DNA of 64,000 nt, from positions 1 through 64,000 of the forward strand of contig JAFKEN010000005.1 of assembly GCA_017308515.1 (NCBI GenBank), given 5' to 3'. The position numbers and the translations under genes are program-made. Positions 1 to 64,000 of this stretch are shown here, in pieces (positions within the stretch are counted from its first letter, which is position 1; each line of letters starts with the position of its first letter). The DNA comes from Actinomycetales bacterium (GTDB lineage Bacteria; Actinomycetota; Actinomycetes; Actinomycetales; Microbacteriaceae). The notes under the pieces are model-generated. The model saw nothing but the letters and a program-made list of their open reading frames with translations, was not told the DNA's origin and searched no databases.

Positions 1-2
1 TG

Positions 3-86
3 AAAGGCGCCAGCTACCGACTCCGCGGACGAGGCATCGACAGCCTCCCCAGCATCCGCACCACCACCGATGACACACCTAGCTAG
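3..86 (+). CDS. C-terminal end of an unidentified protein (partial)
   Basis: A reading frame open from the window edge ends at a TAG at 84-86 and gives 27 residues, starting KGASYRLRGRGIDSLPSIRT. The basic, Gly/Arg-rich start could be the end of a winged-helix or nuclease-like protein, but too little is present to assign a family. A short hairpin (GAACGC at 111-116, GCGTTC at 122-127) lies 25 nt downstream and could mark the end of the transcript. It may also be a chance open frame. Confidence 0.3.
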   Translation, partial: KGASYRLRGRGIDSLPSIRTTTDDTPS

Positions 87-154
87 ACTGCCCGCAACCG
101 TTCACTTTTCGAACGCCGAAAGCGTTCAGAATTCGAGCGCCGCCGACACGATTC

Positions 155-249
155 GGCAGGGCGGAGCCGGGCAGGGCGGAGCCGGGCAGGGCCGGGCAGG
201 GCCGAGCCGGGCCGAGCCGGGCCAGGGCGGGCCGGGCCGGGCCGGGCCG
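155..249. repeat. Degenerate GC-rich tandem repeat
   Basis: About 95 nt of short, imperfect units built from GGGCAGGGCGGAGCC, GGGCCGAGCC and GGGCCGGGCC. The unit is 5-15 nt and decays into pure GGGCC repeats at the right end. It lies outside any convincing gene. It could arise by slippage and is also prone to assembly error. Confidence 0.7.
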
Positions 250-284
250 AAACGTCCCGCGTCGGGGTGCGGAAGGGGCAATTC

Positions 285-357
285 GACGATGTCGAACGAT
301 CTCGACACTCGCATCGCGAGAGGCGGGCCCGCCGTGTCGAGATCGTTCGACATCGTC
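285..357. repeat. Perfect 24-bp inverted repeat with 25-nt spacer
   Basis: Left arm 285-308 (starts GACGATGTCGAACGATC) is the exact reverse complement of the right arm 334-357. The spacer ends in its own 12-bp palindrome, GGCGGGCCCGCC (322-333). Such a structure could form a very stable hairpin or cruciform. No T-tract follows, so a classical intrinsic terminator is not obvious. It might be a terminator for the gene ending at 86, a small inverted-repeat element or a protein-binding site. Confidence 0.75.
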
Positions 358-487
358 AGAAGGGAACACCTCGCCCCGGTCGGGACGGCCGCGTGTGCAC
401 GCCACGCACCTGCGTCGCGCCGGCGCGACCCGATCACCGCAGGCCGCTCCCCGCCGCCCGTGCCCGACGCCGTACCCTGGAGGGCTG

Positions 488-3400
488 ATGTCCCTCGCCC
501 TGCCCGCGATCACGTACCCGCCCGAGCTGCCCGTCAGCGCGGCACGGGACGAGCTGGCGCGTGCGCTCGCCGCGCACCAGGTGGTCGTCGTCGCGGGGGC
601 CACCGGATCCGGCAAGACCACCCAGCTGCCCAAGATCCTGCTCGAGCTGGGGCGCGAGCGCATCGGCCACACCCAGCCGCGGCGCATCGCCGCGCGCAGC
701 GTCGCGGAGCGGATCGCCCACGAGCTCGGCGTCGAACTCGGCGGCCTCGTCGGCTACCAGGTGCGCTTCGACGACCGGGCCGGCCGCGACACCGCCGTCA
801 AGGTCATGACCGACGGGGTGCTGCTGGCCGAGATCCACCGCGACCCCGAGCTGCGCCGCTACGACGCGATCATCATCGACGAGGCCCACGAGCGCAGCCT
901 CACGATCGACTTCCTGCTCGGCTACCTGAAGCGGCTGCTCCCCCGTCGGCCCGACCTGAAGCTCGTCATCACGAGCGCGACCATCGACCCGGAGAGCTTC
1001 GCGCGGCACTTCGCGGACGCCGAGGGCGAACCCGCCCCCGTCGTCGAGGTGAGCGGGCGCACCTACCCGGTCGAGATCCGCTACCGTCCACTCGTCGGTG
1101 CCGACCGGCTCGCCGCCGAGGTCGCCGAGGCCGGCCTCGACCCCGCCGAACTCGACCCCGCCGACTGGGAGCAGCTCGACGACGAGGGTGCGAGCGCCGA
1201 CGACCGCGACGTGCTCGAAGGCATCCGCGCGGCGCTCGACGAGCTCCGGCGCGAGGAGCCGGGCGACGTACTGGTGTTCCTCTCCGGCGAGAACGAGATC
1301 CGCGACGCGCAGGAGGCTCTCACCGGCCGCCCCGGCACCGAGGTTCTCCCGCTCTACGGGCGGCTCTCCGCCGCCGACCAGCACCGCGTGTTCGACACCG
1401 CGCGCGCCCCCGGCGTGCGCACGCGCGTCGTGCTCGCCACCAACGTCGCCGAGACGAGCCTGACCGTGCCGGGCATCCGCTACGTGATCGACGCCGGAAC
1501 CGCGCGCATCTCGCGCTACGCCCCGCGCGCGAAGGTGCAGCGACTGCCGATCGAACCCGTCTCGCAGGCGAGCGCGGCCCAGCGCGCCGGGCGGGCGGGG
1601 CGCACCAGCCCGGGGATCGCGATCCGCCTCTACAGCGAAGCCGACTTCGCCCGCCGCTCGGCCTTCACCGACCCCGAGATCCTGCGCACCGACCTCGCCG
1701 CCGTGCTGCTGCAGATGCTCGCGCTTGGCCTCGGCGAGCTCGCCGAGTTCCCCTTCCTGCAGCCGCCCGACTCCCGCGGCGTGCGCGACGCGAACGAGGT
1801 GCTGCTCGAGCTCGGCGCGATCGCGGTCGACCCGGTCAGCGGCGGCACCCGCATCACCCGGATCGGCCGCGACCTCGCGCGTCTGCCGGTCGACCCGCGG
1901 TTCGGCCGCATGCTGATCGAGGCGGGGCGGCGCGGGGTGGCGCGCGCCGTCGCGGTGATCGTCGCGGGCCTCTCGGTGCAGGATCCGCGCGAGCGCCCGC
2001 TCGAGAGGCGGCCCGAAGCCGACGCCGCCCACGCGCGCTTCGCCGATCCTCGCAGCGACCTCATCACGCTCTGGAACCTCTGGCGCCACCTCGGGCAGCG
2101 CCGCGCGGCGCTCTCCGGCACGGCGTTCCGCCGCGAGCTCAAGCGGGAGTACCTGCACTACCTGCGCGTGCGCGAGTGGCAGGACCTCGTGCGCCAGCTC
2201 GAGCGCGCCGGGCGAGAGGTGCGCCTCGACCTGCGCGCCCCGGCCGGCGGCGACGCCGACGGCCCGGCACCCGACGCCGACGGCCCGGCACCCGACGCCG
2301 ACGCGATCCACCGGGCCGTGCTGTCGGGGCTGCTGTCGCGCATCGGCGTCGTCGACGAGCAGAGCGCCGCCCGCGCGCGCGATGCCCGCCAGGCCGGCCG
2401 CGACGCGGGCCGCGAGGCGCGCGCCGCCGCCCGGCGCGGCGCGGAGTACCTCGGGGTGCGCGGGCGGAGGTTCCGCATCTTCCCCGGCTCGGCGCTGGCG
2501 AAGAAACCCCCCGCCGCGGTGATGGCCGCCGAACTCGTCGAGACGAGCGAGCTCTTCGCCCGCACCGTCGCCGCGATCGACCCGGCGTGGGCGGAGGAGC
2601 TCGCCGGCGACCTCGCCCAGCGCAGCCACAGCAACCCGCGCTGGGATGCGCGCCAGGGCCGCGCCGTGATCGACGAGAGGGTCGTGCTGTGGGGCGTGCC
2701 GCTCGTCCCTCGCCGCCGGATCGCGCTCGCGCGCCTCGACGCGGCGCACGCCCGCGAGCTGCTGATCCGCGAGGGGCTGCTCGGCATCGGCCGCGACGAC
2801 GAGCGCGACGAGCGGCTCGCGCGCAGCGGAGCGGGCGGCTCGACGGGCTGGCCCCACGACACGAGCCGCGACCGGCTGTTCGAGTTCCTGCGCGAGAACG
2901 CGCGACTGCGCCGCGAGCTCGCCGCCGTCGAGGAGCGCGAGCGCCGCCGCGACCTGCTCGCCGACGACGAGACGATGGTCGCCTTCTACGAGGCGCGGAT
3001 CCCCGCCGACGTCACCGACACCCGCGCCTTCGAACGCTGGTGGCGCTCCGCCCGCGCCGAGACCCCCCGGCTGCTGACCGCGACCCGCGAGGATCTGCTC
3101 GGCGCCGAGGAGAGCGTCGCCGACGCGCACGACTTCCCGACCGAGTGGGTGCAGGGCGCGGCGCGGCTGCGACTCGCCTACCGCTTCGAGCCCGGCGCCG
3201 ACGACGACGGGGTGACGGTCGAGATCCCGCTCGAGCTGCTGCCCACGATCGAGCCGCGCGGATTCGACTGGCTCGTGCCGGGGCTGCGCGAGGAGCTCGT
3301 GACGGCGCTGCTCAGAGCGCTGCCGAAGGCGATCCGCCGCCACGTGGTGCCGGCCGGCGAATGGGCCCGGCGCCTGCTGCCCGAGCTGCCCGAGCGCGCC

Positions 3401-4486
3401 GACACCCCGATCGGCGAGGTGCTCGGCCGCGCGATCCGCGCGGGTGCGCAGGTGCCGGTCGCGCCGGACGACTTCGAGTGGGAGCGGGTGCCCCCGCACC
3501 TGCGCATGACCTTTGCCGCCGTCGACGCCCGCGGGCGCCGGGTCGGCACGAGCCGCGACCTCGGCGCGCTGCAGGAGCGCTTCGCCGAACGCGCTCGGCG
3601 CACCGTCGCGCAGGTCGTCGCGGCGGATCCGCAGCCGACGATCGAGCGCGCCGGGATCACCTCGTGGGATCTCGGCGACCTGTCCGAGGCCGTCGAATCC
3701 CGCGGGGTGCGCGGCTACCCGGCGCTCGTCGACGAGGGGCGCAGCGTCGCGCTGCGCGTGCTGACCGACCCCGACGAGGCCCGCCGTCGGCACGTGCGCG
3801 GGGTGCTACGGCTGCTCGCGCTCACCGTCCCCTCCCCCGCGGGCTACGTGCGCGCGCACCTCACCGACGCCGAGAAGCTCGCGCTCGCCGCGAGCCCCTA
3901 CGCCAGCGTCAACGAGCTGTTCGACGACGCGCTGCTCGCGGCCCTCGCCGCCGGCGCCGCCGGGCGGGCGCCGCGGGACGCCGCGGGGTTCGACGCCCTG
4001 CGCGCCGAGGTCTCGGCGGGGCTCGTCGACGGCGCGTTCGACATCGTGCGGCAGGCGAGCGGCATCCTGCGGCGCGCCCGCGAGGTGGATCGCGCGATCG
4101 CCGCCCTGCCCGCCCTCACCCTGATGCCCGCCCTGACCGACGCGCGCGCCCAGCTCGCGGGGCTCGTGCCGCGCGGATTCCTCGGCGCCGCACGCCCGCG
4201 GGATCTGCGCCGCCTGCCCGTCTACCTCGACGCGCTGCAGCACCGGCTCGCGAAGCTGCCCGAGAACCCCGGCCGCGACCGCACCGCGATGACCGAGGTC
4301 GAGCAGGCGCTCGCGCTGTACCGCGACGCCGGTGGCGCGATCCCCGTCGACCCGGCGGCGCCCGAGCGGCTCGTCGAGGCGCGCTGGATGCTCGAGGAGC
4401 TGCGCGTCTCGCTCTTCGCGCAGCAGCTCGGCGCCGCGGGCCCAGTCTCGGTGCCGCGCATCCGCAAGGCCCTCGCGGGCGGCTGA
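488..4486 (+). CDS. hrpA: ATP-dependent RNA helicase HrpA (DEAH-box)
   Basis: 1332-residue DEAH-box RNA helicase, close to the family's usual 1300 residues. Visible motifs are Walker A GATGSGKTT (37-45), DEAH (131-134), SAT (ITSATIDPESF) and motif VI QRAGRAGRT. The second half matches the long C-terminal region (DUF3418 type) typical of bacterial HrpA. The ATG at 488 is preceded by GGAGG and follows a TACCCT box (473-478); the upstream in-frame extension is not needed. An exact in-frame duplication encoding DGPAPDA twice lies around 2257-2296, in a linker. The family is implicated in mRNA processing and rescue of stalled ribosomes. It stands alone here. Confidence 0.93.
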   Translation: MSLALPAITYPPELPVSAARDELARALAAHQVVVVAGATGSGKTTQLPKILLELGRERIGHTQPRRIAARSVAERIAHELGVELGGLVGYQVRFDDRAGRDTAVKVMTDGVLLAEIHRDPELRRYDAIIIDEAHERSLTIDFLLGYLKRLLPRRPDLKLVITSATIDPESFARHFADAEGEPAPVVEVSGRTYPVEIRYRPLVGADRLAAEVAEAGLDPAELDPADWEQLDDEGASADDRDVLEGIRAALDELRREEPGDVLVFLSGENEIRDAQEALTGRPGTEVLPLYGRLSAADQHRVFDTARAPGVRTRVVLATNVAETSLTVPGIRYVIDAGTARISRYAPRAKVQRLPIEPVSQASAAQRAGRAGRTSPGIAIRLYSEADFARRSAFTDPEILRTDLAAVLLQMLALGLGELAEFPFLQPPDSRGVRDANEVLLELGAIAVDPVSGGTRITRIGRDLARLPVDPRFGRMLIEAGRRGVARAVAVIVAGLSVQDPRERPLERRPEADAAHARFADPRSDLITLWNLWRHLGQRRAALSGTAFRRELKREYLHYLRVREWQDLVRQLERAGREVRLDLRAPAGGDADGPAPDADGPAPDADAIHRAVLSGLLSRIGVVDEQSAARARDARQAGRDAGREARAAARRGAEYLGVRGRRFRIFPGSALAKKPPAAVMAAELVETSELFARTVAAIDPAWAEELAGDLAQRSHSNPRWDARQGRAVIDERVVLWGVPLVPRRRIALARLDAAHARELLIREGLLGIGRDDERDERLARSGAGGSTGWPHDTSRDRLFEFLRENARLRRELAAVEERERRRDLLADDETMVAFYEARIPADVTDTRAFERWWRSARAETPRLLTATREDLLGAEESVADAHDFPTEWVQGAARLRLAYRFEPGADDDGVTVEIPLELLPTIEPRGFDWLVPGLREELVTALLRALPKAIRRHVVPAGEWARRLLPELPERADTPIGEVLGRAIRAGAQVPVAPDDFEWERVPPHLRMTFAAVDARGRRVGTSRDLGALQERFAERARRTVAQVVAADPQPTIERAGITSWDLGDLSEAVESRGVRGYPALVDEGRSVALRVLTDPDEARRRHVRGVLRLLALTVPSPAGYVRAHLTDAEKLALAASPYASVNELFDDALLAALAAGAAGRAPRDAAGFDALRAEVSAGLVDGAFDIVRQASGILRRAREVDRAIAALPALTLMPALTDARAQLAGLVPRGFLGAARPRDLRRLPVYLDALQHRLAKLPENPGRDRTAMTEVEQALALYRDAGGAIPVDPAAPERLVEARWMLEELRVSLFAQQLGAAGPVSVPRIRKALAGG

Positions 4487-4535
4487 GCTGACGTTCTGAG
4501 CGGCCGATCGAACCCGGTCGGCGTACGCTGACCGG

Positions 4536-5078
4536 ATGACGGCCCCCGCTCCGGCACGCGAGAGGCTCCGCGAGGCGGGGCGGCGCATCTTCCTCGAGCG
4601 GGGCTTCGCGCGGGCCTCGGTGCGCGACATCGCGGCCGCCGCGCAGGCCGACCCGGCCCTCGTGATCCGCTATTTCGGATCGAAGGAGGGGCTCTTTCTC
4701 GACGCCCTGCGGGTCGAGTTCGAGCTGTCCCCGCTGCTCGAGGGCCCGGTCGAGGGGCTCGGCGCGCGCATCGTCGAGGCGGTGCTCGCCGACGAGGACG
4801 ACATCCGCGGCGTGTTCCTCGCCCTCATCCGGGCGAGCGAGGTGGGCGACGTGTCGTCGCGGCTGCGCGCCGCCCACGAGGAGACCTTCGTCGCTCCGCT
4901 GCGCGCGCGCCTCGACGGACCGGATGCCGACCTGCGCGCGCGCATGGCCGCGGCCCTCGTCGGCGGGCTGCTCTACTCGGCCTGGATCGTCGGGGACGAG
5001 CCGCTGCGCGCCGGCGGCGACCTCGTGGTGCGCGAGTACGGCGCCGCCCTGCAGCGCCTGCTCACGCCGCCCCGCTGA
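4536..5078 (+). CDS. TetR/AcrR family transcriptional regulator
   Basis: 180-residue repressor. The N-terminal HTH is clear (RIFLERGFARASVRDIAAAA, then LVIRYFGSKEGLF, the TetR recognition-helix signature at about 15-55), followed by an all-helical ligand-binding domain. The ATG at 4536 is 6 nt after a TACGCT box (4524-4529), so the mRNA is probably leaderless. The gene precedes an SDR gene in the same orientation, with a palindrome (5173-5187) between them that is a likely operator. The inducer is unknown; the pairing suggests control of the SDR. Confidence 0.85.
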   Translation: MTAPAPARERLREAGRRIFLERGFARASVRDIAAAAQADPALVIRYFGSKEGLFLDALRVEFELSPLLEGPVEGLGARIVEAVLADEDDIRGVFLALIRASEVGDVSSRLRAAHEETFVAPLRARLDGPDADLRARMAAALVGGLLYSAWIVGDEPLRAGGDLVVREYGAALQRLLTPPR

Positions 5079-5172
5079 CGGCCCCGGCCCCGGCACCGGC
5101 ACCGGAGTCCGGTCGGCGCCCGAGCCGAGACGACCCACGGGACCATCGGCCTTGCGCGGGCCCTCGTCACGG

Positions 5173-5187
5173 GTCAACACTGTTGAC
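5173..5187. promoter_or_regulatory. Operator-like palindrome GTCAAC-act-GTTGAC
   Basis: Perfect 6+3+6 inverted repeat, with the right arm overlapping a consensus -35 hexamer TTGACA (5184-5189), 41 nt before the SDR start. A repressor bound here would block RNA polymerase. The TetR protein encoded immediately upstream is the obvious candidate; this is inference from position. Confidence 0.5.
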
Positions 5188-5227
5188 ACGCCCGCAGGGT
5201 GCGGGTCTCGAAGGAGAGGAATCCGCC

Positions 5228-6034
5228 ATGCAGATCGCCGACAAGGTCTTCGTCGTCACCGGCGGCGGCAACGGGATGGGCCGCGAGGTGACGCTCGGAC
5301 TGCTCCAGCGTGGCGCCCGAGTCGCCGCGCTCGACCTCAGCGAGGCGGGGCTCGCCGAGACCGTCGGCCTGGCCGGCGCCCCCGAGGGCCGCCTGACCAC
5401 CCACGTCGTCAACGTCACCGACCGCGCCGCCGTCGAGAAGCTGCCCGCCGAGATCGAGAAGGCGCACGGCGCCGTCGACGGCCTGCTCAACGTCGCCGGC
5501 ATCATCCAGCCCTTCGTCAAGGTGCAGGATCTCGACTACGCGGTCATGGAGCGCGTCATGAACGTCAACTTCTGGGGCGTCGTGCACACCATCAAGGCGT
5601 TCCTGCCGACGCTGCTCGCCCGGCCGGAGGCGGCGATCCTCAACGTCTCGAGCATGGGCGGGTTCCTGCCGGTGCCCGGCCAGGCCTTCTACGGCGCCTC
5701 GAAGGCGGCCGTGAAGCTGCTCACCGAGGCGCTGTTCGCCGAGATGCAGGGCACCAACGTGCACGTCACGGTCGTGTTCCCGGGCGGCGTCGGCACCGAC
5801 ATCACGAAGAACTCGGGTGTCGACATGCCGAACATGGATCCCGAGATGATGGCCAAGGCGCCCAAGACGACGACGCCGGCCGACGCGGGCCGCCAGATCA
5901 TCGAGGGCCTCGAGAAGGGCGCCTACCGGGTGCGGATCGGCGGCGACGCCCGCTTCATGGACCGCTTCTCGCGGTTCGCCCCGCGTCGCGCGACGCTCCT
6001 CATCGCGAACCAGATGAAGTCGCTACTGGGCTGA
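5228..6034 (+). CDS. Short-chain dehydrogenase/reductase (SDR)
   Basis: 268-residue classical SDR with a Rossmann glycine motif (TGGGNGMG at about 11-18), an NVAG motif after the fourth strand, and the catalytic YxxxK (YGASK) preceded by the Ser of NVSSMGG. It uses NAD(P)(H) to oxidise or reduce an alcohol/carbonyl; the substrate is not deducible. The ATG at 5228 has a strong AAGGAGAGGA ribosome site just upstream, which decides the start. It lies downstream of the TetR gene and converges on the rhodanese gene, leaving 27 nt between them. Confidence 0.85.
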   Translation: MQIADKVFVVTGGGNGMGREVTLGLLQRGARVAALDLSEAGLAETVGLAGAPEGRLTTHVVNVTDRAAVEKLPAEIEKAHGAVDGLLNVAGIIQPFVKVQDLDYAVMERVMNVNFWGVVHTIKAFLPTLLARPEAAILNVSSMGGFLPVPGQAFYGASKAAVKLLTEALFAEMQGTNVHVTVVFPGGVGTDITKNSGVDMPNMDPEMMAKAPKTTTPADAGRQIIEGLEKGAYRVRIGGDARFMDRFSRFAPRRATLLIANQMKSLLG

Positions 6035-6061
6035 ATCGGCCGCCGGCGCCGGTCCGCAGGC

Positions 6062-6973
6062 TCAGCCCGGATCGGCGCCGGTCGCGACCGGCCGGCCCGG
6101 CGTGTTCGACCACGCCGACCACGAGCCGGGGTAGAGCGCCGCGGCGACGCCCGCGACCTCGAGCGCGAGGACCTCGTGCGCCGCGGTCACCCCGGAGCCG
6201 CAGTAGACCCCGACCGCGGGGCCGTCGGGTTCCGCGCCGAGCCCGGCGAAGCGCGCGCGCAGCGCGGCCGGGTCGAGGAACCGGCCGTCGGCGCCGAGGT
6301 TGCCGACGGTGGGAGCACTGACGGCACCGGGCACGTGCCCCGCGACCGGGTCGATCGGCTCCGTCTCACCGCGGTACCGCTCCGCCGCGCGCGCGTCGAC
6401 CAGCACCCCCGTGCGGGCGAGCCCGGCGGCGGAATCGGCGTCGAGCACCGGCATGGCCCCGAACGCGATCGGGATGCCCGCACTCGCCTGGTCCGGACCG
6501 CCTGGCCCCGTCTCGAGCGCACCCCCGGCCGCGCGCCACGCCGCGAGCCCGCCGTCGAGCAGGCGCACCGCGCCCACCCCCGCGTGGCGCAGCAGCCACC
6601 ACGCACGCGCCGCCGCGAGCCCCCCAGAGTCGTCCATCACGACGATCGGGTCACCCGCGCGCAGGCCCCAGCGCGCGGTCGCGCGTTGCAGCCGCTCGGC
6701 GCTCGGGAGCGGGTGGCGACCCTCGTGCGCCGGGCGGCCGGGTTCGGCGAGCTCCGTCGCGAGATCCACGAAGACCGCGCCGGGTACGTGGGCCGCGGCG
6801 AAGTCCGCGGGGCCGAGGCCCGGTCGATCGAGCGACCAGCGCACGTCGAGCACGTGCACGGGCGCCGCGGAGCCGAGCAGCGCCGCGAGTTCGGCCGCGG
6901 TCACGAGCGGCGACACCCCTCCACCGGGCGGAGCGCCCTCGGCGGCGGAGGAGGCGGGCGGCGACGGGGTCAT
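6062..6973 (-). CDS. Tandem-rhodanese sulfurtransferase
   Basis: 303 residues with two rhodanese domains. The N-terminal inactive copy contains VLDVRWSLDRPG and VVMDDSGG, with Asp in place of the catalytic Cys. The C-terminal active copy carries VYCGSGVTA, whose Cys forms the persulfide. This layout and length match thiosulfate/3-mercaptopyruvate sulfurtransferases. The CGSGVTA loop is closer to the mercaptopyruvate type than the basic CRKGVT loop of thiosulfate enzymes, so substrate preference is uncertain. The gene lies 34 nt downstream of nrdB on the same strand and may be cotranscribed with it. Confidence 0.85.
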   Translation of the reverse strand: MTPSPPASSAAEGAPPGGGVSPLVTAAELAALLGSAAPVHVLDVRWSLDRPGLGPADFAAAHVPGAVFVDLATELAEPGRPAHEGRHPLPSAERLQRATARWGLRAGDPIVVMDDSGGLAAARAWWLLRHAGVGAVRLLDGGLAAWRAAGGALETGPGGPDQASAGIPIAFGAMPVLDADSAAGLARTGVLVDARAAERYRGETEPIDPVAGHVPGAVSAPTVGNLGADGRFLDPAALRARFAGLGAEPDGPAVGVYCGSGVTAAHEVLALEVAGVAAALYPGSWSAWSNTPGRPVATGADPG

Positions 6974-7007
6974 GAACGCGTCCTCCCGTCGCCGCCCGTG
7001 TCGGAGG

Positions 7008-7997
7008 TCAGCGCTTCGGGCCGGCCGAGGCGTTCGACTCGTATGAGGTGTTCGTCGACTCGAAGAAGTTGACGAGCTGGAGGGTGTCGTTCGCCGTCGC
7101 CATCCACTTCGCCGGGTTCGACACCTTGTACTCCGGCTCGAAGCCGAGCTCCTCGAGGCGCCGGTCGGCGAGGTACTTCACGTACTGGTTGATGTAGGTC
7201 GCGTTGAGGCCCAGGATGCCGCCGGGGAGCAGGTCGTGGTTGTACTGCTCCTCCATCTCGACCGCGTCGAGGATCATCTGCTTGATCTCGGCGGCGAACT
7301 CCGGCGTCTGCAGGTCGGGGTTCTCGTCGAGCACCGTGAGGATCAGGTTGATGCCGAACTTGAGGTGCAGGCTCTCGTCGCGCACGATCCAGTCGACGAG
7401 GGAGCCGAAGTTGCGCAGCAGGTTCCGCTGGCGGAAGCTCAGCGCCACCATGAAGCCCGAGTAGAACCAGATCCCCTCGAGGATGATGTTGTACGCGACG
7501 AGGTTGCGGATGAAGTCCTTCTTGCCCTCGGTCGTCGTGATGTCGAGCTGCTGCTCAGTCATCCGCTTGATGAACCTGACCTCGAACTCCTCCTTGCGCG
7601 CCATCGAGGGCACGTCGACGTGGGAGTTGTAGGCCGCGTCGCGATCGATCGGGAAGGTCTCGAGCACGTACTCGAAGCTCATGCAGTGGTTGGCCTCCTC
7701 CCACATCTGCTTCGCGAGGTAGAGGTGCGCCTCGGGAGCGTTGATGTAGGGGTAGACGCCGAAGGCGAGGGCCTTGTTGACGAGCAGCTCGTTCGGGTTG
7801 AAGTAGCTGATGAGGAACGTCACGGCGTGACGCTCCTCGTCGGTCATCTTCTTGAAGTCCGCGAGGTCTTCGCCGAGCTGGATCTCGTTGGGGAACCAGG
7901 TGTTGGCCACGGCCTGGTCGTACAGCTCCATCGCCCACTTGTAGGTGACGGGCTTGAGCAGCAGGCCTTCGGAGACGCCGGTGCCGAGGATGGACAT
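7008..7997 (-). CDS. nrdB: Ribonucleotide reductase beta subunit, class Ic type (Mn/Fe, Phe for Tyr)
   Basis: 329-residue radical-generating small subunit. The metal ligands are present as Glu70, Glu101, His104, Glu174, Glu208 and His211. The position of the E. coli tyrosyl radical (Tyr122) is Phe108 (EANHCMSFEY), and the first ligand is Glu70 rather than Asp84. Ligand spacing matches both the E. coli (31, 3, 4, 82, 34, 3) and Chlamydia trachomatis patterns. Glu-for-Asp plus Phe-for-Tyr is the hallmark of class Ic subunits, which use a Mn(IV)/Fe(III) cofactor instead of a tyrosyl radical. It is downstream of nrdA in the same orientation. No nrdI gene is present nearby, consistent with a cofactor that does not need it. 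Confidence 0.9.
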   Translation of the reverse strand: MSILGTGVSEGLLLKPVTYKWAMELYDQAVANTWFPNEIQLGEDLADFKKMTDEERHAVTFLISYFNPNELLVNKALAFGVYPYINAPEAHLYLAKQMWEEANHCMSFEYVLETFPIDRDAAYNSHVDVPSMARKEEFEVRFIKRMTEQQLDITTTEGKKDFIRNLVAYNIILEGIWFYSGFMVALSFRQRNLLRNFGSLVDWIVRDESLHLKFGINLILTVLDENPDLQTPEFAAEIKQMILDAVEMEEQYNHDLLPGGILGLNATYINQYVKYLADRRLEELGFEPEYKVSNPAKWMATANDTLQLVNFFESTNTSYESNASAGPKR

Positions 7998-8082
7998 GTC
8001 GGTGACTTTCTTCTTGCGAGGTGTCGGATCCGGCCGGTCCCAGGGCGGCTGACCGGCGCGAATCGACGCCTCAAGGTGGGTT

Positions 8083-8187
8083 CTACTGGCAGCTCTCGCA
8101 CTGCAGATCGTCCATCGGGTCGACGGGCACGTCGTACCCGCCGATGGTGGAGATCGCGGGGGCGGCCGATCCGGGGAGGGAGTTCAT
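8083..8187 (-). pseudogene. nrdA': Out-of-frame C-terminal tail of NrdA (CxxC motif)
   Basis: A 34-residue frame beginning MNSLPGSAAPAISTIGGYDV and ending DPMDDLQCESCQ. The terminal Cys-Glu-Ser-Cys is the redox shuttle normally found at the very end of class I NrdA, where it re-reduces the active site. It lies in a different frame from the 829-residue NrdA, starting 8 nt after that protein's stop. Removing one G from the GGG run at 8201-8203 (CCC on the plus strand) would fuse the two as ...GFGGCETAMNSLPG.... So this is either a real frameshift, a sequencing error, a recoding site or a separately translated tail. Confidence 0.7.
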
Positions 8188-8194
8188 CGCGGTC

Positions 8195-10684
8195 TCACAG
8201 CCCGCCGAAGCCGCGCCGCGCGGGCGAGGCGATCGGCGAGGAGGTCTCGGCGGGGGCCTCGGTCGCGCCGGCCGGGGCGGCGCCCGCGGCGCCGAAGCCG
8301 CGCTTGGCCCCGGTCGCGGCCTGGCCCTGGTCGATCGACTCGGCCTTGTTGACGCGCACCGTCGACTGCTCGGCGGTGTGACGCGGCTTCATGTGCAGGT
8401 AGTACGTCGTCTTGACGCCGCGCTCCCAGGCCCCGTAGTAGATGTCCATCATGTCGCCGAGGTCGCGCGTCTCGAGGTACATGTTGCGGCTGATCGACTG
8501 GTCGATCCACTTCTGGGCGCGGGCCGCGACGTCGAGGAAGGCGTAGGGCGAGAGCTGGAAGCTCGTCTTGTAGACCGCCTTGATCGCGTCGGGGATCTCG
8601 GCGATCCCCTGGATGTCGCCCTGCGAGCGCAGGATCTGCTCCTTCGTCGCCTCCCACACGCCCGCGTCGCGCAGCGCCTGCACGAGGTTGCGGTTGACCT
8701 CGAGGAACTTGCCGTTGCTCGTGGCCCGGCTGAAGATCTGCGAGAACTGCGGGTCGAGACCGGGCGTGGTGCCGGCGACGAGCCCGATGGATGCCGTCGG
8801 CGCGATCGCCATGAGCGTCGCGTTGCGCATGCCGCCCTTCACCTTCGCGCGCAGCGCGTCCCAGTCGAGCCGGGTCGTGCGCGAGACCTTGATCGGCACG
8901 CCGCGGTCCTTCTCGGTGAGCTCGATCGAGTCGAAGGGCACGAGACCCTGCGACCAGCGCGAGCCCTCGAAGTTGTCGTAGCTGCCGCGCTCGCGGGCGA
9001 GGTCGGCCGACTCGTCGATCGCGGCGTAGGAGACGTGCTCCATGATCTCGTCCATGAGCTCGGCGGCCTCCTCGCTCTCGTAGGAGAGGCCGAGCTTCTC
9101 GACGACGTCGGTGAAGCCCATGACGCCCAGGCCGATCGCGCGGTTGGTGGTGTTGGCGTGATCCGCCTCGGGCACCGAGCTGACCGTGATGTCGATGAGG
9201 TTGTCGAGCTGGCGCACGGCGCTGCGGGCGCTCGCCTCGATGAGGTCCCAGTCAAAGCCGAGGCCGCCGTTCTCGTCGACCCGGAGGTGGGTCGAGAGGT
9301 TGATCGAGGCGAGGTTGCAGACCGCGATGTTCTCGAGGTCCTGCGGGAGGCAGATCTCGGTGCAGAGGTTGGAGAGGTGGATCGTGCCCGTGTTGTTGTT
9401 GAGGGCGCGGTTGTTGATCGTGTCCTTCCAGGTGAGCCACGGGTGGCTCGTGGTCTGCAGGGAGATGAGGATCGACTTGAACTGCTCGCGCGCGCCGATC
9501 TTCTTGAACATCGCGATGCGACCGGCCTCGGCCTCCGCGACGTAGTGCGCGTAGCGCTCGGAGAACTCCTGACCGTAGAGCTCGTTGAGGTCGCTCACCT
9601 CGAGCGGGTCGAAGAGGTACCAGTCGTCGTCGTTCTGCACGCGCTTCATGAACTCGTCGCTGATCCAGACCGCGGTGTTCGCGGTGCGGGTGCGGCGGTA
9701 GGGGTCGCCCGAGTTCTGGCGCAGGTCGAGGAACTCGGGGAAGTCGAGGTGCCAGTTCTCCATGTAGAAGCACAGCGCGCCGAACTTCTTGCCGCCGCGG
9801 CTGACCGCGCGCAGCACCGAGTCGACGGTGTGCATGAAGGGGATCGGGCCGGTGCTCGTCGTGTTGTTGCTGCGGATCGGCGAGCCCTGGGCGCGCAGCT
9901 TGGTGACCGAGAGGCCGATGCCGCCGGTGCCCTTCGTGAGCCACATGACGTCGCGCACGCTCTTGGCGATGTGCTCGATGTCGTCGTGCATCTCCATGAC
10001 GAAGCAGTTGGAGAGCTGCGGGTAGGCGGTTCCCGCGTTGACGAGCGTCGAGCCGGCGGCGAGGTACTCGAGCTTCGACATCTTCTCGTAGAAGCCGAGC
10101 GCGACCGAGGTGGGGTCGGCCTCGTTGAGCGAGAGGCCCATCGCGATGCGCATCCAGAAGTACTGCGGCACCTCGAGCGGCTCGCCGTTGCGGGCGCGGA
10201 TGCCGTAGCGGTTGTGCAGGGTCACGACGCCGATGTACTTGAGCAGCTCGTCGCGGCTCGGGTCGAGGGCGGCGGCGAGCCGGTCGAGGTCGAACAGCTG
10301 GGTGAAGCGGGAGTCGAACAGCCCCTCCGCGACGCCGCGCTCGACGCGCGCGCGGAAGTGCTCGGTGTGCAGGGCCGGCAGCTGCGCCGGGTCGTCGTAG
10401 TCGCCCAGCACGCGCTTGTAGATGGTCTTCAGCAGCAGGCGGGCGGCGACGGTGTCGAACTGCGGGTCGTCCTTGACGTTCTGCAGCGCGACCTGGATCA
10501 CCGCCTCGTCGAGCTGCTGGGTGGTGATGCCGTCGAACAGGGTGAGCTCGAGCTCGCTCGCGATCTGGGTGACCCAGGTGATGTTCTCGTCGAGGCCGCG
10601 GCTCGCGTGCTCGATCGCCAGGTTGATCTTGTTGGCGTCGTAGCTCTCGCGCTCGCCGTTGCGCTTCACGACCGTGATCGACAC
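8195..10684 (-). CDS. nrdA: Ribonucleotide reductase alpha subunit, apparently frameshifted at the C-terminus
   Basis: 829 residues of the catalytic large subunit that converts NDPs to dNDPs. An N-terminal ATP-cone (about 1-90, starting MSITVVKRNGERESYD) indicates allosteric control of overall activity. The core includes QLSNCFVMEM, NLCTEICLP and CNLASINLS, with the catalytic cysteines. The protein ends ...RRGFGGL without the CxxC tail expected for the family; that tail lies just downstream, one base out of frame. The 5' region carries two NrdR-like boxes and DnaA-box-like sites. nrdB follows on the same strand. Confidence 0.92.
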   Translation of the reverse strand: MSITVVKRNGERESYDANKINLAIEHASRGLDENITWVTQIASELELTLFDGITTQQLDEAVIQVALQNVKDDPQFDTVAARLLLKTIYKRVLGDYDDPAQLPALHTEHFRARVERGVAEGLFDSRFTQLFDLDRLAAALDPSRDELLKYIGVVTLHNRYGIRARNGEPLEVPQYFWMRIAMGLSLNEADPTSVALGFYEKMSKLEYLAAGSTLVNAGTAYPQLSNCFVMEMHDDIEHIAKSVRDVMWLTKGTGGIGLSVTKLRAQGSPIRSNNTTSTGPIPFMHTVDSVLRAVSRGGKKFGALCFYMENWHLDFPEFLDLRQNSGDPYRRTRTANTAVWISDEFMKRVQNDDDWYLFDPLEVSDLNELYGQEFSERYAHYVAEAEAGRIAMFKKIGAREQFKSILISLQTTSHPWLTWKDTINNRALNNNTGTIHLSNLCTEICLPQDLENIAVCNLASINLSTHLRVDENGGLGFDWDLIEASARSAVRQLDNLIDITVSSVPEADHANTTNRAIGLGVMGFTDVVEKLGLSYESEEAAELMDEIMEHVSYAAIDESADLARERGSYDNFEGSRWSQGLVPFDSIELTEKDRGVPIKVSRTTRLDWDALRAKVKGGMRNATLMAIAPTASIGLVAGTTPGLDPQFSQIFSRATSNGKFLEVNRNLVQALRDAGVWEATKEQILRSQGDIQGIAEIPDAIKAVYKTSFQLSPYAFLDVAARAQKWIDQSISRNMYLETRDLGDMMDIYYGAWERGVKTTYYLHMKPRHTAEQSTVRVNKAESIDQGQAATGAKRGFGAAGAAPAGATEAPAETSSPIASPARRGFGGL

Positions 10685-10860
10685 TGGATCGCCTTCCTCA
10701 CCGTGCCGTCGCCGGCACCTCTCGGGGCCTGTCGGCCCGCTGTTCGTCCGCTCCGCGACGCCTCATCGGCGCCGCCGGCCGCCTCCGCCGGGGTCGGTCG
10801 AACGGGCCGCCCGGAGGGCCCGGGAGCCCCGTCGGCCCACTCCCCGGCTCGACGGTCCGA

Positions 10861-10909
10861 TCACTATATAGCGGGCCTCCGTCACGGATCGAACCCCATA
10901 TCTTGTGGG
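10861..10909 (-). promoter_or_regulatory. Tandem NrdR-like boxes
   Basis: Two 16-bp AT-rich near-palindromes, TCACTATATAGCGGGC (10861-10876) and CCCCATATCTTGTGGG (10894-10909), start 33 bp apart, about three helical turns. Pairs of boxes of this form and spacing upstream of RNR genes are the known binding sites of the repressor NrdR. The assignment rests on resemblance and position. nrdR itself is not in this window. Confidence 0.7.
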
Positions 10910-10913
10910 CGTG

Positions 10914-10962
10914 TCGTCCACAGAATGTGCATAAGTCCGCGGAGTTGTCCACCGTTTCCACA
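10914..10962. promoter_or_regulatory. Cluster of DnaA-box-like sequences
   Basis: TCGTCCACA (10914-10922), TTGTCCACC (10945-10953) and GTTTCCACA (10954-10962) are one or two mismatches from the DnaA box TTATCCACA, and all lie on the same strand. DnaA is known to regulate nrdAB in E. coli, so DnaA control of this operon is plausible but not shown. The cluster is too small to suggest an origin. Confidence 0.4.
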
Positions 10963-11027
10963 GGCCCGAGGCGCCCTCGAGCGCCGAGAAGGGGGCGATC
11001 GGGGCTGGTGCCGGAGGCGGCGGTGCG

Positions 11028-11888
11028 CTAGGCGTCGGCGCGCGCGGCGCTCGCGCGGCGACGCTCGGCGAGGAGGCGCTGCAGCGCGAGGGTCATCTCG
11101 GCGGGATCGGCCACCCGATAGGCCGCGCGGCTCTCCCCCGTGCCCACCTTGATCGCCATGTCGCCCGCCCCGAGGGCCGCGAAACCGTCCTCGTCGGTGC
11201 GGTCGTCGCCCGCGTAGAGCACCGCGTCGGCGCCCGTCGCCTCCCGCAGGCGCACGAGCGCGTCGCCCTTGGTCGCGTCGCGCACCGAGAACTCGAGCAC
11301 GTCCTTGCCGGGCCGCACCGTAAGGTCGCCGATCTCGGCGTCGGCGCGGGTCCGCGCCGTCTCCTGCGCGCGGCGCGCGGTCTCGGCATCGAGGCGGCGG
11401 GTGTGCAGCGCGAAGCCCGCGGGCTTCACCTCGACCCAGGATCCCGGCGTCGCCTCCGCGACCTCGTGCAGCAGCGCGGCGAGCGCGTCGCGCGCCGCGG
11501 TCTCGCGCTCGTCGAGGCCCACCGCATCCTCGTCGTCGGGGCTCAGCCGCAGCTCCACCCCGTGCGAGCCCGCAAGCAGAAGCTCGGGGGTCGGCTCGGC
11601 GACCACGAGCAGGCTGTCGAGCGCGCGCCCGCTCACGAAGGCCACCCGCGTGTCGGCCAGCGCGGCGAGCGCGAGCGCCGCCTCGCGCGCCGCGGGCAGC
11701 GCGCGCGCCCGCTCGGGCTCGTCGATGTGCGGGGCGAGAGTCCCGTCGAAGTCGAGGGCGACGAGGAGCGTGGGCGCGCCGGCGAGCCGCGCCAGGGCGG
11801 CGGCCAGGCGGGCGTCGAGCGCGCCGTCCGGGGCGCCGTCGTCGTCGGGCACGCCGCCGGGGGCGAGCACGTGATCCGCGGCGGTCAC
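11028..11888 (-). CDS. otsB: Trehalose-6-phosphate phosphatase
   Basis: 286-residue HAD-family phosphatase that removes phosphate from trehalose 6-phosphate. The nucleophile motif LVALDFDGTLAPH is near residue 35, the FVSGR motif follows, and the third motif appears in LYAGDDRTDEDGFAAL. The GTG start at 11888 overlaps the otsA stop (GTGA), which shows translational coupling and decides the start; the much longer open frame upstream only shadows otsA. Makes trehalose together with OtsA. Confidence 0.9.
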   Translation of the reverse strand: MTAADHVLAPGGVPDDDGAPDGALDARLAAALARLAGAPTLLVALDFDGTLAPHIDEPERARALPAAREAALALAALADTRVAFVSGRALDSLLVVAEPTPELLLAGSHGVELRLSPDDEDAVGLDERETAARDALAALLHEVAEATPGSWVEVKPAGFALHTRRLDAETARRAQETARTRADAEIGDLTVRPGKDVLEFSVRDATKGDALVRLREATGADAVLYAGDDRTDEDGFAALGAGDMAIKVGTGESRAAYRVADPAEMTLALQRLLAERRRASAARADA

Positions 11889-13303
11889 GAGCGCCCGACG
11901 CCGGCGAGCTCGGCCAGGAACAGCTGCGACCAGTGGGCGACGTCGTTCTCGCGCACCCGGCGGCGCAGGGCGCGCATGCGCCGGCGGCGCTCGGCCCGCG
12001 GCATCTCGATCGCCGCCATGACGGTGTCCTTGAGACCCTCGATGTCGTGCGGGTTGACGAGCAGCGCCTGCTTGAGCTCGTCGGCGGCCCCGGCGAACTC
12101 CGAGAGCACGAGCACGCCGTCCTCGTCGCTGCGGGCCGCGACGTACTCCTTGGCGACGAGGTTCATGCCGTCGCGGAGCGCCGTGACGAGCATGACGTCG
12201 GCCGCGAGGTAGAGCGCCGCCATCTCCTCGCGCGGGTACCCGTGATGCAGGTAGGTGATCGCGGGATGCGTGATGGTCGCGTAGTCGCCGTTGATGCGCC
12301 CGACCGTCAACTCGATCTCGTCGCGCAGCTGCATGTAGGCGGCGACCCGCTCGCGGCTGGGGCTCGCGACCTGCACGAGGGAGACGTCCTCGACCGCGAC
12401 CCGGCGCTCGGCCAGCAGCTCGCCGAAGGCCTTGAGCCGGTGGCGGATGCCCTTGGTGTAGTCGAGCCGGTCGACGCCGAGCAGGATCGTCGCCGGGTCG
12501 CCGAGGTCGTGGCGGATCTGCGCGGCGCGCTCGCGCACCTCGGGCCGCGCGGCGAGCGCCTCGAAGCTCGCGGAGTCGATCGAGATCGGGAACGCCTTCG
12601 CGATGACATGCCGGGCCGGCTGCTCGCCGATCGCCGGCACCTCGATCGAGGTCGAGTGGGTCTTGTAGCCGAGCACCCGGCGCACCGCGCGCTGGAAGTT
12701 GCCGGCGTCCGCGACGCGCTGGAAGCCGACGACGTCGGCGCCGAGCAGTCCCTCGACGATCTGCTGGCGCCAGGGCAACTGCGAGTAGATGCCGTAGTTG
12801 GGGAAGGGGATGTGGTTGAAGAAGCCGATCACGAGATCCGGCCGCAGCTCGCGCAGCATGCGCGGCACCAGTTGCAGCTGGTAGTCCTGCACCCACACCG
12901 TCGCGCCCTGCCCGCTGACCCGCGCGGCCGCCTCGGCGAAGCGCCGGTTGACGGCGACGTAGCGCTCCCACCACTCCCGGTGGTAGCTCGGCTGCGCGAT
13001 GACGTCGTGGTACAGCGGCCAGAGGGTGTCGTTGCTGAAGCCCTCGTAGTAGCGCTCGATGTCGAGGGCCGACAGGGGCACCGGCACGATGCGGATGCCG
13101 TCGTGCTCGAAGGGCTCGAGCTCCAGGTCGGGGGCGCCGGCCCACCCCACCCAGGCGCCGTCCGCCTGGCGCATGACCGGTTCGAGCGCCGTCACCAGAC
13201 CGCCGGGCGACTGCGTCCACGCGACTTCGCCGTTCGCGTCGACGATCCGGTCGACGGGGAGGCGGTTGGAGACGACGACGAACTCGTAGCTCGCGTCGAC
13301 CAT
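11885..13303 (-). CDS. otsA: Trehalose-6-phosphate synthase
   Basis: 472-residue glycosyltransferase family 20 enzyme joining a nucleotide-activated glucose to glucose 6-phosphate. Visible motifs are VVSNRLPVD at the N-terminus, SPGGLVTAL, WVQDYQLQLVPRMLR, FFNHIPFPNY and GVDRLDYTKGI. Start chosen at 13303 because VDASYEFVVVSNRLP begins the conserved fold there and a TACCGT box (13311-13316) lies 7 nt upstream, giving a leaderless transcript. First gene of the otsA-otsB pair. Confidence 0.92.
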   Translation of the reverse strand: MVDASYEFVVVSNRLPVDRIVDANGEVAWTQSPGGLVTALEPVMRQADGAWVGWAGAPDLELEPFEHDGIRIVPVPLSALDIERYYEGFSNDTLWPLYHDVIAQPSYHREWWERYVAVNRRFAEAAARVSGQGATVWVQDYQLQLVPRMLRELRPDLVIGFFNHIPFPNYGIYSQLPWRQQIVEGLLGADVVGFQRVADAGNFQRAVRRVLGYKTHSTSIEVPAIGEQPARHVIAKAFPISIDSASFEALAARPEVRERAAQIRHDLGDPATILLGVDRLDYTKGIRHRLKAFGELLAERRVAVEDVSLVQVASPSRERVAAYMQLRDEIELTVGRINGDYATITHPAITYLHHGYPREEMAALYLAADVMLVTALRDGMNLVAKEYVAARSDEDGVLVLSEFAGAADELKQALLVNPHDIEGLKDTVMAAIEMPRAERRRRMRALRRRVRENDVAHWSQLFLAELAGVGRS

Positions 13304-13425
13304 GCCTCTCACGGTATCAGCCGGCTTCGGCACCCCCTCCGGCGCTCAGCACGGGCTCAGGCCGCCGGGGCGGGCGCGGGTCGCGGACGCGGGCGCGGGT
13401 GGCGGCAGGCTCGGGCCCCGGCGCG

Positions 13426-14211
13426 TCAGATCAGCGCGAGCGTCGCGCGCGCGGCCGCGAGCAGCGGGGCGGCGTACCCGGCGCCGTGCGAGGCGGCGTG
13501 CACGGCGAGCGGATGCAGCTGGTGCACCGGCACCCGGTCGCGCCACCCGGCGCGCAGCGGCCGCTCGCTCTCGTACCCCTCGAGGAGCTCGCCCAGGTAC
13601 GGCAGGCCGAACAGCTCGAGCATCGCGAGGTCGGTCTCGCGGTGGCCGCCGTGCGCGGCCGGATCGATGAGCACGGCGCCCTCCGGGGTCCAGGCGACGT
13701 TGCCGCTCCAGAGGTCGCCGTGCAGGCGGGCGGGCGGTTCGTCGTCGTCGACGGTGCCGTCGGCGATCCGGGCGCAGGCCTCGGCGACGACGGCCGCCGC
13801 GCGGGCGTCGAGGTGACCGCGCTCGCGGGCACGCTCGGCGAAGGGTCGCACGCGCTGCTCGGCGTAGAACCGGCCCCAGCGGGGCTCCGGGTCGCAGGAC
13901 TGCCGCTGGCGGCCGATGAAGGTCGGGCCGCTCCAGCCCTCCGGCGGGGCGCCGAAGCCCGCCGCGCCGGCCGCGTGCGTGCGGGCGAGGGCGGTGCCGA
14001 GCTCGCGGGCCGCGCGCGCCGAGGGCGAGGCCGAGCGCAGTCGCTCGAGGCGGATCCACCCGGGACCCGCTTCCCGCACGTCGACGACGCGCGCCGCGCG
14101 CGGGTCCGCCTCGCGGGCCGCCGCCAGCCAGCGCAGGCCCGCCGCCTCCGCCTCGAAGAAGCCCTCCGGGGCGTCGGGGCGCGACTTCTCGAAGTCGTCG
14201 GGCGCACGCAT
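13426..14211 (-). CDS. Fructosamine kinase family protein
   Basis: 261-residue aminoglycoside-phosphotransferase-fold kinase. The catalytic loop is ARLHGDLWSGNVAW, followed by the metal-binding Asp of VLIDPAAHGGHRETDLAML, a signature specific for the fructosamine/ribulosamine kinase family that phosphorylates glycated amines to allow deglycation. The ATG at 14211 follows a good GAGGAGG ribosome site; extending upstream would run into unrelated sequence. It is divergent from the TIM-barrel gene at 14359. Confidence 0.85.
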   Translation of the reverse strand: MRAPDDFEKSRPDAPEGFFEAEAAGLRWLAAAREADPRAARVVDVREAGPGWIRLERLRSASPSARAARELGTALARTHAAGAAGFGAPPEGWSGPTFIGRQRQSCDPEPRWGRFYAEQRVRPFAERARERGHLDARAAAVVAEACARIADGTVDDDEPPARLHGDLWSGNVAWTPEGAVLIDPAAHGGHRETDLAMLELFGLPYLGELLEGYESERPLRAGWRDRVPVHQLHPLAVHAASHGAGYAAPLLAAARATLALI

Positions 14212-14325
14212 CTCGATCGCGACCTCCTCGCCCGTGCGGCGCCCCGATCGGGCGGGCGCACCCCTCGTCGGCGGTGTCGGCGCCGAACCCCCACGGGGCC
14301 CGGCGCTTCCCGAGCCTGACACATT

Positions 14326-14349
14326 CCGGACACATCGTCCGGCTACGGT
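14326..14349 (+). promoter_or_regulatory. Inverted repeat and -10 box before the isomerase gene
   Basis: CCGGAC (14326-14331) and GTCCGG (14337-14342) form a 6+5+6 inverted repeat directly upstream of TACGGT (14344-14349), which lies 9 nt before the ATG. A dimeric regulator could bind here; none is identified. Confidence 0.4.
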
Positions 14350-14358
14350 GAGGGTCTG

Positions 14359-15240
14359 ATGATCTCGATCGCGATGAGCACGTCGTGCGTATACCCGCTC
14401 GGCGTGGAGGCCGGATTCCGCATCGCCCGCGAAGCCGGTTACGACGGGGTCGAGGTCATGGTCACGAACGACCCGATCACGCAGAGCTCGACCGCGCTGC
14501 TCGAGCTGAGCTCGAAGTACGCGATGCCGATCCTCGCGATCCATGCGCCGGTGCTGCTGCTCACCGCCTTCGTGTGGGGGCGCGATCCGAAGGTGAAGCT
14601 CGAGCGCTCGGCCGAGCTGGCGGCCGCGGTCGGTGCCGAGACGGTCGTCGTGCATCCGCCGTTCCGCTGGCAGGACCGCTACGCCGTCGAGTTCGAACGC
14701 ATCGTGGGCGAGACGGCGCGGGCCTCGGGTGTGCGCATCGCGGTGGAGAACATGTTCCCCTGGAAGGTCGGCGGCCGGAACCTCAAGGCCTACGCCCCGA
14801 GCTCCGACCCGCGCGAGCTCGACGTCGCCGACATGACCCTCGACTTCTCGCACGCCTCGCTCTCGGGGCGCGACTCGCTCGAGATGGCGATGGGCATGGG
14901 GTCGCGGCTGCGGCACATCCACCTCTGCGACGGCACCCGCTCGGTCGACGAGGGGATGATCTTCGACGAGCACCTGCAGCCGGGCCTGGGCACGCAACCG
15001 GTCGCCGAGACGCTCACCTGGCTCGCCGAGCGGCACTGGTCGGGCGTGGTCGCGGCGGAGGTCGTGACCCGCAAGGTGCGCGACGAGGGCGAGCGGCTGC
15101 GGATCCTCACCGAGACCGCCGCGTTCGCCAAGCGCTACGTGGGTCAGGAGCACGCGAGCCGCGAGGCGCTCGAGGGCGTGCGCGAACCGCGGCGGCGGTC
15201 CCAGAAGCGCGCCGCGCGCAACGCGGCCCGGCGAGGCTGA
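14359..15240 (+). CDS. Sugar phosphate isomerase/epimerase (xylose isomerase-like TIM barrel)
   Basis: 293 residues with the AP-endonuclease-2/xylose-isomerase fold. Strands and metal-site segments are visible in GYDGVEVMV, ILAIHAPV, VVVHPPFRW, IAVENMF, TLDFSHASL and HIHLCDGT; the His, Glu and Asp residues would hold a divalent metal. Substrate unknown. The tail is rich in Arg/Ala (RRRSQKRAARNAARRG) and probably disordered or nucleic-acid-contacting. It is followed by two small membrane-protein genes on the same strand. Confidence 0.8.
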   Translation: MISIAMSTSCVYPLGVEAGFRIAREAGYDGVEVMVTNDPITQSSTALLELSSKYAMPILAIHAPVLLLTAFVWGRDPKVKLERSAELAAAVGAETVVVHPPFRWQDRYAVEFERIVGETARASGVRIAVENMFPWKVGGRNLKAYAPSSDPRELDVADMTLDFSHASLSGRDSLEMAMGMGSRLRHIHLCDGTRSVDEGMIFDEHLQPGLGTQPVAETLTWLAERHWSGVVAAEVVTRKVRDEGERLRILTETAAFAKRYVGQEHASREALEGVREPRRRSQKRAARNAARRG

Positions 15241-15309
15241 GCGCGACCTCCGCGTCGGCTGCGCGCGGGCGCGCGCGCCAGTAGCGTGGGGGCAGACCCG
15301 GGAGGTGCG

Positions 15310-15501
15310 ATGCGCAAGTTCCTGTTCAACACGAGCGTGCTGAGCGCGGTGTTCGGCGTGATCGGCATCGCGCGGACGACCGCGAGCGGCCCGCGCGACT
15401 GGCGGCTGGTCCTCATGTGGATCGGCTGGGCGACGAACGTCGCGATCGCGGTCGGCACGGTGATCGAGGATTCCCGCGCCGACGAGCTCGAGGAGTACTG
15501 A
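15310..15501 (+). CDS. Small membrane protein
   Basis: 63 residues; ATG at 15310 with GGAGGT 4 nt upstream. Two hydrophobic stretches (VLSAVFGVIGIA and LVLMWIGWATNVAIAVGTVI) suggest two membrane helices, ending in an acidic tail (DELEEY). Its stop overlaps the start of the next gene by one base, so the two are translationally coupled. No family recognised. Confidence 0.6.
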   Translation: MRKFLFNTSVLSAVFGVIGIARTTASGPRDWRLVLMWIGWATNVAIAVGTVIEDSRADELEEY

Positions 15502-15725
15502 TGGTCGGCCCGTTCGGCGGAGGCTGGTTCCACGGCCTGTTCCAGGCGCTCATGCTGCTCGCGGCCGGGTTCGCGTGGTTCCTCGTGGTCGTCGTCGCGA
15601 TCGGCGTCACCGTGCTGCTCGTGCGGTTCCTCTGGATCGGCACGAAGGCCGCGAAGCGCTATCTCGAGTTGCATCCCGCGACCGCGGCGGATGCCGACGA
15701 GCCCGAGGAGCCGGCCGGCCTCTGA
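15501..15725 (+). CDS. Small membrane protein
   Basis: 74 residues, starting in the TGATG overlap with the preceding gene. One long hydrophobic segment (about 14-46, rich in Leu/Val/Ala) is followed by KAAKRYLELHP and an acidic tail. The pair with the upstream 63-residue protein suggests a small membrane complex; function unknown. It converges on the GntR gene. Confidence 0.55.
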   Translation: MVGPFGGGWFHGLFQALMLLAAGFAWFLVVVVAIGVTVLLVRFLWIGTKAAKRYLELHPATAADADEPEEPAGL

Positions 15726-15764
15726 CGCGTGCGGCCGGAGCCCTGCGCGCCGCGATCGCCGGCG

Positions 15765-16517
15765 TCAGTCGCGCGAGGCGAGGAACCCGCGCAGCAGCGC
15801 GGCGGATCCGTCGAGGTGCTCCTGCATCGCCGTCGCGGCACCCTCCTCGTCGCCCGCGAGCACGGCGAGCACGATGCGCTCGTGCTGGGCGTTGGAGTGC
15901 TCGAGATTGCGCCGCAGGAGCGGGAAGGTGTCGAGCAGTTCGTTGCACCGCAGCCGGTTCTCGGCCACGAGGGTCACGAGCGAGGGCACCCCGGCCGAGG
16001 CGGCGAGACTCAGGTGCAGCCGGGAGTCGAGCCGTCGGTAGTCGCTGACGTCGGCCGCCGCGGTCTCCTGCAGCCGCGCCCACAGCTCCGCCCGCTCCTC
16101 CTGCCCGAGGGCGCGGCGCGCGGCGGCGCGCACGGCGCCGAGCTCGAGCACCTCGCGCAGACCGAGCACGTCGGCGAGTTCCTCGGCGCGCGGGCGCGGG
16201 GTGCTCGCGTCGGGCTCGGGCAGCGGGTCGGCGACGAAGGTGCCGCCGTAACGGCCGCGCCGCGCGATCAGGTAGCCCGCATCCGCGAGCTCGCGGATCG
16301 CGTCGCGCACGGTGTCGCGCGAGACGGAGAAGCGCGTCGCGAGCTCGCGTTCCGGCGGCAGGGCCTCGCCGGGGCGCACGACACCCAGCCGGATCGTCTG
16401 CATGAGCCGCGAGACCGCGTCCTCGAGGGCGTTGCCGGCGCGCAGCGGCCGGTAGACGGCCTCGGCGACGAGTCGGATCGGCGCGACCGGCTCCTCGTCG
16501 TCGCGGGGAATGCTCAT
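15765..16517 (-). CDS. GntR/FadR family transcriptional regulator (FCD domain)
   Basis: 250 residues. The winged helix-turn-helix at about 35-100 contains LPPERELATRFSVSRDTVRDAIREL and a GGTFV wing, followed by an all-helical FCD ligand domain with the Asp and His residues that usually hold a metal. The ATG at 16517 overlaps the SDR stop (ATGA). As the last gene of the five-gene amine operon, it probably regulates the operon and the divergent permease in response to a pathway intermediate. The inverted repeat at 20839-20866 is a candidate operator. Confidence 0.85.
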   Translation of the reverse strand: MSIPRDDEEPVAPIRLVAEAVYRPLRAGNALEDAVSRLMQTIRLGVVRPGEALPPERELATRFSVSRDTVRDAIRELADAGYLIARRGRYGGTFVADPLPEPDASTPRPRAEELADVLGLREVLELGAVRAAARRALGQEERAELWARLQETAAADVSDYRRLDSRLHLSLAASAGVPSLVTLVAENRLRCNELLDTFPLLRRNLEHSNAQHERIVLAVLAGDEEGAATAMQEHLDGSAALLRGFLASRD

Positions 16518-17293
16518 AGCGGCGTGACGTAGGCCGAGCTGATGCCGCCGTCGACGAGGAAGGTGGAGGCCGTGATGAAGCTCGCGTCGTCGCTCGCGAG
16601 GAAGGCGACGGCGGCCGCGAGCTCCTCCGGCTCGGCGAAGCGGCCGACCGGCACGTGCACGAGCCGCCGGGCGGCGCGCTCCGGGTCTTTCGCGAACAGC
16701 TCCTTCAGCAGCGGGGTGTTGACCGGGCCCGGGCACAGCGCGTTGACCCGGATCCCCTGGCGTGCGAACTGCACGCCGAGCTCGCGCGTCATCGCGAGCA
16801 CCCCGCCCTTACTGGCGGTGTAGGAGATCTGCGAGGTCGCCGATCCGAGCACCGCGACGAAGCTCGCCGTGTTGATGATCGAGCCCTTCCCCGCGGGCAC
16901 CATGTGGCGCAGCGCGGCGCGCGAGCACAGGTAGACGCTCGTGAGGTTGACGCGCTGCACGCGATCCCACGCGTCGAGCTCGGTCGTCTCGATCGAGTCG
17001 TCGTCGGCGGGCGAGATGCCGGCGTTGTTGAAGGCGATGTCAACGGATCCGAACTCGGCCGCCGCGGTGTCGAAGAGCTGATCGACCGTCTCCTTGTCGC
17101 CGACGTCGACCGGCACGAACAGGCCCCCCACCTCGTCGGCGGCGACGCGCCCGGTCGTCGGGTCGAGGTCGCCGATCACGACTCTCGCCCCCTCGGCGGC
17201 GAAGCGCCGCGCGGTCGCGAGGCCGATGCCGCTCGCGCCGCCGGTGATGACGGCGACGCGGTCGGCGAGGCGGCGGGTGAGGTCGACGGTCAT
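16514..17293 (-). CDS. SDR family oxidoreductase
   Basis: 259-residue classical SDR: TGGASGIG coenzyme motif (about 17-24), NNAG, catalytic Ser of NTASF and YxxxK in SYTASKGG, then the PGPVNTPLL loop. Probably NAD(P)-dependent. Fourth gene of the amine-utilisation operon, after the aldehyde dehydrogenase with 56 nt between. The substrate is inferred to be an alcohol or aldehyde intermediate; this is not provable from sequence. Confidence 0.85.
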   Translation of the reverse strand: MTVDLTRRLADRVAVITGGASGIGLATARRFAAEGARVVIGDLDPTTGRVAADEVGGLFVPVDVGDKETVDQLFDTAAAEFGSVDIAFNNAGISPADDDSIETTELDAWDRVQRVNLTSVYLCSRAALRHMVPAGKGSIINTASFVAVLGSATSQISYTASKGGVLAMTRELGVQFARQGIRVNALCPGPVNTPLLKELFAKDPERAARRLVHVPVGRFAEPEELAAAVAFLASDDASFITASTFLVDGGISSAYVTPL

Positions 17294-17349
17294 GGTGCTC
17301 CTGGTTCGGGGTGATGGTCGGTGGCGGTCTCGACGAGCTCGGCCGGCGG

Positions 17350-18711
17350 TCAGTCCTGGGCGAAGAAGACGTTCTTGGTCTCGGTGAAGTGCAGCGGCGC
17401 GTCGGGCCCGAGCTCGCGCCCGAGACCCGAGGCCTTCATGCCGCCGAACGGGGTCGTGTAGCGCACCGAGGAGTTCGAGTTGACCGAGAGCGTGCCGCTG
17501 CGCACGCCTCGGGCGACGCGGATGCCACGGCCGAGGTCGCGGGTCCAGATCGACCCCGACAGCCCGTACTCGCTCGCGTTGGCGAGGGCGACCGCGTCCG
17601 CCTCGTCGTCGAAGGGCAGCACGCTCACCACGGGACCGAAGATCTCGTCGATCGCCACCCGGTCGCCGCGCTCGGGCAGCAGCACGGTCGGGGCGAACCA
17701 GAAGCCGGGCCCCTCCGGCGCGGTGCCGCGGAACGCGATGCGGGCCGAGTCGTCGAGGAAGGCCGCGACGCTCTCCCGGTGCGCGGCCGAGACGAGCGGC
17801 CCCATCTCGGTCGCCTCGTCGCGCGGGTCGCCGACCCGGAAGGCGGCGACCGCGGGCTCGAGCAGCTCGAGGAACCGGTCGAGCACCGAACGCTCGACGA
17901 GCAGCCGGCTGCGGGCGCAGCAGTCCTGCCCGGCGTTGTCGAACACCGCGCCGGGTGCCGCGGCGGCGGCCTTCTCGAGGTCGGCGTCGGCGAAGACGAT
18001 GTTGGCGCTCTTGCCGCCGAGCTCGAGCGTGACCGGCTTGAGCCCGCGCGCGGCCCCCTCGGCGACGCGGACGCCCGTCGCGGTCGAGCCGGTGAAGACG
18101 ATCTTCCCGACGCCGGGATGGGTCACCATCCGGTCGCCGACGACCGAGCCGCGGCCGGTGATCACCTGGAACAGGTGCTCGGGCAGGCCCCCCTCGAGGG
18201 CGAGCTCGCCGAGCCGGAGCGCGGTGAGCGGCGTCCAGTCGGCCGGCTTGAGGATCACCGCGTTGCCCGCCGCGAGCGCGGGCGCGAACCCCCACGAGGC
18301 GATCGTCATCGGGAAGTTCCACGGCACGATGACCCCGACGACGCCGATCGGCTCGTGGAAGGTCACGGCGATCCCGCCCGCAACCGGGGTCTGCGCGCCG
18401 AGCAGCCGCTCGGGCGCGCCGGCGTAGTAGTTCAGCACGTCGCGCACATGCCCCGCTTCCCAGCGGGCCGAGCCGATCGGATGCCCCGAGTTGCGCACCT
18501 CGAGCTGGGCGAGCTCCTCGACGTGCGCGTCCACGACCACCGCGAAGCGGCGCAGCGCGGCCGCGCGCTCGGCGGGTGCGAGGGCGGCCCATCCGCGCTG
18601 AGCGGTCTCGGCGCGCGCGACCGCGGCGTCGACGTCGTCCGCGGAGGCGTGCGGCACCTCGCCGATGACGGTCTCGTCGGCCGGGTTCACGAGCGTCGTC
18701 GACCCGGTCAC
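17350..18711 (-). CDS. NAD(P)-dependent aldehyde dehydrogenase
   Basis: 453 residues of the aldehyde dehydrogenase superfamily. PWNFPM, FTGSTATG (coenzyme loop), LELGGKSANIV (general base Glu) and NAGQDCCA (catalytic Cys) are all present, as are IFGPVVSV and the C-terminal PFGGMKASGLGRE. The GTG start at 18711 overlaps the upstream stop (GTGA). In a gamma-glutamyl amine pathway it would oxidise the gamma-glutamyl aldehyde to the acid before the amidotransferase-type hydrolase frees the product. Confidence 0.9.
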   Translation of the reverse strand: MTGSTTLVNPADETVIGEVPHASADDVDAAVARAETAQRGWAALAPAERAAALRRFAVVVDAHVEELAQLEVRNSGHPIGSARWEAGHVRDVLNYYAGAPERLLGAQTPVAGGIAVTFHEPIGVVGVIVPWNFPMTIASWGFAPALAAGNAVILKPADWTPLTALRLGELALEGGLPEHLFQVITGRGSVVGDRMVTHPGVGKIVFTGSTATGVRVAEGAARGLKPVTLELGGKSANIVFADADLEKAAAAAPGAVFDNAGQDCCARSRLLVERSVLDRFLELLEPAVAAFRVGDPRDEATEMGPLVSAAHRESVAAFLDDSARIAFRGTAPEGPGFWFAPTVLLPERGDRVAIDEIFGPVVSVLPFDDEADAVALANASEYGLSGSIWTRDLGRGIRVARGVRSGTLSVNSNSSVRYTTPFGGMKASGLGRELGPDAPLHFTETKNVFFAQD

Positions 18712-19448
18712 GACGCCGCCTCGAGCCGCGCGGCGCGCGCCGCCTCGACGAGACCCGCGAACAGCCGGACGTCGTCCTCGGCGTCCTCCTCGGGATGCCA
18801 CTGCACCGCGACGCCGTAGCGGGCCCCCTCGAGTTCGAGGGCCTGCACGATCCCGTCGCCGCTGCGCGCGGAGACCCTCAGCCCCTCCCCCACGGTGTCG
18901 ACCGCCTGGTGGTGGTAGCTCGCGACGTCGACCGCGGGGTCGCCGTCGAGCACGCGGGCGAGCGTCGACCCCTGCTCGACCGCGACCTCGTTGCGCGCGA
19001 AGACGCCGCCGCCGATGCGGTAGCGGTCGTCGCCGACGACGTCGGGCAGGTGCTGCAGGAGCGTGCCGCCGCGGGTGACGTTGAGCACCTGCAGGCCGCG
19101 GCAGATCGCCAGGAACGGCAGATCGCGGGCGATCGCCCGCTCGAGCAGCGCGTCCTCCCAGGCGTCGCGGTCGAGGGCCGGCTGGTCGGTCTCGGCGTGC
19201 GGCGTCGCGCCGTAGCGCGCGGGGTCGACGTCGCGGCCGCCGCTGACCAGGAGCCCGTCGATGCGGTCGAGCACGGCCTCGGCCGCGGACGGGTCGAGCG
19301 GCGGCAGCAGCACGGGGATGCCGCCCGCCCGCGTGACCGCGTCGACGTAGACGCCGGGCAGCAGGGCGGCATCCACGTCCCACACGCCGGTCTGGGCCCG
19401 TTGCCGGTAGGTCGTGAGGCCGATGACGACCGGCGCGCGCTCCTCCAT
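18708..19448 (-). CDS. Class I glutamine amidotransferase (PuuD-like gamma-glutamyl hydrolase)
   Basis: 246 residues of the peptidase C26 type. The nucleophile elbow FLAICRGLQVLNV carries the catalytic Cys, and QWHPEED supplies His and Glu. RGGTLLQHLPD is typical of gamma-glutamyl-GABA hydrolases. Position between a glutamine-synthetase-like gene and an aldehyde dehydrogenase fits a PuuD-like role, cleaving the gamma-glutamyl group at the end of the pathway. The start ATG overlaps the upstream stop (ATGA). Confidence 0.85.
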   Translation of the reverse strand: MEERAPVVIGLTTYRQRAQTGVWDVDAALLPGVYVDAVTRAGGIPVLLPPLDPSAAEAVLDRIDGLLVSGGRDVDPARYGATPHAETDQPALDRDAWEDALLERAIARDLPFLAICRGLQVLNVTRGGTLLQHLPDVVGDDRYRIGGGVFARNEVAVEQGSTLARVLDGDPAVDVASYHHQAVDTVGEGLRVSARSGDGIVQALELEGARYGVAVQWHPEEDAEDDVRLFAGLVEAARAARLEAAS

Positions 19449-20812
19449 CAGAACCTCTCGAACCCGCGCACGCGCTCCCAGTCGGTCACGGCGGCGTCGT
19501 AGGCCGCGAGCTCGACCCGGGCGTTGTTGAGGTAGTGCGCGACGACCTCGTCGCCGAAGGCGGAGCGCGCGAGCTCGGAGCCGCGGAAGAGGTCGGCGGC
19601 GTCGCGCAGCGTCGTCGGCACGCGGGGCGCGTTGGAGGCGTAGGCGTTGCCGGCGTAGGCCTCCTCGAGCTCGAGCTCGTTCTCGATGCCGTGCAGGCCG
19701 GCGGCGATGATCGCGGCGACCGCGAGGTACTGGTTGACGTCGCCGCCGGGCACCCGGTTCTCGACGCGCAGCGAGTGCCCGTGGCCGACGAGCCGCAGCG
19801 CGCAGGTGCGGTTGTCGACGCCCCAGGCGATCGCGGTGGGCGCGAAGGAGCCGTCCTGGTAGCGCTTGTACGAGTTGATGTTGGGTGCGAAGAAGAGCGT
19901 GAGCTCGCGCATCGCGGCGAGCTGACCGGCCAGCCAATGCTCGCCGAGCTTCGACATGCCGTGCGCGCCGTCGCCCGCCATCACCGCCTCGCCGCCCGCG
20001 CCGCGCACCGAGAGGTGGATGTGGCAGCTGTTGCCCTCGCGCGCGTTGTACTTCGCCATGAAGGTGAGCGCCTTGCCGTGCGCGTCGGCGATCTCCTTCG
20101 CGCCGTTCTTGTAGATCGAGTGGTTGTCGCAGGTCTCGAGCGCTTCGCGGTAGCGGAACGCGATCTCCTGCTGGCCGAGGTTGCACTCGCCCTTGACGCC
20201 CTCGCAGTACATGCCGGCGCCGTCCATCGCGAGGCGGATGTCGCGCAGCAGCGGCTCCATGCGGGTGGAGGCCAGCAGCGCGTAGTCGATGTTGTAGTCG
20301 GAGGCGGGCACGAGATCCCGGTAGCCCTTCGCCCACGCCTCGCGGTAGGTCTCCTCGAAGACGATGAATTCGAGCTCGGTGCCGACGTAGGCGGTGAGGC
20401 CCTTCTCGGCGAGCCGGGCGAGCTGCGCCTGCAGGATCGCGCGCGGGCTCGCCGCGACCGGCCGGCCGTCGAGCCACTCGAGGTCGGCCGTCACGAGCGC
20501 GGTGCCGGGCAGCCAGGGCGCGCGGCGCAGGGTGGCCAGATCGGGCCGCAGCACCATGTCGCCGTAGCCGGTCTGCCAGCTCGACATCTCGTAGCCGTCG
20601 ACGGTGTTCATCTCGACGTCGACGGCGAGCAGGTAGTTGCAGGCTTCCGCGCCGTGGCTCGCGACCTCCTCGCGGAACAGCCGTGCCGCGACCCGTTTGC
20701 CCACGAGGCGACCCTGCATGTCGGTGAAGGCGACGATGACGGTGTCGATCTCGCCGCGGTCGACGGCGGCCTCGAGTTCGTCGAACGGGAGGTTGCCCGA
20801 GGTCAGCTGCAT
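19448..20812 (-). CDS. Glutamine synthetase family protein (gamma-glutamyl amine ligase)
   Basis: 454 residues with the glutamine synthetase fold: GTELEF (metal Glu), NSCHIHLS (metal His), FAPNINSYKR and RVENRVPGGDVNQY. It lacks the adenylylation-loop region of true GlnA, and its company (gamma-glutamyl hydrolase, aldehyde dehydrogenase, amine permease) points to an ATP-dependent gamma-glutamylation of an amine. Two options are known: PuuA-type (polyamines) and the Streptomyces GlnA4 type (ethanolamine). A TACGGT box (20819-20824) 6 nt before the ATG implies a leaderless operon start. Confidence 0.85.
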   Translation of the reverse strand: MQLTSGNLPFDELEAAVDRGEIDTVIVAFTDMQGRLVGKRVAARLFREEVASHGAEACNYLLAVDVEMNTVDGYEMSSWQTGYGDMVLRPDLATLRRAPWLPGTALVTADLEWLDGRPVAASPRAILQAQLARLAEKGLTAYVGTELEFIVFEETYREAWAKGYRDLVPASDYNIDYALLASTRMEPLLRDIRLAMDGAGMYCEGVKGECNLGQQEIAFRYREALETCDNHSIYKNGAKEIADAHGKALTFMAKYNAREGNSCHIHLSVRGAGGEAVMAGDGAHGMSKLGEHWLAGQLAAMRELTLFFAPNINSYKRYQDGSFAPTAIAWGVDNRTCALRLVGHGHSLRVENRVPGGDVNQYLAVAAIIAAGLHGIENELELEEAYAGNAYASNAPRVPTTLRDAADLFRGSELARSAFGDEVVAHYLNNARVELAAYDAAVTDWERVRGFERF

Positions 20813-20838
20813 GCGCCCACCGTAACGCGCGATTTGGT

Positions 20839-20866
20839 CCTAAAGGTAGACAGGCCCACCTTTGGG
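20839..20866. promoter_or_regulatory. Inverted repeat between amine operon and permease
   Basis: CCTAAAGGT (20839-20847) and ACCTTTGGG (20858-20866) are inverted copies with one mismatch and a 10-nt spacer, in the 134-nt divergent region. A regulator bound here could control both directions. The GntR protein at the end of the operon is the likely partner (inference). Confidence 0.45.
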
Positions 20867-20946
20867 CCGCCATGCTCATGCCTCAAAGACGGGCGTGATC
20901 CCCGTGCGCCCGCCTCCCGACCGTGCACTGCCCCGAAAGGATCGTG

Positions 20947-22476
20947 ATGGCTGAGAGCAAGAGCGTGTCCGGCGTGACGTACACCGCCGCCGGCGCCGAC
21001 TACTTCGACAAGCGCAGACTCAAGCGCACCGCCGTCGTCTGGGGCCTCTGGGGCCTCGGCATCGCGGCGGTCATCTCCGGCGACTTCTCCGGCTGGAACT
21101 TCGGCATCGGATCCGCGGGCTGGGGCGGGATGCTGCTGGCGACGATCGTCGTCATCATCATGTACTTCGGCATGCTCTTCTCGATCGGCGAGATGGCCGC
21201 CGCCATGCCGCACACCGGCGGGGCCTACTCCTTCGCCCGCTCGGCGATGGGGCCGTGGGGCGGATTCGTGACCGGGCTCGCGGAGACGATCGAGTACGTC
21301 GCCACGACCGCGGTCGTCGTCTACTTCTCCGCCGCCTACGCCGACGGCGTGACGCAGGGCCTGTTCGGGGTCAGCCTGCCGGGCTGGGTGTGGTGGCTGA
21401 TCCTCTACGTCGTCTTCGTGGCCCTCAACGCCGCGGGCGCCGCGATCTCGTTCCGCTTCGCGCTCATCGTCGCGATCATCTCGATCGCGATCCTGCTGGT
21501 CTTCTTCGTCATGGCGCTCGCCTCGGGGCAGTTCTCGTTCGACAAGCTGTTCGACATCGCGCCCGACCCGGCCGTCGGCGGCACCGAGTTCCTGCCGCTC
21601 GGGGTGTTCCCGGCGATCCTGTTCGCGCTGCCCTTCGCGATGTGGTTCTTCCTCGGCATCGAGGAGCTGCCGCTCGCGGCGGAGGAGTCGCACGCGCCGG
21701 CCAAGGACATCCCGCGCGCCGGGATCCTCGGCATGGTGACGCTCGTGATCCTCGGCGTGCTCGTGCTGGTCATCAACCCCGGCATCGTCGGCTCCGCGGC
21801 GATCGGCGGATCGGGCGAGCCGCTGCTCGACGGATTCCGCGCCTTCCTGCCCGACAGCGTCGCGGCCCTGCTCGCGGCCTTCGCGCTGCTGGGGCTGCTC
21901 GCCTCGCTGCAGGGCATCATGTTCGCCTACGGACGCAACATGTACTCGCTCTCGCGGGCCGGCTACTACCCGAAGTTCCTCTCGCTGACCGGCAAGCGCC
22001 AGACCCCGTGGGTCGCGCTGCTCGTCGGCGCGGTCATCGGGTTCGTGGCCCTCGTGGTCGTCGACGCGACCGGCGGCGCGTCGAGCCCGGCGGGCGCGAT
22101 CGTGCTGAACATCGCGGTCTGGGGCGCGGTGATCTCGTACTTCCTGCAGATGGTCGCCTTCGTGATCCTCCGCCGGAAGTTCCCGAACGCGCCGCGGCCC
22201 TACAAGAGCCCGGTCGGGATCGCGGGAGCGGTCGTCGCCGGGCTGATCGCGGCGCTCATCTTCGTCGGCTTCGCGATCAACCAGGCCTTCTGGCCGGCGA
22301 TCATCGCGATCGCGATCGTGTTCGTCGTGATGCTCGCGCTGTTCGCGATCTTCGGGCGCACGAAGCTCGTGCTGAGCCCCGAGGAGGAGTACGCGCTCTC
22401 CGGCGGCACGCACGGCGACCCGCAGAAGGAGGGCTACGACGCCATGGAGGGCGAGGTCTTCGGCGAGAAGAAGTAG
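20947..22476 (+). CDS. APC superfamily permease (ethanolamine/amino-acid type)
   Basis: 509 residues with about 12 hydrophobic helices. AAVISGDFSGWNFG in the first helix and the MPHTGGAYSFARSAMGPWGGF segment resemble the ethanolamine permease branch of the amino acid-polyamine-organocation superfamily; FFLGIEELPLAAEESHAPAKDIPRA follows mid-protein. The tail is charged and cytoplasmic. The ATG at 20947 follows AAAGGA. It is divergent from the gamma-glutamylation operon, which suggests it imports that pathway's amine substrate. Confidence 0.85.
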   Translation: MAESKSVSGVTYTAAGADYFDKRRLKRTAVVWGLWGLGIAAVISGDFSGWNFGIGSAGWGGMLLATIVVIIMYFGMLFSIGEMAAAMPHTGGAYSFARSAMGPWGGFVTGLAETIEYVATTAVVVYFSAAYADGVTQGLFGVSLPGWVWWLILYVVFVALNAAGAAISFRFALIVAIISIAILLVFFVMALASGQFSFDKLFDIAPDPAVGGTEFLPLGVFPAILFALPFAMWFFLGIEELPLAAEESHAPAKDIPRAGILGMVTLVILGVLVLVINPGIVGSAAIGGSGEPLLDGFRAFLPDSVAALLAAFALLGLLASLQGIMFAYGRNMYSLSRAGYYPKFLSLTGKRQTPWVALLVGAVIGFVALVVVDATGGASSPAGAIVLNIAVWGAVISYFLQMVAFVILRRKFPNAPRPYKSPVGIAGAVVAGLIAALIFVGFAINQAFWPAIIAIAIVFVVMLALFAIFGRTKLVLSPEEEYALSGGTHGDPQKEGYDAMEGEVFGEKK

Positions 22477-22495
22477 TCGCTCCGACGGGCGACGG

Positions 22496-22523
22496 GCCCC
22501 GCGTTCCCTCGGGAGCGCGGGGC
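22496..22523. terminator. GC-rich hairpin between convergent genes
   Basis: GCCCCGCG (22496-22503) pairs perfectly with CGCGGGGC (22516-22523) around a loop that can also pair in part. It lies between the permease stop and the aldolase-like stop and can serve both strands. No T-tract, as is usual in this genome. Confidence 0.6.
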
Positions 22524-22533
22524 TCGCGCGCGT

Positions 22534-23775
22534 TCAGAAGACGGTGGCGATGAGCCCGACGACCGCCGGGTCGGGGGCGAGGGCGTCGTCCACCTCGACG
22601 ACGACGCGCCAGCGGTCGAAGGTCGTGCACGGGTGCGAGATGCCGAGCACGACGACATCACCGACCTCGAGCGCCGCGTCCGGTGCGATGCGCAGGAAGG
22701 CGTGCTGGTCGCTCAGAGCGGTGACCTCGCCGGCGAGCGGCGCGGCCGTGGCGCCCGCGACGCGGAGCACGGGGATCGGGTCCCCGAGATCCCACCCGAG
22801 GTCGCGCTTGCCCGCGTCGAGCAGCGCGAGGCCCGGCTCGGGGCGTGAGAGCACGCGGGACCGCACGTGCAGGGCCGCCTCGAGCGGCGGGCCGACGGCG
22901 TCGGCGGCGAACGGCGACGCCCCCGCGTAGAAGCCGTCGTCGTGCGCCTGGAACGCGCCGGAGCGCAGCACGAGCCCGGCGCGCCCGGCGAGGGGCGCGA
23001 GCGCGTCGGCGACGAGGTCGAACCAGGCGCTGCCGCCGGCGGTGACGAGCGGATCCTCCGCGATCCCCGCGTCGAGCACCGCGGTCGCGGCCGCCGCGAG
23101 GCCGTCGAGATAGGAGCGGATGCGCGCGATCGCCGCCGCGTCGCGCCCGCCCGCGTAGACGCCCTCGTAGCCGGCCACGCCCAGCAGCCGCACGCGCGGC
23201 TCGGCCGCCGCCGTGCGGGCGACGGCGCGCGCGGCCTCGAGGCCGCGCGCGCCGGTGCGCCCGCCGGGCTCGCCGTACTCCACCAGCACGTCGAACGGCC
23301 GCCGTCCGGTCGCCTCCGCGACCCGCGCGACGGCGGCGTCGGAGTCGACCCAGCAGGCGATCTCGAGGCCGGGGTCGGCGTCGAGGGCCGCGGCGAGCGC
23401 GGCGGCGCCGACCGGATCCACGAGCTCGTTGGCGAGCAGGACGCGCCGCACCCCCGCCTCCACGGCGACGAGCGCCTGCCAGGGCGTCGCGACCGTGAGC
23501 CCCCACGCGCCGGCGTCGAGCAGCCGCCGCCAGAGCTCGGGAGCCATCGTCGTCTTGCCGTGCGGGGCGAGCTCGAACCCGCGCTCGCGCGCCCAGCCGA
23601 GGAGGGCCCCGGTATTGCGGTCGGCGCGGGCGCGGTCGAGGGTCGCGACCGGGCTGAGGAACGCCGAGAGCCGCAGCCTGGGTGCGCCGCCCAGCTCCGA
23701 GGCGCGCCGCCCCCAGAGCGCGGGCGGCACGCCCTTGTGGGCGGGGCCGAGCACCGGGTCGGCGAGCCCGCTCAT
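22534..23775 (-). CDS. PLP-dependent D-threonine aldolase / D-serine dehydratase-like protein
   Basis: 413 residues. The N-terminal alanine-racemase-type barrel carries the PLP Lys in ELAPHGKTTMAP, and the C-terminal domain ends with VVVLGISHPCTTFDRW, whose His and Cys are the zinc ligands of the D-serine dehydratase/D-threonine aldolase family. It would dehydrate or cleave D-amino acids with D-stereochemistry. The start at 23775 overlaps the upstream stop (ATGA), coupling it to the flavoprotein gene. The exact substrate is open. Confidence 0.8.
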   Translation of the reverse strand: MSGLADPVLGPAHKGVPPALWGRRASELGGAPRLRLSAFLSPVATLDRARADRNTGALLGWARERGFELAPHGKTTMAPELWRRLLDAGAWGLTVATPWQALVAVEAGVRRVLLANELVDPVGAAALAAALDADPGLEIACWVDSDAAVARVAEATGRRPFDVLVEYGEPGGRTGARGLEAARAVARTAAAEPRVRLLGVAGYEGVYAGGRDAAAIARIRSYLDGLAAAATAVLDAGIAEDPLVTAGGSAWFDLVADALAPLAGRAGLVLRSGAFQAHDDGFYAGASPFAADAVGPPLEAALHVRSRVLSRPEPGLALLDAGKRDLGWDLGDPIPVLRVAGATAAPLAGEVTALSDQHAFLRIAPDAALEVGDVVVLGISHPCTTFDRWRVVVEVDDALAPDPAVVGLIATVF

Positions 23776-24398
23776 CCGTAGAGCTTCGCCGCGTAGCTCT
23801 CGCCGTAGTACGCGTCGAGCTGCGCGAGGCTCTCGTCGGGGCGCTCGAGCGTCTTCGCGATCACGGCCCGTCGCACGACCGTCTCGGGGCGCCAGGTCTC
23901 GGGCTTCCAGGTGTTCGAGCGCAGGAACGCCTTCGAGCAGTGGTGGAACACCTCGTCGACCTCGACGAGCAGCCCGAGCGGCGCGACGTGGCCGCGCACC
24001 TCGAGCTCGGCGAAGCCGGGGTGGTCGCGCACGATCGTCGCGCGGCCGTTGACCCGCAGGGTGTCGCCGCGCCCCGGCACGACGAAGATCAGGCCGACGT
24101 GCGGGTTGCGCAGCACGTTGCGGTAGCCGTCGACGCGGCGGTTGCCGGGCCGCTCCGGCAGCAGCAGGGTGCGTTCGTCGAGCACGAGCGCGACCCGGTC
24201 GGGGTCGCCCTTGGGCGAGACGTCGAGCGCGCCGGTCTCGTCGGAGGTCGCGACGAAGACGAGCGGCGAGGCGGCGATCCACTCGGCGTCCAGCGGATGC
24301 AGCGCGGGCCGGGTCTTGTCACGGGCGGCCGCGGTCGGCTCGCCGACGATCGCCTCGAGCTCCTCGACGGTGGTGACGGGGGTGCCGTGCTCGCTCAT
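23772..24398 (-). CDS. Pyridoxamine 5'-phosphate oxidase-like FMN flavoprotein
   Basis: 208 residues with a split-barrel PPOX-type fold: FVATSDETGALDVSPKGD, then RRVDGYRNVLRNPHVGLIF and a conserved KAFLRSNTWKPE. These match the MSMEG_1061-type FMN-dependent subfamily of actinobacteria rather than true PdxH. The role is unknown; relatives bind FMN or F420. Coupled by a 4-nt overlap to the PLP enzyme downstream; MoaD lies just upstream on the same strand, separated by 7 nt. Confidence 0.75.
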   Translation of the reverse strand: MSEHGTPVTTVEELEAIVGEPTAAARDKTRPALHPLDAEWIAASPLVFVATSDETGALDVSPKGDPDRVALVLDERTLLLPERPGNRRVDGYRNVLRNPHVGLIFVVPGRGDTLRVNGRATIVRDHPGFAELEVRGHVAPLGLLVEVDEVFHHCSKAFLRSNTWKPETWRPETVVRRAVIAKTLERPDESLAQLDAYYGESYAAKLYG

Positions 24399-24405
24399 CC
24401 CCCCA

Positions 24406-24663
24406 TCATCCGCCCGCGAAGGGCGGCAGCACGTCGACCCGGTCGCCGAGTGGGCGCGCGTCGTCGCGGCTCACGACCCCGTCGACGAGGAACGAGCCGG
24501 TGCGCAGCGCGCGCTCCATCGGCGCGCCGTAGCGCTCGAGCAGCGCCGCGCGCAGGCCGCCCACGGTCGCGGCCGCGGGCAGCGCGATCGTCTCCTCCTC
24601 GCGCCCGGCCGCGTCGGCGGCCGCGGCGAAGTAGCGCACCTCGATCGAGCGGGCGACGGTCAT
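24406..24663 (-). CDS. moaD: Molybdopterin synthase sulfur carrier subunit (MoaD/ThiS)
   Basis: 85-residue beta-grasp protein beginning MTVARSIEVRYFAAAADAAG and ending VDVLPPFAGG. The C-terminal Gly-Gly is the thiocarboxylation site and defines the family. It supplies sulfur to the large molybdopterin synthase subunit, which is not in this window. It follows moaA on the same strand after 31 nt. Confidence 0.85.
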   Translation of the reverse strand: MTVARSIEVRYFAAAADAAGREEETIALPAAATVGGLRAALLERYGAPMERALRTGSFLVDGVVSRDDARPLGDRVDVLPPFAGG

Positions 24664-24694
24664 CGGGCCGCACCTCGCGGGAAGACGGGGCGCG

Positions 24695-25762
24695 TCATCC
24701 GCCGATCGCCCCCATCGAGCGCACCGGGCGCGCGAAGTCCGCGGCGTCGATGCCGTGCCCCGCCTGCTTGCCCCACATCGCGGCGCGCCAGCGGTCCGCG
24801 ATCCCGGCGTCGGACGCGCCGGAGCGCAGCAGGTGCCGCAGGTCGGTCTCGTCGTCGCCGAACAGGCACGAGCGCACCGTGCCCTGCGCGGTGAGCCGGG
24901 TGCGGTCGCACGCGGCGCAGAAGTTGCGGGTGACGCTCGCGATGATCCCGACGGTCGCGGGGCCGCCGTCGACGCGCCACTCCTCGGCGGGGGCCGAGGG
25001 GTCGTCGCGACCCACCGGGGTGAGCTCGAAGCGGGTGCGCAGCGCGGCGAGCAGCTCCGCGGCCGTGACCATGTGCTCGCGCCGCCACGCCTCGTCGGCG
25101 TCGAGCGGCATCTGCTCGATGAAGCGCAGCTGCGCGTCGTGCTCGAGGCACCAGGCGAGCAGCGCGGGGGCGTCGTCGACCGTCGCGCGCATGGCGACGG
25201 CGTTGATCTTGAGCGGCCGGGCCAGCCCCGCGGCGTGCGCGGCGTCGATGCCGTCGAGCACGCGCGGCAGCCGGTCGCGGCGGGTGAGCTCGGCGAAGTG
25301 CTCGCGGTCGAGGGTGTCGAGGGAGATGTTCACGCGGGTGAGCCCGGCGTCGCGCAGCGGGGCGGCGAGCCGGTCGAGTCCGATCGCGTTCGTCGTCATC
25401 GCGAGCGGGATCCCCGGCGCCGCGGCGTGCGCGAGCGCCACGATCTCGACGACGTCGCCCCGCGTGAGCGGCTCGCCGCCCGTGAACCGCACCTCGCGCA
25501 CGCCGAGGTCGCGCGCCGCGATCCCGACGAGGCGGGCGATCTCGGCCGGGGTGAGCAGCTCGTCCTTCGGGATCGACGGCAGCCCCTCCTCGGGCATGCA
25601 GTAGGTGCAGCGCAGCGAGCACTTCTCCGTGATCGAGATGCGCAGGTCGTGCGCCGTGCGGCCGAAGCGGTCGACGAGCGCGTCGGTCTCGGGCCGGCCC
25701 GTCGTGTCCGGGCGCTCGCCCGGATCGCGGCGGCGGACCGGGATCCCGAGGGCGACGGACAT
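24695..25762 (-). CDS. moaA: GTP 3',8-cyclase MoaA
   Basis: 355-residue radical SAM enzyme performing the first step of molybdenum cofactor synthesis. The N-terminal cluster motif CSLRCTYC is near residue 53 and the second iron-sulfur site is formed by [12 protein letters not shown] with the later Cys of RSCLF. The terminal Gly-Gly (SMGAIGG) required for catalysis is present. Start supported by a TACGCT box (25770-25775 on the plus strand as AGCGTA) 7 nt upstream of the ATG. Divergent from a molybdoenzyme gene. Confidence 0.93.
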
Positions 25763-25913
25763 GCCAGCAAGCGTAGGCGAGGGCGCGCCCGGTGCACCGG
25801 GAGGCCTCGTGACGGACTCGGGACATCCGGGCGCGGCGGGCGACGCGCGCGGCTACGCTGAGCGCATCCGCCGCCCCCGCCGTGCGAGGCGGCCCGCGAG
25901 ATCGGAGCGCCGC

Positions 25914-26503
<590 letters not shown>

Positions 26504-26507
<4 letters not shown>

Positions 26508-27283
26508 GGGTCGCCGACCGGCTCGCCGCGCACCGCACCGGATGGCACGTCGGCGAGGTCGTCGCCGCCGCGATGGAGACGCCGCTGTCGCGCCGGATCG
26601 AGCTCGAGGTGCCGACCTGGCCGGGCAACGAGGCGGGCGCCCACCTCGACATCCGCCTGACCGCCCCCGACGGCTACCAGGCCAGCCGCGCGTACTCGCT
26701 CGCCTCGAGCGGACCGGGCACGCATGTCACCCTCGTCGTCGACCGCATGGAGTACGGCGAGGTCTCGCCCTTCCTCGTCGACGAGCTCGCGGTGGGCGAC
26801 CGCATCGAGCTGCACGGGCCGCTCGGCGCGTTCTTCATCTGGCGCCCGCCGATGACGGGCACGGCGCCCGCGGCCCCGATGCCGGTGCAGCTCATCGGCG
26901 CCGGCTCGGGCGTCGTGCCGCTGTTCGCGATGGTCGACGCGCACGCGCACGCCGGTGACGCGACCGAGTTCCGGCTGCTGTACTCGGTGCGCGACCCCGA
27001 GCACGTCTTCTTCCGCGCGGAGCTCGAGGCCGCCGCGCGCGACTGCCCCGGTCCGCTCCGGCTCGACCTGCTCTACACGCGGCAGGGTCCGGAGGGATGG
27101 CCGGCCCCGATCGGGCGGATCACGCGCGAGCGCCTCGCCGAGCTCGCGATCCCGCCGGCCGACGACCCCACGATCTTCCTGTGCGGGCCGACGCCGTTCG
27201 TCGAGATGGTCGCGATGTGGCTCGTCGAGCTCGGCCACGCGCCGGAGCGGATCCGCGCCGAACGGTTCGGCGGAGCGGCCTGA
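26504..27283 (+). CDS. FAD/NAD(P)-binding oxidoreductase, partner of the molybdoprotein
   Basis: 259 residues of the ferredoxin-NADP reductase fold. The FAD motif RAYSLASS is near residue 66, the pyridine nucleotide loop is LIGAGSGVVPLFAM, and the C-terminal CGPTPFVEMV is typical. There is no iron-sulfur domain. The GTG start at 26504 is inside the end of the molybdoprotein gene, giving a 4-nt overlap. It probably passes electrons between NAD(P)H and the molybdoprotein. Confidence 0.85.
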
Positions 27284-27292
27284 CATGACGGA

Positions 27293-27316
27293 GCCCCCGC
27301 GCCGTAGCGCGAGGGC
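27293..27316. terminator. Hairpin after the reductase gene
   Basis: A 10-bp stem with one C-A mismatch (27293-27302 with 27307-27316) and a CGTA loop, located 10 nt after the stop and ahead of the convergent small-protein gene. Confidence 0.55.
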
Positions 27317-27337
27317 CCGTCTCCCAGCCTGACGTCG

Positions 27338-27502
27338 TCAGACCCGCCGGCTCCCGGTGATCACCCGGATGAGCCAGACGATCGCGGCCACGACGGCGAG
27401 CACGATGCCGACCCAGAGGAGGAAGTTGAGGGACTGCACGAACCCGCCGGTGACGAGCAGCGCGATCCCCACGATCAGGATGATGAGCAGCAGGATGTTC
27501 AT
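27338..27502 (-). CDS. Small hydrophobic two-helix membrane protein
   Basis: 54 residues: MNILLLIILIVGIALLVTGG and then LLWVGIVLAVVAAIVWLIRVI form two membrane helices, with a short basic tail GSRRV. ATG at 27502 with AAGGAGAG upstream decides the start. Small proteins like this are frequent in actinobacteria and often stress-induced; no function is assigned. Confidence 0.6.
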   Translation of the reverse strand: MNILLLIILIVGIALLVTGGFVQSLNFLLWVGIVLAVVAAIVWLIRVITGSRRV

Positions 27503-27649
27503 GGTTCGCTCTCCTTCGTGCCGGGTAGGTCGCGGGGTCTCCGCGGATTCCGGCTCCCCCACTCGACCATCCACCGCCCCGGCGCGGCGAGAGCTTCAGG
27601 TCTCGTTCGGGCCGCACTCAGACTGCACTCACCTTCCGCAGAAACACGC

Positions 27650-27682
27650 GGCCCCGCGCCCGCCGGAGCGGGGCACGGGGCC
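27650..27682 (-). terminator. Hairpin downstream of ilvC
   Basis: GGCCCCG (27650-27656) pairs with CGGGGCC (27676-27682) over a 19-nt loop that is itself GC-rich. It lies about 90 nt after the ilvC stop and probably ends the ilv transcript. Confidence 0.5.
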
Positions 27683-27773
27683 GGGTGGTGAAAGGCTGGC
27701 TCAGCGCGTGGCGCTGCCCTCGTCGCGCGCCGAAGGCGCGGAGTAGAGCACAGCTTCGCGGACGGAGTCGAGG

Positions 27774-28799
27774 TCAGCGCGCGGCCGAGCCCTCGACGTA
27801 GTCCTCGTCGGTCTGCTTCCACGCGAACAGCGCGCGCAGCTCCTTGCCGGTCTTCTCGATCGGGTGGCCCTGCTCCTTCTCGCGCAGCGCGAGGAACTCG
27901 GGGGCGCCCTTGTCCTGGTCGTCGATGAAGCGCTGCGCGAAGGCGCCCGACTGGATGTCGGCGAGCACGCCCTGCATGTGCTCCTTGACCTCGGGGCCGA
28001 TCACGCGCGGGCCGGAGACGTAGTCGCCGTACTCCGCGGTGTCGCTGATCGACCAGCGCTGCTTGGCGATGCCGCCCTCCCACATGAGGTCGACGATGAG
28101 CTTGAGCTCGTGCAGCACCTCGAAGTAGGCGATCTCGGGCTGGTAGCCGGCCTCGGTGAGGGTCTCGAAGCCGTACTGCACGAGGTGGCTCATGCCGCCG
28201 CACAGCACCGACTGCTCGCCGAACAGGTCGGTCTCGGTCTCCTCGGTGAAGGTCGTCTTGATGACGCCGGCGCGGGTGCCGCCGATCGCCTTCGCGTACG
28301 ACTTCGCGGTCTCCCACGCGGATCCGGAGGCGTCCTTCTCGACGGCGATGATGTCGGGGATGCCTCGGCCGGCGACGTACTCGCGGCGCACCGTGTGGCC
28401 GGGCGCCTTCGGCGCGACGAGGATCACGTCGACGCCCTCGGGCGCCTCGATGTAGCCGAAGCGGATGTTGAAGCCGTGCGCGAAGGCGAGGGTCTTGCCG
28501 GGGGTCAGCTTGTCCTTGATGGACTCGGCGTAGATGCCCCGCTGGTGCTGGTCGGGCGCGAGGATCATGATGAGGTCGGCCCACTCGGTCGCGTCGGCGA
28601 CATTCTTCACCTCGAAGCCGTCCTCCTGGGCCTTCGCGGTCGACTTCGAGCCGTCCTTGAGCGCGATGACGACCTGCACGCCCGAGTCGCGCAGGTTCTG
28701 CGCGTGGGCGTGGCCCTGCGAGCCGTAGCCCACGATGGCGACCTTCTTGCCCTGGATGATGCTGAGGTCGGCGTCGGCGTCGTAGTAGATCTCGGCCAC
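27774..28799 (-). CDS. ilvC: Ketol-acid reductoisomerase
   Basis: 341 residues, class I length. The N-terminal Rossmann motif [17 protein letters not shown] is followed by the LAPDQHQ and FAHGFNI segments and the C-terminal knotted domain with the metal-binding Asp/Glu ([18 protein letters not shown]). It catalyses Mg-dependent isomerisation and NADPH reduction of acetolactate in valine/isoleucine synthesis. Last gene of the ilvD-ilvB-ilvN-ilvC set, 56 nt after ilvN. Confidence 0.95.
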
Positions 28800-28855
28800 T
28801 GGATTCCCTATCTGTGTCTGGTGTCTGGTCTGGTTCGGTCGGGGGTCGGTGCGGC

Positions 28856-29365
28856 TCAGCCGCGCAGCACGCGCTCGGTGATGCTCTTGCCGCCGCGGCC
28901 GATCGCGAGCAGGCCCGACTGGGCGATCTCGCGGATGCCGTAGGGCTCGAGCACCTTGAGGAAGGCCTGCACCTTGCCCGAGTCGCCCGTCACCTCGATG
29001 ACGAGCGCGTCGGTGGCGACGTCGACGACGCGCGCGCGGAACAGGTTCACCGCCTCGAGGATCTGCGAGCGGCTCGCTGCGTCGGAGCGCACCTTGATGA
29101 GCAGGTGCTCCCGCTGCACGGAGGCGGCGGTGTCGAGCTCGACGATCTTGAGCACGTTGATGAGCTTGTTGAGCTGCTTGGTGACCTGCTCGAGCGGGGT
29201 CTCGTCGAGATCCACCACGACCGTGATGCGCGACAGGCCCTCGACCTCGGTGGGGCCGACGGCGAGCGACTGGATGTTGAAGCCGCGCCGGGCGAACAGG
29301 CCGGCCACGCGGGTCAGGAGGCCGGGCTTGTCTTCGACGAGGAGCGAGAGAACGTGCTGACTCAT
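28856..29365 (-). CDS. ilvN: Acetolactate synthase small (regulatory) subunit
   Basis: 169 residues. The N-terminal ACT domain ([31 protein letters not shown]) binds valine for feedback inhibition, and the second half is the usual C-terminal domain ([26 protein letters not shown]). Start taken at the ATG at 29365, where the conserved domain begins. Only 4 nt separate it from ilvB. Confidence 0.94.
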
Positions 29366-29369
29366 GCGC

Positions 29370-31199
29370 TTACTCCTGCTCCCACTCGGGCGCGTGCTCA
29401 CGCGCGTACTGCACCTGCGAGTTGCCGACGCCCTGCGGCACCATCGGCCACACCATGGCGTCGCGGCTGACGACGAAGTCGATGACGACCGGCCGGTCGT
29501 TGGTCTCGATCGCGAGCTTGATCGCGGGATCGACCTCCTCGGGCTTCGTGACCCGGATGCCGAGCGCTCCGTAGGCCTCGGCGAGCTTCACGAAGTCGGG
29601 CACCATGCGGGTCTGCTCGGCCGCGCTCATGTGCCCGGTGTTGAGGTCGGTGAACGAGTGGCGCCCGTCGTAGAAGAGGGTCTGCCACTGGCGCACCATG
29701 CCCAGGCTCGAGTTGTTGATGATCGCGACCTTGATCGGGATGTCGTTGATCGTGCAGGTGGCGAGCTCCTGATTGGTCATCTGGAAGCAGCCGTCGCCGT
29801 CGATCGCCCACACGAGCCGGTCGGGCTCGGCGACCTTCGCGCCCATCGCCGCGGGCACCGCGTAGCCCATCGTGCCGGCGCCGCCGGAGTTGAGCCAGGC
29901 GTGCGGGCGCTCGTACTGGATGAACTGCGCGGCCCACATCTGGTGCTGACCGACCCCGGCGGCGTAGACCGCCTCCGGGCCGGAGAGCTCGCCGATGCGC
30001 TGGATCACCGCCTGCGGGGCGAGCAGCCCGTCGTCGGGGTCGTCGACGAAGCCCAGCGGGAAGTTCGCCGTCAGCTGGTCGAGGCGCGCCCACCACTCGT
30101 CGAGATCCGGGGGCGTCGCTTTCGCGGCCGTCGCGTAGGCCGGCAGCAGATCCTGCAGCACCTCCTTGACGTCGCCCACGATCGGCACGTCGGCGTGGCG
30201 GATCTTGCCGATCTCGGCCGGGTCGATGTCGACGTGCACGACCTTCGCGTCGGGCGCGAACTCGCTCACCTTGCCGGTCACCCGGTCGTCGAAGCGCGCG
30301 CCGAGCGCGACGATGAGGTCGCTCTCCTGCAGTCCGAGCACCGCGGGCACCGTGCCGTGCATGCCGGGCATGCCCAGGTGCTGCGGGTGCGAGTCGGGGA
30401 ACGCGCCGCGCGCCATCAGGGTGGTGACGATCGGGGCGCGCGTCGCCTCCGCGAGCTTGAGCAGCTCCGGCTCGGCGCCCGCGCGGATCACGCCGCCGCC
30501 CACGTAGAGGATCGGCCGGCTCGCCTGGGCGAGCATCTCGGCCGCGGCGACGATCTGCTTGCCGTGCGCCTTCGTCACCGGGCGGTAGCCGGGCAGGTCG
30601 ACCGTGTCGGGCCAGACGAAGGGCGCCGAGTTCTGCTGCGCGTCCTTCGTGAGGTCGACGAGCACGGGGCCCGGCCGGCCGGTGGTCGCGATGAGCGCCG
30701 CCGCCTTGAGGGCCGCGGGCACGTCCTCGGGGCGCTTGACGAGGAAGGAGTGCTTGGTGATCGGCATCGTGATGCCGACGATGTCGACCTCCTGGAACGC
30801 GTCGGTGCCCATGAGGGTCGAGAAGACCTGACCGGTGATCGCCAGCAGCGGCACCGAGTCCATGTAGGCGTCGGCGATCGCGGTGACGAGGTTCGTCGCC
30901 CCGGGGCCGGAGGTCGCGATGCAGACGCCGAGTCGGCCCGAGGCCGCGGCGTAGCCCTCGGCGGCGTGCCCGCCGCCCTGCTCGTGCCGCACCAGGATGT
31001 GGCGGATCGCGGTCGAGGCCATGAGCTCGTCGTAGAAGGGCATGATGGCCCCGCCGGGGATGCCGAAGACGTCGGTGACGCCGAGCTTCTCGAGCGAGGC
31101 GAGCACGGCGCCCGATCCGGTGAGGATTGGGGCGCCGGAGGGCGTTCGGCTGGGCGCCGAGGGCGCCGGGGCGGCGGCGGGTGCGGAGTCCGCGGTCAT
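29370..31199 (-). CDS. ilvB: Acetolactate synthase large subunit
   Basis: 609-residue thiamine-diphosphate enzyme. The catalytic Glu appears in [14 protein letters not shown] and the ThDP/Mg motif in [14 protein letters not shown]...NNSSLG. An Ala/Pro-rich N-terminal extension of about 30 residues precedes [19 protein letters not shown]. The ATG at 31199 was preferred over upstream in-frame starts because sequence before it is not conserved-looking. Works with IlvN; 64 nt after ilvD. Confidence 0.94.
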
Positions 31200-31263
31200 G
31201 GGAGGCGATTCCTTCGGAAGCGGGGGTCTGATCGGCGGCCGGTCGGCACGCCGGGGCGCGGAG

Positions 31264-32985
31264 TCACCCCGTGACCGCGCCCTCCGCGGCGGAGTGCACG
31301 AGCTTGGAGTACTTCGCGAGAACGCCACGGGTATAGCGCGGTGGAAGCGGGGCCCAGCCTTCGCGGCGGCCCTGCAGCTCATCGGCGTCGACCAGTAGGT
31401 CGATCGACCGGGCTGCGATATCGACCCGTATCAGATCACCGTCTCTCACGAAGGCGATGGGACCTGCGTCTACCGCTTCGGGAGCGACGTGGCCGATGCA
31501 CAGGCCGGTTGTGCCGCCTGAGAATCTGCCGTCGGTCAATAGTAGGACATCTTTTCCGAGCCCCGCGCCCTTGATGGCGGCGGTGATGGCGAGCATCTCG
31601 CGCATGCCCGGCCCGCCCTTGGGGCCCTCGTAGCGGATCACCACGACGTCGCCGTGCTTGATCCGCCCGGCCGCGAGGGCGTCCATCGCGGCGCGCTCGC
31701 GCTCGAAGACCCGGGCCGGGCCCTCGAAGGTGGCGGCGTCGAAGCCGGCGGTCTTGACGACCGCGCCCTCGGGGGCGAGGGATCCCTTGAGGATCGTGAG
31801 CCCGCCGGTCGCGTGGATCGGGTCCTCGAGGCTGTGCAGCACCGTGCCGTCGAGCGGCTCGGGGTTCAGTTCCTCGAGGTTCTCGCGCATCGACTTGCCC
31901 GTGACGGTCAGGACGTCGCCGTGCAGCAGGCCGGCATCCAGCAGCGCCTTCATGAGCACGGGGATGCCGCCGCGGCGGTCGACGTCGTTCATGACGTACT
32001 TGCCGAAGGGCTTCAGGTCGCCGATGTGGGGCACCTTGCTGCCGATGCGGTTGAAGTCGTCGAGCGTGAGCTCGACCTCGGCCTCGTGCGCGATCGCGAG
32101 CAGGTGCAGCACGATGTTGGTCGAGCCGCCGAGCGCCATGCCGACGGCGATGGCGTTCTCGAAGGCCTCCTTGGTGAGGATCTGCCGGGCGGTGATGCCC
32201 GACTTGAGCAGGCCGACGACGGCCTCGCCCGAGCGGTGCGCGTACATGTCGCGGCGCCCGTCGGCGGCCGCCGGGGAGGCGCTGCCGGGCAGCGAGAGCC
32301 CGAGCGCCTCGGCGACCGAGGCCATCGTGTTGGCGGTGTACATGCCGCCGCAGGCGCCCATGCCGGGGGCGAAGGCGCACTCGATGCGGTGGGCGTCCTC
32401 GAGGCTCATGGTGCCGGCGAGCACGCCGCCGACCGCCTCGAAGGAGTCGATGATCGTGATGTCCTTCTCGGTGCCGTCGGAGAGCCGCACCCAGCCGGGT
32501 GCGATCGACCCGGCGTAGAGGAACACGCTCGACAGGTCGAGCCGCGCCATCGCCATGAGCATGCCGGGGATCGACTTGTCGCAGCCGGCGAGCAGCACCG
32601 AGCCGTCGAGGCGCTCAGCCTGCATGACCGTCTCGACGGAGTCGGCGATCACCTCACGGGAGACGAGGGAGAAGTGCATCCCCTCGTGCCCCATCGAGAT
32701 GCCGTCGCTGACGGAGACGGTGCCGAACTGCAGCGGGTAGCCGCCCCCCGCGTGCACGCCCTCCTTGGCCGCGCGCGCGAGCCGGTCGAGGCTGAGGTTG
32801 CAGGGGGTGATCTCGTTCCACGAGCTGGCGATGCCGACCTGGGGCTTCTCCCAGTCGGCGTCGCCCATGCCGACGGCGCGCAGCATGCCGCGGCTCGTGG
32901 TCGCCTCGATCCCGTCGGTGACCGTGCGGGAGCGGGGCTTCCAGTCGACCTCGGGCGCGCTCGAGGAGGGCGATGTTTCCGGCAT
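31264..32985 (-). CDS. ilvD: Dihydroxy-acid dehydratase
   Basis: 573 residues, normal for the family. Iron-sulfur ligands are in [10 protein letters not shown] and [14 protein letters not shown], and the C-terminal substrate segment [20 protein letters not shown] is intact. Start at 32985 is supported by a TACCCT box 6 nt upstream. The last third of the gene is odd: plus-strand 31381-31560 has only 60.6% GC by hand count (109/180) and uses AGA, CTA, TTG, ACA, GTA and ATA codons that neighbouring genes avoid, while the protein stays normal. This suggests a recombined patch. Confidence 0.95.
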
Positions 32986-33074
32986 GTGTCGAGGGTAGCG
33001 CTCGGCACGCCGCCGGGCTGTCGAGGCGAGGGGCTCCCCCTCCCCGCGCGGGGCGGAGCCCCGTCGCCCGCGCG

Positions 33075-33635
33075 TCAGCGGTTCTGCAGCGGGCGGAGGG
33101 CCTCGGCGAGCGCGGCGAGCTCGTCGAGCATCCGCCCCCGGATCGGCTCGAGCTTGTCGTCGCCCGCGAAGCGGCCGTCCGACAGCCGGGATGCGACGAA
33201 GGGGATCTCGACGTTGGCGCCGGTCTTGACCATGCCGAGCCCGACGACGACGCTCTCGAGCTCCGTCACGCCGCGCGTGCCCGCCGAGATGCCGCCGTAG
33301 CTGACGAAGCCGACCGGCTTGCGCCACCACTCCTCGTGCAGGTAGTCGATCGCGTTCTTGAGCGCGGGGGCGAAGCTGTGGTTGTACTCCGGCGTCACGA
33401 ACACGACGGCGTCCGCCGCGTCGACCCGGGCGCTCCAGGCGCGCGTGTGCTCGTGGGTGTACTGGCGCAGACGCGGGTGGGCCGGCTCGTCCATGAACGG
33501 CAGGTCCAGCTCGGCGAGGTCGACGAGGTCGGGCTCGAACCGCGGATCGGCCCGCACCGCCTCCGTCACCCAGTCGGCCACGAGGGGCCCGACGCGGCCG
33601 GGGCGGACACTGCCGATCACGATCATCATGCGCAT
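33075..33635 (-). CDS. NADPH-dependent FMN reductase (flavodoxin-like)
   Basis: 186 residues with the flavodoxin fold: [19 protein letters not shown] (phosphate loop), [38 protein letters not shown] and GFVSYGG, all typical of the chromate/quinone reductase branch of NAD(P)H:FMN reductases. It reduces FMN or quinones with NAD(P)H. Start MRMMIVIG at 33635. It stands alone between ilvD and a divergent MFS gene. Confidence 0.85.
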
Positions 33636-33740
33636 GCATCGATCCTCGCACCGCGCCGAGGGCGCCGCTGGACGCCGACGCGGGGCGGGGTGCGCGGCAC
33701 CGCCGCGCTGTCGGCGGCGCACGACTAGATTGGGTCGGCT

Positions 33741-34949
33741 GTGAAGACCTACCTCGAACTGCTGCGCGTGCCGGGCGTCGCCCGGATCGTCGCCGCGCAG
33801 TTGACCGCGCGGCTGCCCGGCGGCACCCTCGCGCTCGGGCTGCTGCTGCACATCGAGGCGGTCTTCGACTCCTACGGCGCCGCGGGCCTCGTGCTCGCCT
33901 CGATGAGCATCGGGCAGGCGGTCGCGGGCCCGCTCACCAGCCGGTGGATGGGCCGGTGGGGGATGCGCCCGGTGCTCCTGCTGACGACGCTCGTCTCGAC
34001 CGGGGCGATCGTCGCGATCGCGCTCGCGCCCCTGCCGCTGTGGGGGTACATGGTGATCGCCCTCGTCGGGGGACTCAGCTTCCCGCCGGTCTCCCCCGCG
34101 GTGCGCACCATCTACCCGAAGCTCGTGACCGCGCGGCAGACGACGCCGCTGTTCTCCTTCGACGCCGCCGTGCAGGAGATCATCTGGATCTTCGGCCCGG
34201 TGCTCGTCACCTTCGTCGGCACCCAGGTCTCCACCGTCGCGGGAGTGCTGCTCTCCGCCGTCTTCATGCTCGGGGGCGGGTTGTGGTTCCTGCTGTCGCC
34301 CGAGGTCGGGCGGGTGCGCATCCCCCGCAGCCGCCGGCGGCTGGGCGTGGTGCTCACCCGGCCGACGGTGCTCGTCGCGGTGCTCACCGGCATCCTGCTG
34401 ATCGGCTCGTGCGCGGCGATCGAGGCGGGCGTGGTCGCGACCTTCGGCGAGGGCGGGGCCCAGGCGGGTCTCGTGCTCGGCATCTGGGCGGTGTCGTCGT
34501 TCGCGGGCGGGCTCGTCTTCGGCAACGTGCCGATCTCGCCGTGGTCGCTCGCGCGGCGGATCGCGGTCGTGACGGTGGGGGCCGCGCTCGCCATGTTCGC
34601 CGGGGAGTTCTGGGGACTCACCGCCGCGCTCGTGGTCGCGGGAGCCTGCCTCGCCCCCGCCCTCGCGGTCATGTCGGCCACGGTGTCGTCGTCGGTCAAG
34701 TTCAGCGACACGGCGGAGGCCTACGGCTGGGTCAACACCGGCCAGCTCATGGGCGCGGCGATCGGCTCCGCCGTGGCCGGCTTCCTCATCGACGCCCAGG
34801 GCGCCTCGGGCGCGTTCTGGGTGGCGGGCGGGCTCGCGGCGCTCGCGGCACTCGTCGCCGCCGCCTTCCACCGCTCGCTGCCCGACCTGCGCGGGCGCGA
34901 CGCGACACCGCTGCCGGACACCGAGCCCGTTCCGGTCACGCCGAGCTGA
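33741..34949 (+). CDS. MFS transporter
   Basis: 402 residues, about 12 membrane helices with the major facilitator loop [18 protein letters not shown] between helices 2 and 3. No substrate signature recognised; the overall look is of a drug or metabolite exporter. The GTG at 33741 lies 9 nt after TAGATT (33726-33731) with no ribosome site, suggesting a leaderless mRNA. It converges on the DUF2000 gene. Confidence 0.8.
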
Positions 34950-35012
34950 GGCGCGGCCGGCCGGTCGGCTCACGCCGCTTCGACTCCACCCGTCGGCGCG
35001 CGACGAGCGCGG

Positions 35013-35441
35013 TCAGGGATGCAGTGTCGCGCGCTTGGTGATGCGGTCGACCGCGTTGCGAGGTCCGTGCAGCCCGAGACCGACGAGGTCGAGGTCGGCG
35101 GCGCGCGCCGCCGCGACCGCGGCCCGGTTGGCGGCGTCGTGACCCGTCGAGAACATCTCGCGCGTGTAGACGGCGACGCGCATCCCCCGATCGACCGCCC
35201 GCTCGCGAGCCTCGGCGAGCACCTCGGGCCCGGCCTGGAACACCATGACGGGCTGACGGAGCAGCCGCAGGTACTCGGTGCCATCGGCGTCCCGGTACGG
35301 CTCGCCCAGCAGCGCGGCGTCCGAGGCGATGCCCGACATGAGGAAGGCGGTCACGTTGAGCTCCTGCCAGGGCAGGAGCCCCTCGCGCAGCAGCACGGCG
35401 ACGCGGGTATCGAAACGAGCGGGATCGTCAGGGGATGCCAT
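35013..35441 (-). CDS. DUF2000 family protein
   Basis: 142 residues; recognised from RVAVLLREGLLPWQELNVTAFLMSG and the later VYTREMFSTGHDAANRAAV, LDLVGLGLHGPRNAVDRITK, which match DUF2000 proteins. These often sit beside AraC regulators; here it is divergent from one, with 48 nt between the start codons. The fold resembles peptidyl-tRNA hydrolase 2, but no activity is established. Confidence 0.75.
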   Translation of the reverse strand: MASPDDPARFDTRVAVLLREGLLPWQELNVTAFLMSGIASDAALLGEPYRDADGTEYLRLLRQPVMVFQAGPEVLAEARERAVDRGMRVAVYTREMFSTGHDAANRAAVAAARAADLDLVGLGLHGPRNAVDRITKRATLHP

Positions 35442-35489
35442 CCGCCGATGGTCCTGCGCCACGGGGCGCGTGTCTTGTACGTTCCGTGC

Positions 35490-36329
35490 ATGGGGCCGAC
35501 CGAGCTCGCCAGGTCGTGGCGGCCGGACGTCCCCGGCGTCCGCGAGGTGCTCCACGCCTCCTTCTCGACCCACGCCTACCCCGCGCACGTGCACGAGGAC
35601 TGGACCCTGCTCTCGATCGAGGCGGGCGCGGTCGCCTATCGGCTCGGCCGACGCGACCGGATCGCGGCGCCGGACGCGCTGACGCTCCTCCCGCCCGGCG
35701 TCGCGCACGACGGGCGCGCGGCGGATCCCGGCCGCGGATTCCGCAAGCAGGTGCTCTACCTGTCCCCCGACTGGCTCGACTCCCCGGCGGCCGGAACCGC
35801 CGTCGATCGCCCCGAGCTCCCGGCGCCGTCGGCGGCTCGGGCCGTTCGGCGGATCCACGCACTGCTTCGAGCGCCCGGCGAGGAGCTCGAGGCCGAGACC
35901 CTCCTGCTCGACGTGCGCGGCGCCCTCCTGCGCCACCTCGGGAGATCCCTGCCCCTCGATCCCCCGCGCCCCGCCCTCGCACGGGCGCTGCGCGATCTGC
36001 TGGATGCCGAGGTCGAGAACTCCGGGGGGCCGCCGCTCACCCTCGACCGGGCCGCGGCGACGCTCGGCACGCATCCGAGCCACCTGGGCCGCGTCTTCAC
36101 GCGCGCCTACCAGGTCTCCCCGCACCGCTATCTCCTCGGCCGGCGGATCGATCGGGCGCGGCACCTCCTGCTCGACGGCATGAGCCCCGCCGACGCGGCT
36201 CAGCGGTTGGGATTCCACGACCAGGCCCACCTCACGCGGCACTTCCGTCGGATCCTCGGCACCACACCGGGGCGCTTCACGGGCGGCCCTCGCGCGGCCC
36301 GTGAGGGCTCGGTACCCTCGACGGGGTGA
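35490..36329 (+). CDS. AraC family transcriptional regulator
   Basis: 279 residues. An N-terminal cupin sensor (HVHEDWTLLSIEAGAVAYRLGRR) and a C-terminal double HTH (ALRDLLDAEVENSG... TLGTHPSHLGRVFTRAYQVSPHRYLLGRRIDRAR... RLGFHDQAHLTRHFRRILGTTPGRF). The ATG at 35490 is 6 nt after TACGTT (35478-35483). It probably controls the divergent DUF2000 gene; it also overlaps the start of the broken hydrolase gene by 4 nt. Confidence 0.85.
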   Translation: MGPTELARSWRPDVPGVREVLHASFSTHAYPAHVHEDWTLLSIEAGAVAYRLGRRDRIAAPDALTLLPPGVAHDGRAADPGRGFRKQVLYLSPDWLDSPAAGTAVDRPELPAPSAARAVRRIHALLRAPGEELEAETLLLDVRGALLRHLGRSLPLDPPRPALARALRDLLDAEVENSGGPPLTLDRAAATLGTHPSHLGRVFTRAYQVSPHRYLLGRRIDRARHLLLDGMSPADAAQRLGFHDQAHLTRHFRRILGTTPGRFTGGPRAAREGSVPSTG

Positions 36330-36712
36330 CCCCGTCGCATCCCCGGGCGCTCCTGCTGCACGGCCTCGGCGCCTCCCCCGCCGACCTCGACGTGCTCGAT
36401 CGGGCGCTCCGCGCCGCGGGCTGGGAGACGAGCGCACCGGCGCTCCTCGCGCACGACGGCCGCCCGGCGGCCCCTCGCTACGCGCTCGACGACTACGCCG
36501 CGGAGTTCGCCGCGACCGGCCCGTGGGATCTCGTGATCGGCCACTCCCTCGGCGGCTGCCTCGCAACGATCCGCGGCGCGCAGAGTCGCCGGTGGGCGGC
36601 GCGGATGCTGCTCATCGAACCGGTGTGGCGCATCCGCCCGGAGCACATCGCCTCGGTCGCCGCGGGCCAGCGCGCCGACCTCGACACGAGCGAGGCCGAC
36701 CTGGCGGCCTGA
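36326..36712 (+). pseudogene. Alpha/beta hydrolase, 5' half only (truncated at mobile element edge)
   Basis: 128 residues are left of a hydrolase whose relatives are about 220-230. LLLHGLGASPADLD (oxyanion loop) and the nucleophile elbow IGHSLGG (Ser74) are present; the acid and His of the triad are missing because homology stops at ...SEADLAA, where a stop follows immediately. The next bases read on, in another frame, as the end of a pilin gene. The 3' half is not found on the other side of the element. A TACCCT box (36313-36318) lies 7 nt upstream of the GTG start. Confidence 0.75.
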
Positions 36713-36894
36713 TCGTCGCCGTCTGCATGCTCGTTTACTCGGCAATCGCCTGGGCGCTGTCCGAGTCGCACGGCAACTGGCAGGGTGCTCACCGCGGGAA
36801 GGTCGGCGTGCTCGTGTCCGCCCTTACTGCTGCCGTCGCCGGGGCTGGACTTGCGTGGCTGAACTTCCTGCTCGGTGTCGGCGGCGGACTGTGA
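36706..36894 (+). pseudogene. C-terminal fragment of a TrbC/VirB2-like pilin
   Basis: The frame reads GGLIVAVCMLVYSAIAWALS, then a short loop, RGKVGVLVSALTAAVAGAG and LAWLNFLLGVGGGL. This aligns with the second half of the intact 105-residue pilin at 39459: both share GLI, SAI-W, RGK-GVL and the N-F end. The two copies are diverged, so this is a paralogue or part of another element, not a recent duplicate. The start codon and first helix are gone, replaced by the hydrolase fragment. Confidence 0.65.
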
Positions 36895-36906
36895 CGGGAT
36901 GGCCGG

Positions 36907-36928
36907 TTGTGATTCCACAAGTGGCCAC
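36907..36928 (+). promoter_or_regulatory. Overlapping palindromes upstream of the HTH-PIN pair
   Basis: TTGTGATTCCACAA (36907-36920) is a 5+4+5 inverted repeat, overlapped by CCACAAGTGG and by GTGGCCAC (36921-36928). A TACACT -10-like box (36936-36941) follows, 6 nt before the ATG at 36948. The layout is typical of an autoregulated toxin-antitoxin operator. Confidence 0.5.
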
Positions 36929-36947
36929 GGACGAGTACACTGAGGCC

Positions 36948-37280
36948 ATGACCGACACACTCACCCTGAACCCGGGCCACGTCTCCGACAGCGATCTGGC
37001 GGCTCTGGCCGCGTTCGCGACGGAGCAGGTGTCGGCGGGCAAGCGACTGACGGTCATCGCGGAGGATGTGCTGCTGACTCCGGAGGAGGTCGCCCAGCGG
37101 CTGAACCTGTCCCGCACCACGATCCGGCGCCGTATCGCGGATGGGGAGCTGAAGTCGATCAAGGTCGGCACCCACCATCGCATCCCCTACCCGGAGTACC
37201 AGCGCTTCGCGCACGAGCTCATGGTTCGGTTCGCTCAGGCTTCGGGAGCGGACATCGAAGCCGAGCTCTTCGGTGCCTGA
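36948..37280 (+). CDS. Excisionase-family HTH protein, probable antitoxin
   Basis: 110 residues with a MerR/excisionase-type DNA-binding domain at about 43-90: LLTPEEVAQRLNLSRTTIRR, then GELKSIKVGTHHRIPYPEYQRF. The C-terminal acidic stretch could wrap the PIN protein encoded next, whose GTG start lies inside this gene (8-nt overlap). HTH-plus-PIN pairs are a known type II toxin-antitoxin layout in actinobacteria. The palindromes just upstream fit autoregulation. An excisionase role is possible but less likely given the partner. Confidence 0.75.
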   Translation: MTDTLTLNPGHVSDSDLAALAAFATEQVSAGKRLTVIAEDVLLTPEEVAQRLNLSRTTIRRRIADGELKSIKVGTHHRIPYPEYQRFAHELMVRFAQASGADIEAELFGA

Positions 37281-37926
37281 CGTCGTCTTCCTGGACGCGA
37301 ACGTCCTCGCCGCTCCGGTCACTCGCACGCTCGTCACCGTCGGCGCGCTCGTCGACGACATGGCGATCCGCTGGTCAGCTGCTGCCGAAGCGGAAGCCGA
37401 CGCGCACGTCCCTCCCCGCGCTTGGAGTGTCGGCGTCGTGCGTCGTGAGAAACTCGGCATCGAGCTCTCGCCGACCGCGCTAAGCACCGCTGGGCTCAAG
37501 ACCAAGTCCGACGCTGACCGGCAGATCATCGCTGACGCCATCGCGGCCGAGGCCCAATTCCTGGTGACCGTCGACGTCGACGACTTCGCATTCGAGGACC
37601 TTGAGACGAACCACCTGAGCGCGGTCAACCCGGACTACTTCATGGCCCACCGATTCAGCGAGCACGCATACCGCGAAGGCGTCCGCACTCTGGTCGAGTC
37701 TTCGAACAACCCGCGGCGCACGGCAGAAGCGATTCACAGCGCGCTTGGCCGGCGGCACCCGCGACTGCTCGCCAAGTACGCCAGCACCTTCGCGTCGAAG
37801 CCCGTCGCACCGGACCCAGACCAGCCGAAGGTCGTCTTCCGCGGCGCGACCTGCATCATCTGCAGCGAGCCCCTCACCACGGCCGCCGGACGAGAGCTTG
37901 GTCTCTGCGCCGACCACCTCAGATAG
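37273..37926 (+). CDS. PIN-domain protein with C-terminal zinc knuckle, probable toxin
   Basis: 217 residues. PIN acidic residues appear in VVFLDANVL (Asp8), KTKSDADRQIIADA and VTVDVDDF, consistent with a Mg-dependent RNase. It is longer than a simple VapC (about 130): the extra C-terminal part ends CIICSEPLTTAAGRELGLC and then ADHLR, a CxxC...CxxH zinc-binding knuckle. The GTG start overlaps the antitoxin gene. Role inferred as growth-arrest or element-maintenance toxin. Confidence 0.75.
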   Translation: MPDVVFLDANVLAAPVTRTLVTVGALVDDMAIRWSAAAEAEADAHVPPRAWSVGVVRREKLGIELSPTALSTAGLKTKSDADRQIIADAIAAEAQFLVTVDVDDFAFEDLETNHLSAVNPDYFMAHRFSEHAYREGVRTLVESSNNPRRTAEAIHSALGRRHPRLLAKYASTFASKPVAPDPDQPKVVFRGATCIICSEPLTTAAGRELGLCADHLR

Positions 37927-37967
37927 ATAGACAGCAATGTCGGTGGCTGACCGTAGCTTGACGGTCG

Positions 37968-39389
37968 ATGCCGCTCGTCGCCCTCGTCAACGGAGAGCGG
38001 GTCGAGAGCTTCTCCCTTGACCCGCAGTCTTGGCGTGATCTGAAGGCGTCGTATCGGGATCGCGGCCTGACGATGGTGTGCGGCAAGCCCGGCATCCCGA
38101 AGACACGCTCCGAGAGCGGACTCCAGTTCTTCGCTCACGCCGCAGGATCCGCCTGCACCGCTCACGAGGGGGGCCCCGAGTCTCCTGCGCATCTCGCGGC
38201 CAAGCGGATCATTGCGGAGACGGCACGCGCTGCGGGATGGTCGGCACAGGTCGAGTTCCCCTCCGCTGATCGCACATGGATTGGCGACGTGATGGTCGCC
38301 AGGGGGCGCCAGAGACTCATCGTCGAGGTACAGCTGTCGGCGCATCAACCGCACCAGTTCACAGAGCGACAGCGTCGGCGAGAGCGCAGCGGCTTCAACT
38401 GTGTGTGGTTCGTGGCCAACCGCAACGAGTGGAACGCGCAACACCTCCCAATGGTCTACATGCTCTCGGAGACCGAAGCTGGGCCGATGCTCCACATCCC
38501 GGGCACGGATGATGCGTGGGTCGACGTCCCGCTCGCCGAGGGCGTCCACCTGATGCTCACCGGGGAGCTGGCGCGCCGTAAGCGGGCGCAGGTGGCGCGA
38601 GCCGAAGCGCGGCGTCGAGCTGAGGAGGCCGCTACTGCAGAGCGAGAGAAGGCGGAGCAGGCTCGGGCGGAGCGAGAGCGGGCTGCCAGTGAGAAGCGCG
38701 CTGCGGAACAGGCCGAGCAGAGGAGGGCGAAGGAGGAGAAGCGTGCGCGGGTCGCGGCGGCGTACGCGAAGCGCCGCGAGGCTCGCCGTGCCGCGTGGGA
38801 GCAGTCCACTGAGTTCCAGCAGGTCACGCACATGTTCCCCGACGAGTGGCCCGATTGGCTGAACCACACCCCACGGTACGGACTACGCAACGCCGACGAA
38901 GTGCTCCTGCCCGTGACGGAGCGCGAGTGGCAGGGGCGCCTGTTCGTGCAGCACGTGATGAACATCCCCGTCGGCGCCGAGGTCGATCTCGCGCCGCTGT
39001 GGAGGGGCCTCGGCGCGATGGTCGCCAACGGGAGCAACCAAGAGAAGTGGGCGATCAACGACTGGCTCAAGCGGCTCGACATCGAGGGGGTGGTGCGCTG
39101 GACCCGGTCGGGCAAATGGGGGCACTGGACTCGGACCAGCCTCCACAATCCCAACGCGGCTGAGAGCACATCGCGGCCGCCCGCACATCTCGCGGCGCCT
39201 CAGCCATCACGACTTCGGACGCCGCCGACCGCACCGGCGCCGCAGACAATTGCGCCTCCCGCTCTGCCAAAGCCCCCGGCGTTCTGCCGAGACTGCGGCG
39301 GCAGGCTCGATCCAGTGCTCGAGACCAGCGGCTTCCACGTCCTCTGCGGACCGAACCGTCTCTCGCGCAAGCGCGTCACCTTCGGGTAG
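37968..39389 (+). CDS. CoiA-like nuclease-domain protein with coiled coil and zinc knuckle
   Basis: 473 residues. The N-terminal part (about 1-170) resembles competence protein CoiA: a Cys/His segment (SACTAHEGGPESPAHLAAKR) followed by a PD-(D/E)xK-like core IGDVMVARGRQRLIVEVQLS. A long charged helix, about 195-275, is rich in Ala/Glu/Arg/Lys. The end has CRDCGG and a later single Cys. TAGCTT (37954-37959), within a GACCGT/ACGGTC repeat, lies 8 nt before the ATG. It probably processes DNA; a role in conjugative intake or defence is speculative. Confidence 0.65.
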   Translation: MPLVALVNGERVESFSLDPQSWRDLKASYRDRGLTMVCGKPGIPKTRSESGLQFFAHAAGSACTAHEGGPESPAHLAAKRIIAETARAAGWSAQVEFPSADRTWIGDVMVARGRQRLIVEVQLSAHQPHQFTERQRRRERSGFNCVWFVANRNEWNAQHLPMVYMLSETEAGPMLHIPGTDDAWVDVPLAEGVHLMLTGELARRKRAQVARAEARRRAEEAATAEREKAEQARAERERAASEKRAAEQAEQRRAKEEKRARVAAAYAKRREARRAAWEQSTEFQQVTHMFPDEWPDWLNHTPRYGLRNADEVLLPVTEREWQGRLFVQHVMNIPVGAEVDLAPLWRGLGAMVANGSNQEKWAINDWLKRLDIEGVVRWTRSGKWGHWTRTSLHNPNAAESTSRPPAHLAAPQPSRLRTPPTAPAPQTIAPPALPKPPAFCRDCGGRLDPVLETSGFHVLCGPNRLSRKRVTFG

Positions 39390-39392
39390 CGC

Positions 39393-39410
39393 TGCCGGGC
39401 TTTCCCGGCA
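39393..39410 (+). terminator. Hairpin after the CoiA-like gene
   Basis: TGCCGGG (39393-39399) and CCCGGCA (39404-39410) form a perfect 7-bp stem with a CTTT loop, 4 nt after the stop codon and before the pilin gene. Probably separates the regulatory and transfer transcripts. Confidence 0.6.
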
Positions 39411-39458
39411 CCTGACTCCTGAGCCCCGACCGACGGGACTGCAGAACCAGGAGCCACC

Positions 39459-39776
39459 ATGTTCGTCTCGCTCGCCCTCGAGCTCATCTCGTCCGTCGTG
39501 CCGATGGACATCGACATCCCGCCGAACGACTCCGGCCTACCGGGGATCGCTGCGCTGAAGACGATAGTTGGCGCGGTGATGACCGTCGGCCTCATCCTCA
39601 GCGTGCTCGCGCTCATCATCTCGGCGATCGTGTGGGGCTTCGGGGCGAACAGCTCGAATCCGCACCTCGCCGCCCGCGGCAAGCTCGGCGTGCTCATGTC
39701 GTGCGCTGCGGCGATCCTCTGCGGTGCGGCGGTGACGCTCATCAACTTCTTCTGGAACGTCGGCCAGACCGTCTGA
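39459..39776 (+). CDS. TrbC/VirB2-like conjugative pilin
   Basis: 105 residues with two long hydrophobic helices (about 34-64 and 75-100) joined by a short loop containing NPHLAARGKLGVL. This is the layout of VirB2/TrbC pilins and of the DUF6112-type proteins of actinobacterial conjugative elements. The ATG has GGAGCC just upstream. First gene of the transfer run; a diverged, truncated paralogue lies at 36706-36894. Confidence 0.75.
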   Translation: MFVSLALELISSVVPMDIDIPPNDSGLPGIAALKTIVGAVMTVGLILSVLALIISAIVWGFGANSSNPHLAARGKLGVLMSCAAAILCGAAVTLINFFWNVGQTV

Positions 39777-39806
39777 CCCGCGTTAGCACCCGGAAGGAGG
39801 CTGGCG

Positions 39807-41174
39807 ATGGCCGGCATCTGCGACGTCCCCGTCATCGACGCGATCTGCGGGGTCATCGGCGACACCGCCGCCGCGGTCGTCTCCGCGCCATTCATGTGGC
39901 TCGGCCAGGCCGCGGGCGCGGCCGCGCAGTGGCTCTTCGAGGCAGTCTGGGGACTCTTCGAGACGACGACGATCGTCGACATCACGACAACCGGCTACCT
40001 CAGCGTCTACAACCTGCTCTTCGGCATCGCGATCTTCGTGATGCTCGTCTTCTTCTTCCTCCAGCTCCTCACCGGACTCATCCGACGCGACTCCGGCGCC
40101 TGGAAGTACGCGGCACTGGGTCTCGCAAGGGCGGTGCTCGGCTCCTTCGTCGCGATCACCGTGATCGCCCTGCTGCTGGAGGTCACCGACCAGCTCACGG
40201 TCGGCATCGTCCAGGCCGCCGGGGAGACGATGAGCACGGTCGGCGACAAGCTCGTCGGCCTGATGATCGGCCTCACCGCGATCTCCATCGCCGCGCCCGG
40301 CGCCGGAGTCATTCTGATGATCTTCCTCGCGTTCATGGCAATCGCCGGCGCTGCGATCGTGTGGTTCAGCCTCCTGATCCGCAAATCGCTCATCCTCGTC
40401 GCGGTCGTCCTCGCGCCGCTCGCCTTCTCCGGGACGGTATGGGAGCACACGAAGGGCTGGTTCGGGAAGTGGGCCGGGTTCGTGATCGCGCTCATCATCT
40501 CCAAGCTCGTGGTCGTCGTCATCATGCTCGTCGCGGTGAACCAGCTCGCCGCCCCGATCGACTTCGACCTCGCCTCGGTGTCCGACCCGATCTCCGGGAT
40601 CGTGCTGATGTTCATCGCCGCGTTCGCGCCATACATGGTCTACAAGCTGGTGTCCTTCATCGGCTACGACATGTACCAGGCCATGTCCGTCGAGCAGGAG
40701 GGCAAGCAGGCCCTCAACCGGCCGATCCCACTGCCGTCGTTCCCCGGTGGTGGATCGACGGCGAAGGGCGTCATCGGGGAAAGCGGCGGCGCTCCGGCGG
40801 CCGCCGCCCCGCAAGCCGAGGCCGCCGGCGTCGCCGGTGCTGAGGGCGGGGCTGCCGCCGGAGGGGCGGCGGGAGGCGGCGCTGCTGGCCCGGCCGGGGC
40901 GGGAGCCGCCGCTGGGCCGGTTGGCGCTGCTGTGGCCGCCGGGGCGGTGGTCGTCGCCGAGACGGCCGCAGCCGGTCCGAAGGCGGGCGCGGCGATCGGT
41001 GGCGCAGCGGACGCCGAGGCCGGGCAAGCAGCCGGTGCCGGTGGAGCCGCCCCAGCCCCGTGGTCACCCGCGCCGTCCGCCGCCGCGCCTGCGGCCGCGC
41101 CGCCCCCGACCGCACCACGACAACCACCTGCTCAGTCACCGCCCCCGCCGCCCGCGCCGCCGAAGGGGAGCTGA
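39807..41174 (+). CDS. VirB6/TrbL-like conjugal transfer membrane protein
   Basis: 455 residues. The N-terminal 290 residues hold six or more hydrophobic helices, including LLFGIAIFVMLVFFFLQLL and LILVAVVLAPLAFSG followed by WEHTKGWFGKWAGF, as in VirB6/TrbL inner-membrane channel proteins. The last 140 residues are a low-complexity Gly/Ala/Pro tail ending in a Pro run, probably disordered and periplasmic. GGAAGGAGG ribosome site. Next gene 3 nt downstream. Confidence 0.8.
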   Translation: MAGICDVPVIDAICGVIGDTAAAVVSAPFMWLGQAAGAAAQWLFEAVWGLFETTTIVDITTTGYLSVYNLLFGIAIFVMLVFFFLQLLTGLIRRDSGAWKYAALGLARAVLGSFVAITVIALLLEVTDQLTVGIVQAAGETMSTVGDKLVGLMIGLTAISIAAPGAGVILMIFLAFMAIAGAAIVWFSLLIRKSLILVAVVLAPLAFSGTVWEHTKGWFGKWAGFVIALIISKLVVVVIMLVAVNQLAAPIDFDLASVSDPISGIVLMFIAAFAPYMVYKLVSFIGYDMYQAMSVEQEGKQALNRPIPLPSFPGGGSTAKGVIGESGGAPAAAAPQAEAAGVAGAEGGAAAGGAAGGGAAGPAGAGAAAGPVGAAVAAGAVVVAETAAAGPKAGAAIGGAADAEAGQAAGAGGAAPAPWSPAPSAAAPAAAPPPTAPRQPPAQSPPPPPAPPKGS

Positions 41175-41177
41175 CGA

Positions 41178-42644
41178 ATGAGCGACGCCACCGTGAAGCC
41201 CTACGAGCTGCGCCCGGTGAAGTTCTCGCGTCTCGCGCGCCGCGGCGTGCTGATGGGCCTGACGACGCCGCAGCTCATCGCGCTCGGGATAGCGATCCTC
41301 ACCGCCGTCGTTACCCTGTACGAATGGGGCTTCGACGCTTTGCCCTGGTCGGCGCCGATCTGGCTCCCCGCCGCGCTTATCGGACTGCTGCGGTTCGCCG
41401 GCCGCTCGGCCGCGGAGTGGGTGCCGATCCTCGCGAACTGGGCGATCCGCCGTGCCACCGGGCAGACCGTCTACCGGGTGAAGCTCTCCAAGCCCCGCCC
41501 CGCGGGGACGCTCGCGCTCCCGGGGGATGCGGCGTCGCTTCGGCAGTACGAGGACCCGGAGACTGGGGCGTGCTTCATCCACGACCCGCATGAGCTGACG
41601 CTCACCGCGGTCCTGTCGGTCGGGCAGCCAGATCCCGCGTTCGTGCTCCTCGACCCGATCGAGCAGGAGCGCCGCGTCGCCGCCTGGGGTCGCGCGCTCT
41701 CGACGGTCTGCCGCTCGGGCCGGATCAAGCATCTCCAGGTCCTCGAGCGCACCCTCCCGGATGCGGGCACCGGGCTCGCGGATTGGTGGCAGCGGCACGG
41801 ACGTCAGGACGGGTCCTGGGTGTCGCGCACCTACGCCGACCTTGTGCACCGCGCCGGCCCCGCCGGGGAACGGCACGTCACCACGATCTCGATCTCCCTG
41901 GACATGAAAGCCGCCGCTCGCGCGATCCGCACCTCTGGCGGCGGACTGCGCGGTGCGGCCGCGGTGCTCCGGCAGGAGATGACGACGTTTGACGGTGCCC
42001 TTCGCACCGCGGAGCTGCGCCCCGAGAAGTGGCTCGATGCGGCCGAGGTCGCGGTCATGCTTCGCATCGCCTACGACCCCGCGGTCTCCGCCACCTTGGA
42101 GCGGGCGAAGACCCTCGGCCGCGACCTCAGCACCGCCGGTCCGGTCGCGGTCGAGGAGCGATGGGCGACGATTCATACTGACTCGGCCTGGCATGCGGTG
42201 CTGTGGATCAGCCAGTGGCCGCAGTCGCTCGTCTACCCCGGCTTCCTCGCCCCGGTGCTGCTGACCGGCGGGATGCGCCGCGCATTCACGATCCTCTACC
42301 GGCCTGTCCGCCACGACGAGGCGGCGAGAGACATCCGCAAGAAGAAGGTCGAGCACCTCTCTGACGCGGCGCAGCGGGCGAAGATCGGGCAGATCGACGA
42401 CATCACCCACAAGGCCGAATACGACGACGTCCTGCAGCAGGAGTCCGAGCTCGCCTCCGGTCACGGGGTGCTGCGCCACGTCGGCCTCATCGCGATCTCC
42501 GCCGCGACCGAGGACGAGCTCGAGGCGGCAGTCGCGAAGATCGAGCAGGCCGCCGTGCAGGCGTCCCTGGAGACGAGGCGGCTGGTCGCCCAGCAGGCGC
42601 AGGCGTTCGCGGTTGCCGCCCTGCCGTTGGCGAGGCCGGCATGA
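41178..42644 (+). CDS. SCO6880/PrgI-like type IV secretion protein
   Basis: 488 residues. Two N-terminal hydrophobic helices (about 32-47 and 56-69) as in PrgI-type proteins, then a large soluble domain with HDPHELTLTAVLSV, WQRHG and a region resembling the VirB4 N-terminal domain. This matches the SCO6880-family protein found beside VirB4 in actinobacterial elements. Its stop overlaps the VirB4 start (ATGA), so the two likely form one functional ATPase unit. Confidence 0.75.
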   Translation: MSDATVKPYELRPVKFSRLARRGVLMGLTTPQLIALGIAILTAVVTLYEWGFDALPWSAPIWLPAALIGLLRFAGRSAAEWVPILANWAIRRATGQTVYRVKLSKPRPAGTLALPGDAASLRQYEDPETGACFIHDPHELTLTAVLSVGQPDPAFVLLDPIEQERRVAAWGRALSTVCRSGRIKHLQVLERTLPDAGTGLADWWQRHGRQDGSWVSRTYADLVHRAGPAGERHVTTISISLDMKAAARAIRTSGGGLRGAAAVLRQEMTTFDGALRTAELRPEKWLDAAEVAVMLRIAYDPAVSATLERAKTLGRDLSTAGPVAVEERWATIHTDSAWHAVLWISQWPQSLVYPGFLAPVLLTGGMRRAFTILYRPVRHDEAARDIRKKKVEHLSDAAQRAKIGQIDDITHKAEYDDVLQQESELASGHGVLRHVGLIAISAATEDELEAAVAKIEQAAVQASLETRRLVAQQAQAFAVAALPLARPA

Positions 42645-44140
42645 GCGACAAGAAGCTGCACGCCGCGGCCCTCGTCACCCCCGCGAAGGAGAAGCGCCGA
42701 GACCGGAAGGCCCGCGAGGCCGCCACCCGGCGCCGCTACGCCGACGAGGCCGCCGCGAAGAAGGCGGAAATCCAGGCCCGCTATGACGCCGAGCGCGCTG
42801 AGGCCCGCGACGCGGGCTACCTGCCGCGCGACGGCCAGCCCGGCCCCGCATCACTCCGGCAGTACCGGCGGCTGCACATCCCCTCTCACCAGGACACCTC
42901 GGCGACGTTGCAGGGCGCGTACCCGTTCCTGTCCGGCGGCGGGCTCGGCGCCGAAGGCGTGTTCGTCGGCCAGGACCTCTACTCCGGTTCCTCGTTCGTC
43001 TACGACCCGTGGGAGCTGTACCGTCGCGGCGTCATCACCGCCCCGAATGTGGTGCTGGCCGGGATCGTCGGCTCCGGGAAGTCGTCGCTGGCGAAGTCGC
43101 TCTACTGCCGCTCCATCGCCTTCGGTCGCCGCGTCTACATCCCCTGCGACCCCAAAGGCGAGCACGCGAAGATCGCCGAGCAGATCGGCGGCAAAGCCAT
43201 CAGCCTCGGCCACGGCCTCTCCGCCCGCCTCAACCCGCTCGACGAAGGCCACCGACCCAGCGGGATCTCCGAGATCGACTGGAAGGCGCAGGTCGCCTCC
43301 CGCCGCCGCGACCTGATCGGCGCGCTCGCCGAGACGATGCTCACCCGGCCGCTGTCCCCGGTCGAGCACACCGCCGTCGACGTCGCCCTCCGCGCCGTCG
43401 TGTCCGAAGCCGAAGTGCCGGTCCTCCCGCTCGTCGTCGACCGGCTCCTCTCCCCAGGCCCGGATGCGGACGAGCGGCTCGAGGAGGACGGCCGTCACGT
43501 CGGCCACGCCCTCCGTCGCCTCGTCGCCGGTGACCTCGCCGGGCTCTTCGACGGACCGAGCACCGTCCGCTTCGACCCGTCTCTGCCGATGCTCGCCCTC
43601 GACCTGTCCCGCGTCGCGGAGAACAACGCGCTGATGTCGGTGCTCATGACCTGTGCCTCGGCGTGGATGGAGTCCGCGCTCCTCGACCCCGCCGGCGGAC
43701 AACGCTGGGTCGTCTATGACGAAGCCTGGCGCCTCATGTCCCACCCTGCGCTGCTCAAGCGCATGGACGCGCACTGGCGCCTCGCGCGCCACCTCGGCAT
43801 CGCGAACCTGCTCATCTTCCACAAGCTGACCGACCTCGACAACGTGGGCGACCAAGGCACTCAGCAGCGCGCCCTCGCCTCCTCCCTCCTGGCGAATGCC
43901 GAGACGCGGATCATCTACCGACAGGAATCCGACCAGCTCGGCATCACCGCGCAGATGCTCGGACTCACGGGCACCGAGCGGAAGCTGCTGCCGAGCCTCG
44001 GCACCGGCCAGGGTCTCTGGAAGGTCAAGGAGATGTCCTTCCTCGTCCAGGCCCAGCTGCACCCGGAGGAACTCACCGCCTTCGACACGACCTCCCGGAT
44101 GGTCACGGAACCCCGTAAGTTCACGAATCGTGAACCCTGA
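42641..44140 (+). CDS. VirB4-like conjugal transfer ATPase
   Basis: 499 residues. Walker A GIVGSGKSS (141-149) and Walker B VVYDEAWRLM, plus a FASP-like later region LLANAETRIIYRQES with the arginine finger expected of HerA/VirB4 ATPases. It powers pilus assembly and DNA export. The last residues, KFTNREP, are encoded by the repeat at 44120-44135 that bounds the nested cassette; before insertion, the frame would have run on from REL at 48850 and ended at 48903, so the natural C-terminus may be altered. Confidence 0.85.
   Translation: MSDKKLHAAALVTPAKEKRRDRKAREAATRRRYADEAAAKKAEIQARYDAERAEARDAGYLPRDGQPGPASLRQYRRLHIPSHQDTSATLQGAYPFLSGGGLGAEGVFVGQDLYSGSSFVYDPWELYRRGVITAPNVVLAGIVGSGKSSLAKSLYCRSIAFGRRVYIPCDPKGEHAKIAEQIGGKAISLGHGLSARLNPLDEGHRPSGISEIDWKAQVASRRRDLIGALAETMLTRPLSPVEHTAVDVALRAVVSEAEVPVLPLVVDRLLSPGPDADERLEEDGRHVGHALRRLVAGDLAGLFDGPSTVRFDPSLPMLALDLSRVAENNALMSVLMTCASAWMESALLDPAGGQRWVVYDEAWRLMSHPALLKRMDAHWRLARHLGIANLLIFHKLTDLDNVGDQGTQQRALASSLLANAETRIIYRQESDQLGITAQMLGLTGTERKLLPSLGTGQGLWKVKEMSFLVQAQLHPEELTAFDTTSRMVTEPRKFTNREP
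44120..44135. repeat. Left direct repeat / presumed attachment site of the cassette
   Basis: TTCACGAATCGTGAAC, identical to 48835-48850. Together with G44119 it is a perfect 17-bp palindrome centred on one A. It encodes the end of VirB4 (FTNRE), so the site lies in a conserved coding sequence, as is common for recombinase targets. Confidence 0.75.
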
Positions 44141-44147
44141 AACGGTG

Positions 44148-44198
44148 GGAACTCACGGGCTCAGCAACGGTTTCAGCGTATCTGGACCCGTGAGTTCC
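44148..44198 (-). terminator. 12-bp inverted repeat after the CDF exporter gene
   Basis: GGAACTCACGGG (44148-44159) is the exact reverse complement of 44187-44198, with a 27-nt spacer. It lies just after the exporter stop on the minus strand and just inside the left end of the cassette. It may be the operon terminator or a recombinase/end-binding site. Confidence 0.55.
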
Positions 44199-44202
44199 TG
44201 GC

Positions 44203-45260
<1,058 letters not shown>

Positions 45261-45264
<4 letters not shown>

Positions 45265-45641
45265 GCCTCGTCCGTCCTGTGGTGGTGTCGAGGAGTGCCG
45301 CCCAGGGAGTGCTCGGCCTGGAAGATCGCGTCCGAGACGAGTTGGGAGGCGTGCTCGTTCTCTAACCGGTAGAAGACCCGTTGCCCTTCCTGCCGGGTCG
45401 CGACGATCCGCGCCAGCCTCAGCTTCGCAAGATGCTGCGAGACCGCAGCCGGGGACTTGTCGACCGTCTCGGCGAGCTGGTTGACCGAGAGCTCCGCAGC
45501 CCCTCGCAGCGCGAGGATGATCCGCACCCGGGTCGCATCAGCAAGCATCGCGAAGACCTCAACCGCGAGCTCGACAAACTGACTGTCCGGGCTAAGTCCG
45601 CATACTTGCTTATCTGCATCCACGCGCAGATTATTGCACAT
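45261..45641 (-). CDS. ArsR/SmtB-family metal-sensing repressor
   Basis: 126 residues: winged helix with MLADATRVRIILALR, LSVNQLAETVDKSPAAVSQHLAKLR and a wing TRQEGQRVFYRL. The C-terminal His cluster (HASQL, AEHSLGG, TPRHHHRTDEA) resembles the alpha-5 metal site of SmtB/NmtR-type zinc, nickel or cobalt sensors; Cys2 and Cys14 may add ligands. The start region overlaps the upstream recombinase gene by 11 nt, and an imperfect repeat TAATCTGC/GCAGATAA around 45603-45627 falls inside it; a GTG 18 nt downstream is an alternative start. Confidence 0.85.
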
Positions 45642-47376
45642 CCTGTTGGGTCTCGAGGTCGTGGTCGAGGACGCGGCGGTAGCGGGCGGCGGCGTCGACG
45701 CTGATGCCGAAGAGGTCGGCGATGTGGCGGGTGTCGCCGCCGGTGGCTTGGATCTCTTGGATGATTCGGTCGTTGCGGAGGGCTTGGGCGGAGATCCCGG
45801 CCTTGTGCCAGGGAAACTGGTGTCCGGGCGGGCTGAGGCGTCCTGCGGTGAGCATGCTGACGAACAGGTGCGGGTTGAGGGTCCGCGGCCAGGTCGTCGC
45901 CCGCTGGTCGAGCCAGACGGCCAGGCGGGCCCGGACGGGTTCCGCGAGCGGGATCACCCGCCCGTCGGGAAGGGTGAGTCTGCCATCGACGATGTCGGTG
46001 AGTTGGATCTCGCGGACCTGGCCGCTGGTGAGGCCGTGGAACGCGACGATCGAGGTCGCGAGGGCGATGGCCGGGTCTTCGTGGTTCAGGACGGCGAGAA
46101 TCGTGTCGGTGTCGATCGGGAGCGGGATGCTCTCTCCGGAGTCGGTGAGAGGGATGCCCCGGGTGGGGTCGGCGAAGATGAGCTTGCGACCCTTGAGAAT
46201 ACTGAACAGGGTGCGGAATCCGCGCTCGGCCCAGTGTCGTTTTCCGCGCTCGGCGGGGAGGGCGTCGAGGATCATGTCCGTGGTGATCTCGGCGAGAGAG
46301 TGATGGCCGGCCGCCGCCCAGTCGGTGATGATCGGCGCGATGCCGAGGATCTGAATCTTCACCGTGGCGGGGTCGCGGGGTTTGCGTCGGGGCGGGGTGC
46401 GGCTGCCGTGGATCATGATGTCGAACCAGAGCTCGAGCTGGGTGCGCATCGTGGCGGGGAGGCTTGCGAACTTCCCGTCGAAGTAGCGGTCGATCGTCGG
46501 CACCCGGTCATCGATGAGGATGCCTGCAGCGTCGAGGACGTCGAGGGTGGAGACGACGTTCGCGTCGGCATCGTGGCGGCGAAGGCGGAGGACTTCGCTG
46601 GCTCTGATCGTGTTCGCGGCGGGGTTGAGGATCTGGAGCATCTTCAACGAGCGGCGGACCTGGTTCGTTTGCCGTTTCGACCAGCCAAAGCGTTCGGCAT
46701 GCTCGAACACGATCGTGTCAGTGCGGTAGGTCCAGTCGCGGGCCTGCTCGGCCGCCAAACGCCGCAGCACCTCGGGGTCGGGATCGACATCGAACAGGGC
46801 GGGCTGTTCGTAAGCGGCGGCCGCAGCCGCGGCGGCTTCGGCGTCAAGGATGATGCGGGAGGCGCGCAAGAGCTGCTTGGGCTGTTTCGGTTTGCGGGGT
46901 GCGGGGAGGTTCGCGAAGAAGAGTTGCTGGCCGGCGGTGAGCACGTCGTCGAGGTTCGGGGCGGTGCCCGCGGGGGCGACGCGGCGGGCGGATTCGAGGC
47001 AGAGGCGGCAGGCTCCCGTCTCTCCGATCGGGACGTGGCGGCCGCACCAGGCGCAGTCTCCGACCGGGTAGTGGCCTTGCCACCAGCGGCATTGCCAGCA
47101 TCGCCAGTTGTGGCGACGGTAGACGCCCCAGGCCAGGCAGTCTTTGCAGGCGCCGAGGTATTCCGGGCTGCCGGGATGGCATCTCTCGCAGAGTCCCTGG
47201 CTGAAATACGCCATCGACCCGCATCGTGAGCACGGTGGCGGGGCGAACGGTCCGCCAGGGAGGCAGGCGTAGCAGTAGTCGACGCGGGGCCGCACCCAGG
47301 CCACTCGGGCGACGCCGCAGCCGGTGCATTTCTCCGGTGGGCGCAACCTCGCAGTGGGGCCGGGCGCGGGGCTCAT
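45631..47376 (-). CDS. Degenerate tyrosine recombinase with eight N-terminal CxxC knuckles
   Basis: 581 residues. CxxC pairs occur at 17/20, 35/38, 49/52, 63/66, 77/80, 93/96, 108/111 and 123/126, spaced about 15 residues, enough for four zinc sites. The C-terminal third has the tyrosine-recombinase outline (FHGLTSGQVREIQLTDI; QALRNDR; DLFGISVDAAARYRRVL), but the first Arg is Thr, the HxxR His is Gln531 and the later His is Ile558; Arg534 and Tyr566 remain. It is likely catalytically inactive alone and may be a DNA-binding partner of the intact recombinase. Overlaps the XRE gene by 4 nt and arsR by 11 nt. Confidence 0.7.
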   Translation of the reverse strand: MSPAPGPTARLRPPEKCTGCGVARVAWVRPRVDYCYACLPGGPFAPPPCSRCGSMAYFSQGLCERCHPGSPEYLGACKDCLAWGVYRRHNWRCWQCRWWQGHYPVGDCAWCGRHVPIGETGACRLCLESARRVAPAGTAPNLDDVLTAGQQLFFANLPAPRKPKQPKQLLRASRIILDAEAAAAAAAAYEQPALFDVDPDPEVLRRLAAEQARDWTYRTDTIVFEHAERFGWSKRQTNQVRRSLKMLQILNPAANTIRASEVLRLRRHDADANVVSTLDVLDAAGILIDDRVPTIDRYFDGKFASLPATMRTQLELWFDIMIHGSRTPPRRKPRDPATVKIQILGIAPIITDWAAAGHHSLAEITTDMILDALPAERGKRHWAERGFRTLFSILKGRKLIFADPTRGIPLTDSGESIPLPIDTDTILAVLNHEDPAIALATSIVAFHGLTSGQVREIQLTDIVDGRLTLPDGRVIPLAEPVRARLAVWLDQRATTWPRTLNPHLFVSMLTAGRLSPPGHQFPWHKAGISAQALRNDRIIQEIQATGGDTRHIADLFGISVDAAARYRRVLDHDLETQQDVQ

Positions 47377-47699
47377 AGCGGTGGCTCTGGCCGGTTCCCG
47401 TTGAAGCGGGGCCGCACGATCGAAGGCGACCCGTTACTGGTCTGCTCCTCGATCTCGGCCTGGGGTTTGCGTGCGGCAGCGGCGGCAAGGTCCGCGGTCA
47501 GCAGATCACCGGGTGTGCAGTCCAGTACCGCGCAGATCACGTCGAGGTCATCCAGGCGCAGTGTGGTCGGGGTCGTCGTCCAGAGCTTCGACATCTTGCC
47601 GACGCTGATCTCCAGCCCGGCGTCGGCGAGCATCCGCCGCAGTTCCGAGGACTTCCAGATGCCGCGCTCGGCGGCGGCCATCCGTAGGTTCCATTTCAT
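47373..47699 (-). CDS. Small XRE-type HTH protein in recombinase module
   Basis: 108 residues. The HTH (about 1-70) reads MKWNLRMAAAERGIWKSSEL, then LEISVGKMSKLWTTTPTTLRLDDLDVICAVLDCTPGDLL, typical of Cro/XRE proteins of mobile elements. A Lys/Glu/Pro-rich tail follows. The start ATG at 47699 is 4 nt after the recombinase stop, and its own end overlaps the next start (ATGA). It is probably a regulator or directionality factor of the recombinases. Confidence 0.75.
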   Translation of the reverse strand: MKWNLRMAAAERGIWKSSELRRMLADAGLEISVGKMSKLWTTTPTTLRLDDLDVICAVLDCTPGDLLTADLAAAAARKPQAEIEEQTSNGSPSIVRPRFNGNRPEPPL

Positions 47700-47703
47700 G
47701 GGT

Positions 47704-48783
47704 TCACGCCCTCCCTCCGAATCGGGTCTCCAGACGCCGGTTCGCGTTGAGCCATGCCTGTTCGACGTGGTCGCTGGAGACGTGAATGTACCGGGTCGTC
47801 GTGGAGAGCCACTCGTGTCCGAGGACCTCCTGGATCGCTTTGAGGTCCATGCCCGCCCCATAAAGCGACGACGCGCAGTAGTGCCGCAGAACGTGCGGGG
47901 TCATCCGGCCCACCCATGCCGGGAGGAACACCGCCGTCTGTGCTTTCAGGCCCTGCCGCAGCACGTCGTCGCTGGCCCGCTGGCAGCGGTGCAACTCGGC
48001 GTCGAACCGTTCCGAGGGGATCATCGGCGCATCCGGGTCTTCCCAGTCCGGGCCGAACAGATGGCGCACCTCAGCGAGCCACCAATCGATCAGGCGGTCC
48101 GTGCCGTTGATCGCCGGAACCAGCCGCGGCTTCGCACCGCGACCACGAGACCCCTTCCCGAACCGGACATGCAGCTTCCCGAACTCACCCAGGTCCGGCC
48201 GCCAATCGCGGATGTCGAGCTTCGCTGACTCGCTGATCCGCAACCCCAGCCTGCGCCAGAGCGATGCGGCGAAGTAGTCGCGGGCTGCGGGCAGGAATTT
48301 CCTCGCGCTCGACAGTGAACTCCGCCAGCCCGCGAACAGCACCTCCACCTCAGCATCCGACGGAGGCACCCGAACCCGGCCCAACGAGTTGCCCGACTGC
48401 CGGTTGAACTCGTCGATCGGCTGCTCCAGCACGAACCCCGTCAACGCATGAACGTCCGCCTGATACCGAGTGATCGCGAAGTCGTAGAACTGGGCCAGCG
48501 CACCCGCTTTCCCCGCCCGAGTGCTCACCGCTCGACCCGCGCGACGCAGCCCCGACAAGAACCGGTCAGCGTCACCCGGTCCAGCCGTCCACAACGGTTC
48601 CACCAGGATCTGCCGGAACTCGAACACCGTCGCTCGCGCCGCGAGGATATGCGCGTCCGTCAGCCCCGCAGCCGCCATCGCCAGCGCGTACTGATCGACG
48701 ATCTCCTGCTCGAAGTCCGCCGCGTCCTGCTCGTCACGGAGCCCACGCGCGGTGCCGATGCTCCGCACTGCAGCGAGTCTCAT
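47704..48783 (-). CDS. Tyrosine recombinase/integrase of the cassette
   Basis: 359 residues with a complete catalytic set: Arg182 (LGLRISES), a Lys near 210, His297 and Arg300 (TPHVLRHYCAS), His323 (LGHEWLSTTT) and nucleophile Tyr332 (TRYIHV). The N-terminal half is a SAM-like core-binding domain. The start lies about 50 nt from the right direct repeat, the usual position of an integrase beside its attachment site. It begins a five-gene minus-strand run ending in the zinc exporter. Confidence 0.88.
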   Translation of the reverse strand: MRLAAVRSIGTARGLRDEQDAADFEQEIVDQYALAMAAAGLTDAHILAARATVFEFRQILVEPLWTAGPGDADRFLSGLRRAGRAVSTRAGKAGALAQFYDFAITRYQADVHALTGFVLEQPIDEFNRQSGNSLGRVRVPPSDAEVEVLFAGWRSSLSSARKFLPAARDYFAASLWRRLGLRISESAKLDIRDWRPDLGEFGKLHVRFGKGSRGRGAKPRLVPAINGTDRLIDWWLAEVRHLFGPDWEDPDAPMIPSERFDAELHRCQRASDDVLRQGLKAQTAVFLPAWVGRMTPHVLRHYCASSLYGAGMDLKAIQEVLGHEWLSTTTRYIHVSSDHVEQAWLNANRRLETRFGGRA

Positions 48784-48933
48784 GACCCCGCCAGTTCACG
48801 AACATCACCCATGCATCAACAATACGTCGCTTCTTTCACGAATCGTGAACTTTTTTGTGAATCTATGCAAGCGGTGGGAGCCCAGCGCACCTCTCAACTA
48901 TGAGAGATCAACGCGTGATGCCCGTGCGCAAAC
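48784..48933. other. Right end of cassette: attachment region and promoter
   Basis: 150 nt. It contains the right direct repeat (48835-48850), extra half-copies of the same arm (GTTCACGAAC at 48794-48803 and GTGAATC at 48857-48863) and, outside, a CTCTCA/TGAGAG hairpin (48891-48906). The repeated half-arms look like recombinase binding sites. The promoter of the recombinase operon must lie here, reading leftward. Confidence 0.5.
48835..48850. repeat. Right direct repeat / presumed attachment site of the cassette
   Basis: TTCACGAATCGTGAAC, identical to 44120-44135 and in the same orientation, 4715 bp away. It is followed by a T-run and another GTGAA half-site. Confidence 0.75.
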
Positions 48934-49764
48934 TCACGGCAGTTGGGACACCGGGGTGAGCGCTCCGGGGTCATCGTCGTCGGGCCGAGCGTGACCATCC
49001 GTCAGGTGAAAGGCATCTTTGATTCGCTCGCTGCGGATCGGCATGTACACACCATCGACGACTGCGCCGCCGCCAAACATCTGCATGAACTGTGCTGATG
49101 CACGCTCGTTCAGGATCGAGGGATTCGCTTCGATCATCCGGTTGATCCGATCGGTCACCTCCGGAGACGCGAGCTGTTCCATTGCCCGTTGAAGCTCAGC
49201 AAGTTCTCGCTGATCTTCCAGTCGCGCATTCGACAGGATCTGGCGCTGCTCCGCAATGAAGGCCGAGGCGGCCAGCATGGCCAAGAGGCGCTGCTGCGCC
49301 TCTTCGGTGCTCATGCTGGCGCGGTTGTCGTCGATCGCTGACTCGATTGCCTTCGACACATCAGCTGGCTCAGCCTCCGCGAGCTCGGTGAGCGCGAGGG
49401 TGGGCGAAAGCCTCGCAGAAGGCTCAAAGGTGGACTTCTTCTTGAAGAGCCGCTTGATCCCAGGCCAAGCCGTGTCGAGCCACCATGCCTTGACGTGAGG
49501 CGCGGCGGCGATGGCGATGGCAACCAGTGCCGCAGCGATCAGTTCTCCGAGCTCCTCGGCGCGGCGGCGATCCTCATCACTCAGGCCCGACGGCTCGTAG
49601 TCCTGTTCATCGCTGTAGTCCGATTCGTCGTCCGGAATGAAGGTTGCGTGCCCCTTCACATGGCCGCCCGCGGGGTCATACAGGTTCTGGCTGAGTCCGC
49701 CGTCAGCCCGCTGCCCAGGGGTGAAGTCGTCGTCGTAGACGTACTTGCCCCGAATCTCCGCCAT
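48934..49764 (-). CDS. Hypothetical protein with one membrane helix
   Basis: 276 residues, not recognised. Acidic, probably disordered N-terminus (DDESDYSDEQDYEPSGLSDE), one hydrophobic helix (LIAAALVAIAIAAAPHVKAWW at about 72-92), then a basic stretch KRLFKKKS and a helical C-terminal part with LAMLAASAFIAEQRQILSNA. ATG at 49764. It is the only minus-strand gene of the conjugative element outside the cassette and is divergent from the gene at 49825. It could be an accessory or surface-exclusion factor; this is a guess. Confidence 0.55.
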   Translation of the reverse strand: MAEIRGKYVYDDDFTPGQRADGGLSQNLYDPAGGHVKGHATFIPDDESDYSDEQDYEPSGLSDEDRRRAEELGELIAAALVAIAIAAAPHVKAWWLDTAWPGIKRLFKKKSTFEPSARLSPTLALTELAEAEPADVSKAIESAIDDNRASMSTEEAQQRLLAMLAASAFIAEQRQILSNARLEDQRELAELQRAMEQLASPEVTDRINRMIEANPSILNERASAQFMQMFGGGAVVDGVYMPIRSERIKDAFHLTDGHARPDDDDPGALTPVSQLP

Positions 49765-49824
49765 GCCCAACAACAGTACAGAGAGGCACCGACGCGCACG
49801 GGCGCAGAACCACACCTGACTGCC

Positions 49825-50322
49825 ATGAACCGTCACGCGCGCCCATCCGGCAGTCCGATCAAGGCATTCGTCACGGTCGTGATCCGCGGCGAGGCCGATG
49901 TGGAGATTCGCGTCGATGGACGCCTCTACATCGCCGGCCCGATCAGCCGCAGCGCCGTGCCCGGGATGGTGAAGGCAATCTGCGAGGAGCTGCAGACGCA
50001 CCTCGACGTCGTCGTCACTGAGACCGACGGCTCACAGGCCAGCTTCGAGGTGTTCTACCGGCGTGAGTCACGGTTCGCTCCACCAGCGGAGGAAGTTCCG
50101 ACTCCGCCACCACCGCGGGCGATCTCACCGTTCGTGATCACGGCGGATGGATTCATCCCCGGCGAAGACGTGGACGTCGCAGTCGTCTTCAGGAGCGGCT
50201 CGGTCGACGGTGACGGCGTGGCTCGTGGGCTCATCGATCCACGTCAGCTCGGGGACGGAGTCCGAGCGGTGATCCTCTTCGGGAACGTCTCCGGCACCGT
50301 GCACCGGGAGTCGATCGAATGA
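49825..50322 (+). CDS. Hypothetical protein coupled to the conjugation ATPase
   Basis: 165 residues, not recognised. The first half is a small beta-rich domain (VTVVIRGEADVEIRVDGRLY), a Pro-rich linker follows (PTPPPPRAISP), and the second half contains VEDVDVAVVF-like beta segments (GEDVDVAVVFRSGS). The start ATG at 49825 gives the compact domain. It overlaps the coupling-protein gene by 4 nt (ATGA), which ties it to conjugation. Its equivalents sit before TraG/VirD4 genes in related elements (inference). Confidence 0.6.
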   Translation: MNRHARPSGSPIKAFVTVVIRGEADVEIRVDGRLYIAGPISRSAVPGMVKAICEELQTHLDVVVTETDGSQASFEVFYRRESRFAPPAEEVPTPPPPRAISPFVITADGFIPGEDVDVAVVFRSGSVDGDGVARGLIDPRQLGDGVRAVILFGNVSGTVHRESIE

Positions 50323-52112
50323 GTTCCCCGAATCCTCGCGGCACCAACGACCAGGTCACCAACATCGCGCTGCTCGCTCTGGCTGGCGGTGTCGTGATCT
50401 TCGCCGCACTTCGTGCGGCAGGCTCGATCACCGCCTGGCTGAGCGGATTGCCAGAGCCGTCGGGCGGCCTCGCCGCGGGACTGAACGTTGTCACCGATCC
50501 CCTGAATCCAGGTGCCGCGCTCGGCGCGCCCGGGCTCAACCCAGTCTTGTACTGGGTCGTCGCGTCGGTGCTCGTGATTGTCCCGATCGTCCTCGCGGCC
50601 TGGCTCTGGATGAGGTGGCGCTCCAGGAGGAAGAAGCCGAAGGACGTGCACCTCATCGAGGGCGTCGCGACGGGGACCGAGGTGTCGGCCGCGGCGGGTC
50701 GAAAGGCCCTGCTCTCCCGGGCACAACGACTGCGGCCGTCGCTGACTCGGGCCGATGCGAAGCCCGAGCACGTCGGGTACCTGATCGGACGCGCCGCAGG
50801 CCAGCAGGTCTGGGCGACGGTCGAGGACTCCTTCCTGCTCATCGGCCCGCCCCGCCAGGGCAAGGGTCTCCACATCGTCATCAACGCGATCCTCGACTCG
50901 CCCGGCCCAGTCATCACCACGTCGACTCGTCCCGACAACCTCGCCGTGACCTTCCGGGCCCGGGAGCGGCGCGGGCCGGTCGCGGTCTTCGACCCGCAGC
51001 ACCTCGCGCCCGGTGTCCCGTCCGGATTGCGGTGGTCGCCCGTGCGAGGCTGCGAGGACGCGTTCACGGCCATGGTCCGCGCCGAGGGGCTGGCGTCATC
51101 GGCCGGCTTCGGCAGTGTCGAGACAGGTGGCTTCTGGCAGGGGAAGACCGCCGAGGTCCTTCACTGCCTGCTGCACGCCGCAGCAATCGACGGTCGCGAC
51201 GCCCGAACCCTCTTCCAATGGGCGCACTCACCGACTGCGGCGCGAGACGCGGTGCGGATCCTGTCGAACTCGCCGTACGCAGTCGAAGGCTGGGCTGACG
51301 AGCTCGAGCAGTCGATCAACTCGGACCCGAAGTCACGGGACTCGATCTGGCTCGGCGTCGGCCTCGCCTTCAAGGGTCTTGCAGACCCCCGGGTGATGGA
51401 CGCTGTCACCCCACGAGAAGACGAGCTCTTCGATCCGGAGCCGTTCCTCCGCGAGAACGGCACGCTCTACCTGCTCGGGACAGCGGAAGGCGCGGGTGCT
51501 TCCGGCGCGCTTGTCGCGGCGTTCATCGAGGATGTCGTCCGGGTGGCCAAGGTGCTCGCGAACGACAGCACGAAGTTCCGCCTCGACCCGCCCCTGCTCC
51601 TGGCCCTCGATGAGATCGGGAACCTCGCGCCGTTGCCGAGCCTTCCGCTACTGATGGCGGAGGGCGGCGGGTCCGGCATCACTGCGATGCCGGTGCTCCA
51701 ATCCCTCGCCCAGGCACGAACCCAGTGGGGCCAGGACAAGGCTGGCATCATCTGGGGCGCGTCGATCGTGAAGATCGTCCTCGGGGGGCTCGCCGAAGCG
51801 AAGGACCTCACCGACCTGCGGATCATGTTCGGAGAGCGGGATGAAGAGACCGAGAACGTGTCCATGGACCACTTCGGCAACAAGTCGTATCAGCGCTCTC
51901 TGCGGAAGGTGCCGATCCTCCCCGAGGACACGATCCGCACGATGCCCTTTGGCACGGGGATCGTCATGCTCCGATCGACCCGGCCGATGATCACGGATCT
52001 GCGCAAGTGGACTGAGCGGCCCGACGCGACGCAGCTCGAGACGGACGCGGACGATGTCGAGTCGCTGATCCGCAATGCGTCGAAGCGGCCAGTGGTGCCA
52101 CCGCGCACCTGA
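50319..52112 (+). CDS. TraG/VirD4-type conjugation coupling ATPase
   Basis: 597 residues. Two N-terminal membrane helices (about 15-33 and 75-97), Walker A GPPRQGKG (176-183), Walker B LLLALDEIGNLAPLP and the TraM-recognition-like C-terminal segment (MPVLQSLAQARTQWGQDKAG, MFGERDEETENVS). It brings DNA substrates to the secretion channel. It is the only coupling protein in the element and normally needs a relaxase partner, which is missing here. Confidence 0.88.
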   Translation: MSSPNPRGTNDQVTNIALLALAGGVVIFAALRAAGSITAWLSGLPEPSGGLAAGLNVVTDPLNPGAALGAPGLNPVLYWVVASVLVIVPIVLAAWLWMRWRSRRKKPKDVHLIEGVATGTEVSAAAGRKALLSRAQRLRPSLTRADAKPEHVGYLIGRAAGQQVWATVEDSFLLIGPPRQGKGLHIVINAILDSPGPVITTSTRPDNLAVTFRARERRGPVAVFDPQHLAPGVPSGLRWSPVRGCEDAFTAMVRAEGLASSAGFGSVETGGFWQGKTAEVLHCLLHAAAIDGRDARTLFQWAHSPTAARDAVRILSNSPYAVEGWADELEQSINSDPKSRDSIWLGVGLAFKGLADPRVMDAVTPREDELFDPEPFLRENGTLYLLGTAEGAGASGALVAAFIEDVVRVAKVLANDSTKFRLDPPLLLALDEIGNLAPLPSLPLLMAEGGGSGITAMPVLQSLAQARTQWGQDKAGIIWGASIVKIVLGGLAEAKDLTDLRIMFGERDEETENVSMDHFGNKSYQRSLRKVPILPEDTIRTMPFGTGIVMLRSTRPMITDLRKWTERPDATQLETDADDVESLIRNASKRPVVPPRT

Positions 52113-52173
52113 CCTGTGGGGAGCGGGCGAGTGTCCGCAGCAGATCCCCGCAAGTCAGGAATGGGGTCCGCAC

Positions 52174-52752
52174 ATGGATATCAAGACGCAGCAGTCGACG
52201 TCCGGCTTCATCGTCGGCGATCTCCGCATGCAGCAGACCAAGACGGGAGAGCCGATGCTCACCGTCCGGGTTGGCCAGGAGCGGTTCGAGGCGGCCGAGG
52301 GCGGCGGGTTCAAGCAGCTCGAGAGCCACTTCTTCAACATCGTCCAGTACGGCAAGTCCGCCGAGCGCACCTTCGCCCAGTTCAAGCCCGGGGACCGGTT
52401 CGTCGCCGAGGGCTACGCGCGCGACTTCGAGTTCACCGGGCGCGAGGGCGACCAGATCACCGGCCAGGAGTTCGTCGTCAAGAAGATCGGGCATGACACC
52501 GCCTGGACGCGGTACGTCGTCGACCGGGAGCCGCGCACGCCCTCCGCCGAGCGTGGGACGCCAGCGGTCGAGCGTCAGGGACCGTCGCGGGAAGAGCCGT
52601 CCGCGCCCGATGCGGAGCCTTCTCCGTCGGCATCCGAGAAGTCCCGCTCCCCGCGCTCGAAGAAGGCCGCTGAGGCCGAGTCGGTCGAAGTCGATCCCGG
52701 CTCCATCGAGTCGCCGGCCCTGCAGTCGGTCGGCGCCGAAATCCCCTTCTGA
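52174..52752 (+). CDS. Single-stranded DNA-binding protein (SSB)
   Basis: 192 residues. An OB-fold at about 1-115 (FIVGDLRMQQTKTGEPMLTVRVG, FFNIVQYGKSAERTFAQFKPGDRFVAEG) followed by a disordered Ser/Pro/Glu-rich tail ending GAEIPF; the acidic-hydrophobic tip matches the SSB C-terminus (DDDIPF type). It protects transferred single strands. It differs from housekeeping SSB and belongs to the element. Confidence 0.85.
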   Translation: MDIKTQQSTSGFIVGDLRMQQTKTGEPMLTVRVGQERFEAAEGGGFKQLESHFFNIVQYGKSAERTFAQFKPGDRFVAEGYARDFEFTGREGDQITGQEFVVKKIGHDTAWTRYVVDREPRTPSAERGTPAVERQGPSREEPSAPDAEPSPSASEKSRSPRSKKAAEAESVEVDPGSIESPALQSVGAEIPF

Positions 52753-52761
52753 GGTGTGGGG

Positions 52762-53409
52762 ATGAGCGACGATACGCGCGAACCGGACAATCCGATTGTC
52801 GTCGAACCCGGCCCCGACGACATCGCCGAGGTCAATCCGGAACTCGACATGCAGGACGATGACTGGACACCGGGTGAGCCGCTGTACTACCACTCAGTCC
52901 TCACAGAGCCGGAGCCGGAGCAGCCGCCGACGAAGGCGAATGCCTTCCAATGGGGCCTGCTCACTGCGGCGGAACTCGAGCACGAGCTGCTCCTGCTCAA
53001 CGCGTGGGTGAACTGGCTCCGGATCGAGTTCGCACTGCCCGCCGCTGTGGTGCCGCCGCTGTGGCATCGGCACCGGCCCCTCCTGCAGGAGCTCTCGGCG
53101 CTGCACCTGTACCACCGGCACAGCTACGCGACGACGGCACAGCTCACCCAGCCGCTGGCGTGGATGAAGGAGTTCGCCGCAGCGCAGGGCCGCCTGCGCG
53201 AGTGGGTCAACATCATCGGCACCAAGCTCGACCGAGATCGGCCGATGCGGCAGACCACCTGGCCAGGCGAAGACCCGTGGGACGACCCGCAGGAGTACAA
53301 GGTCACTGACCGCGAGGCCGACTTCAAGGCGTTCGTCACCGAGGCGGTGCTTCGGCGGGAGGCGCTGGACCGGGCCGACGAGGAGATTCGCCGTGGGCCC
53401 CGCAAATGA
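52762..53409 (+). CDS. Hypothetical protein of the conjugative element
   Basis: 215 residues from the ATG at 52762 (a GTG at 52756 would add two). Acidic N-terminus, then helical segments including AFQWGLLTAAELEHELLLLN, WVNWLRIEF and LWHRHRPLLQELSALHLYHR. No family recognised. Trp/His-rich helices suggest a globular soluble protein. The end overlaps the next gene by 17 nt. It occupies the position where relaxosome genes would be expected. Confidence 0.55.
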   Translation: MSDDTREPDNPIVVEPGPDDIAEVNPELDMQDDDWTPGEPLYYHSVLTEPEPEQPPTKANAFQWGLLTAAELEHELLLLNAWVNWLRIEFALPAAVVPPLWHRHRPLLQELSALHLYHRHSYATTAQLTQPLAWMKEFAAAQGRLREWVNIIGTKLDRDRPMRQTTWPGEDPWDDPQEYKVTDREADFKAFVTEAVLRREALDRADEEIRRGPRK

Positions 53410-54280
53410 CCGGGAGCGCGAGCTGCAGCAGAAGCGCGATACCGAGCGCGCCCGCAGAGAACGCCTGAGGCGTCAGGAAGCGGCCCGCGACAAGAACCGC
53501 GAGCGGGTCAAGGCGTGGGCCGCCGCCAACCCCGACAAGGTGAAGGCGCGACGCGAAGCATGGAAAGCGAAGAACGCTGACCGCCAGCGGGAGCACGCCC
53601 GGAACTACTACCACCGGCATCTCGACGAGCGGCGCGCCGCAGCCCGAGCACAGAACGCAAAGCGCCGCGAAGACCCCGAGGTTCGCGAGACGGAACGCGA
53701 GTACCGGGCCAGCCGGCGGGACGTCCTGAACGAGCAGCAGAACGCCCGCCGCTCCGAGCCGGAGGCCCGAGAACGCCACAACCAGGAACAGAACATCCGG
53801 CGGAAGGTGGATCGCCGGCTGCACAAGCTCGGTCTGCCGCCGCGACCGAAGCATCGCTGGACGATCGACGAGCGACTGGAGATGGAGCGTGAGCAAGCCG
53901 CGGCGGCGAAGCGGCGCTGGACGAAGTCCGACGTCGCCAAGCTGCAGGAGGAGGCAGCAGCCATCCGAGGCGAGGCGTACTGGGCCTCCCCCGATCGCTT
54001 CCAAGTGAAGCTCGAAGCGCGGATCCAAGCCGACCTTGATCGACCGAAGCGACTCGCTGCCGCCGTGGACGCATTGCTCGATGGCCGCGAAGGTAGTCGG
54101 CTTCGCGAGGAAGTCCGCATGGACTCGATCGCCCGCCAACTCCGCGGAGCCGATCCCTACCCGGACCCGAGCCTGGAAGCGCGTCGTCGGGCCGCGGAGC
54201 TCATCATCGAGCGGGCGCAGCAGGTCCAGGCGCCGGAGGCCGTCGAGCCTCCCGACGAGCGAGGGCTGCGGATCGCATGA
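53393..54280 (+). CDS. Highly charged repeat-containing protein
   Basis: 295 residues from a GTG start. The first 140 residues are almost all Arg/Lys/Glu/Ala with loose repeats of about 20 residues (VKAWAAANPDKVKARREAWK, then NADRQREHARNYYHRHLDER), which predict long helices that could bind nucleic acid. The C-terminal half has HRWTIDERLEMEREQAAAAK and is also helical. No family assigned. It may be a DNA-binding relaxosome protein; this is only inferred from place and charge. Confidence 0.55.
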   Translation: MGPANDRERELQQKRDTERARRERLRRQEAARDKNRERVKAWAAANPDKVKARREAWKAKNADRQREHARNYYHRHLDERRAAARAQNAKRREDPEVRETEREYRASRRDVLNEQQNARRSEPEARERHNQEQNIRRKVDRRLHKLGLPPRPKHRWTIDERLEMEREQAAAAKRRWTKSDVAKLQEEAAAIRGEAYWASPDRFQVKLEARIQADLDRPKRLAAAVDALLDGREGSRLREEVRMDSIARQLRGADPYPDPSLEARRRAAELIIERAQQVQAPEAVEPPDERGLRIA

Positions 54281-54444
54281 CTGGAAAGCCCGAGCGGACG
54301 TACCGGCTACGCGCCGTCGAGCGCGGCAATCCCGACGTGCAACGACTCCTCGAGGTGATGATCCGGCTGGCGATTCAGCGGCGAGAACTCGCCCGCGTGA
54401 CGCAGCAGGCGGCTCCCCTGGCACCATCCGGACGCCGAAGTTAG
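54277..54444 (+). CDS. Small basic protein
   Basis: 55 residues starting in the ATGA overlap with the preceding stop: MTGKPERTYRLRAVERGNPD, then a helix VQRLLEVMIRLAIQRREL, ending SGRRS. The overlap and steady codon use support translation. No family recognised; a small nucleic-acid-binding partner is possible. Confidence 0.55.
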   Translation: MTGKPERTYRLRAVERGNPDVQRLLEVMIRLAIQRRELARVTQQAAPLAPSGRRS

Positions 54445-54447
54445 AAT
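54418..54447 (+). promoter_or_regulatory. Candidate promoter of the serine recombinase
   Basis: CTGGCA (54418-54423), 18 nt, then TAGAAT (54442-54447), about 165 nt before the recombinase start. The -10 match is good and the -35 weak. The long 5' leader then includes the inverted repeat at 54558-54601. Confidence 0.4.
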
Positions 54448-54557
54448 CTCAATACCGCCGGGCAGCCGTGCGGGGACATCAGAGGGCGCTCTCAAGTCAC
54501 TGAGCGCATCAAGTCGGTCTCGACGCTAACCACTGTCGGTCGACGCCCAATCGGGTA

Positions 54558-54601
54558 TTCACAGTTCATCGTCCCCGCTGCGCCGCGGTTCGAACTGTGA
54601 A
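54558..54601 (+). promoter_or_regulatory. Inverted repeat in front of the serine recombinase start
   Basis: TTCACAGTTC (54558-54567) and GAACTGTGAA (54592-54601) are exact inverted copies with a 24-nt spacer. The right arm reaches into the AAAGGA ribosome site that serves the GTG at 54612, so either repressor binding or an mRNA hairpin could restrain recombinase expression. Confidence 0.55.
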
Positions 54602-54611
54602 AGGACTCCAC

Positions 54612-56933
54612 GTGTTCAACGACGCTGACACGCTCGTCAACCCGGCACCCGCCGTGACCTCGATCGCGGTCTCATACCTTCGGGTGTCGACCAAAGACCA
54701 AGCACAGCGGGGCGGCCGCGACGAGGGCTTCTCGATCCCCGCCCAGCGGGAGGCGAACCAGCGCAAGGCCGACGCCATCGGAGCGCAGATCGTGGAGGAG
54801 TTCGTCGATGCAGGCGAGTCCGCGAAGAGCGCCGACCGCCCAGAGCTCATGAGGATGATCCAATACGTCAAGCAGCACCGCGTGAGCTACTGCATCGTCC
54901 ACAAGGTCGACCGGCTCGCCAGGAACCGAGCGGACGACGTGGCGATCCATCTCGCTTTGCGGGAGGCCGGGGTAATGCTGGTGTCGGCGACGGAGAACAT
55001 CGACGAGACTCCGTCGGGCATGCTCCTTCACGGCATCATGTCGTCCATCGCCGAGTTCTACTCGCGCAACCTCGCCACCGAGGTGGTGAAGGGGCTCACC
55101 CAGAAGGCGCAATCTGGTGGGACCCCAGGCAAGGCGCCCGTCGGCTATCTGAACAACCGGAAGCTGGATGAGAGTCGACGCGAGGTCAGATTCGTCGAAC
55201 TCGACCCGGATCGAGCCCCGCTCGTCAAGTGGGCGTTCTACGCCTACGCGACTGGCGAGTGGTCCCTCAGTTCGCTCCAGCGTGAGTTGGCGATGCGCGG
55301 GCTGACGACCGTGCCGACGCCCAAGTTCCCGTCGACACCGCTCTCCACCAGTGCTGTGCACAAGATGCTGACCCGCCCCTACTACAAGGGCACGATCATC
55401 TACCGCGGAACGAGCTACCAGGGGACGCACGAGCCACTGGTGCCGCCCGAAGTCTGGTACCAGGTGCAGTCAGTGCTTCGGAGCCATGACAGCGCCGGGG
55501 AACGAACACAGAAGCACGAGCACTACCTGAAGGGAACCCTCTTCTGTGGACAGTGCGGCTCGCGGCTCCTCGTCGCGCATGCGAAGAGCAAGAGCGGCAT
55601 GATCTACCCGTACTTCGTGTGCGCAGGTAGACAGACCGGGCGAACGAACTGCGATCGGTCGGCGATTCCCATTCCTACAGCCGAGCGCATGGTCGAGGAC
55701 TACTACCAGCGGATCGCCCTGGCACCCGAGACCCAGCTCGCAGTGCGAGATGCGATCGCGGCTGACTTCGACCACCGGGTCGCGAGCGGGAAAGTCGAAC
55801 TCGATCAGCTCGTAGGTCGTCAGTCCGACATCGAAGATCAGCAGAAGCGACTGCTCGACGCGCACCTCGCCGGCGCCGTCCCGCTGCGACTCCTGCAGGA
55901 GAAGCAGACCGCCCTGGAACTCGAGCTGGAGGGCCTCAAGGATCGCATCCAGGCCCACATGGGCGACTATGCGGAGGCGAAAGCGTACCTCGGCGATTGC
56001 CTGACGCTCCTCGGCGACTGCGCCGCGATGTACACGGCCAGCGACGCCGAGAATCGGCGTCTGCTCAACCTCGCCCTGTTCGACAGGGTCTACGTCGATG
56101 CCGACGGCGAGCCGCAGTTCGACCTGCGCCCCGAGGTCGGATTCCTGACGGATACCGAGACGCTCGCCAAAGCCCGGGAGTGGGACGGCTCAGGCGTGCC
56201 GGGTTTGAACATGCCCGGTGTTCAAACATTGCTTAGTGGGTGGACCCAGGGGGATTCGAACCCCCGACCTTCTCATTGCGAACGAGACGCGCTACCAACT
56301 GCGCCATGGGCCCTCGAGCAACCGGTCGAGGATATCACCCCCGCCGGCGGCGCCCGAAACCGGGTACGCGCCGGTCACCGCGCCCGAAGATCGGGGCGAC
56401 CGGGAGCCGTCAGCTCACCCGGCGGCGGCGCTCGAGGATCGCGTCGAGGTCGGTGCCGCCGAGCGCGGAGTCGTCGAGGATCCCCATCGTCGCGTAGCGG
56501 TTGCCGCCGGGTGCTCCCCGCTCGACGCGCGCGGGCGGCCCGTCGGGCGCGGCCCGCAGACCGGCGGCCACCTCGGAACCACGCGGGGCCGAGGCGGCCG
56601 GGCGCGCGACCTCGGGCCCGCGGTGCGCGTCGCGCAGCCGCTGCTGCGAGGCGGCGGAGGCGGCCCGCAGCTGCGCGGCCAGCGCGGTCGACCCGAGCGA
56701 TCCGGTCTCCCCCGCGGCGGCCGGGCGCACCTCGGCGCGGCTCAGGTACAGCGGCTTGGGCACGGGCACCGGGGTCCAGTCCTCGCCGCGGGCGGCGACC
56801 TCCTCGAGGTCGATGTCCTGCAGCGGGGTGGCGCGGCGTCGGCGGGCGGGCGCGGCGAGCGGCCGGCGCTGGTCGAGGCGGCGCTGCACGGCGATCGAGA
56901 GCACGACCCCGCCCGCGGCCGCGGCGAGGATGA
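54612..56933 (+). CDS. Large serine recombinase of the element, reading through the tRNA gene
   Basis: Resolvase catalytic domain with nucleophile Ser26 (SYLRVSTKDQ) and HKVDRLARNRADD, a recombinase domain (GKAPVGYLNN, AVHKMLTRPYYKGTI), a zinc ribbon (FCGQCGSRL, then YFVCAGRQ and NCDR) and a coiled coil up to about 56150. After GLNMPGVQTLL the frame crosses tRNA-Ala on the opposite strand and runs to a stop at 56933 through Arg-rich nonsense. The functional protein therefore probably ends near the attachment site in the circular form. Start GTG at 54612 chosen for the AAAGGA 6 nt upstream. It should integrate and excise the element. Confidence 0.85.
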   Translation: MFNDADTLVNPAPAVTSIAVSYLRVSTKDQAQRGGRDEGFSIPAQREANQRKADAIGAQIVEEFVDAGESAKSADRPELMRMIQYVKQHRVSYCIVHKVDRLARNRADDVAIHLALREAGVMLVSATENIDETPSGMLLHGIMSSIAEFYSRNLATEVVKGLTQKAQSGGTPGKAPVGYLNNRKLDESRREVRFVELDPDRAPLVKWAFYAYATGEWSLSSLQRELAMRGLTTVPTPKFPSTPLSTSAVHKMLTRPYYKGTIIYRGTSYQGTHEPLVPPEVWYQVQSVLRSHDSAGERTQKHEHYLKGTLFCGQCGSRLLVAHAKSKSGMIYPYFVCAGRQTGRTNCDRSAIPIPTAERMVEDYYQRIALAPETQLAVRDAIAADFDHRVASGKVELDQLVGRQSDIEDQQKRLLDAHLAGAVPLRLLQEKQTALELELEGLKDRIQAHMGDYAEAKAYLGDCLTLLGDCAAMYTASDAENRRLLNLALFDRVYVDADGEPQFDLRPEVGFLTDTETLAKAREWDGSGVPGLNMPGVQTLLSGWTQGDSNPRPSHCERDALPTAPWALEQPVEDITPAGGARNRVRAGHRARRSGRPGAVSSPGGGARGSRRGRCRRARSRRGSPSSRSGCRRVLPARRARAARRARPADRRPPRNHAGPRRPGARPRARGARRAAAAARRRRRPAAARPARSTRAIRSPPRRPGAPRRGSGTAAWARAPGSSPRRGRRPPRGRCPAAGWRGVGGRARRAAGAGRGGAARRSRARPRPRPRRG
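56203..56227. repeat. Perfect inverted repeat at the right edge of the element
   Basis: GTTTGAACA (56203-56211) and TGTTCAAAC (56219-56227) flank a 7-nt centre, 14 bp from the tRNA 3' end. Symmetric sites of about this size are typical of serine integrase attachment sites; it could also be the tRNA transcript terminator read from the other strand. Confidence 0.55.
56241..56313 (-). tRNA. tRNA-Ala (anticodon CGC)
   Basis: 73 nt cloverleaf read on the minus strand. The acceptor GGGCCCA pairs with TGGGTCC and has the G3-U70 wobble diagnostic for alanine. The anticodon loop is TTCGCAA, anticodon CGC (decodes GCG). The T arm is GGGGG-TTCGAAT-CCCCC. The discriminator is A; the following bases are CCCA, so CCA is not exactly encoded. 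Its 3' end borders the mobile element. Confidence 0.93.
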
Positions 56934-57330
56934 TCCAGCTGGCGACGGTCGCGGCGGTCGTCGTGAGGATCCACCCCTGCACCACGAGCGCGACGATCGA
57001 GGCGAGCAGCAGCCCCGCCGCGAGTCGTCGGGCGCGTCGCTGGCGGACGCGCTGCAGTTCGGCGCGGGTCGCCGCGTCGCGCTCGGCCGCGCCGGCGCGC
57101 GCGGGCCGACCGGGTTCGGCGGCGACCTCGGGGCTCGCGACCGCGGCGGGCTCCGCCTCGTCGTAGGTCCACATGCCGGCGCTCTCGACCCCGACGGTGA
57201 GCCGACGGCGCTCGGCCGCCTCGGCGGCGCGCTCCTCGCGGCGGCGCAGCCAGGTGGGCAGCAGGTAGAGGAACCAGAGGGCCGCGGCGATCGCGATCAT
57301 GATCGCCGTGCCGGTGCCGCCGAACTCCAT
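56410..57330 (-). CDS. Hypothetical membrane protein
   Basis: 306 residues. One N-terminal membrane helix (TAIMIAIAAALWFLYLLPTWL) is followed by a basic RRREE segment, a disordered stretch, a pair of central hydrophobic helices (LAAGLLLASIVALVVQGW, VASWIILAAAAGGVVLSI) and a long Ala/Arg-rich cytoplasmic tail. This layout recurs in uncharacterised actinobacterial proteins. ATG at 57330 preferred; GTG at 57336 adds two residues. The antisense recombinase frame overlaps its 3' half but is not coding there. Confidence 0.65.
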   Translation of the reverse strand: MEFGGTGTAIMIAIAAALWFLYLLPTWLRRREERAAEAAERRRLTVGVESAGMWTYDEAEPAAVASPEVAAEPGRPARAGAAERDAATRAELQRVRQRRARRLAAGLLLASIVALVVQGWILTTTAATVASWIILAAAAGGVVLSIAVQRRLDQRRPLAAPARRRRATPLQDIDLEEVAARGEDWTPVPVPKPLYLSRAEVRPAAAGETGSLGSTALAAQLRAASAASQQRLRDAHRGPEVARPAASAPRGSEVAAGLRAAPDGPPARVERGAPGGNRYATMGILDDSALGGTDLDAILERRRRVS

Positions 57331-57382
57331 GCGCACACGGTACGGCCGGGTCGGCCCGACACCCCGGCGACCCGCCGCGCGC

Positions 57383-57856
57383 TCAGCCCTCGGTCGGCTC
57401 CCCGAGCGCGGCGAGGCCCGCGCGGTACGAGGCGGCGACGTCGCCGAGGAACCTCTCGACGAGCGCGATCTCCTCGGGCGAGTAGGCGGAGGCGCGGGTG
57501 TGCAGGTCGCCGATCATCGGCATGAGGTGCCCGAGGGTCGCCTGCACCGAGCGCGGATTCGGCACCACCTGCACGCTGCGGCCGTCGCTCTCGTGGCGCA
57601 CGCGGTGCGCATGCCCGGTCTGCTCGAGGCGGCCGATGACGCCGGTCACGGCGCCCGGCGTGATGCCCAGCCGGGTCGCGAGCTCGCTCGGCGTGAGCGG
57701 GCCGTCGCGCTCGAGCCAGTCCATCGCGTCGAGCGCGGTGCCGTTGAGCTCGAGCGCCCGGGCGAGGCGCGCGTGATAGCGCTGCGCGAGCGAGCTCACG
57801 AGGCGCAGCGCCTCGGCGTAGCCGGGGGGCGTGGAGGCGACCGTGAGCTCCGGCAT
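57383..57856 (-). CDS. MarR family transcriptional regulator
   Basis: 157 residues. The winged helix reads ALDAMDWLERDGPLTPSELA, then RLGITPGAVTGVIGRLEQTGHAHRVRHESDGRSVQVV, with the conserved wing Asp-Gly-Arg. Start at ATG 57856; GTG two codons upstream is an alternative. It is divergent from the MMPL transporter with a perfect 18-bp palindrome between them, so it most likely represses both. Confidence 0.85.
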   Translation of the reverse strand: MPELTVASTPPGYAEALRLVSSLAQRYHARLARALELNGTALDAMDWLERDGPLTPSELATRLGITPGAVTGVIGRLEQTGHAHRVRHESDGRSVQVVPNPRSVQATLGHLMPMIGDLHTRASAYSPEEIALVERFLGDVAASYRAGLAALGEPTEG

Positions 57857-57913
57857 GCTCACCTCGTCCACGCGATCACCTCCCCCGTCAGGATACGACG
57901 GTCCGCGCGATGA

Positions 57914-57931
57914 TTTACTTGACTTAGTAAA
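57914..57931. promoter_or_regulatory. MarR-type operator TTTACTTGACTTAGTAAA
   Basis: Perfect 6+6+6 inverted repeat (TTTACT and AGTAAA) in the 146-nt region between the MarR and MMPL genes, AT-rich against a very GC-rich background. The embedded TTGACT is a -35-like hexamer, so binding here would block transcription. Confidence 0.7.
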
Positions 57932-58002
57932 ACATATGCGGCACGCTGGCGGGGCGCCCCGCTGGGGACGCACCTCGATCGCCCCGCACCACGGAGATCC
58001 CC

Positions 58003-60123
58003 ATGCCCCTGCTGCCCTCGCTCATCGGACGCGTCCGCTCCTGGATCGTCGTCGTGCTCGCCCTGCTCGCGGCGGGCGCCGGATTCGCGCTCATCCCGAG
58101 CACCGCGAGCGAGGGCTTCCCCCCGACCGGCCTGCCCGACAGCGCCGAGTCGGCGCAGGTGGCCGCGGCGCTCGAGAACGCGCCCGACGGCGAGACGACC
58201 GTGGGGATCCTGCTCTACACCCGCGCCGACGGCGGCGACCTGACGAGCGACGACCTCGCCTCGGTGCAGGCGTCGGCCACCCGGCTGGCCGACGCCTCGA
58301 TCGCGCCGCGCGCCGTCGTGCCCCAACCCTCCGACGACGGCTCGGCCGCGATCGTCGTCGTCCCGCTCGATCGGGCGGAGGTCGAGGCCGACGTGCCGGC
58401 GGCGGCCGACCAGCTGCGCGAACTCGCCCGCGACGGGCTCGCCGACGACCTGCAGGCCCGCCTCACCGGCCCCGTCGGCTTCCAGGCCGACATCTCCAAC
58501 GCCTTCGCGGGCGCCGACTTCAAGCTCCTGCTCGTCACCGTCATCGTCGTCGGCGTGCTGCTGATCGTCACCTACCGCAGCCCGGTGCTCTGGCTCGTGC
58601 CGTTGCTCACGGTCGGCATCGCCGACGGTCTCGCGCGTCAGGTCGTCGCCTGGCTCGGCCCGCTCGCGGGCTTCGACATCGACCCCTCGGTCGGCGGCAT
58701 CCAGTCGGTGCTCGTGTTCGGCGCCGGCACCAACTACGCGCTGCTGCTCGTCGCGCGCTACCGCGAGGAGCTGATCCGCACCCCCGATCGCTTCGACGCG
58801 ATGCGCGTGGCCGTCCGGCACGCCGGGCCGGCGATCCTCGCGAGCGGCGGCACGGTCGCCCTCTCGCTGCTGCTGCTGCTGCTGTTCGGCGAGCTCGGCG
58901 GCACCCGCGCCCTCGGCTTCGCGTGCGCGGTCGGCATCGGCGTCGCCCTGCTGTTCGGGCTGCTCGTGCTGCCCTCGGCGCTCGTGGTGAGCACCCGCGG
59001 GCTGTTCTGGCCCTTCGTGCCGCGCTTCGACCCGGAGGCCGAGCCCAACCGACGCAGCCTCTGGGCGCGCATCGGCCGTCGCGTCGCGCGCCGCCCCGCG
59101 ATCGTCGCCCTCGTCGCCGTCGTCGGCCTGGGAGCGCTCATGACGGGCCTGCTCGGGTTCCGGGTCGGGCTCTCGCAGACCGACCAGATCCTCGGCGACC
59201 CCGAGTCGGTGCAGGCCCAGCGCGTGCTCGAAGACGTCTACCCCGCGGGCCTCAGCGCGCAGACGATCGTGCTCGCGCCGGAGTCCGCGGCCGACGAGGT
59301 GGTCGCCCTCGCCGAGACGACCGACGGGGTGGAGGCGGCCCGCGCCGGCACCGGCTTCGACGGCCTCGCACGCGTCGACGTCACCCTCGACGGCGAACCG
59401 CAGAGCGACGAGGCCTACGCCGCGATCCGGGCGCTGCGCGCCGCGTACGCGGACGCCGGCGGCGCGACGGCCGAGGCGCTCGTCGGCGGAACCGACGCCA
59501 CCGCGCTCGACGTGGCCGACGCGGCGGCGCGCGACCAGCGGCTCATCCTGCCGCTCATCATCGCGGTCGTCTTCGGGATCCTCGCGCTCCTGCTGCGCTC
59601 GCTCGTCGCGCCCGTCGTGCTCATCGCCACAGTTCTCGCGACCTTCTTCGCGAGCCTCGGCGCCTCGAACCTCATCTTCCAGAACCTGCTCGGCTTCCCG
59701 GCCTTCGACACGAGCGTCGTGCTGTTCGGGTTCCTGTTCCTCGTCGCGCTGGGCGTCGACTACAACATCTTCCTCGTGACCCGCGCGCGGGAGGAGCGGG
59801 CGCGGCACGACGCGCGCGAATCGATGATCCGGGCGCTGGGCGGCACCGGTGCGGTGATCACGAGCGCCGGCATCCTGCTTGCGGCGGTGTTCGTCGTGCT
59901 CGGCGTGCTCCCGGTCGTGGCGCTCGCGCAGATCGGCGTCATCGTCTGCATCGGCGTGCTGCTCGACACCCTCGTGGTGCGCACCGTGCTCGTGCCGGCC
60001 ATCGTGTTCCTGCTCGGCGACCGCTTCTGGTGGCCGGGCCGCATCGGGCGGGCCCGCGCGGCCGAGGACGGCGAGGCGGCCGCGAGCGCGACGGAAATCT
60101 CCGAGACGGCGCCGACCGCGTAG
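58003..60123 (+). CDS. MMPL/RND family transporter
   Basis: 706 residues with the 12-helix double layout: one N-terminal helix, a large extracytoplasmic loop (about 35-170), five helices, one more helix (IVALVAVVGLGALMTGLLGF), a second loop and five helices. GIQSVLVFGAGTNYALLLVARYREEL and the later ALGVDYNIFLVTRAREER are the paired GxxxDY-like segments of MMPL proteins; in the first, Asp is replaced by Asn-Tyr context. It exports lipids or toxic compounds by proton motive force. Under MarR control by context. Confidence 0.85.
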   Translation: MPLLPSLIGRVRSWIVVVLALLAAGAGFALIPSTASEGFPPTGLPDSAESAQVAAALENAPDGETTVGILLYTRADGGDLTSDDLASVQASATRLADASIAPRAVVPQPSDDGSAAIVVVPLDRAEVEADVPAAADQLRELARDGLADDLQARLTGPVGFQADISNAFAGADFKLLLVTVIVVGVLLIVTYRSPVLWLVPLLTVGIADGLARQVVAWLGPLAGFDIDPSVGGIQSVLVFGAGTNYALLLVARYREELIRTPDRFDAMRVAVRHAGPAILASGGTVALSLLLLLLFGELGGTRALGFACAVGIGVALLFGLLVLPSALVVSTRGLFWPFVPRFDPEAEPNRRSLWARIGRRVARRPAIVALVAVVGLGALMTGLLGFRVGLSQTDQILGDPESVQAQRVLEDVYPAGLSAQTIVLAPESAADEVVALAETTDGVEAARAGTGFDGLARVDVTLDGEPQSDEAYAAIRALRAAYADAGGATAEALVGGTDATALDVADAAARDQRLILPLIIAVVFGILALLLRSLVAPVVLIATVLATFFASLGASNLIFQNLLGFPAFDTSVVLFGFLFLVALGVDYNIFLVTRAREERARHDARESMIRALGGTGAVITSAGILLAAVFVVLGVLPVVALAQIGVIVCIGVLLDTLVVRTVLVPAIVFLLGDRFWWPGRIGRARAAEDGEAAASATEISETAPTA

Positions 60124-60236
60124 CGGGGTCCGGGCTCGCACGGGCGGCGCGTCGCGGCCGGCCAGCGGGGCCACGAGCGCCGTGCCGGATAGCGTGTCTC
60201 GCCGGCATCGCGCCGCGCCCGACCCGAGAGGCCCCG

Positions 60237-60926
60237 ATGACCCAGACCGCGCCCGACGCCCCCGAAGCCCACGCCGCCGCCCGCGAGCCCTGGTGGCACC
60301 GCCACGTCGAACTGATCGTCGTGGTGCTGCTGGGCATCGTGTCGGTCGCCACCGCCTACACCTCGTTCCAGTCGGCGCTCTACGGCGGGCAGAGCGACGA
60401 CAAGGTCGCCCAGAGCGAGGACGCCGGCACCGAGGCCGAGTCGCTCTACCTCGAGGGCAACCAGCAGTACGTGCAGGACACCCAGACCCTCCAGCAGCTG
60501 CGACTGCTCGACGTCGCCGCGCAGGCGGGCGACCCAGTCGCCTCGGCCCAGTACGACGAGCTCTACTTCGTGGGCGTCTCCGACCCGCTCGACACGGCGA
60601 TCGAACGCGCCGCCGCGATGGACGCGGCCGAGCCCGACTTCTGGCACGACCCCCAGGCCGACGACGACTACCAGCAGGCCCTGTTCGGCGCCTACTCCGA
60701 CAAGGACGACGAATCCGACGCGCTCTGGGAGCAGGGGGATGCGCTCGGCGGCCAGGGCGACACCCTCGGCTTCTACACGGCGCTGATGGCGATCTCGCTG
60801 TTCCTGCTGGGCGTGGCGGCGGTCGTCAAGCGCGCGCTCATGCGCTGGATCCTGATCGCGGTCGCGGGCGGGGTCTTCCTCGTCACCGCGGTGCTGACGG
60901 CGACGATCCCGTTCGTCTGGATCTGA
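60237..60926 (+). CDS. Hypothetical membrane protein
   Basis: 229 residues: an N-terminal helix (ELIVVVLLGIVSVATAYTSF), an acidic soluble domain of about 115 residues rich in Asp, Gln and Tyr, and two C-terminal helices (LMAISLFLLGVAAVV; WILIAVAGGVFLVTAVLTATI). Resembles uncharacterised DUF4337-like membrane proteins in layout only. TAGCGT (60190-60195) may be its -10 box. It follows the MMPL gene after 113 nt. Confidence 0.6.
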   Translation: MTQTAPDAPEAHAAAREPWWHRHVELIVVVLLGIVSVATAYTSFQSALYGGQSDDKVAQSEDAGTEAESLYLEGNQQYVQDTQTLQQLRLLDVAAQAGDPVASAQYDELYFVGVSDPLDTAIERAAAMDAAEPDFWHDPQADDDYQQALFGAYSDKDDESDALWEQGDALGGQGDTLGFYTALMAISLFLLGVAAVVKRALMRWILIAVAGGVFLVTAVLTATIPFVWI

Positions 60927-60986
60927 GCTCGTCTGGATCGAGCTGCGACCGGCGCGACCGGCGGGGGTCCCCGTCGGCGCGCCGGA

Positions 60987-61637
60987 CTACCGCACGCGGA
61001 GCGGGCTGAGCGCCGCGGCCCGGTCGGCGGCCGGGACGACGCCGGCCCCCGCGGGAACGCGCCCCTCCTTCCAGCGGCGCAGCACCCCCTCGGGAAGCTC
61101 CTCCGCGGTGAGCGCGAAGCAGAAGTGGTCGCGCCAGTCGCCGTTGATGTGGATGAACCGGCGGCGCAACCCCTCGTAGCGGAAGCCGAGCTTCTCGACG
61201 ACCCGCAACGAGGGCGCGTTCTCGGGCCGGATGCAGATCTCCATGCGGTGCAGGCCCAGCGAGAAGAAGCAGTGGTCGGTCGCGAGGGCGACCGCCGTCG
61301 GGGTGGCGCCGCGACCGGCGAAGCGCTCCGCGATCCAGTAGCCGATCGAGGCGGAGGAGAGCGAGCCGTAGGTGATGCCGGAGACGTTCAGCTGCCCGGC
61401 GAACTCGCCGTCGACCTCGACGACGAACGGCACCCCGCCGCCGGCGCGCTGGTGGGTCAGGAGCGAGCGGATGCTCCCCCGCACGTCGAAGGCGAGGGGG
61501 CCGTGCGGGTTGGTCGCCTCCCAGGTGCGCAGCCAGCCGCGATTGAGGGCGAGCTCGTGCTCGAGGGCGCGCGCGTCGCGCAGCCGGATCGGCCGGATGA
61601 CGACCGCGCCGTCACGCAGCGCCGGAGTCGTCCCCAT
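60987..61637 (-). CDS. GNAT acetyltransferase, RimJ-like
   Basis: 216 residues with RPIRLRDARALEHELALNR at the start, the beta-bulge VVEVDGEFAGQLNVSGI, the acetyl-CoA loop ERFAGRGATPTAVALA and the typical ENAPSLRVVEKLGFRYEGLRRR of ribosomal-protein or peptide N-acetyltransferases. It follows galU on the same strand with a 26-nt overlap. The target is unknown; family members acetylate ribosomal proteins, antibiotics or peptides. Confidence 0.85.
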   Translation of the reverse strand: MGTTPALRDGAVVIRPIRLRDARALEHELALNRGWLRTWEATNPHGPLAFDVRGSIRSLLTHQRAGGGVPFVVEVDGEFAGQLNVSGITYGSLSSASIGYWIAERFAGRGATPTAVALATDHCFFSLGLHRMEICIRPENAPSLRVVEKLGFRYEGLRRRFIHINGDWRDHFCFALTAEELPEGVLRRWKEGRVPAGAGVVPAADRAAALSPLRVR

Positions 61638-62529
61638 GAGGGTTCAGCGTAGCCGCGTAGCCGACCAGCCAATCGCGGAACTCGGGGCCCAGATCGTCGC
61701 GGTCGGCGGCGAGCTTCACGATCGTCTTCAGGTAGTCGAGCTTGTCGCCGGTGTCGTAGCGCCGCCCGCGGAACACCACCCCGTGCACGCCGCCGAGATC
61801 GTCGCGGCCCGCCATCTCCTGCAGGGCGTCGGTCAGCTGGATCTCGTTGTTCTTGCCCGGCTCGGTGCGCTCGAGCACGTCGAACACCTCGGGACGCAGC
61901 ACGTAGCGGCCGATGAGCGCGAGGTTCGAGGGCGCGCTGCCCGGCGCGGGCTTCTCGACGAGCCCGGTGACCCGCACCACGTCGTCGTCGTCGGTCGGCT
62001 CGACCGTCGCGACGCCGTAGAGGTGGGCCTGGGCCGGGTCGACCTCGAGCAGCGCGATGACGCTCGTGTCGCGCTCGGACTGCACCTCGAGCATGCGCGT
62101 CAGCAGCACGTCGCGTTCGTCGATGAGGTCGTCGCCCAGCAGCACGGCGAAGGGCTCGTGCCCGACGTGCATCTTGGCCCGCAGCACCGCGTGACCCAGC
62201 CCCTTCGGGTCGCCCTGGCGCACGTAGTGGAGGTCGGCGAGATCCGTGGAGTACTTGACCTTCTCGAGCTTCTCGAGGTCGCCCTTCGCGGTGAGCACCT
62301 GCTCGAGCTCGCCCACCTTGTCGAAGTGGTTCTCGAGGGCGCTCTTGTTGCGGCCCGTGATCATGAGCACGTCGTGCAGGCCGGCGGCGACCGCCTCGGC
62401 GACGACGTACTGGATCGCCGGCTGGTCGACGACCGGCAGCATCTCCTTGGGCATCGCCTTGGTCGCCGGCAGGAACCGGGTGCCCAGTCCAGCGGCGGGG
62501 ATCACGGCCTTCGTCAGAGGGGAGGGCAT
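61612..62529 (-). CDS. galU: UTP-glucose-1-phosphate uridylyltransferase
   Basis: 305 residues: nucleotide-binding signature AAGLGTRFLPATKAMPKEML at about 12-31, VVDQPAIQYVVAEA, LGDDLIDE and VGLVEKPAPGSAPSNLA. It makes UDP-glucose from UTP and glucose 1-phosphate, a precursor also used for OtsA. The ATG at 62529 lies 6 nt downstream of a TAGGTT box (62536-62541 on the plus strand as AACCTA), a leaderless start. Divergent from the cyclo-ligase gene. Confidence 0.93.
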   Translation of the reverse strand: MPSPLTKAVIPAAGLGTRFLPATKAMPKEMLPVVDQPAIQYVVAEAVAAGLHDVLMITGRNKSALENHFDKVGELEQVLTAKGDLEKLEKVKYSTDLADLHYVRQGDPKGLGHAVLRAKMHVGHEPFAVLLGDDLIDERDVLLTRMLEVQSERDTSVIALLEVDPAQAHLYGVATVEPTDDDDVVRVTGLVEKPAPGSAPSNLALIGRYVLRPEVFDVLERTEPGKNNEIQLTDALQEMAGRDDLGGVHGVVFRGRRYDTGDKLDYLKTIVKLAADRDDLGPEFRDWLVGYAATLNPHGDDSGAA

Positions 62530-62568
62530 CCCCCCAACCTACGGCACGCTCCTCCGTAGAATCGGTCC

Positions 62569-63168
62569 ATGCCAGGGAACGCGGAGGGCGCCGACGACGC
62601 CAAGCGCGCGCTGCGCGCCGAGCTGCGCGAGCGTCGGCGGATCCGCACCGCGACCCAGCGCGAGCACGATGCGGCGGGGCTCGCCGCGCACCTGCGCGAG
62701 CTCGTCGAGCGCACCGGAGCGCGCTCGCTCTCGGCCTACCTCTCGCTGCCCGACGAGCCGCCGACGCGCGAGTTCCTGGCCTGGGCGACCGAGCGGGGCA
62801 TCCGCGTGCTGCTGCCGATCTCGCGGGAGGACGGGCTGCTCGACTGGGCCCTCTACGACGGCGCCGACGAGATCCTCGACGCCTTCGGCATGCCGGCGCC
62901 GAGCACCGAGCTGCTGAGCCCGCTGGCCATCAACGACGTCGACCTCATGCTCGTCCCGGCCGCCGCGGTGGACCGCGAGGGCATGCGGCTGGGCTGGGGC
63001 CGCGGCTATTTCGACAAGACGCTCGGCTCCATCGAGGGCTGCCCCCCGGTGTACGCCGTGCTCTTCGACGGCGAGCTCGTCGACGAGGTGCCGCGCGAGC
63101 GCCACGACATGCCGGTGGACGGGGTCGTCACCCCCGCCGGCATCACGACCTTCTCCTCCGTCGCCTGA
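62569..63168 (+). CDS. 5-formyltetrahydrofolate cyclo-ligase
   Basis: 199 residues. KRALRAELRERRR is the phosphate-binding N-terminus, and GMRLGWGRGYFDKTL is the family signature. It converts 5-formyl-THF to methenyl-THF with ATP. The ATG at 62569 is 6 nt after TAGAAT (62557-62562), so the mRNA is leaderless; its promoter overlaps that of galU on the other strand. Confidence 0.92.
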   Translation: MPGNAEGADDAKRALRAELRERRRIRTATQREHDAAGLAAHLRELVERTGARSLSAYLSLPDEPPTREFLAWATERGIRVLLPISREDGLLDWALYDGADEILDAFGMPAPSTELLSPLAINDVDLMLVPAAAVDREGMRLGWGRGYFDKTLGSIEGCPPVYAVLFDGELVDEVPRERHDMPVDGVVTPAGITTFSSVA

Positions 63169-63204
63169 CTCCGGCGACGCCCCACCCCGACACGACGCGA
63201 GACC

Positions 63205-63618
63205 ATGCCCACCTACTCCTACCGCTGCACCGAGTGCGGCACCGCCTTCGACATCCAGCAGTCCTTCACCGACGACGCGCTCACCGAGTGCCCGAACTGC
63301 GGCGGCCGGCTGCGCAAGGTCTTCGGCCCGCTCGGGGTGACCTTCAGCGGCTCGGGCTTCTACCGCACCGACAGCCGCGCGGGCTCGGGGTCGGGGTCCG
63401 GGTCGGCGGGCAGCGGTTCGTCGGGGTCCGGCTCGTCGGGCTCGGGCGACTCGGGTTCCGGGTCCGGCTCGTCGGGCAGCGGGTCCTCGGGCAGCGGTTC
63501 GTCCGGCTCGGGTTCGTCGGGCTCGGGCTCGGGGTCGTCCGGATCCGGATCCTCGGGCTCGGGCTCCTCGGGCTCGAGCTCCGGCTCGACCGGCTCGAAG
63601 GCCCCCGCGGCCGGGTGA
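63205..63618 (+). CDS. FmdB-family zinc-ribbon protein with Ser/Gly tail
   Basis: 137 residues. The zinc ribbon uses CTECG and CPNCGG (about 8-35), followed by RKVFGPLGVTFSGSGFYRTDSR, which is characteristic of FmdB-type regulators. From residue 55 the protein is a Ser-Gly repeat of about 75 residues, encoded by a decayed GGCTCGGGT-type tandem repeat (63380-63600). The tail length is probably variable between strains. It precedes mscL, a common arrangement. Confidence 0.85.
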   Translation: MPTYSYRCTECGTAFDIQQSFTDDALTECPNCGGRLRKVFGPLGVTFSGSGFYRTDSRAGSGSGSGSAGSGSSGSGSSGSGDSGSGSGSSGSGSSGSGSSGSGSSGSGSGSSGSGSSGSGSSGSSSGSTGSKAPAAG

Positions 63619-63674
63619 CCCGCTCGCGCCCTCGACCCTCGCGCGGAGAACCCGCGCCGACCGAAGGAGAGAGA

Positions 63675-64000
63675 ATGTTCAAGGGATTCAAGGAGTTCAT
63701 CCTCCGCGGCAACGTCATCGACCTCGCGGTCGCCGTCGTCATCGGCGCGGCGTTCACCGCGATCGTGAACGCGATCGTCACGGGCGTGTTCAACCCGCTC
63801 ATCGCCCTGATCTTCGACTCCTCGAGCCTAACGAAGGCCGGGGTCATCCTCCGGGCCGGATCGGGCGACACCCCCGACCTCGTGCTGTCCTGGGGCCTCG
63901 TGCTGTCGGCGCTCATCCAGTTCCTGCTGGTCGCGACGGTCGTCTACTTCGCGGTCGTCTACCCGATGAACCTGTTCAAGCGTCGCGCCGAGGAGCGCAA
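63675..64000 (+). CDS. mscL: Large-conductance mechanosensitive channel MscL (partial)
   Basis: 108 residues before the window ends. MFKGFKEFILRGNVIDLAVA is the N-terminal amphipathic helix and first pore helix; the second helix is QFLLVATVVYFAVVYPMNLF. The loop (about 45-75) is typical. It opens under hypo-osmotic stress. GAAGGAGAGA ribosome site upstream. The 3' end lies beyond the window. Confidence 0.93.
   Translation, partial: MFKGFKEFILRGNVIDLAVAVVIGAAFTAIVNAIVTGVFNPLIALIFDSSSLTKAGVILRAGSGDTPDLVLSWGLVLSALIQFLLVATVVYFAVVYPMNLFKRRAEER

What the first reader, a model, noticed from the sequence alone, without database searches (positions are those of the whole stretch)
44120..48850. A tyrosine-recombinase trio drives or carries a zinc-efflux operon as one unit
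Seen: five minus-strand genes (active tyrosine recombinase, XRE protein, degenerate recombinase, ArsR, CDF exporter) are chained by overlaps or a 4-nt gap and enclosed by identical 16-bp repeats at the end of virB4. Known: Tn554-like and RIT elements use several recombinases, and metal cassettes are common on mobile DNA. Inferred: recombinase and metal-resistance genes share one transcript, so metal-dependent expression may also affect mobility. I know of no described family with this arrangement.
Basis: partly seen in the sequence, partly recalled or inferred. Interest (0 to 1): 0.85.

Follow-up and report, generated by a model that had tools for sequence, protein, structure and literature searches.

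The report
Recombinase-trio mobile element carrying metal efflux
A small DNA element that looks mobile, built on a recombinase gene trio found across actinobacteria but little studied, sits in the end of a conjugation gene and carries a metal-efflux pair as one of several interchangeable cargoes.

Summary
The genes and the 16-bp repeat are real. The unit is an integrative element of about 4.84 kb (window 44108-48950): tyrosine recombinase, XRE protein, Cys-rich protein with a degenerate recombinase domain, plus ArsR-CDF cargo. The trio has one order and strand in 75 of 79 related loci (4 unscored). A Leucobacter copy is 94% identical from 48950 to 24 nt before the third gene's stop, then differs. 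Two related elements have zero-gap empty sites in trio-free relatives.

AACTYACGG occurs four times in 64 kb, all within 90 bp of a terminus. The ArsR "overlap" is probably a start-codon artefact: ArsR has its own operator, shared with nine trio-free ArsR-CDF loci. Zinc-coupled mobility is unsupported.

The kind is in print: "XER modules" of Arthrobacter plasmids (PMC6305408), and probably some Tn554-related actinobacterial transposons (PMC3414803). Added here: ends, virB4 targeting, cargo exchange, tandem arrays, a trio-less derivative, and absence of the third protein's first catalytic Arg in this clade (0 of 46; two distant relatives keep it). All evidence is comparative.

The parts
44108..48950 (-). 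whole integrative element (about 4.84 kb); ends to within a few nt
   Evidence: int-side end: L098 94.4% identical over W 48950-45655, terminal motif in 64 of 69 loci; virB4-side end: point where near-identical elements in different virB4 genes diverge; empty sites of relatives L107 and L110
47704..48783 (-). tyrosine recombinase P0001, full catalytic set
   Evidence: PF00589 E=1e-16; catalytic residues invariant in 18 sequences
47373..47699 (-). Cro/C1-type HTH (XRE) protein P0002
   Evidence: PF13443 E=1.2e-15; 17-sequence alignment
45631..47376 (-). third protein P0003: Cys-rich N-terminus plus degenerate tyrosine-recombinase fold; first catalytic Arg absent, second Arg and Tyr invariant
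   Evidence: (position 450: Arg in 0 of 46; R534 and Y566 in 46 of 46)
45261..45623 (-). cargo: ArsR/SmtB regulator P0004, likely true start GTG 45623 (ORF called to 45641)
   Evidence: NF033788 E=2.3e-25; start codon position and operator shared with nine loci
45612..45635 (-). inverted repeat ATCTGC-N8-GCAGAT (45612-45631) with AATAAT (45630-45635): candidate ArsR operator/promoter
   Evidence: inverted repeat exact in 7 of 9 trio-free ArsR-CDF loci, the other two with 1 and 2 mismatches; read by eye
44203..45264 (-). cargo: CDF metal exporter P0005 (zinc inferred from HxxxD motifs in two helices, recalled rule)
   Evidence: TIGR01297 E=4.1e-68, PF01545 E=4.7e-43
44120..44135 (+). 16-bp repeat copy, 12 bp inside the virB4-side terminus; encodes last residues of the present virB4 ORF
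48835..48850 (+). 16-bp repeat copy upstream of the recombinase, 100 bp inside the int-side terminus
44113..44121 (-). terminal arm AACTTACGG, virB4 side
   Evidence: AACTYACGG: 4 matches in 64 kb, all within 90 bp of a terminus; shuffles mean 0.32, largest 2
48931..48939 (+). terminal arm AACTCACGG, recombinase side (inverted relative to the other end)
   Evidence: same arm in L098
44148..44198 (.). subterminal inverted pair with AACTCACGG on both arms (44150 +, 44188 -)
   Evidence: inverted repeat I13
42641..44140 (+). host gene virB4; its last codons (from about 44108) come from the element end
   Evidence: several trio-free virB4 homologues end earlier, e.g. L061, L067, L083; G041 locus L061 is 97% identical in protein without element

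Best explanation
A site-specific integrative element of the XER-module kind. P0001 is the catalytic tyrosine recombinase. P0003, a Cys-rich protein with a recombinase fold that lacks the first catalytic arginine, is a non-catalytic or half-catalytic partner that helps bind the ends or choose the target. P0002 is a small DNA-binding regulator or directionality factor that may also control the trio's promoter. They act on inverted terminal arms (AACTYACGG in this copy) and on the nearby 15-bp palindromes. The element leaves as a circle, by excision or by copying out, and inserts at the junction between the end of virB4 and the next gene of conjugation operons, the trio running against that operon. 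Cargo sits between the third gene and the virB4-side end and is exchanged between elements; here it is ArsR plus a CDF exporter, probably expressed at least partly from ArsR's own operator. Shown by comparison: ends, empty sites of two relatives, target, cargo exchange, tandem arrays, a trio-less derivative, near-identical copies in different genera. Inferred: each protein's role, the circle, zinc as the metal, present activity of this copy.
For: Trio in one order and on one strand in 75 of 79 loci; the other 4 lacked a scored partner hit. 94.4% identity to L098 over W 48950-45655 only, different sequence beyond. Elements 99.5-99.6% identical over about 9.76 kb in three genera, with different flanks. 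Zero-gap empty sites: L107 and L110 against L087 and L088. Terminal motif in 64 of 69 loci; 200 simple shuffles mean 2.5, maximum 8 (pattern chosen after viewing). AACTYACGG 4 times in 64 kb, all within 90 bp of a terminus. Palindrome (up to 3 mismatches) at both ends, int end only, left end only, neither: 17, 6, 2, 25; Fisher p=1.3e-6 (loci are related). virB4 on the opposite strand beyond the third gene in 53 of 79 loci. Two trios in tandem in one locus; a left-end-like flank beside the int end in 10 of 64. L191: both ends and 5.7 kb of cargo 91% identical to L101, no trio. P0003 residues 304-581 align to XerH 5jjv, Z 16.4, rmsd 3.1, 261 residues.
Against: No movement has been observed. The closest relative of this backbone (G041) diverges too much at the junction for a base-exact empty site of this very copy. 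L098's other end was not found in its fetched stretch, so its cargo limits are unknown. Five of 69 loci lack the terminal motif; 44 of 69 have no int-side palindrome within 2 mismatches. Some virB4 genes in genomes without a P0003 match still carry an end-like tail (L065, L070, L072, L075, L080, L082): decayed or trio-less copies for some, but L065 and L070 could be natural target sequence. About 880 bp (48951-49830) beyond the int end are unexplained. Which protein binds the palindrome is unknown. Two distant relatives of P0003 keep the first Arg (L011, L012), so its loss is not general.
Confidence: 0.85

Rival explanations
1. One reading: recombinase trio and zinc genes are one metal-responsive transcript, so zinc controls mobility.
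For: Five ORFs on one strand, close or overlapping; ArsR-CDF follows a trio again in a distant element, L171.
Against: ArsR-CDF is downstream, so its promoter cannot drive the trio; its operator at the likely start is shared with nine trio-free loci. L098, 94% identical in the trio, shows no ArsR or CDF hit in the 5.1 kb held beyond the third gene. Among 79 loci only L171 has a CDF hit. The palindrome upstream of the recombinase occurs in elements without ArsR-CDF. The consensus scan found no sigma-70-like promoter anywhere in the unit, so it decides nothing.
Confidence: 0.06
2. The trio is a resident part of the conjugation operon (for example a plasmid resolution or regulatory module), not a mobile element.
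For: virB4 on the opposite strand beyond the third gene in 53 of 79 loci; several copies carry no cargo.
Against: In the same sample 64 of 398 genomes have virB4 (E up to 1e-60) but 17 of 398 a P0003 match, four of these fragments only; zero-gap empty sites; near-identical copies in different genera; copies beside Tad genes; two trios in tandem; three different elements at one shared flank, L112, L115/L116 and L145.
Confidence: 0.06
3. The 16-bp repeats are the recombination (att) sites and a smaller 4.7-kb unit between them moves.
For: Exact 16-bp direct repeat, chance negligible.
Against: Homology to L098 runs 100 bp past the right copy and stops at 48950; the left copy is absent from trio-free virB4 ends such as L061, L067, L083 (but see L065 and L070); relatives have unlike copies at the two ends, for example L112.
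Confidence: 0.04

Closest known systems
XER modules of Antarctic Arthrobacter plasmids pA2H2, pA8H1, pA40H2 (PMC6305408; section 19 and found passages read)
   Same: Same gene order (tyrosine recombinase, XRE regulator, second recombinase) and variable passenger genes including a metal resistance module; pA8H1 proteins are homologous to the window's: recombinase 32% over 169 residues E=2.7e-16, XRE 29% E=2.8e-12, third protein E=6.7e-6 in the Cys-rich part
   Different: Third protein 828 aa rather than 581; inserted between umuC and umuD rather than after virB4; ends not given in the passages read; no BLAST match between the C-terminal parts of the third proteins
Tn554-related actinobacterial transposons, Famint36/41 pairs (PMC3414803; section 10 and found passages read)
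   Same: Short plus long recombinase pair, mostly on actinobacterial plasmids; its Table 2 lists pNOCA01, whose single P0001 match (E up to 0.001) is a trio of this kind
   Different: No third partner listed for this pair, though an XRE gene lies between them on pNOCA01; long partners of 611-828 aa; that the listed pair is this trio is inferred; the pNOCA01 third protein keeps the first Arg
GInts (PMC5385486; found passages read)
   Same: Recombinase operon at one end, cargo starting at the stop of the last operon gene, variable cargo, GinC lacking the first Arg
   Different: Four genes ginABCD with two further recombinases; no protein comparison made here
[quoted passage not shown] abstract and found passages read)
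   Same: Catalytic recombinases plus a non-catalytic recombinase-fold protein and a small protein; few specific targets; imperfect inverted repeats at the joined ends
   Different: Four genes intA-tfp-intB-srap, two of them full recombinases; found in Gammaproteobacteria; strand bias not testable here
RIT elements (PMC3414803 and PMC10214605; found passages read)
   Same: Three short-overlapping genes
   Different: Three recombinases, all with catalytic Tyr, 315-410 aa in the archetype, 34-bp terminal inverted repeats

Membership tests
XER module (PMC6305408) | core of tyrosine recombinase, XRE regulator and second recombinase-like protein in this order | tested here: met
XER module (PMC6305408) | variable passenger genes with a constant core | tested here: met
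XER module (PMC6305408) | insertion between umuC and umuD, as in the published three (a site, not necessarily a definition) | tested here: not met
   here the end of virB4
Tn554-like transposon | two recombinases with the RHRY set | tested here: not met
   P0003 position of the first Arg is Thr, Met or Ser in 46 of 46 aligned
Tn554-like transposon | TnpC homologue | tested here: inconclusive
   P0002 matches only HTH_26 above its cut-off; no direct comparison with TnpC was made
RIT element | three tyrosine recombinases of ordinary size | tested here: not met
   second gene is a 108-aa HTH protein
GInt | four-gene ginABCD operon | tested here: not met
   three genes; what follows changes between elements
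SE | intA-tfp-intB-srap | tested here: not met
   three genes, one full recombinase
SE | strand-biased circularization without empty site | not testable with these tools
   needs bench work
Gamma-mobile-trio | GmtY above its NCBIfam cut-off | tested here: not met
   14.7 bits against cut-off 340
Integrative element in general | occupied and empty sites in relatives | tested here: met
   L107 and L110 against L087 and L088, gap 0; not base-exact for the window copy

The most novel reading that the evidence does not exclude
A distinct class of site-specific actinobacterial transposon in which one catalytic recombinase works with an obligatory, catalytically broken, Cys-rich recombinase partner and an HTH protein; it moves by copying out rather than cutting out, specialises in the virB4 end of conjugation operons as a docking site, builds arrays of differently loaded copies there, and so serves as an integron-like loading bay for cargo on conjugative elements, with trio-less copies mobilised in trans.
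Probability: 0.22. Interest if true: 0.68.

Novelty: new variant of a known kind. Interest (0 to 1): 0.45.

Why it matters
In the papers seen, the kind was noticed without ends or mechanism. The comparison here gives termini, candidate recombinase arms, a target (the virB4 end) and occupied/empty pairs, so circle and empty-site PCR can be designed at once. It shows one way in which metal, arsenic, chromate and other genes are loaded onto actinobacterial conjugative elements, and it offers a three-gene case for asking why several mobile elements keep a recombinase that has lost a catalytic arginine.

Tried and rejected
Considered and dropped: the 16-bp repeat as att site; metal control of mobility; RIT, GInt, SE and gamma-mobile-trio membership (and gene content); resident conjugation module. 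In 12 plasmid relatives the 15-bp core (up to 3 mismatches) did not flank the trio on both sides; L002 has a near copy on the int side only and L011 and L012 one distant copy each upstream. The promoter scan found none (shuffles 0.5) and one terminator-like hit, the palindrome itself (shuffles 1.6); neither was used. Profile search of PDB sequences gave one hit at E=0.6. The next-ORF spacing was too crude to judge co-transcription with cargo. Gaps to virB4 are upper bounds, because alignments of 25-55% identity stop short of the gene end; the 400-1500 nt bin therefore holds some cargo-free copies. L120 was dropped from alignment A4 for an internal stop; L120, L152, L159 and L174 had no scored partner. 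A4 holds 46 sequences: the window's and 45 chosen from the 79 loci. Cargo was scanned for only 19 proteins picked by hand (plus one window ORF): examples, not a census.

Papers: searches turned up PMC5385486, PMC10214605, PMC6305408 and PMC3414803; 'XER module' gave three papers, the other two on Acinetobacter (listing only); searches added none that I read; PMC8138268 was read in passages only and says nothing of this trio there. Absence elsewhere in print is not claimed.
Full report
What is there. Five minus-strand ORFs lie between virB4 and the next genes of a conjugation locus. P0001 (359 aa) is a complete tyrosine recombinase. P0002 (108 aa) is a Cro/C1-type HTH protein. P0003 (581 aa) has no usable family match. 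P0004 is an ArsR/SmtB regulator and P0005 a CDF exporter. The 16-bp repeat is exact; its 15-bp core occurs exactly only at its two places in the window and in the whole genome, with two further places at one mismatch.

What the third protein is. In 20 sequences the N-terminus holds 16 invariant cysteines (14 in the wider set of 46), and R534, D536, R537 and Y566 are invariant in both sets. The position of the first catalytic arginine is Thr, Met or Ser in 46 of 46; in the 20-sequence set 18 lack Arg, while the two most distant rows, pNOCA01 (L011) and S. coelicoflavus (L012), keep it. The AlphaFold2 model (mean pLDDT 79, pTM 0.40) aligns from residue 304 to 581 with XerH 5jjv at Z 16.4, rmsd 3.1, 261 residues; XerA, Tn1549, integron, lambda and Cre recombinases follow. 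That the cysteines bind zinc is inferred from their pattern.

Where the ends are. Four lines agree. First, Leucobacter sp. wl10 (L098) is 94.4% identical from window 48950 to 45655 and gives no other match to the window at E up to 1e-10; this is the trio, to 24 nt before its last stop, plus the 167 bp upstream of the recombinase. Second, elements 99.5-99.6% identical over about 9.76 kb in three genera (L044, L046, L048; a length cut by the fetched stretches) diverge just after ...AATAGAGACA on that side. Third, a block of the form [AG]TCTCTA and near variants lies at that place in 64 of 69 loci against a shuffled mean of 2.5 and maximum of 8 (the pattern was chosen after viewing; misses L126, L146, L166, L168, L173). 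Fourth, on the other side elements in different virB4 genes become alike at GAAACCC or GAACCC, which puts the window's end near 44108. AACTYACGG is found four times in the 64-kb window: at both termini, in inverted orientation, and in a subterminal inverted pair.

Empty sites. L107 (Intrasporangium) and L110 have left and right flanks that lie side by side with no gap in L087 and L088, from genomes without a P0003 match. L110's flanks are 91.9% and 95.7% identical to L087. The junction reads GCAGGA/GGCCACCGATG in the empty L088 locus and is split by the element in L110: eight bases before an ATG that overlaps the native virB4 stop. For the window itself the nearest trio-free operon (G041) has a virB4 97% identical in protein, but its junction is too divergent for a base-exact comparison; it also lacks the 880 bp at 48951-49830.

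The repeat. The window's palindrome is one of a family, TTCASGAWTCSTGAA (consensus drawn from these sequences). Within two mismatches it is present on the recombinase side in 25 of 69 loci (0.1 per set in simple shuffles) and on the virB4 side in 15 of 54 (no shuffles made there). Within three mismatches it is at both ends in 17, at the int end only in 6, at the left end only in 2 and at neither in 25 of 50 loci; the loci are related, so the p-value of 1.3e-6 is too small. It lies upstream of the recombinase, so it could be an operator as well as a recombination site; which protein binds is unknown. In relatives with other cargo, such as L102, it occurs without mismatch at both ends.

Cargo. 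Of 79 loci from named genomes (the best 80 of 130 were kept, 79 distinct), 53 have virB4 on the opposite strand beyond the third gene; the measured gap is below 400 nt in 15, 400-1500 in 16 and larger in 22. Among the 19 proteins scanned between trio and virB4, or in L098 beyond the trio, are P-type ATPases (L098, L163), MFS transporters (L104, L105), a dihydrodipicolinate-synthetase family protein (L105), an iron-dependent-repressor-type regulator with a Na/Ca exchanger family protein (L107), thioredoxin, a pyridine-nucleotide-disulphide oxidoreductase, an SBF transporter, a LMWPc-family protein and a sulfate permease (L112), a chromate transporter (L114), an aldo-keto reductase (L129) and ArsR plus CDF (L171). 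L098's virB4-side end was not found in its fetched stretch, so its ATPase is cargo by position only. Only L171 of the 79 has a CDF hit. ArsR-CDF is common elsewhere: 68 of 299 family genomes have a CDF homologue at E up to 1e-80, and nine loci examined hold ArsR beside it, with no P0003 hit within about 1.5 kb.

Is mobility coupled to zinc? DNA identity between the window's ArsR-CDF and these nine loci reaches 45631-45641 in seven of nine and stops there. At that place the nine share ATCTGC-N8-GCAGAT (seven exact, two with one and two mismatches) and an ATG or GTG at the position of window GTG 45623, while the ORF's upstream start is ATG in only one of the nine (read by eye). This places the likely start at 45623, with an operator on top of it and the third gene's stop at 45631, so the two genes would not overlap. 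L171's copy of the operator is weak. ArsR-CDF can thus answer to metal by itself, and since it lies downstream its promoter cannot drive the trio. Readthrough from the trio is possible and untested.

Signs of movement. P0003 matches occur in 17 of 398 family genomes (four with fragments only), virB4 in 64 of 398 (only the top candidates per genome are scored). L043/L109, one locus seen twice, holds two trios in tandem. In 10 of the 64 loci with a recognised terminus the DNA just outside looks like another element's virB4-side end (regular-expression count). L112, L115/L116 and L145 show three different elements beside one shared flank. L191 keeps both ends and 5.7 kb of cargo 91% identical to L101 but has no trio. 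The own genome has another virB4 whose contig stops about 150 bp into an end of the L102 type. Against this, some virB4 genes in genomes without a P0003 match keep an end-like tail (L065, L070, L072, L075, L080, L082); L080 is the trio-less element, L072 has a recombinase fragment, L075 ends at a contig edge, L065 and L070 are unexplained.

What is known. PMC6305408 (section 19 and passages read) named XER modules: recombinase, XRE protein and second recombinase with 4 or 14 passenger genes, between umuC and umuD. In pA8H1 all three proteins are homologous to the window's, the third by its Cys-rich part only. PMC3414803 (section 10 and passages read) defined Tn554-related actinobacterial transposons and lists pNOCA01, whose single P0001 match is a trio of this kind and has no XER-type third protein at E up to 0.001; that their pair is this trio is an inference. 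GInts (PMC5385486, passages) and SEs (PMC10214605, abstract and passages) are mechanistic parallels: both keep a recombinase-fold protein without the full catalytic set, and both need all their core genes. The element works like these but is not a member by gene content.

Judgement. An integrative element of a known but barely characterised kind, in a clade with its own target and ends. The boldest reading not excluded is a copy-out transposon with a non-catalytic partner that uses conjugation operons as a docking site for exchangeable cargo.

Noticed in passing
L191 (G093:C22), about 2084-10465: Element with both termini and the L101-type cargo but no trio hit: a probable non-autonomous derivative.
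   Followed up: partly
G000:C8:9992-10127 (L091): Another virB4 of the same genome ends with an L102-type element end, and the contig stops there; the rest of that element was not found in the assembly.
   Followed up: partly
window 48937-49830: Minus-strand ORF (298 codons read, no Pfam match, no homologue among fetched loci other than copies of the window) between the element end and the next conjugation gene; its last codons lie inside the element.
   Followed up: partly
L187 (G215:C15), about 6133-7181: Fragment of a CDF about 90% identical to P0005 near a third-gene remnant: a decayed element or array.
   Followed up: no
L011 and L012: Two trios sit beside Tad pilus genes instead of virB4; their third proteins keep the first catalytic Arg.
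   Followed up: no
L065, L070 (G322, G053): virB4 genes in genomes without a P0003 match that keep a TTCACGAATCGTGA tail before the next gene: possible footprints of lost elements or natural target sequence.
   Followed up: no
L097 (G207:C12), 2766 onward: A virB4-side end almost identical to the window's, with no trio hit in the next 13 kb.
   Followed up: partly
L059 (pA8H1), 16740-18238: The large XER module has a second recombinase and HTH pair in the opposite orientation near its far end.
   Followed up: no
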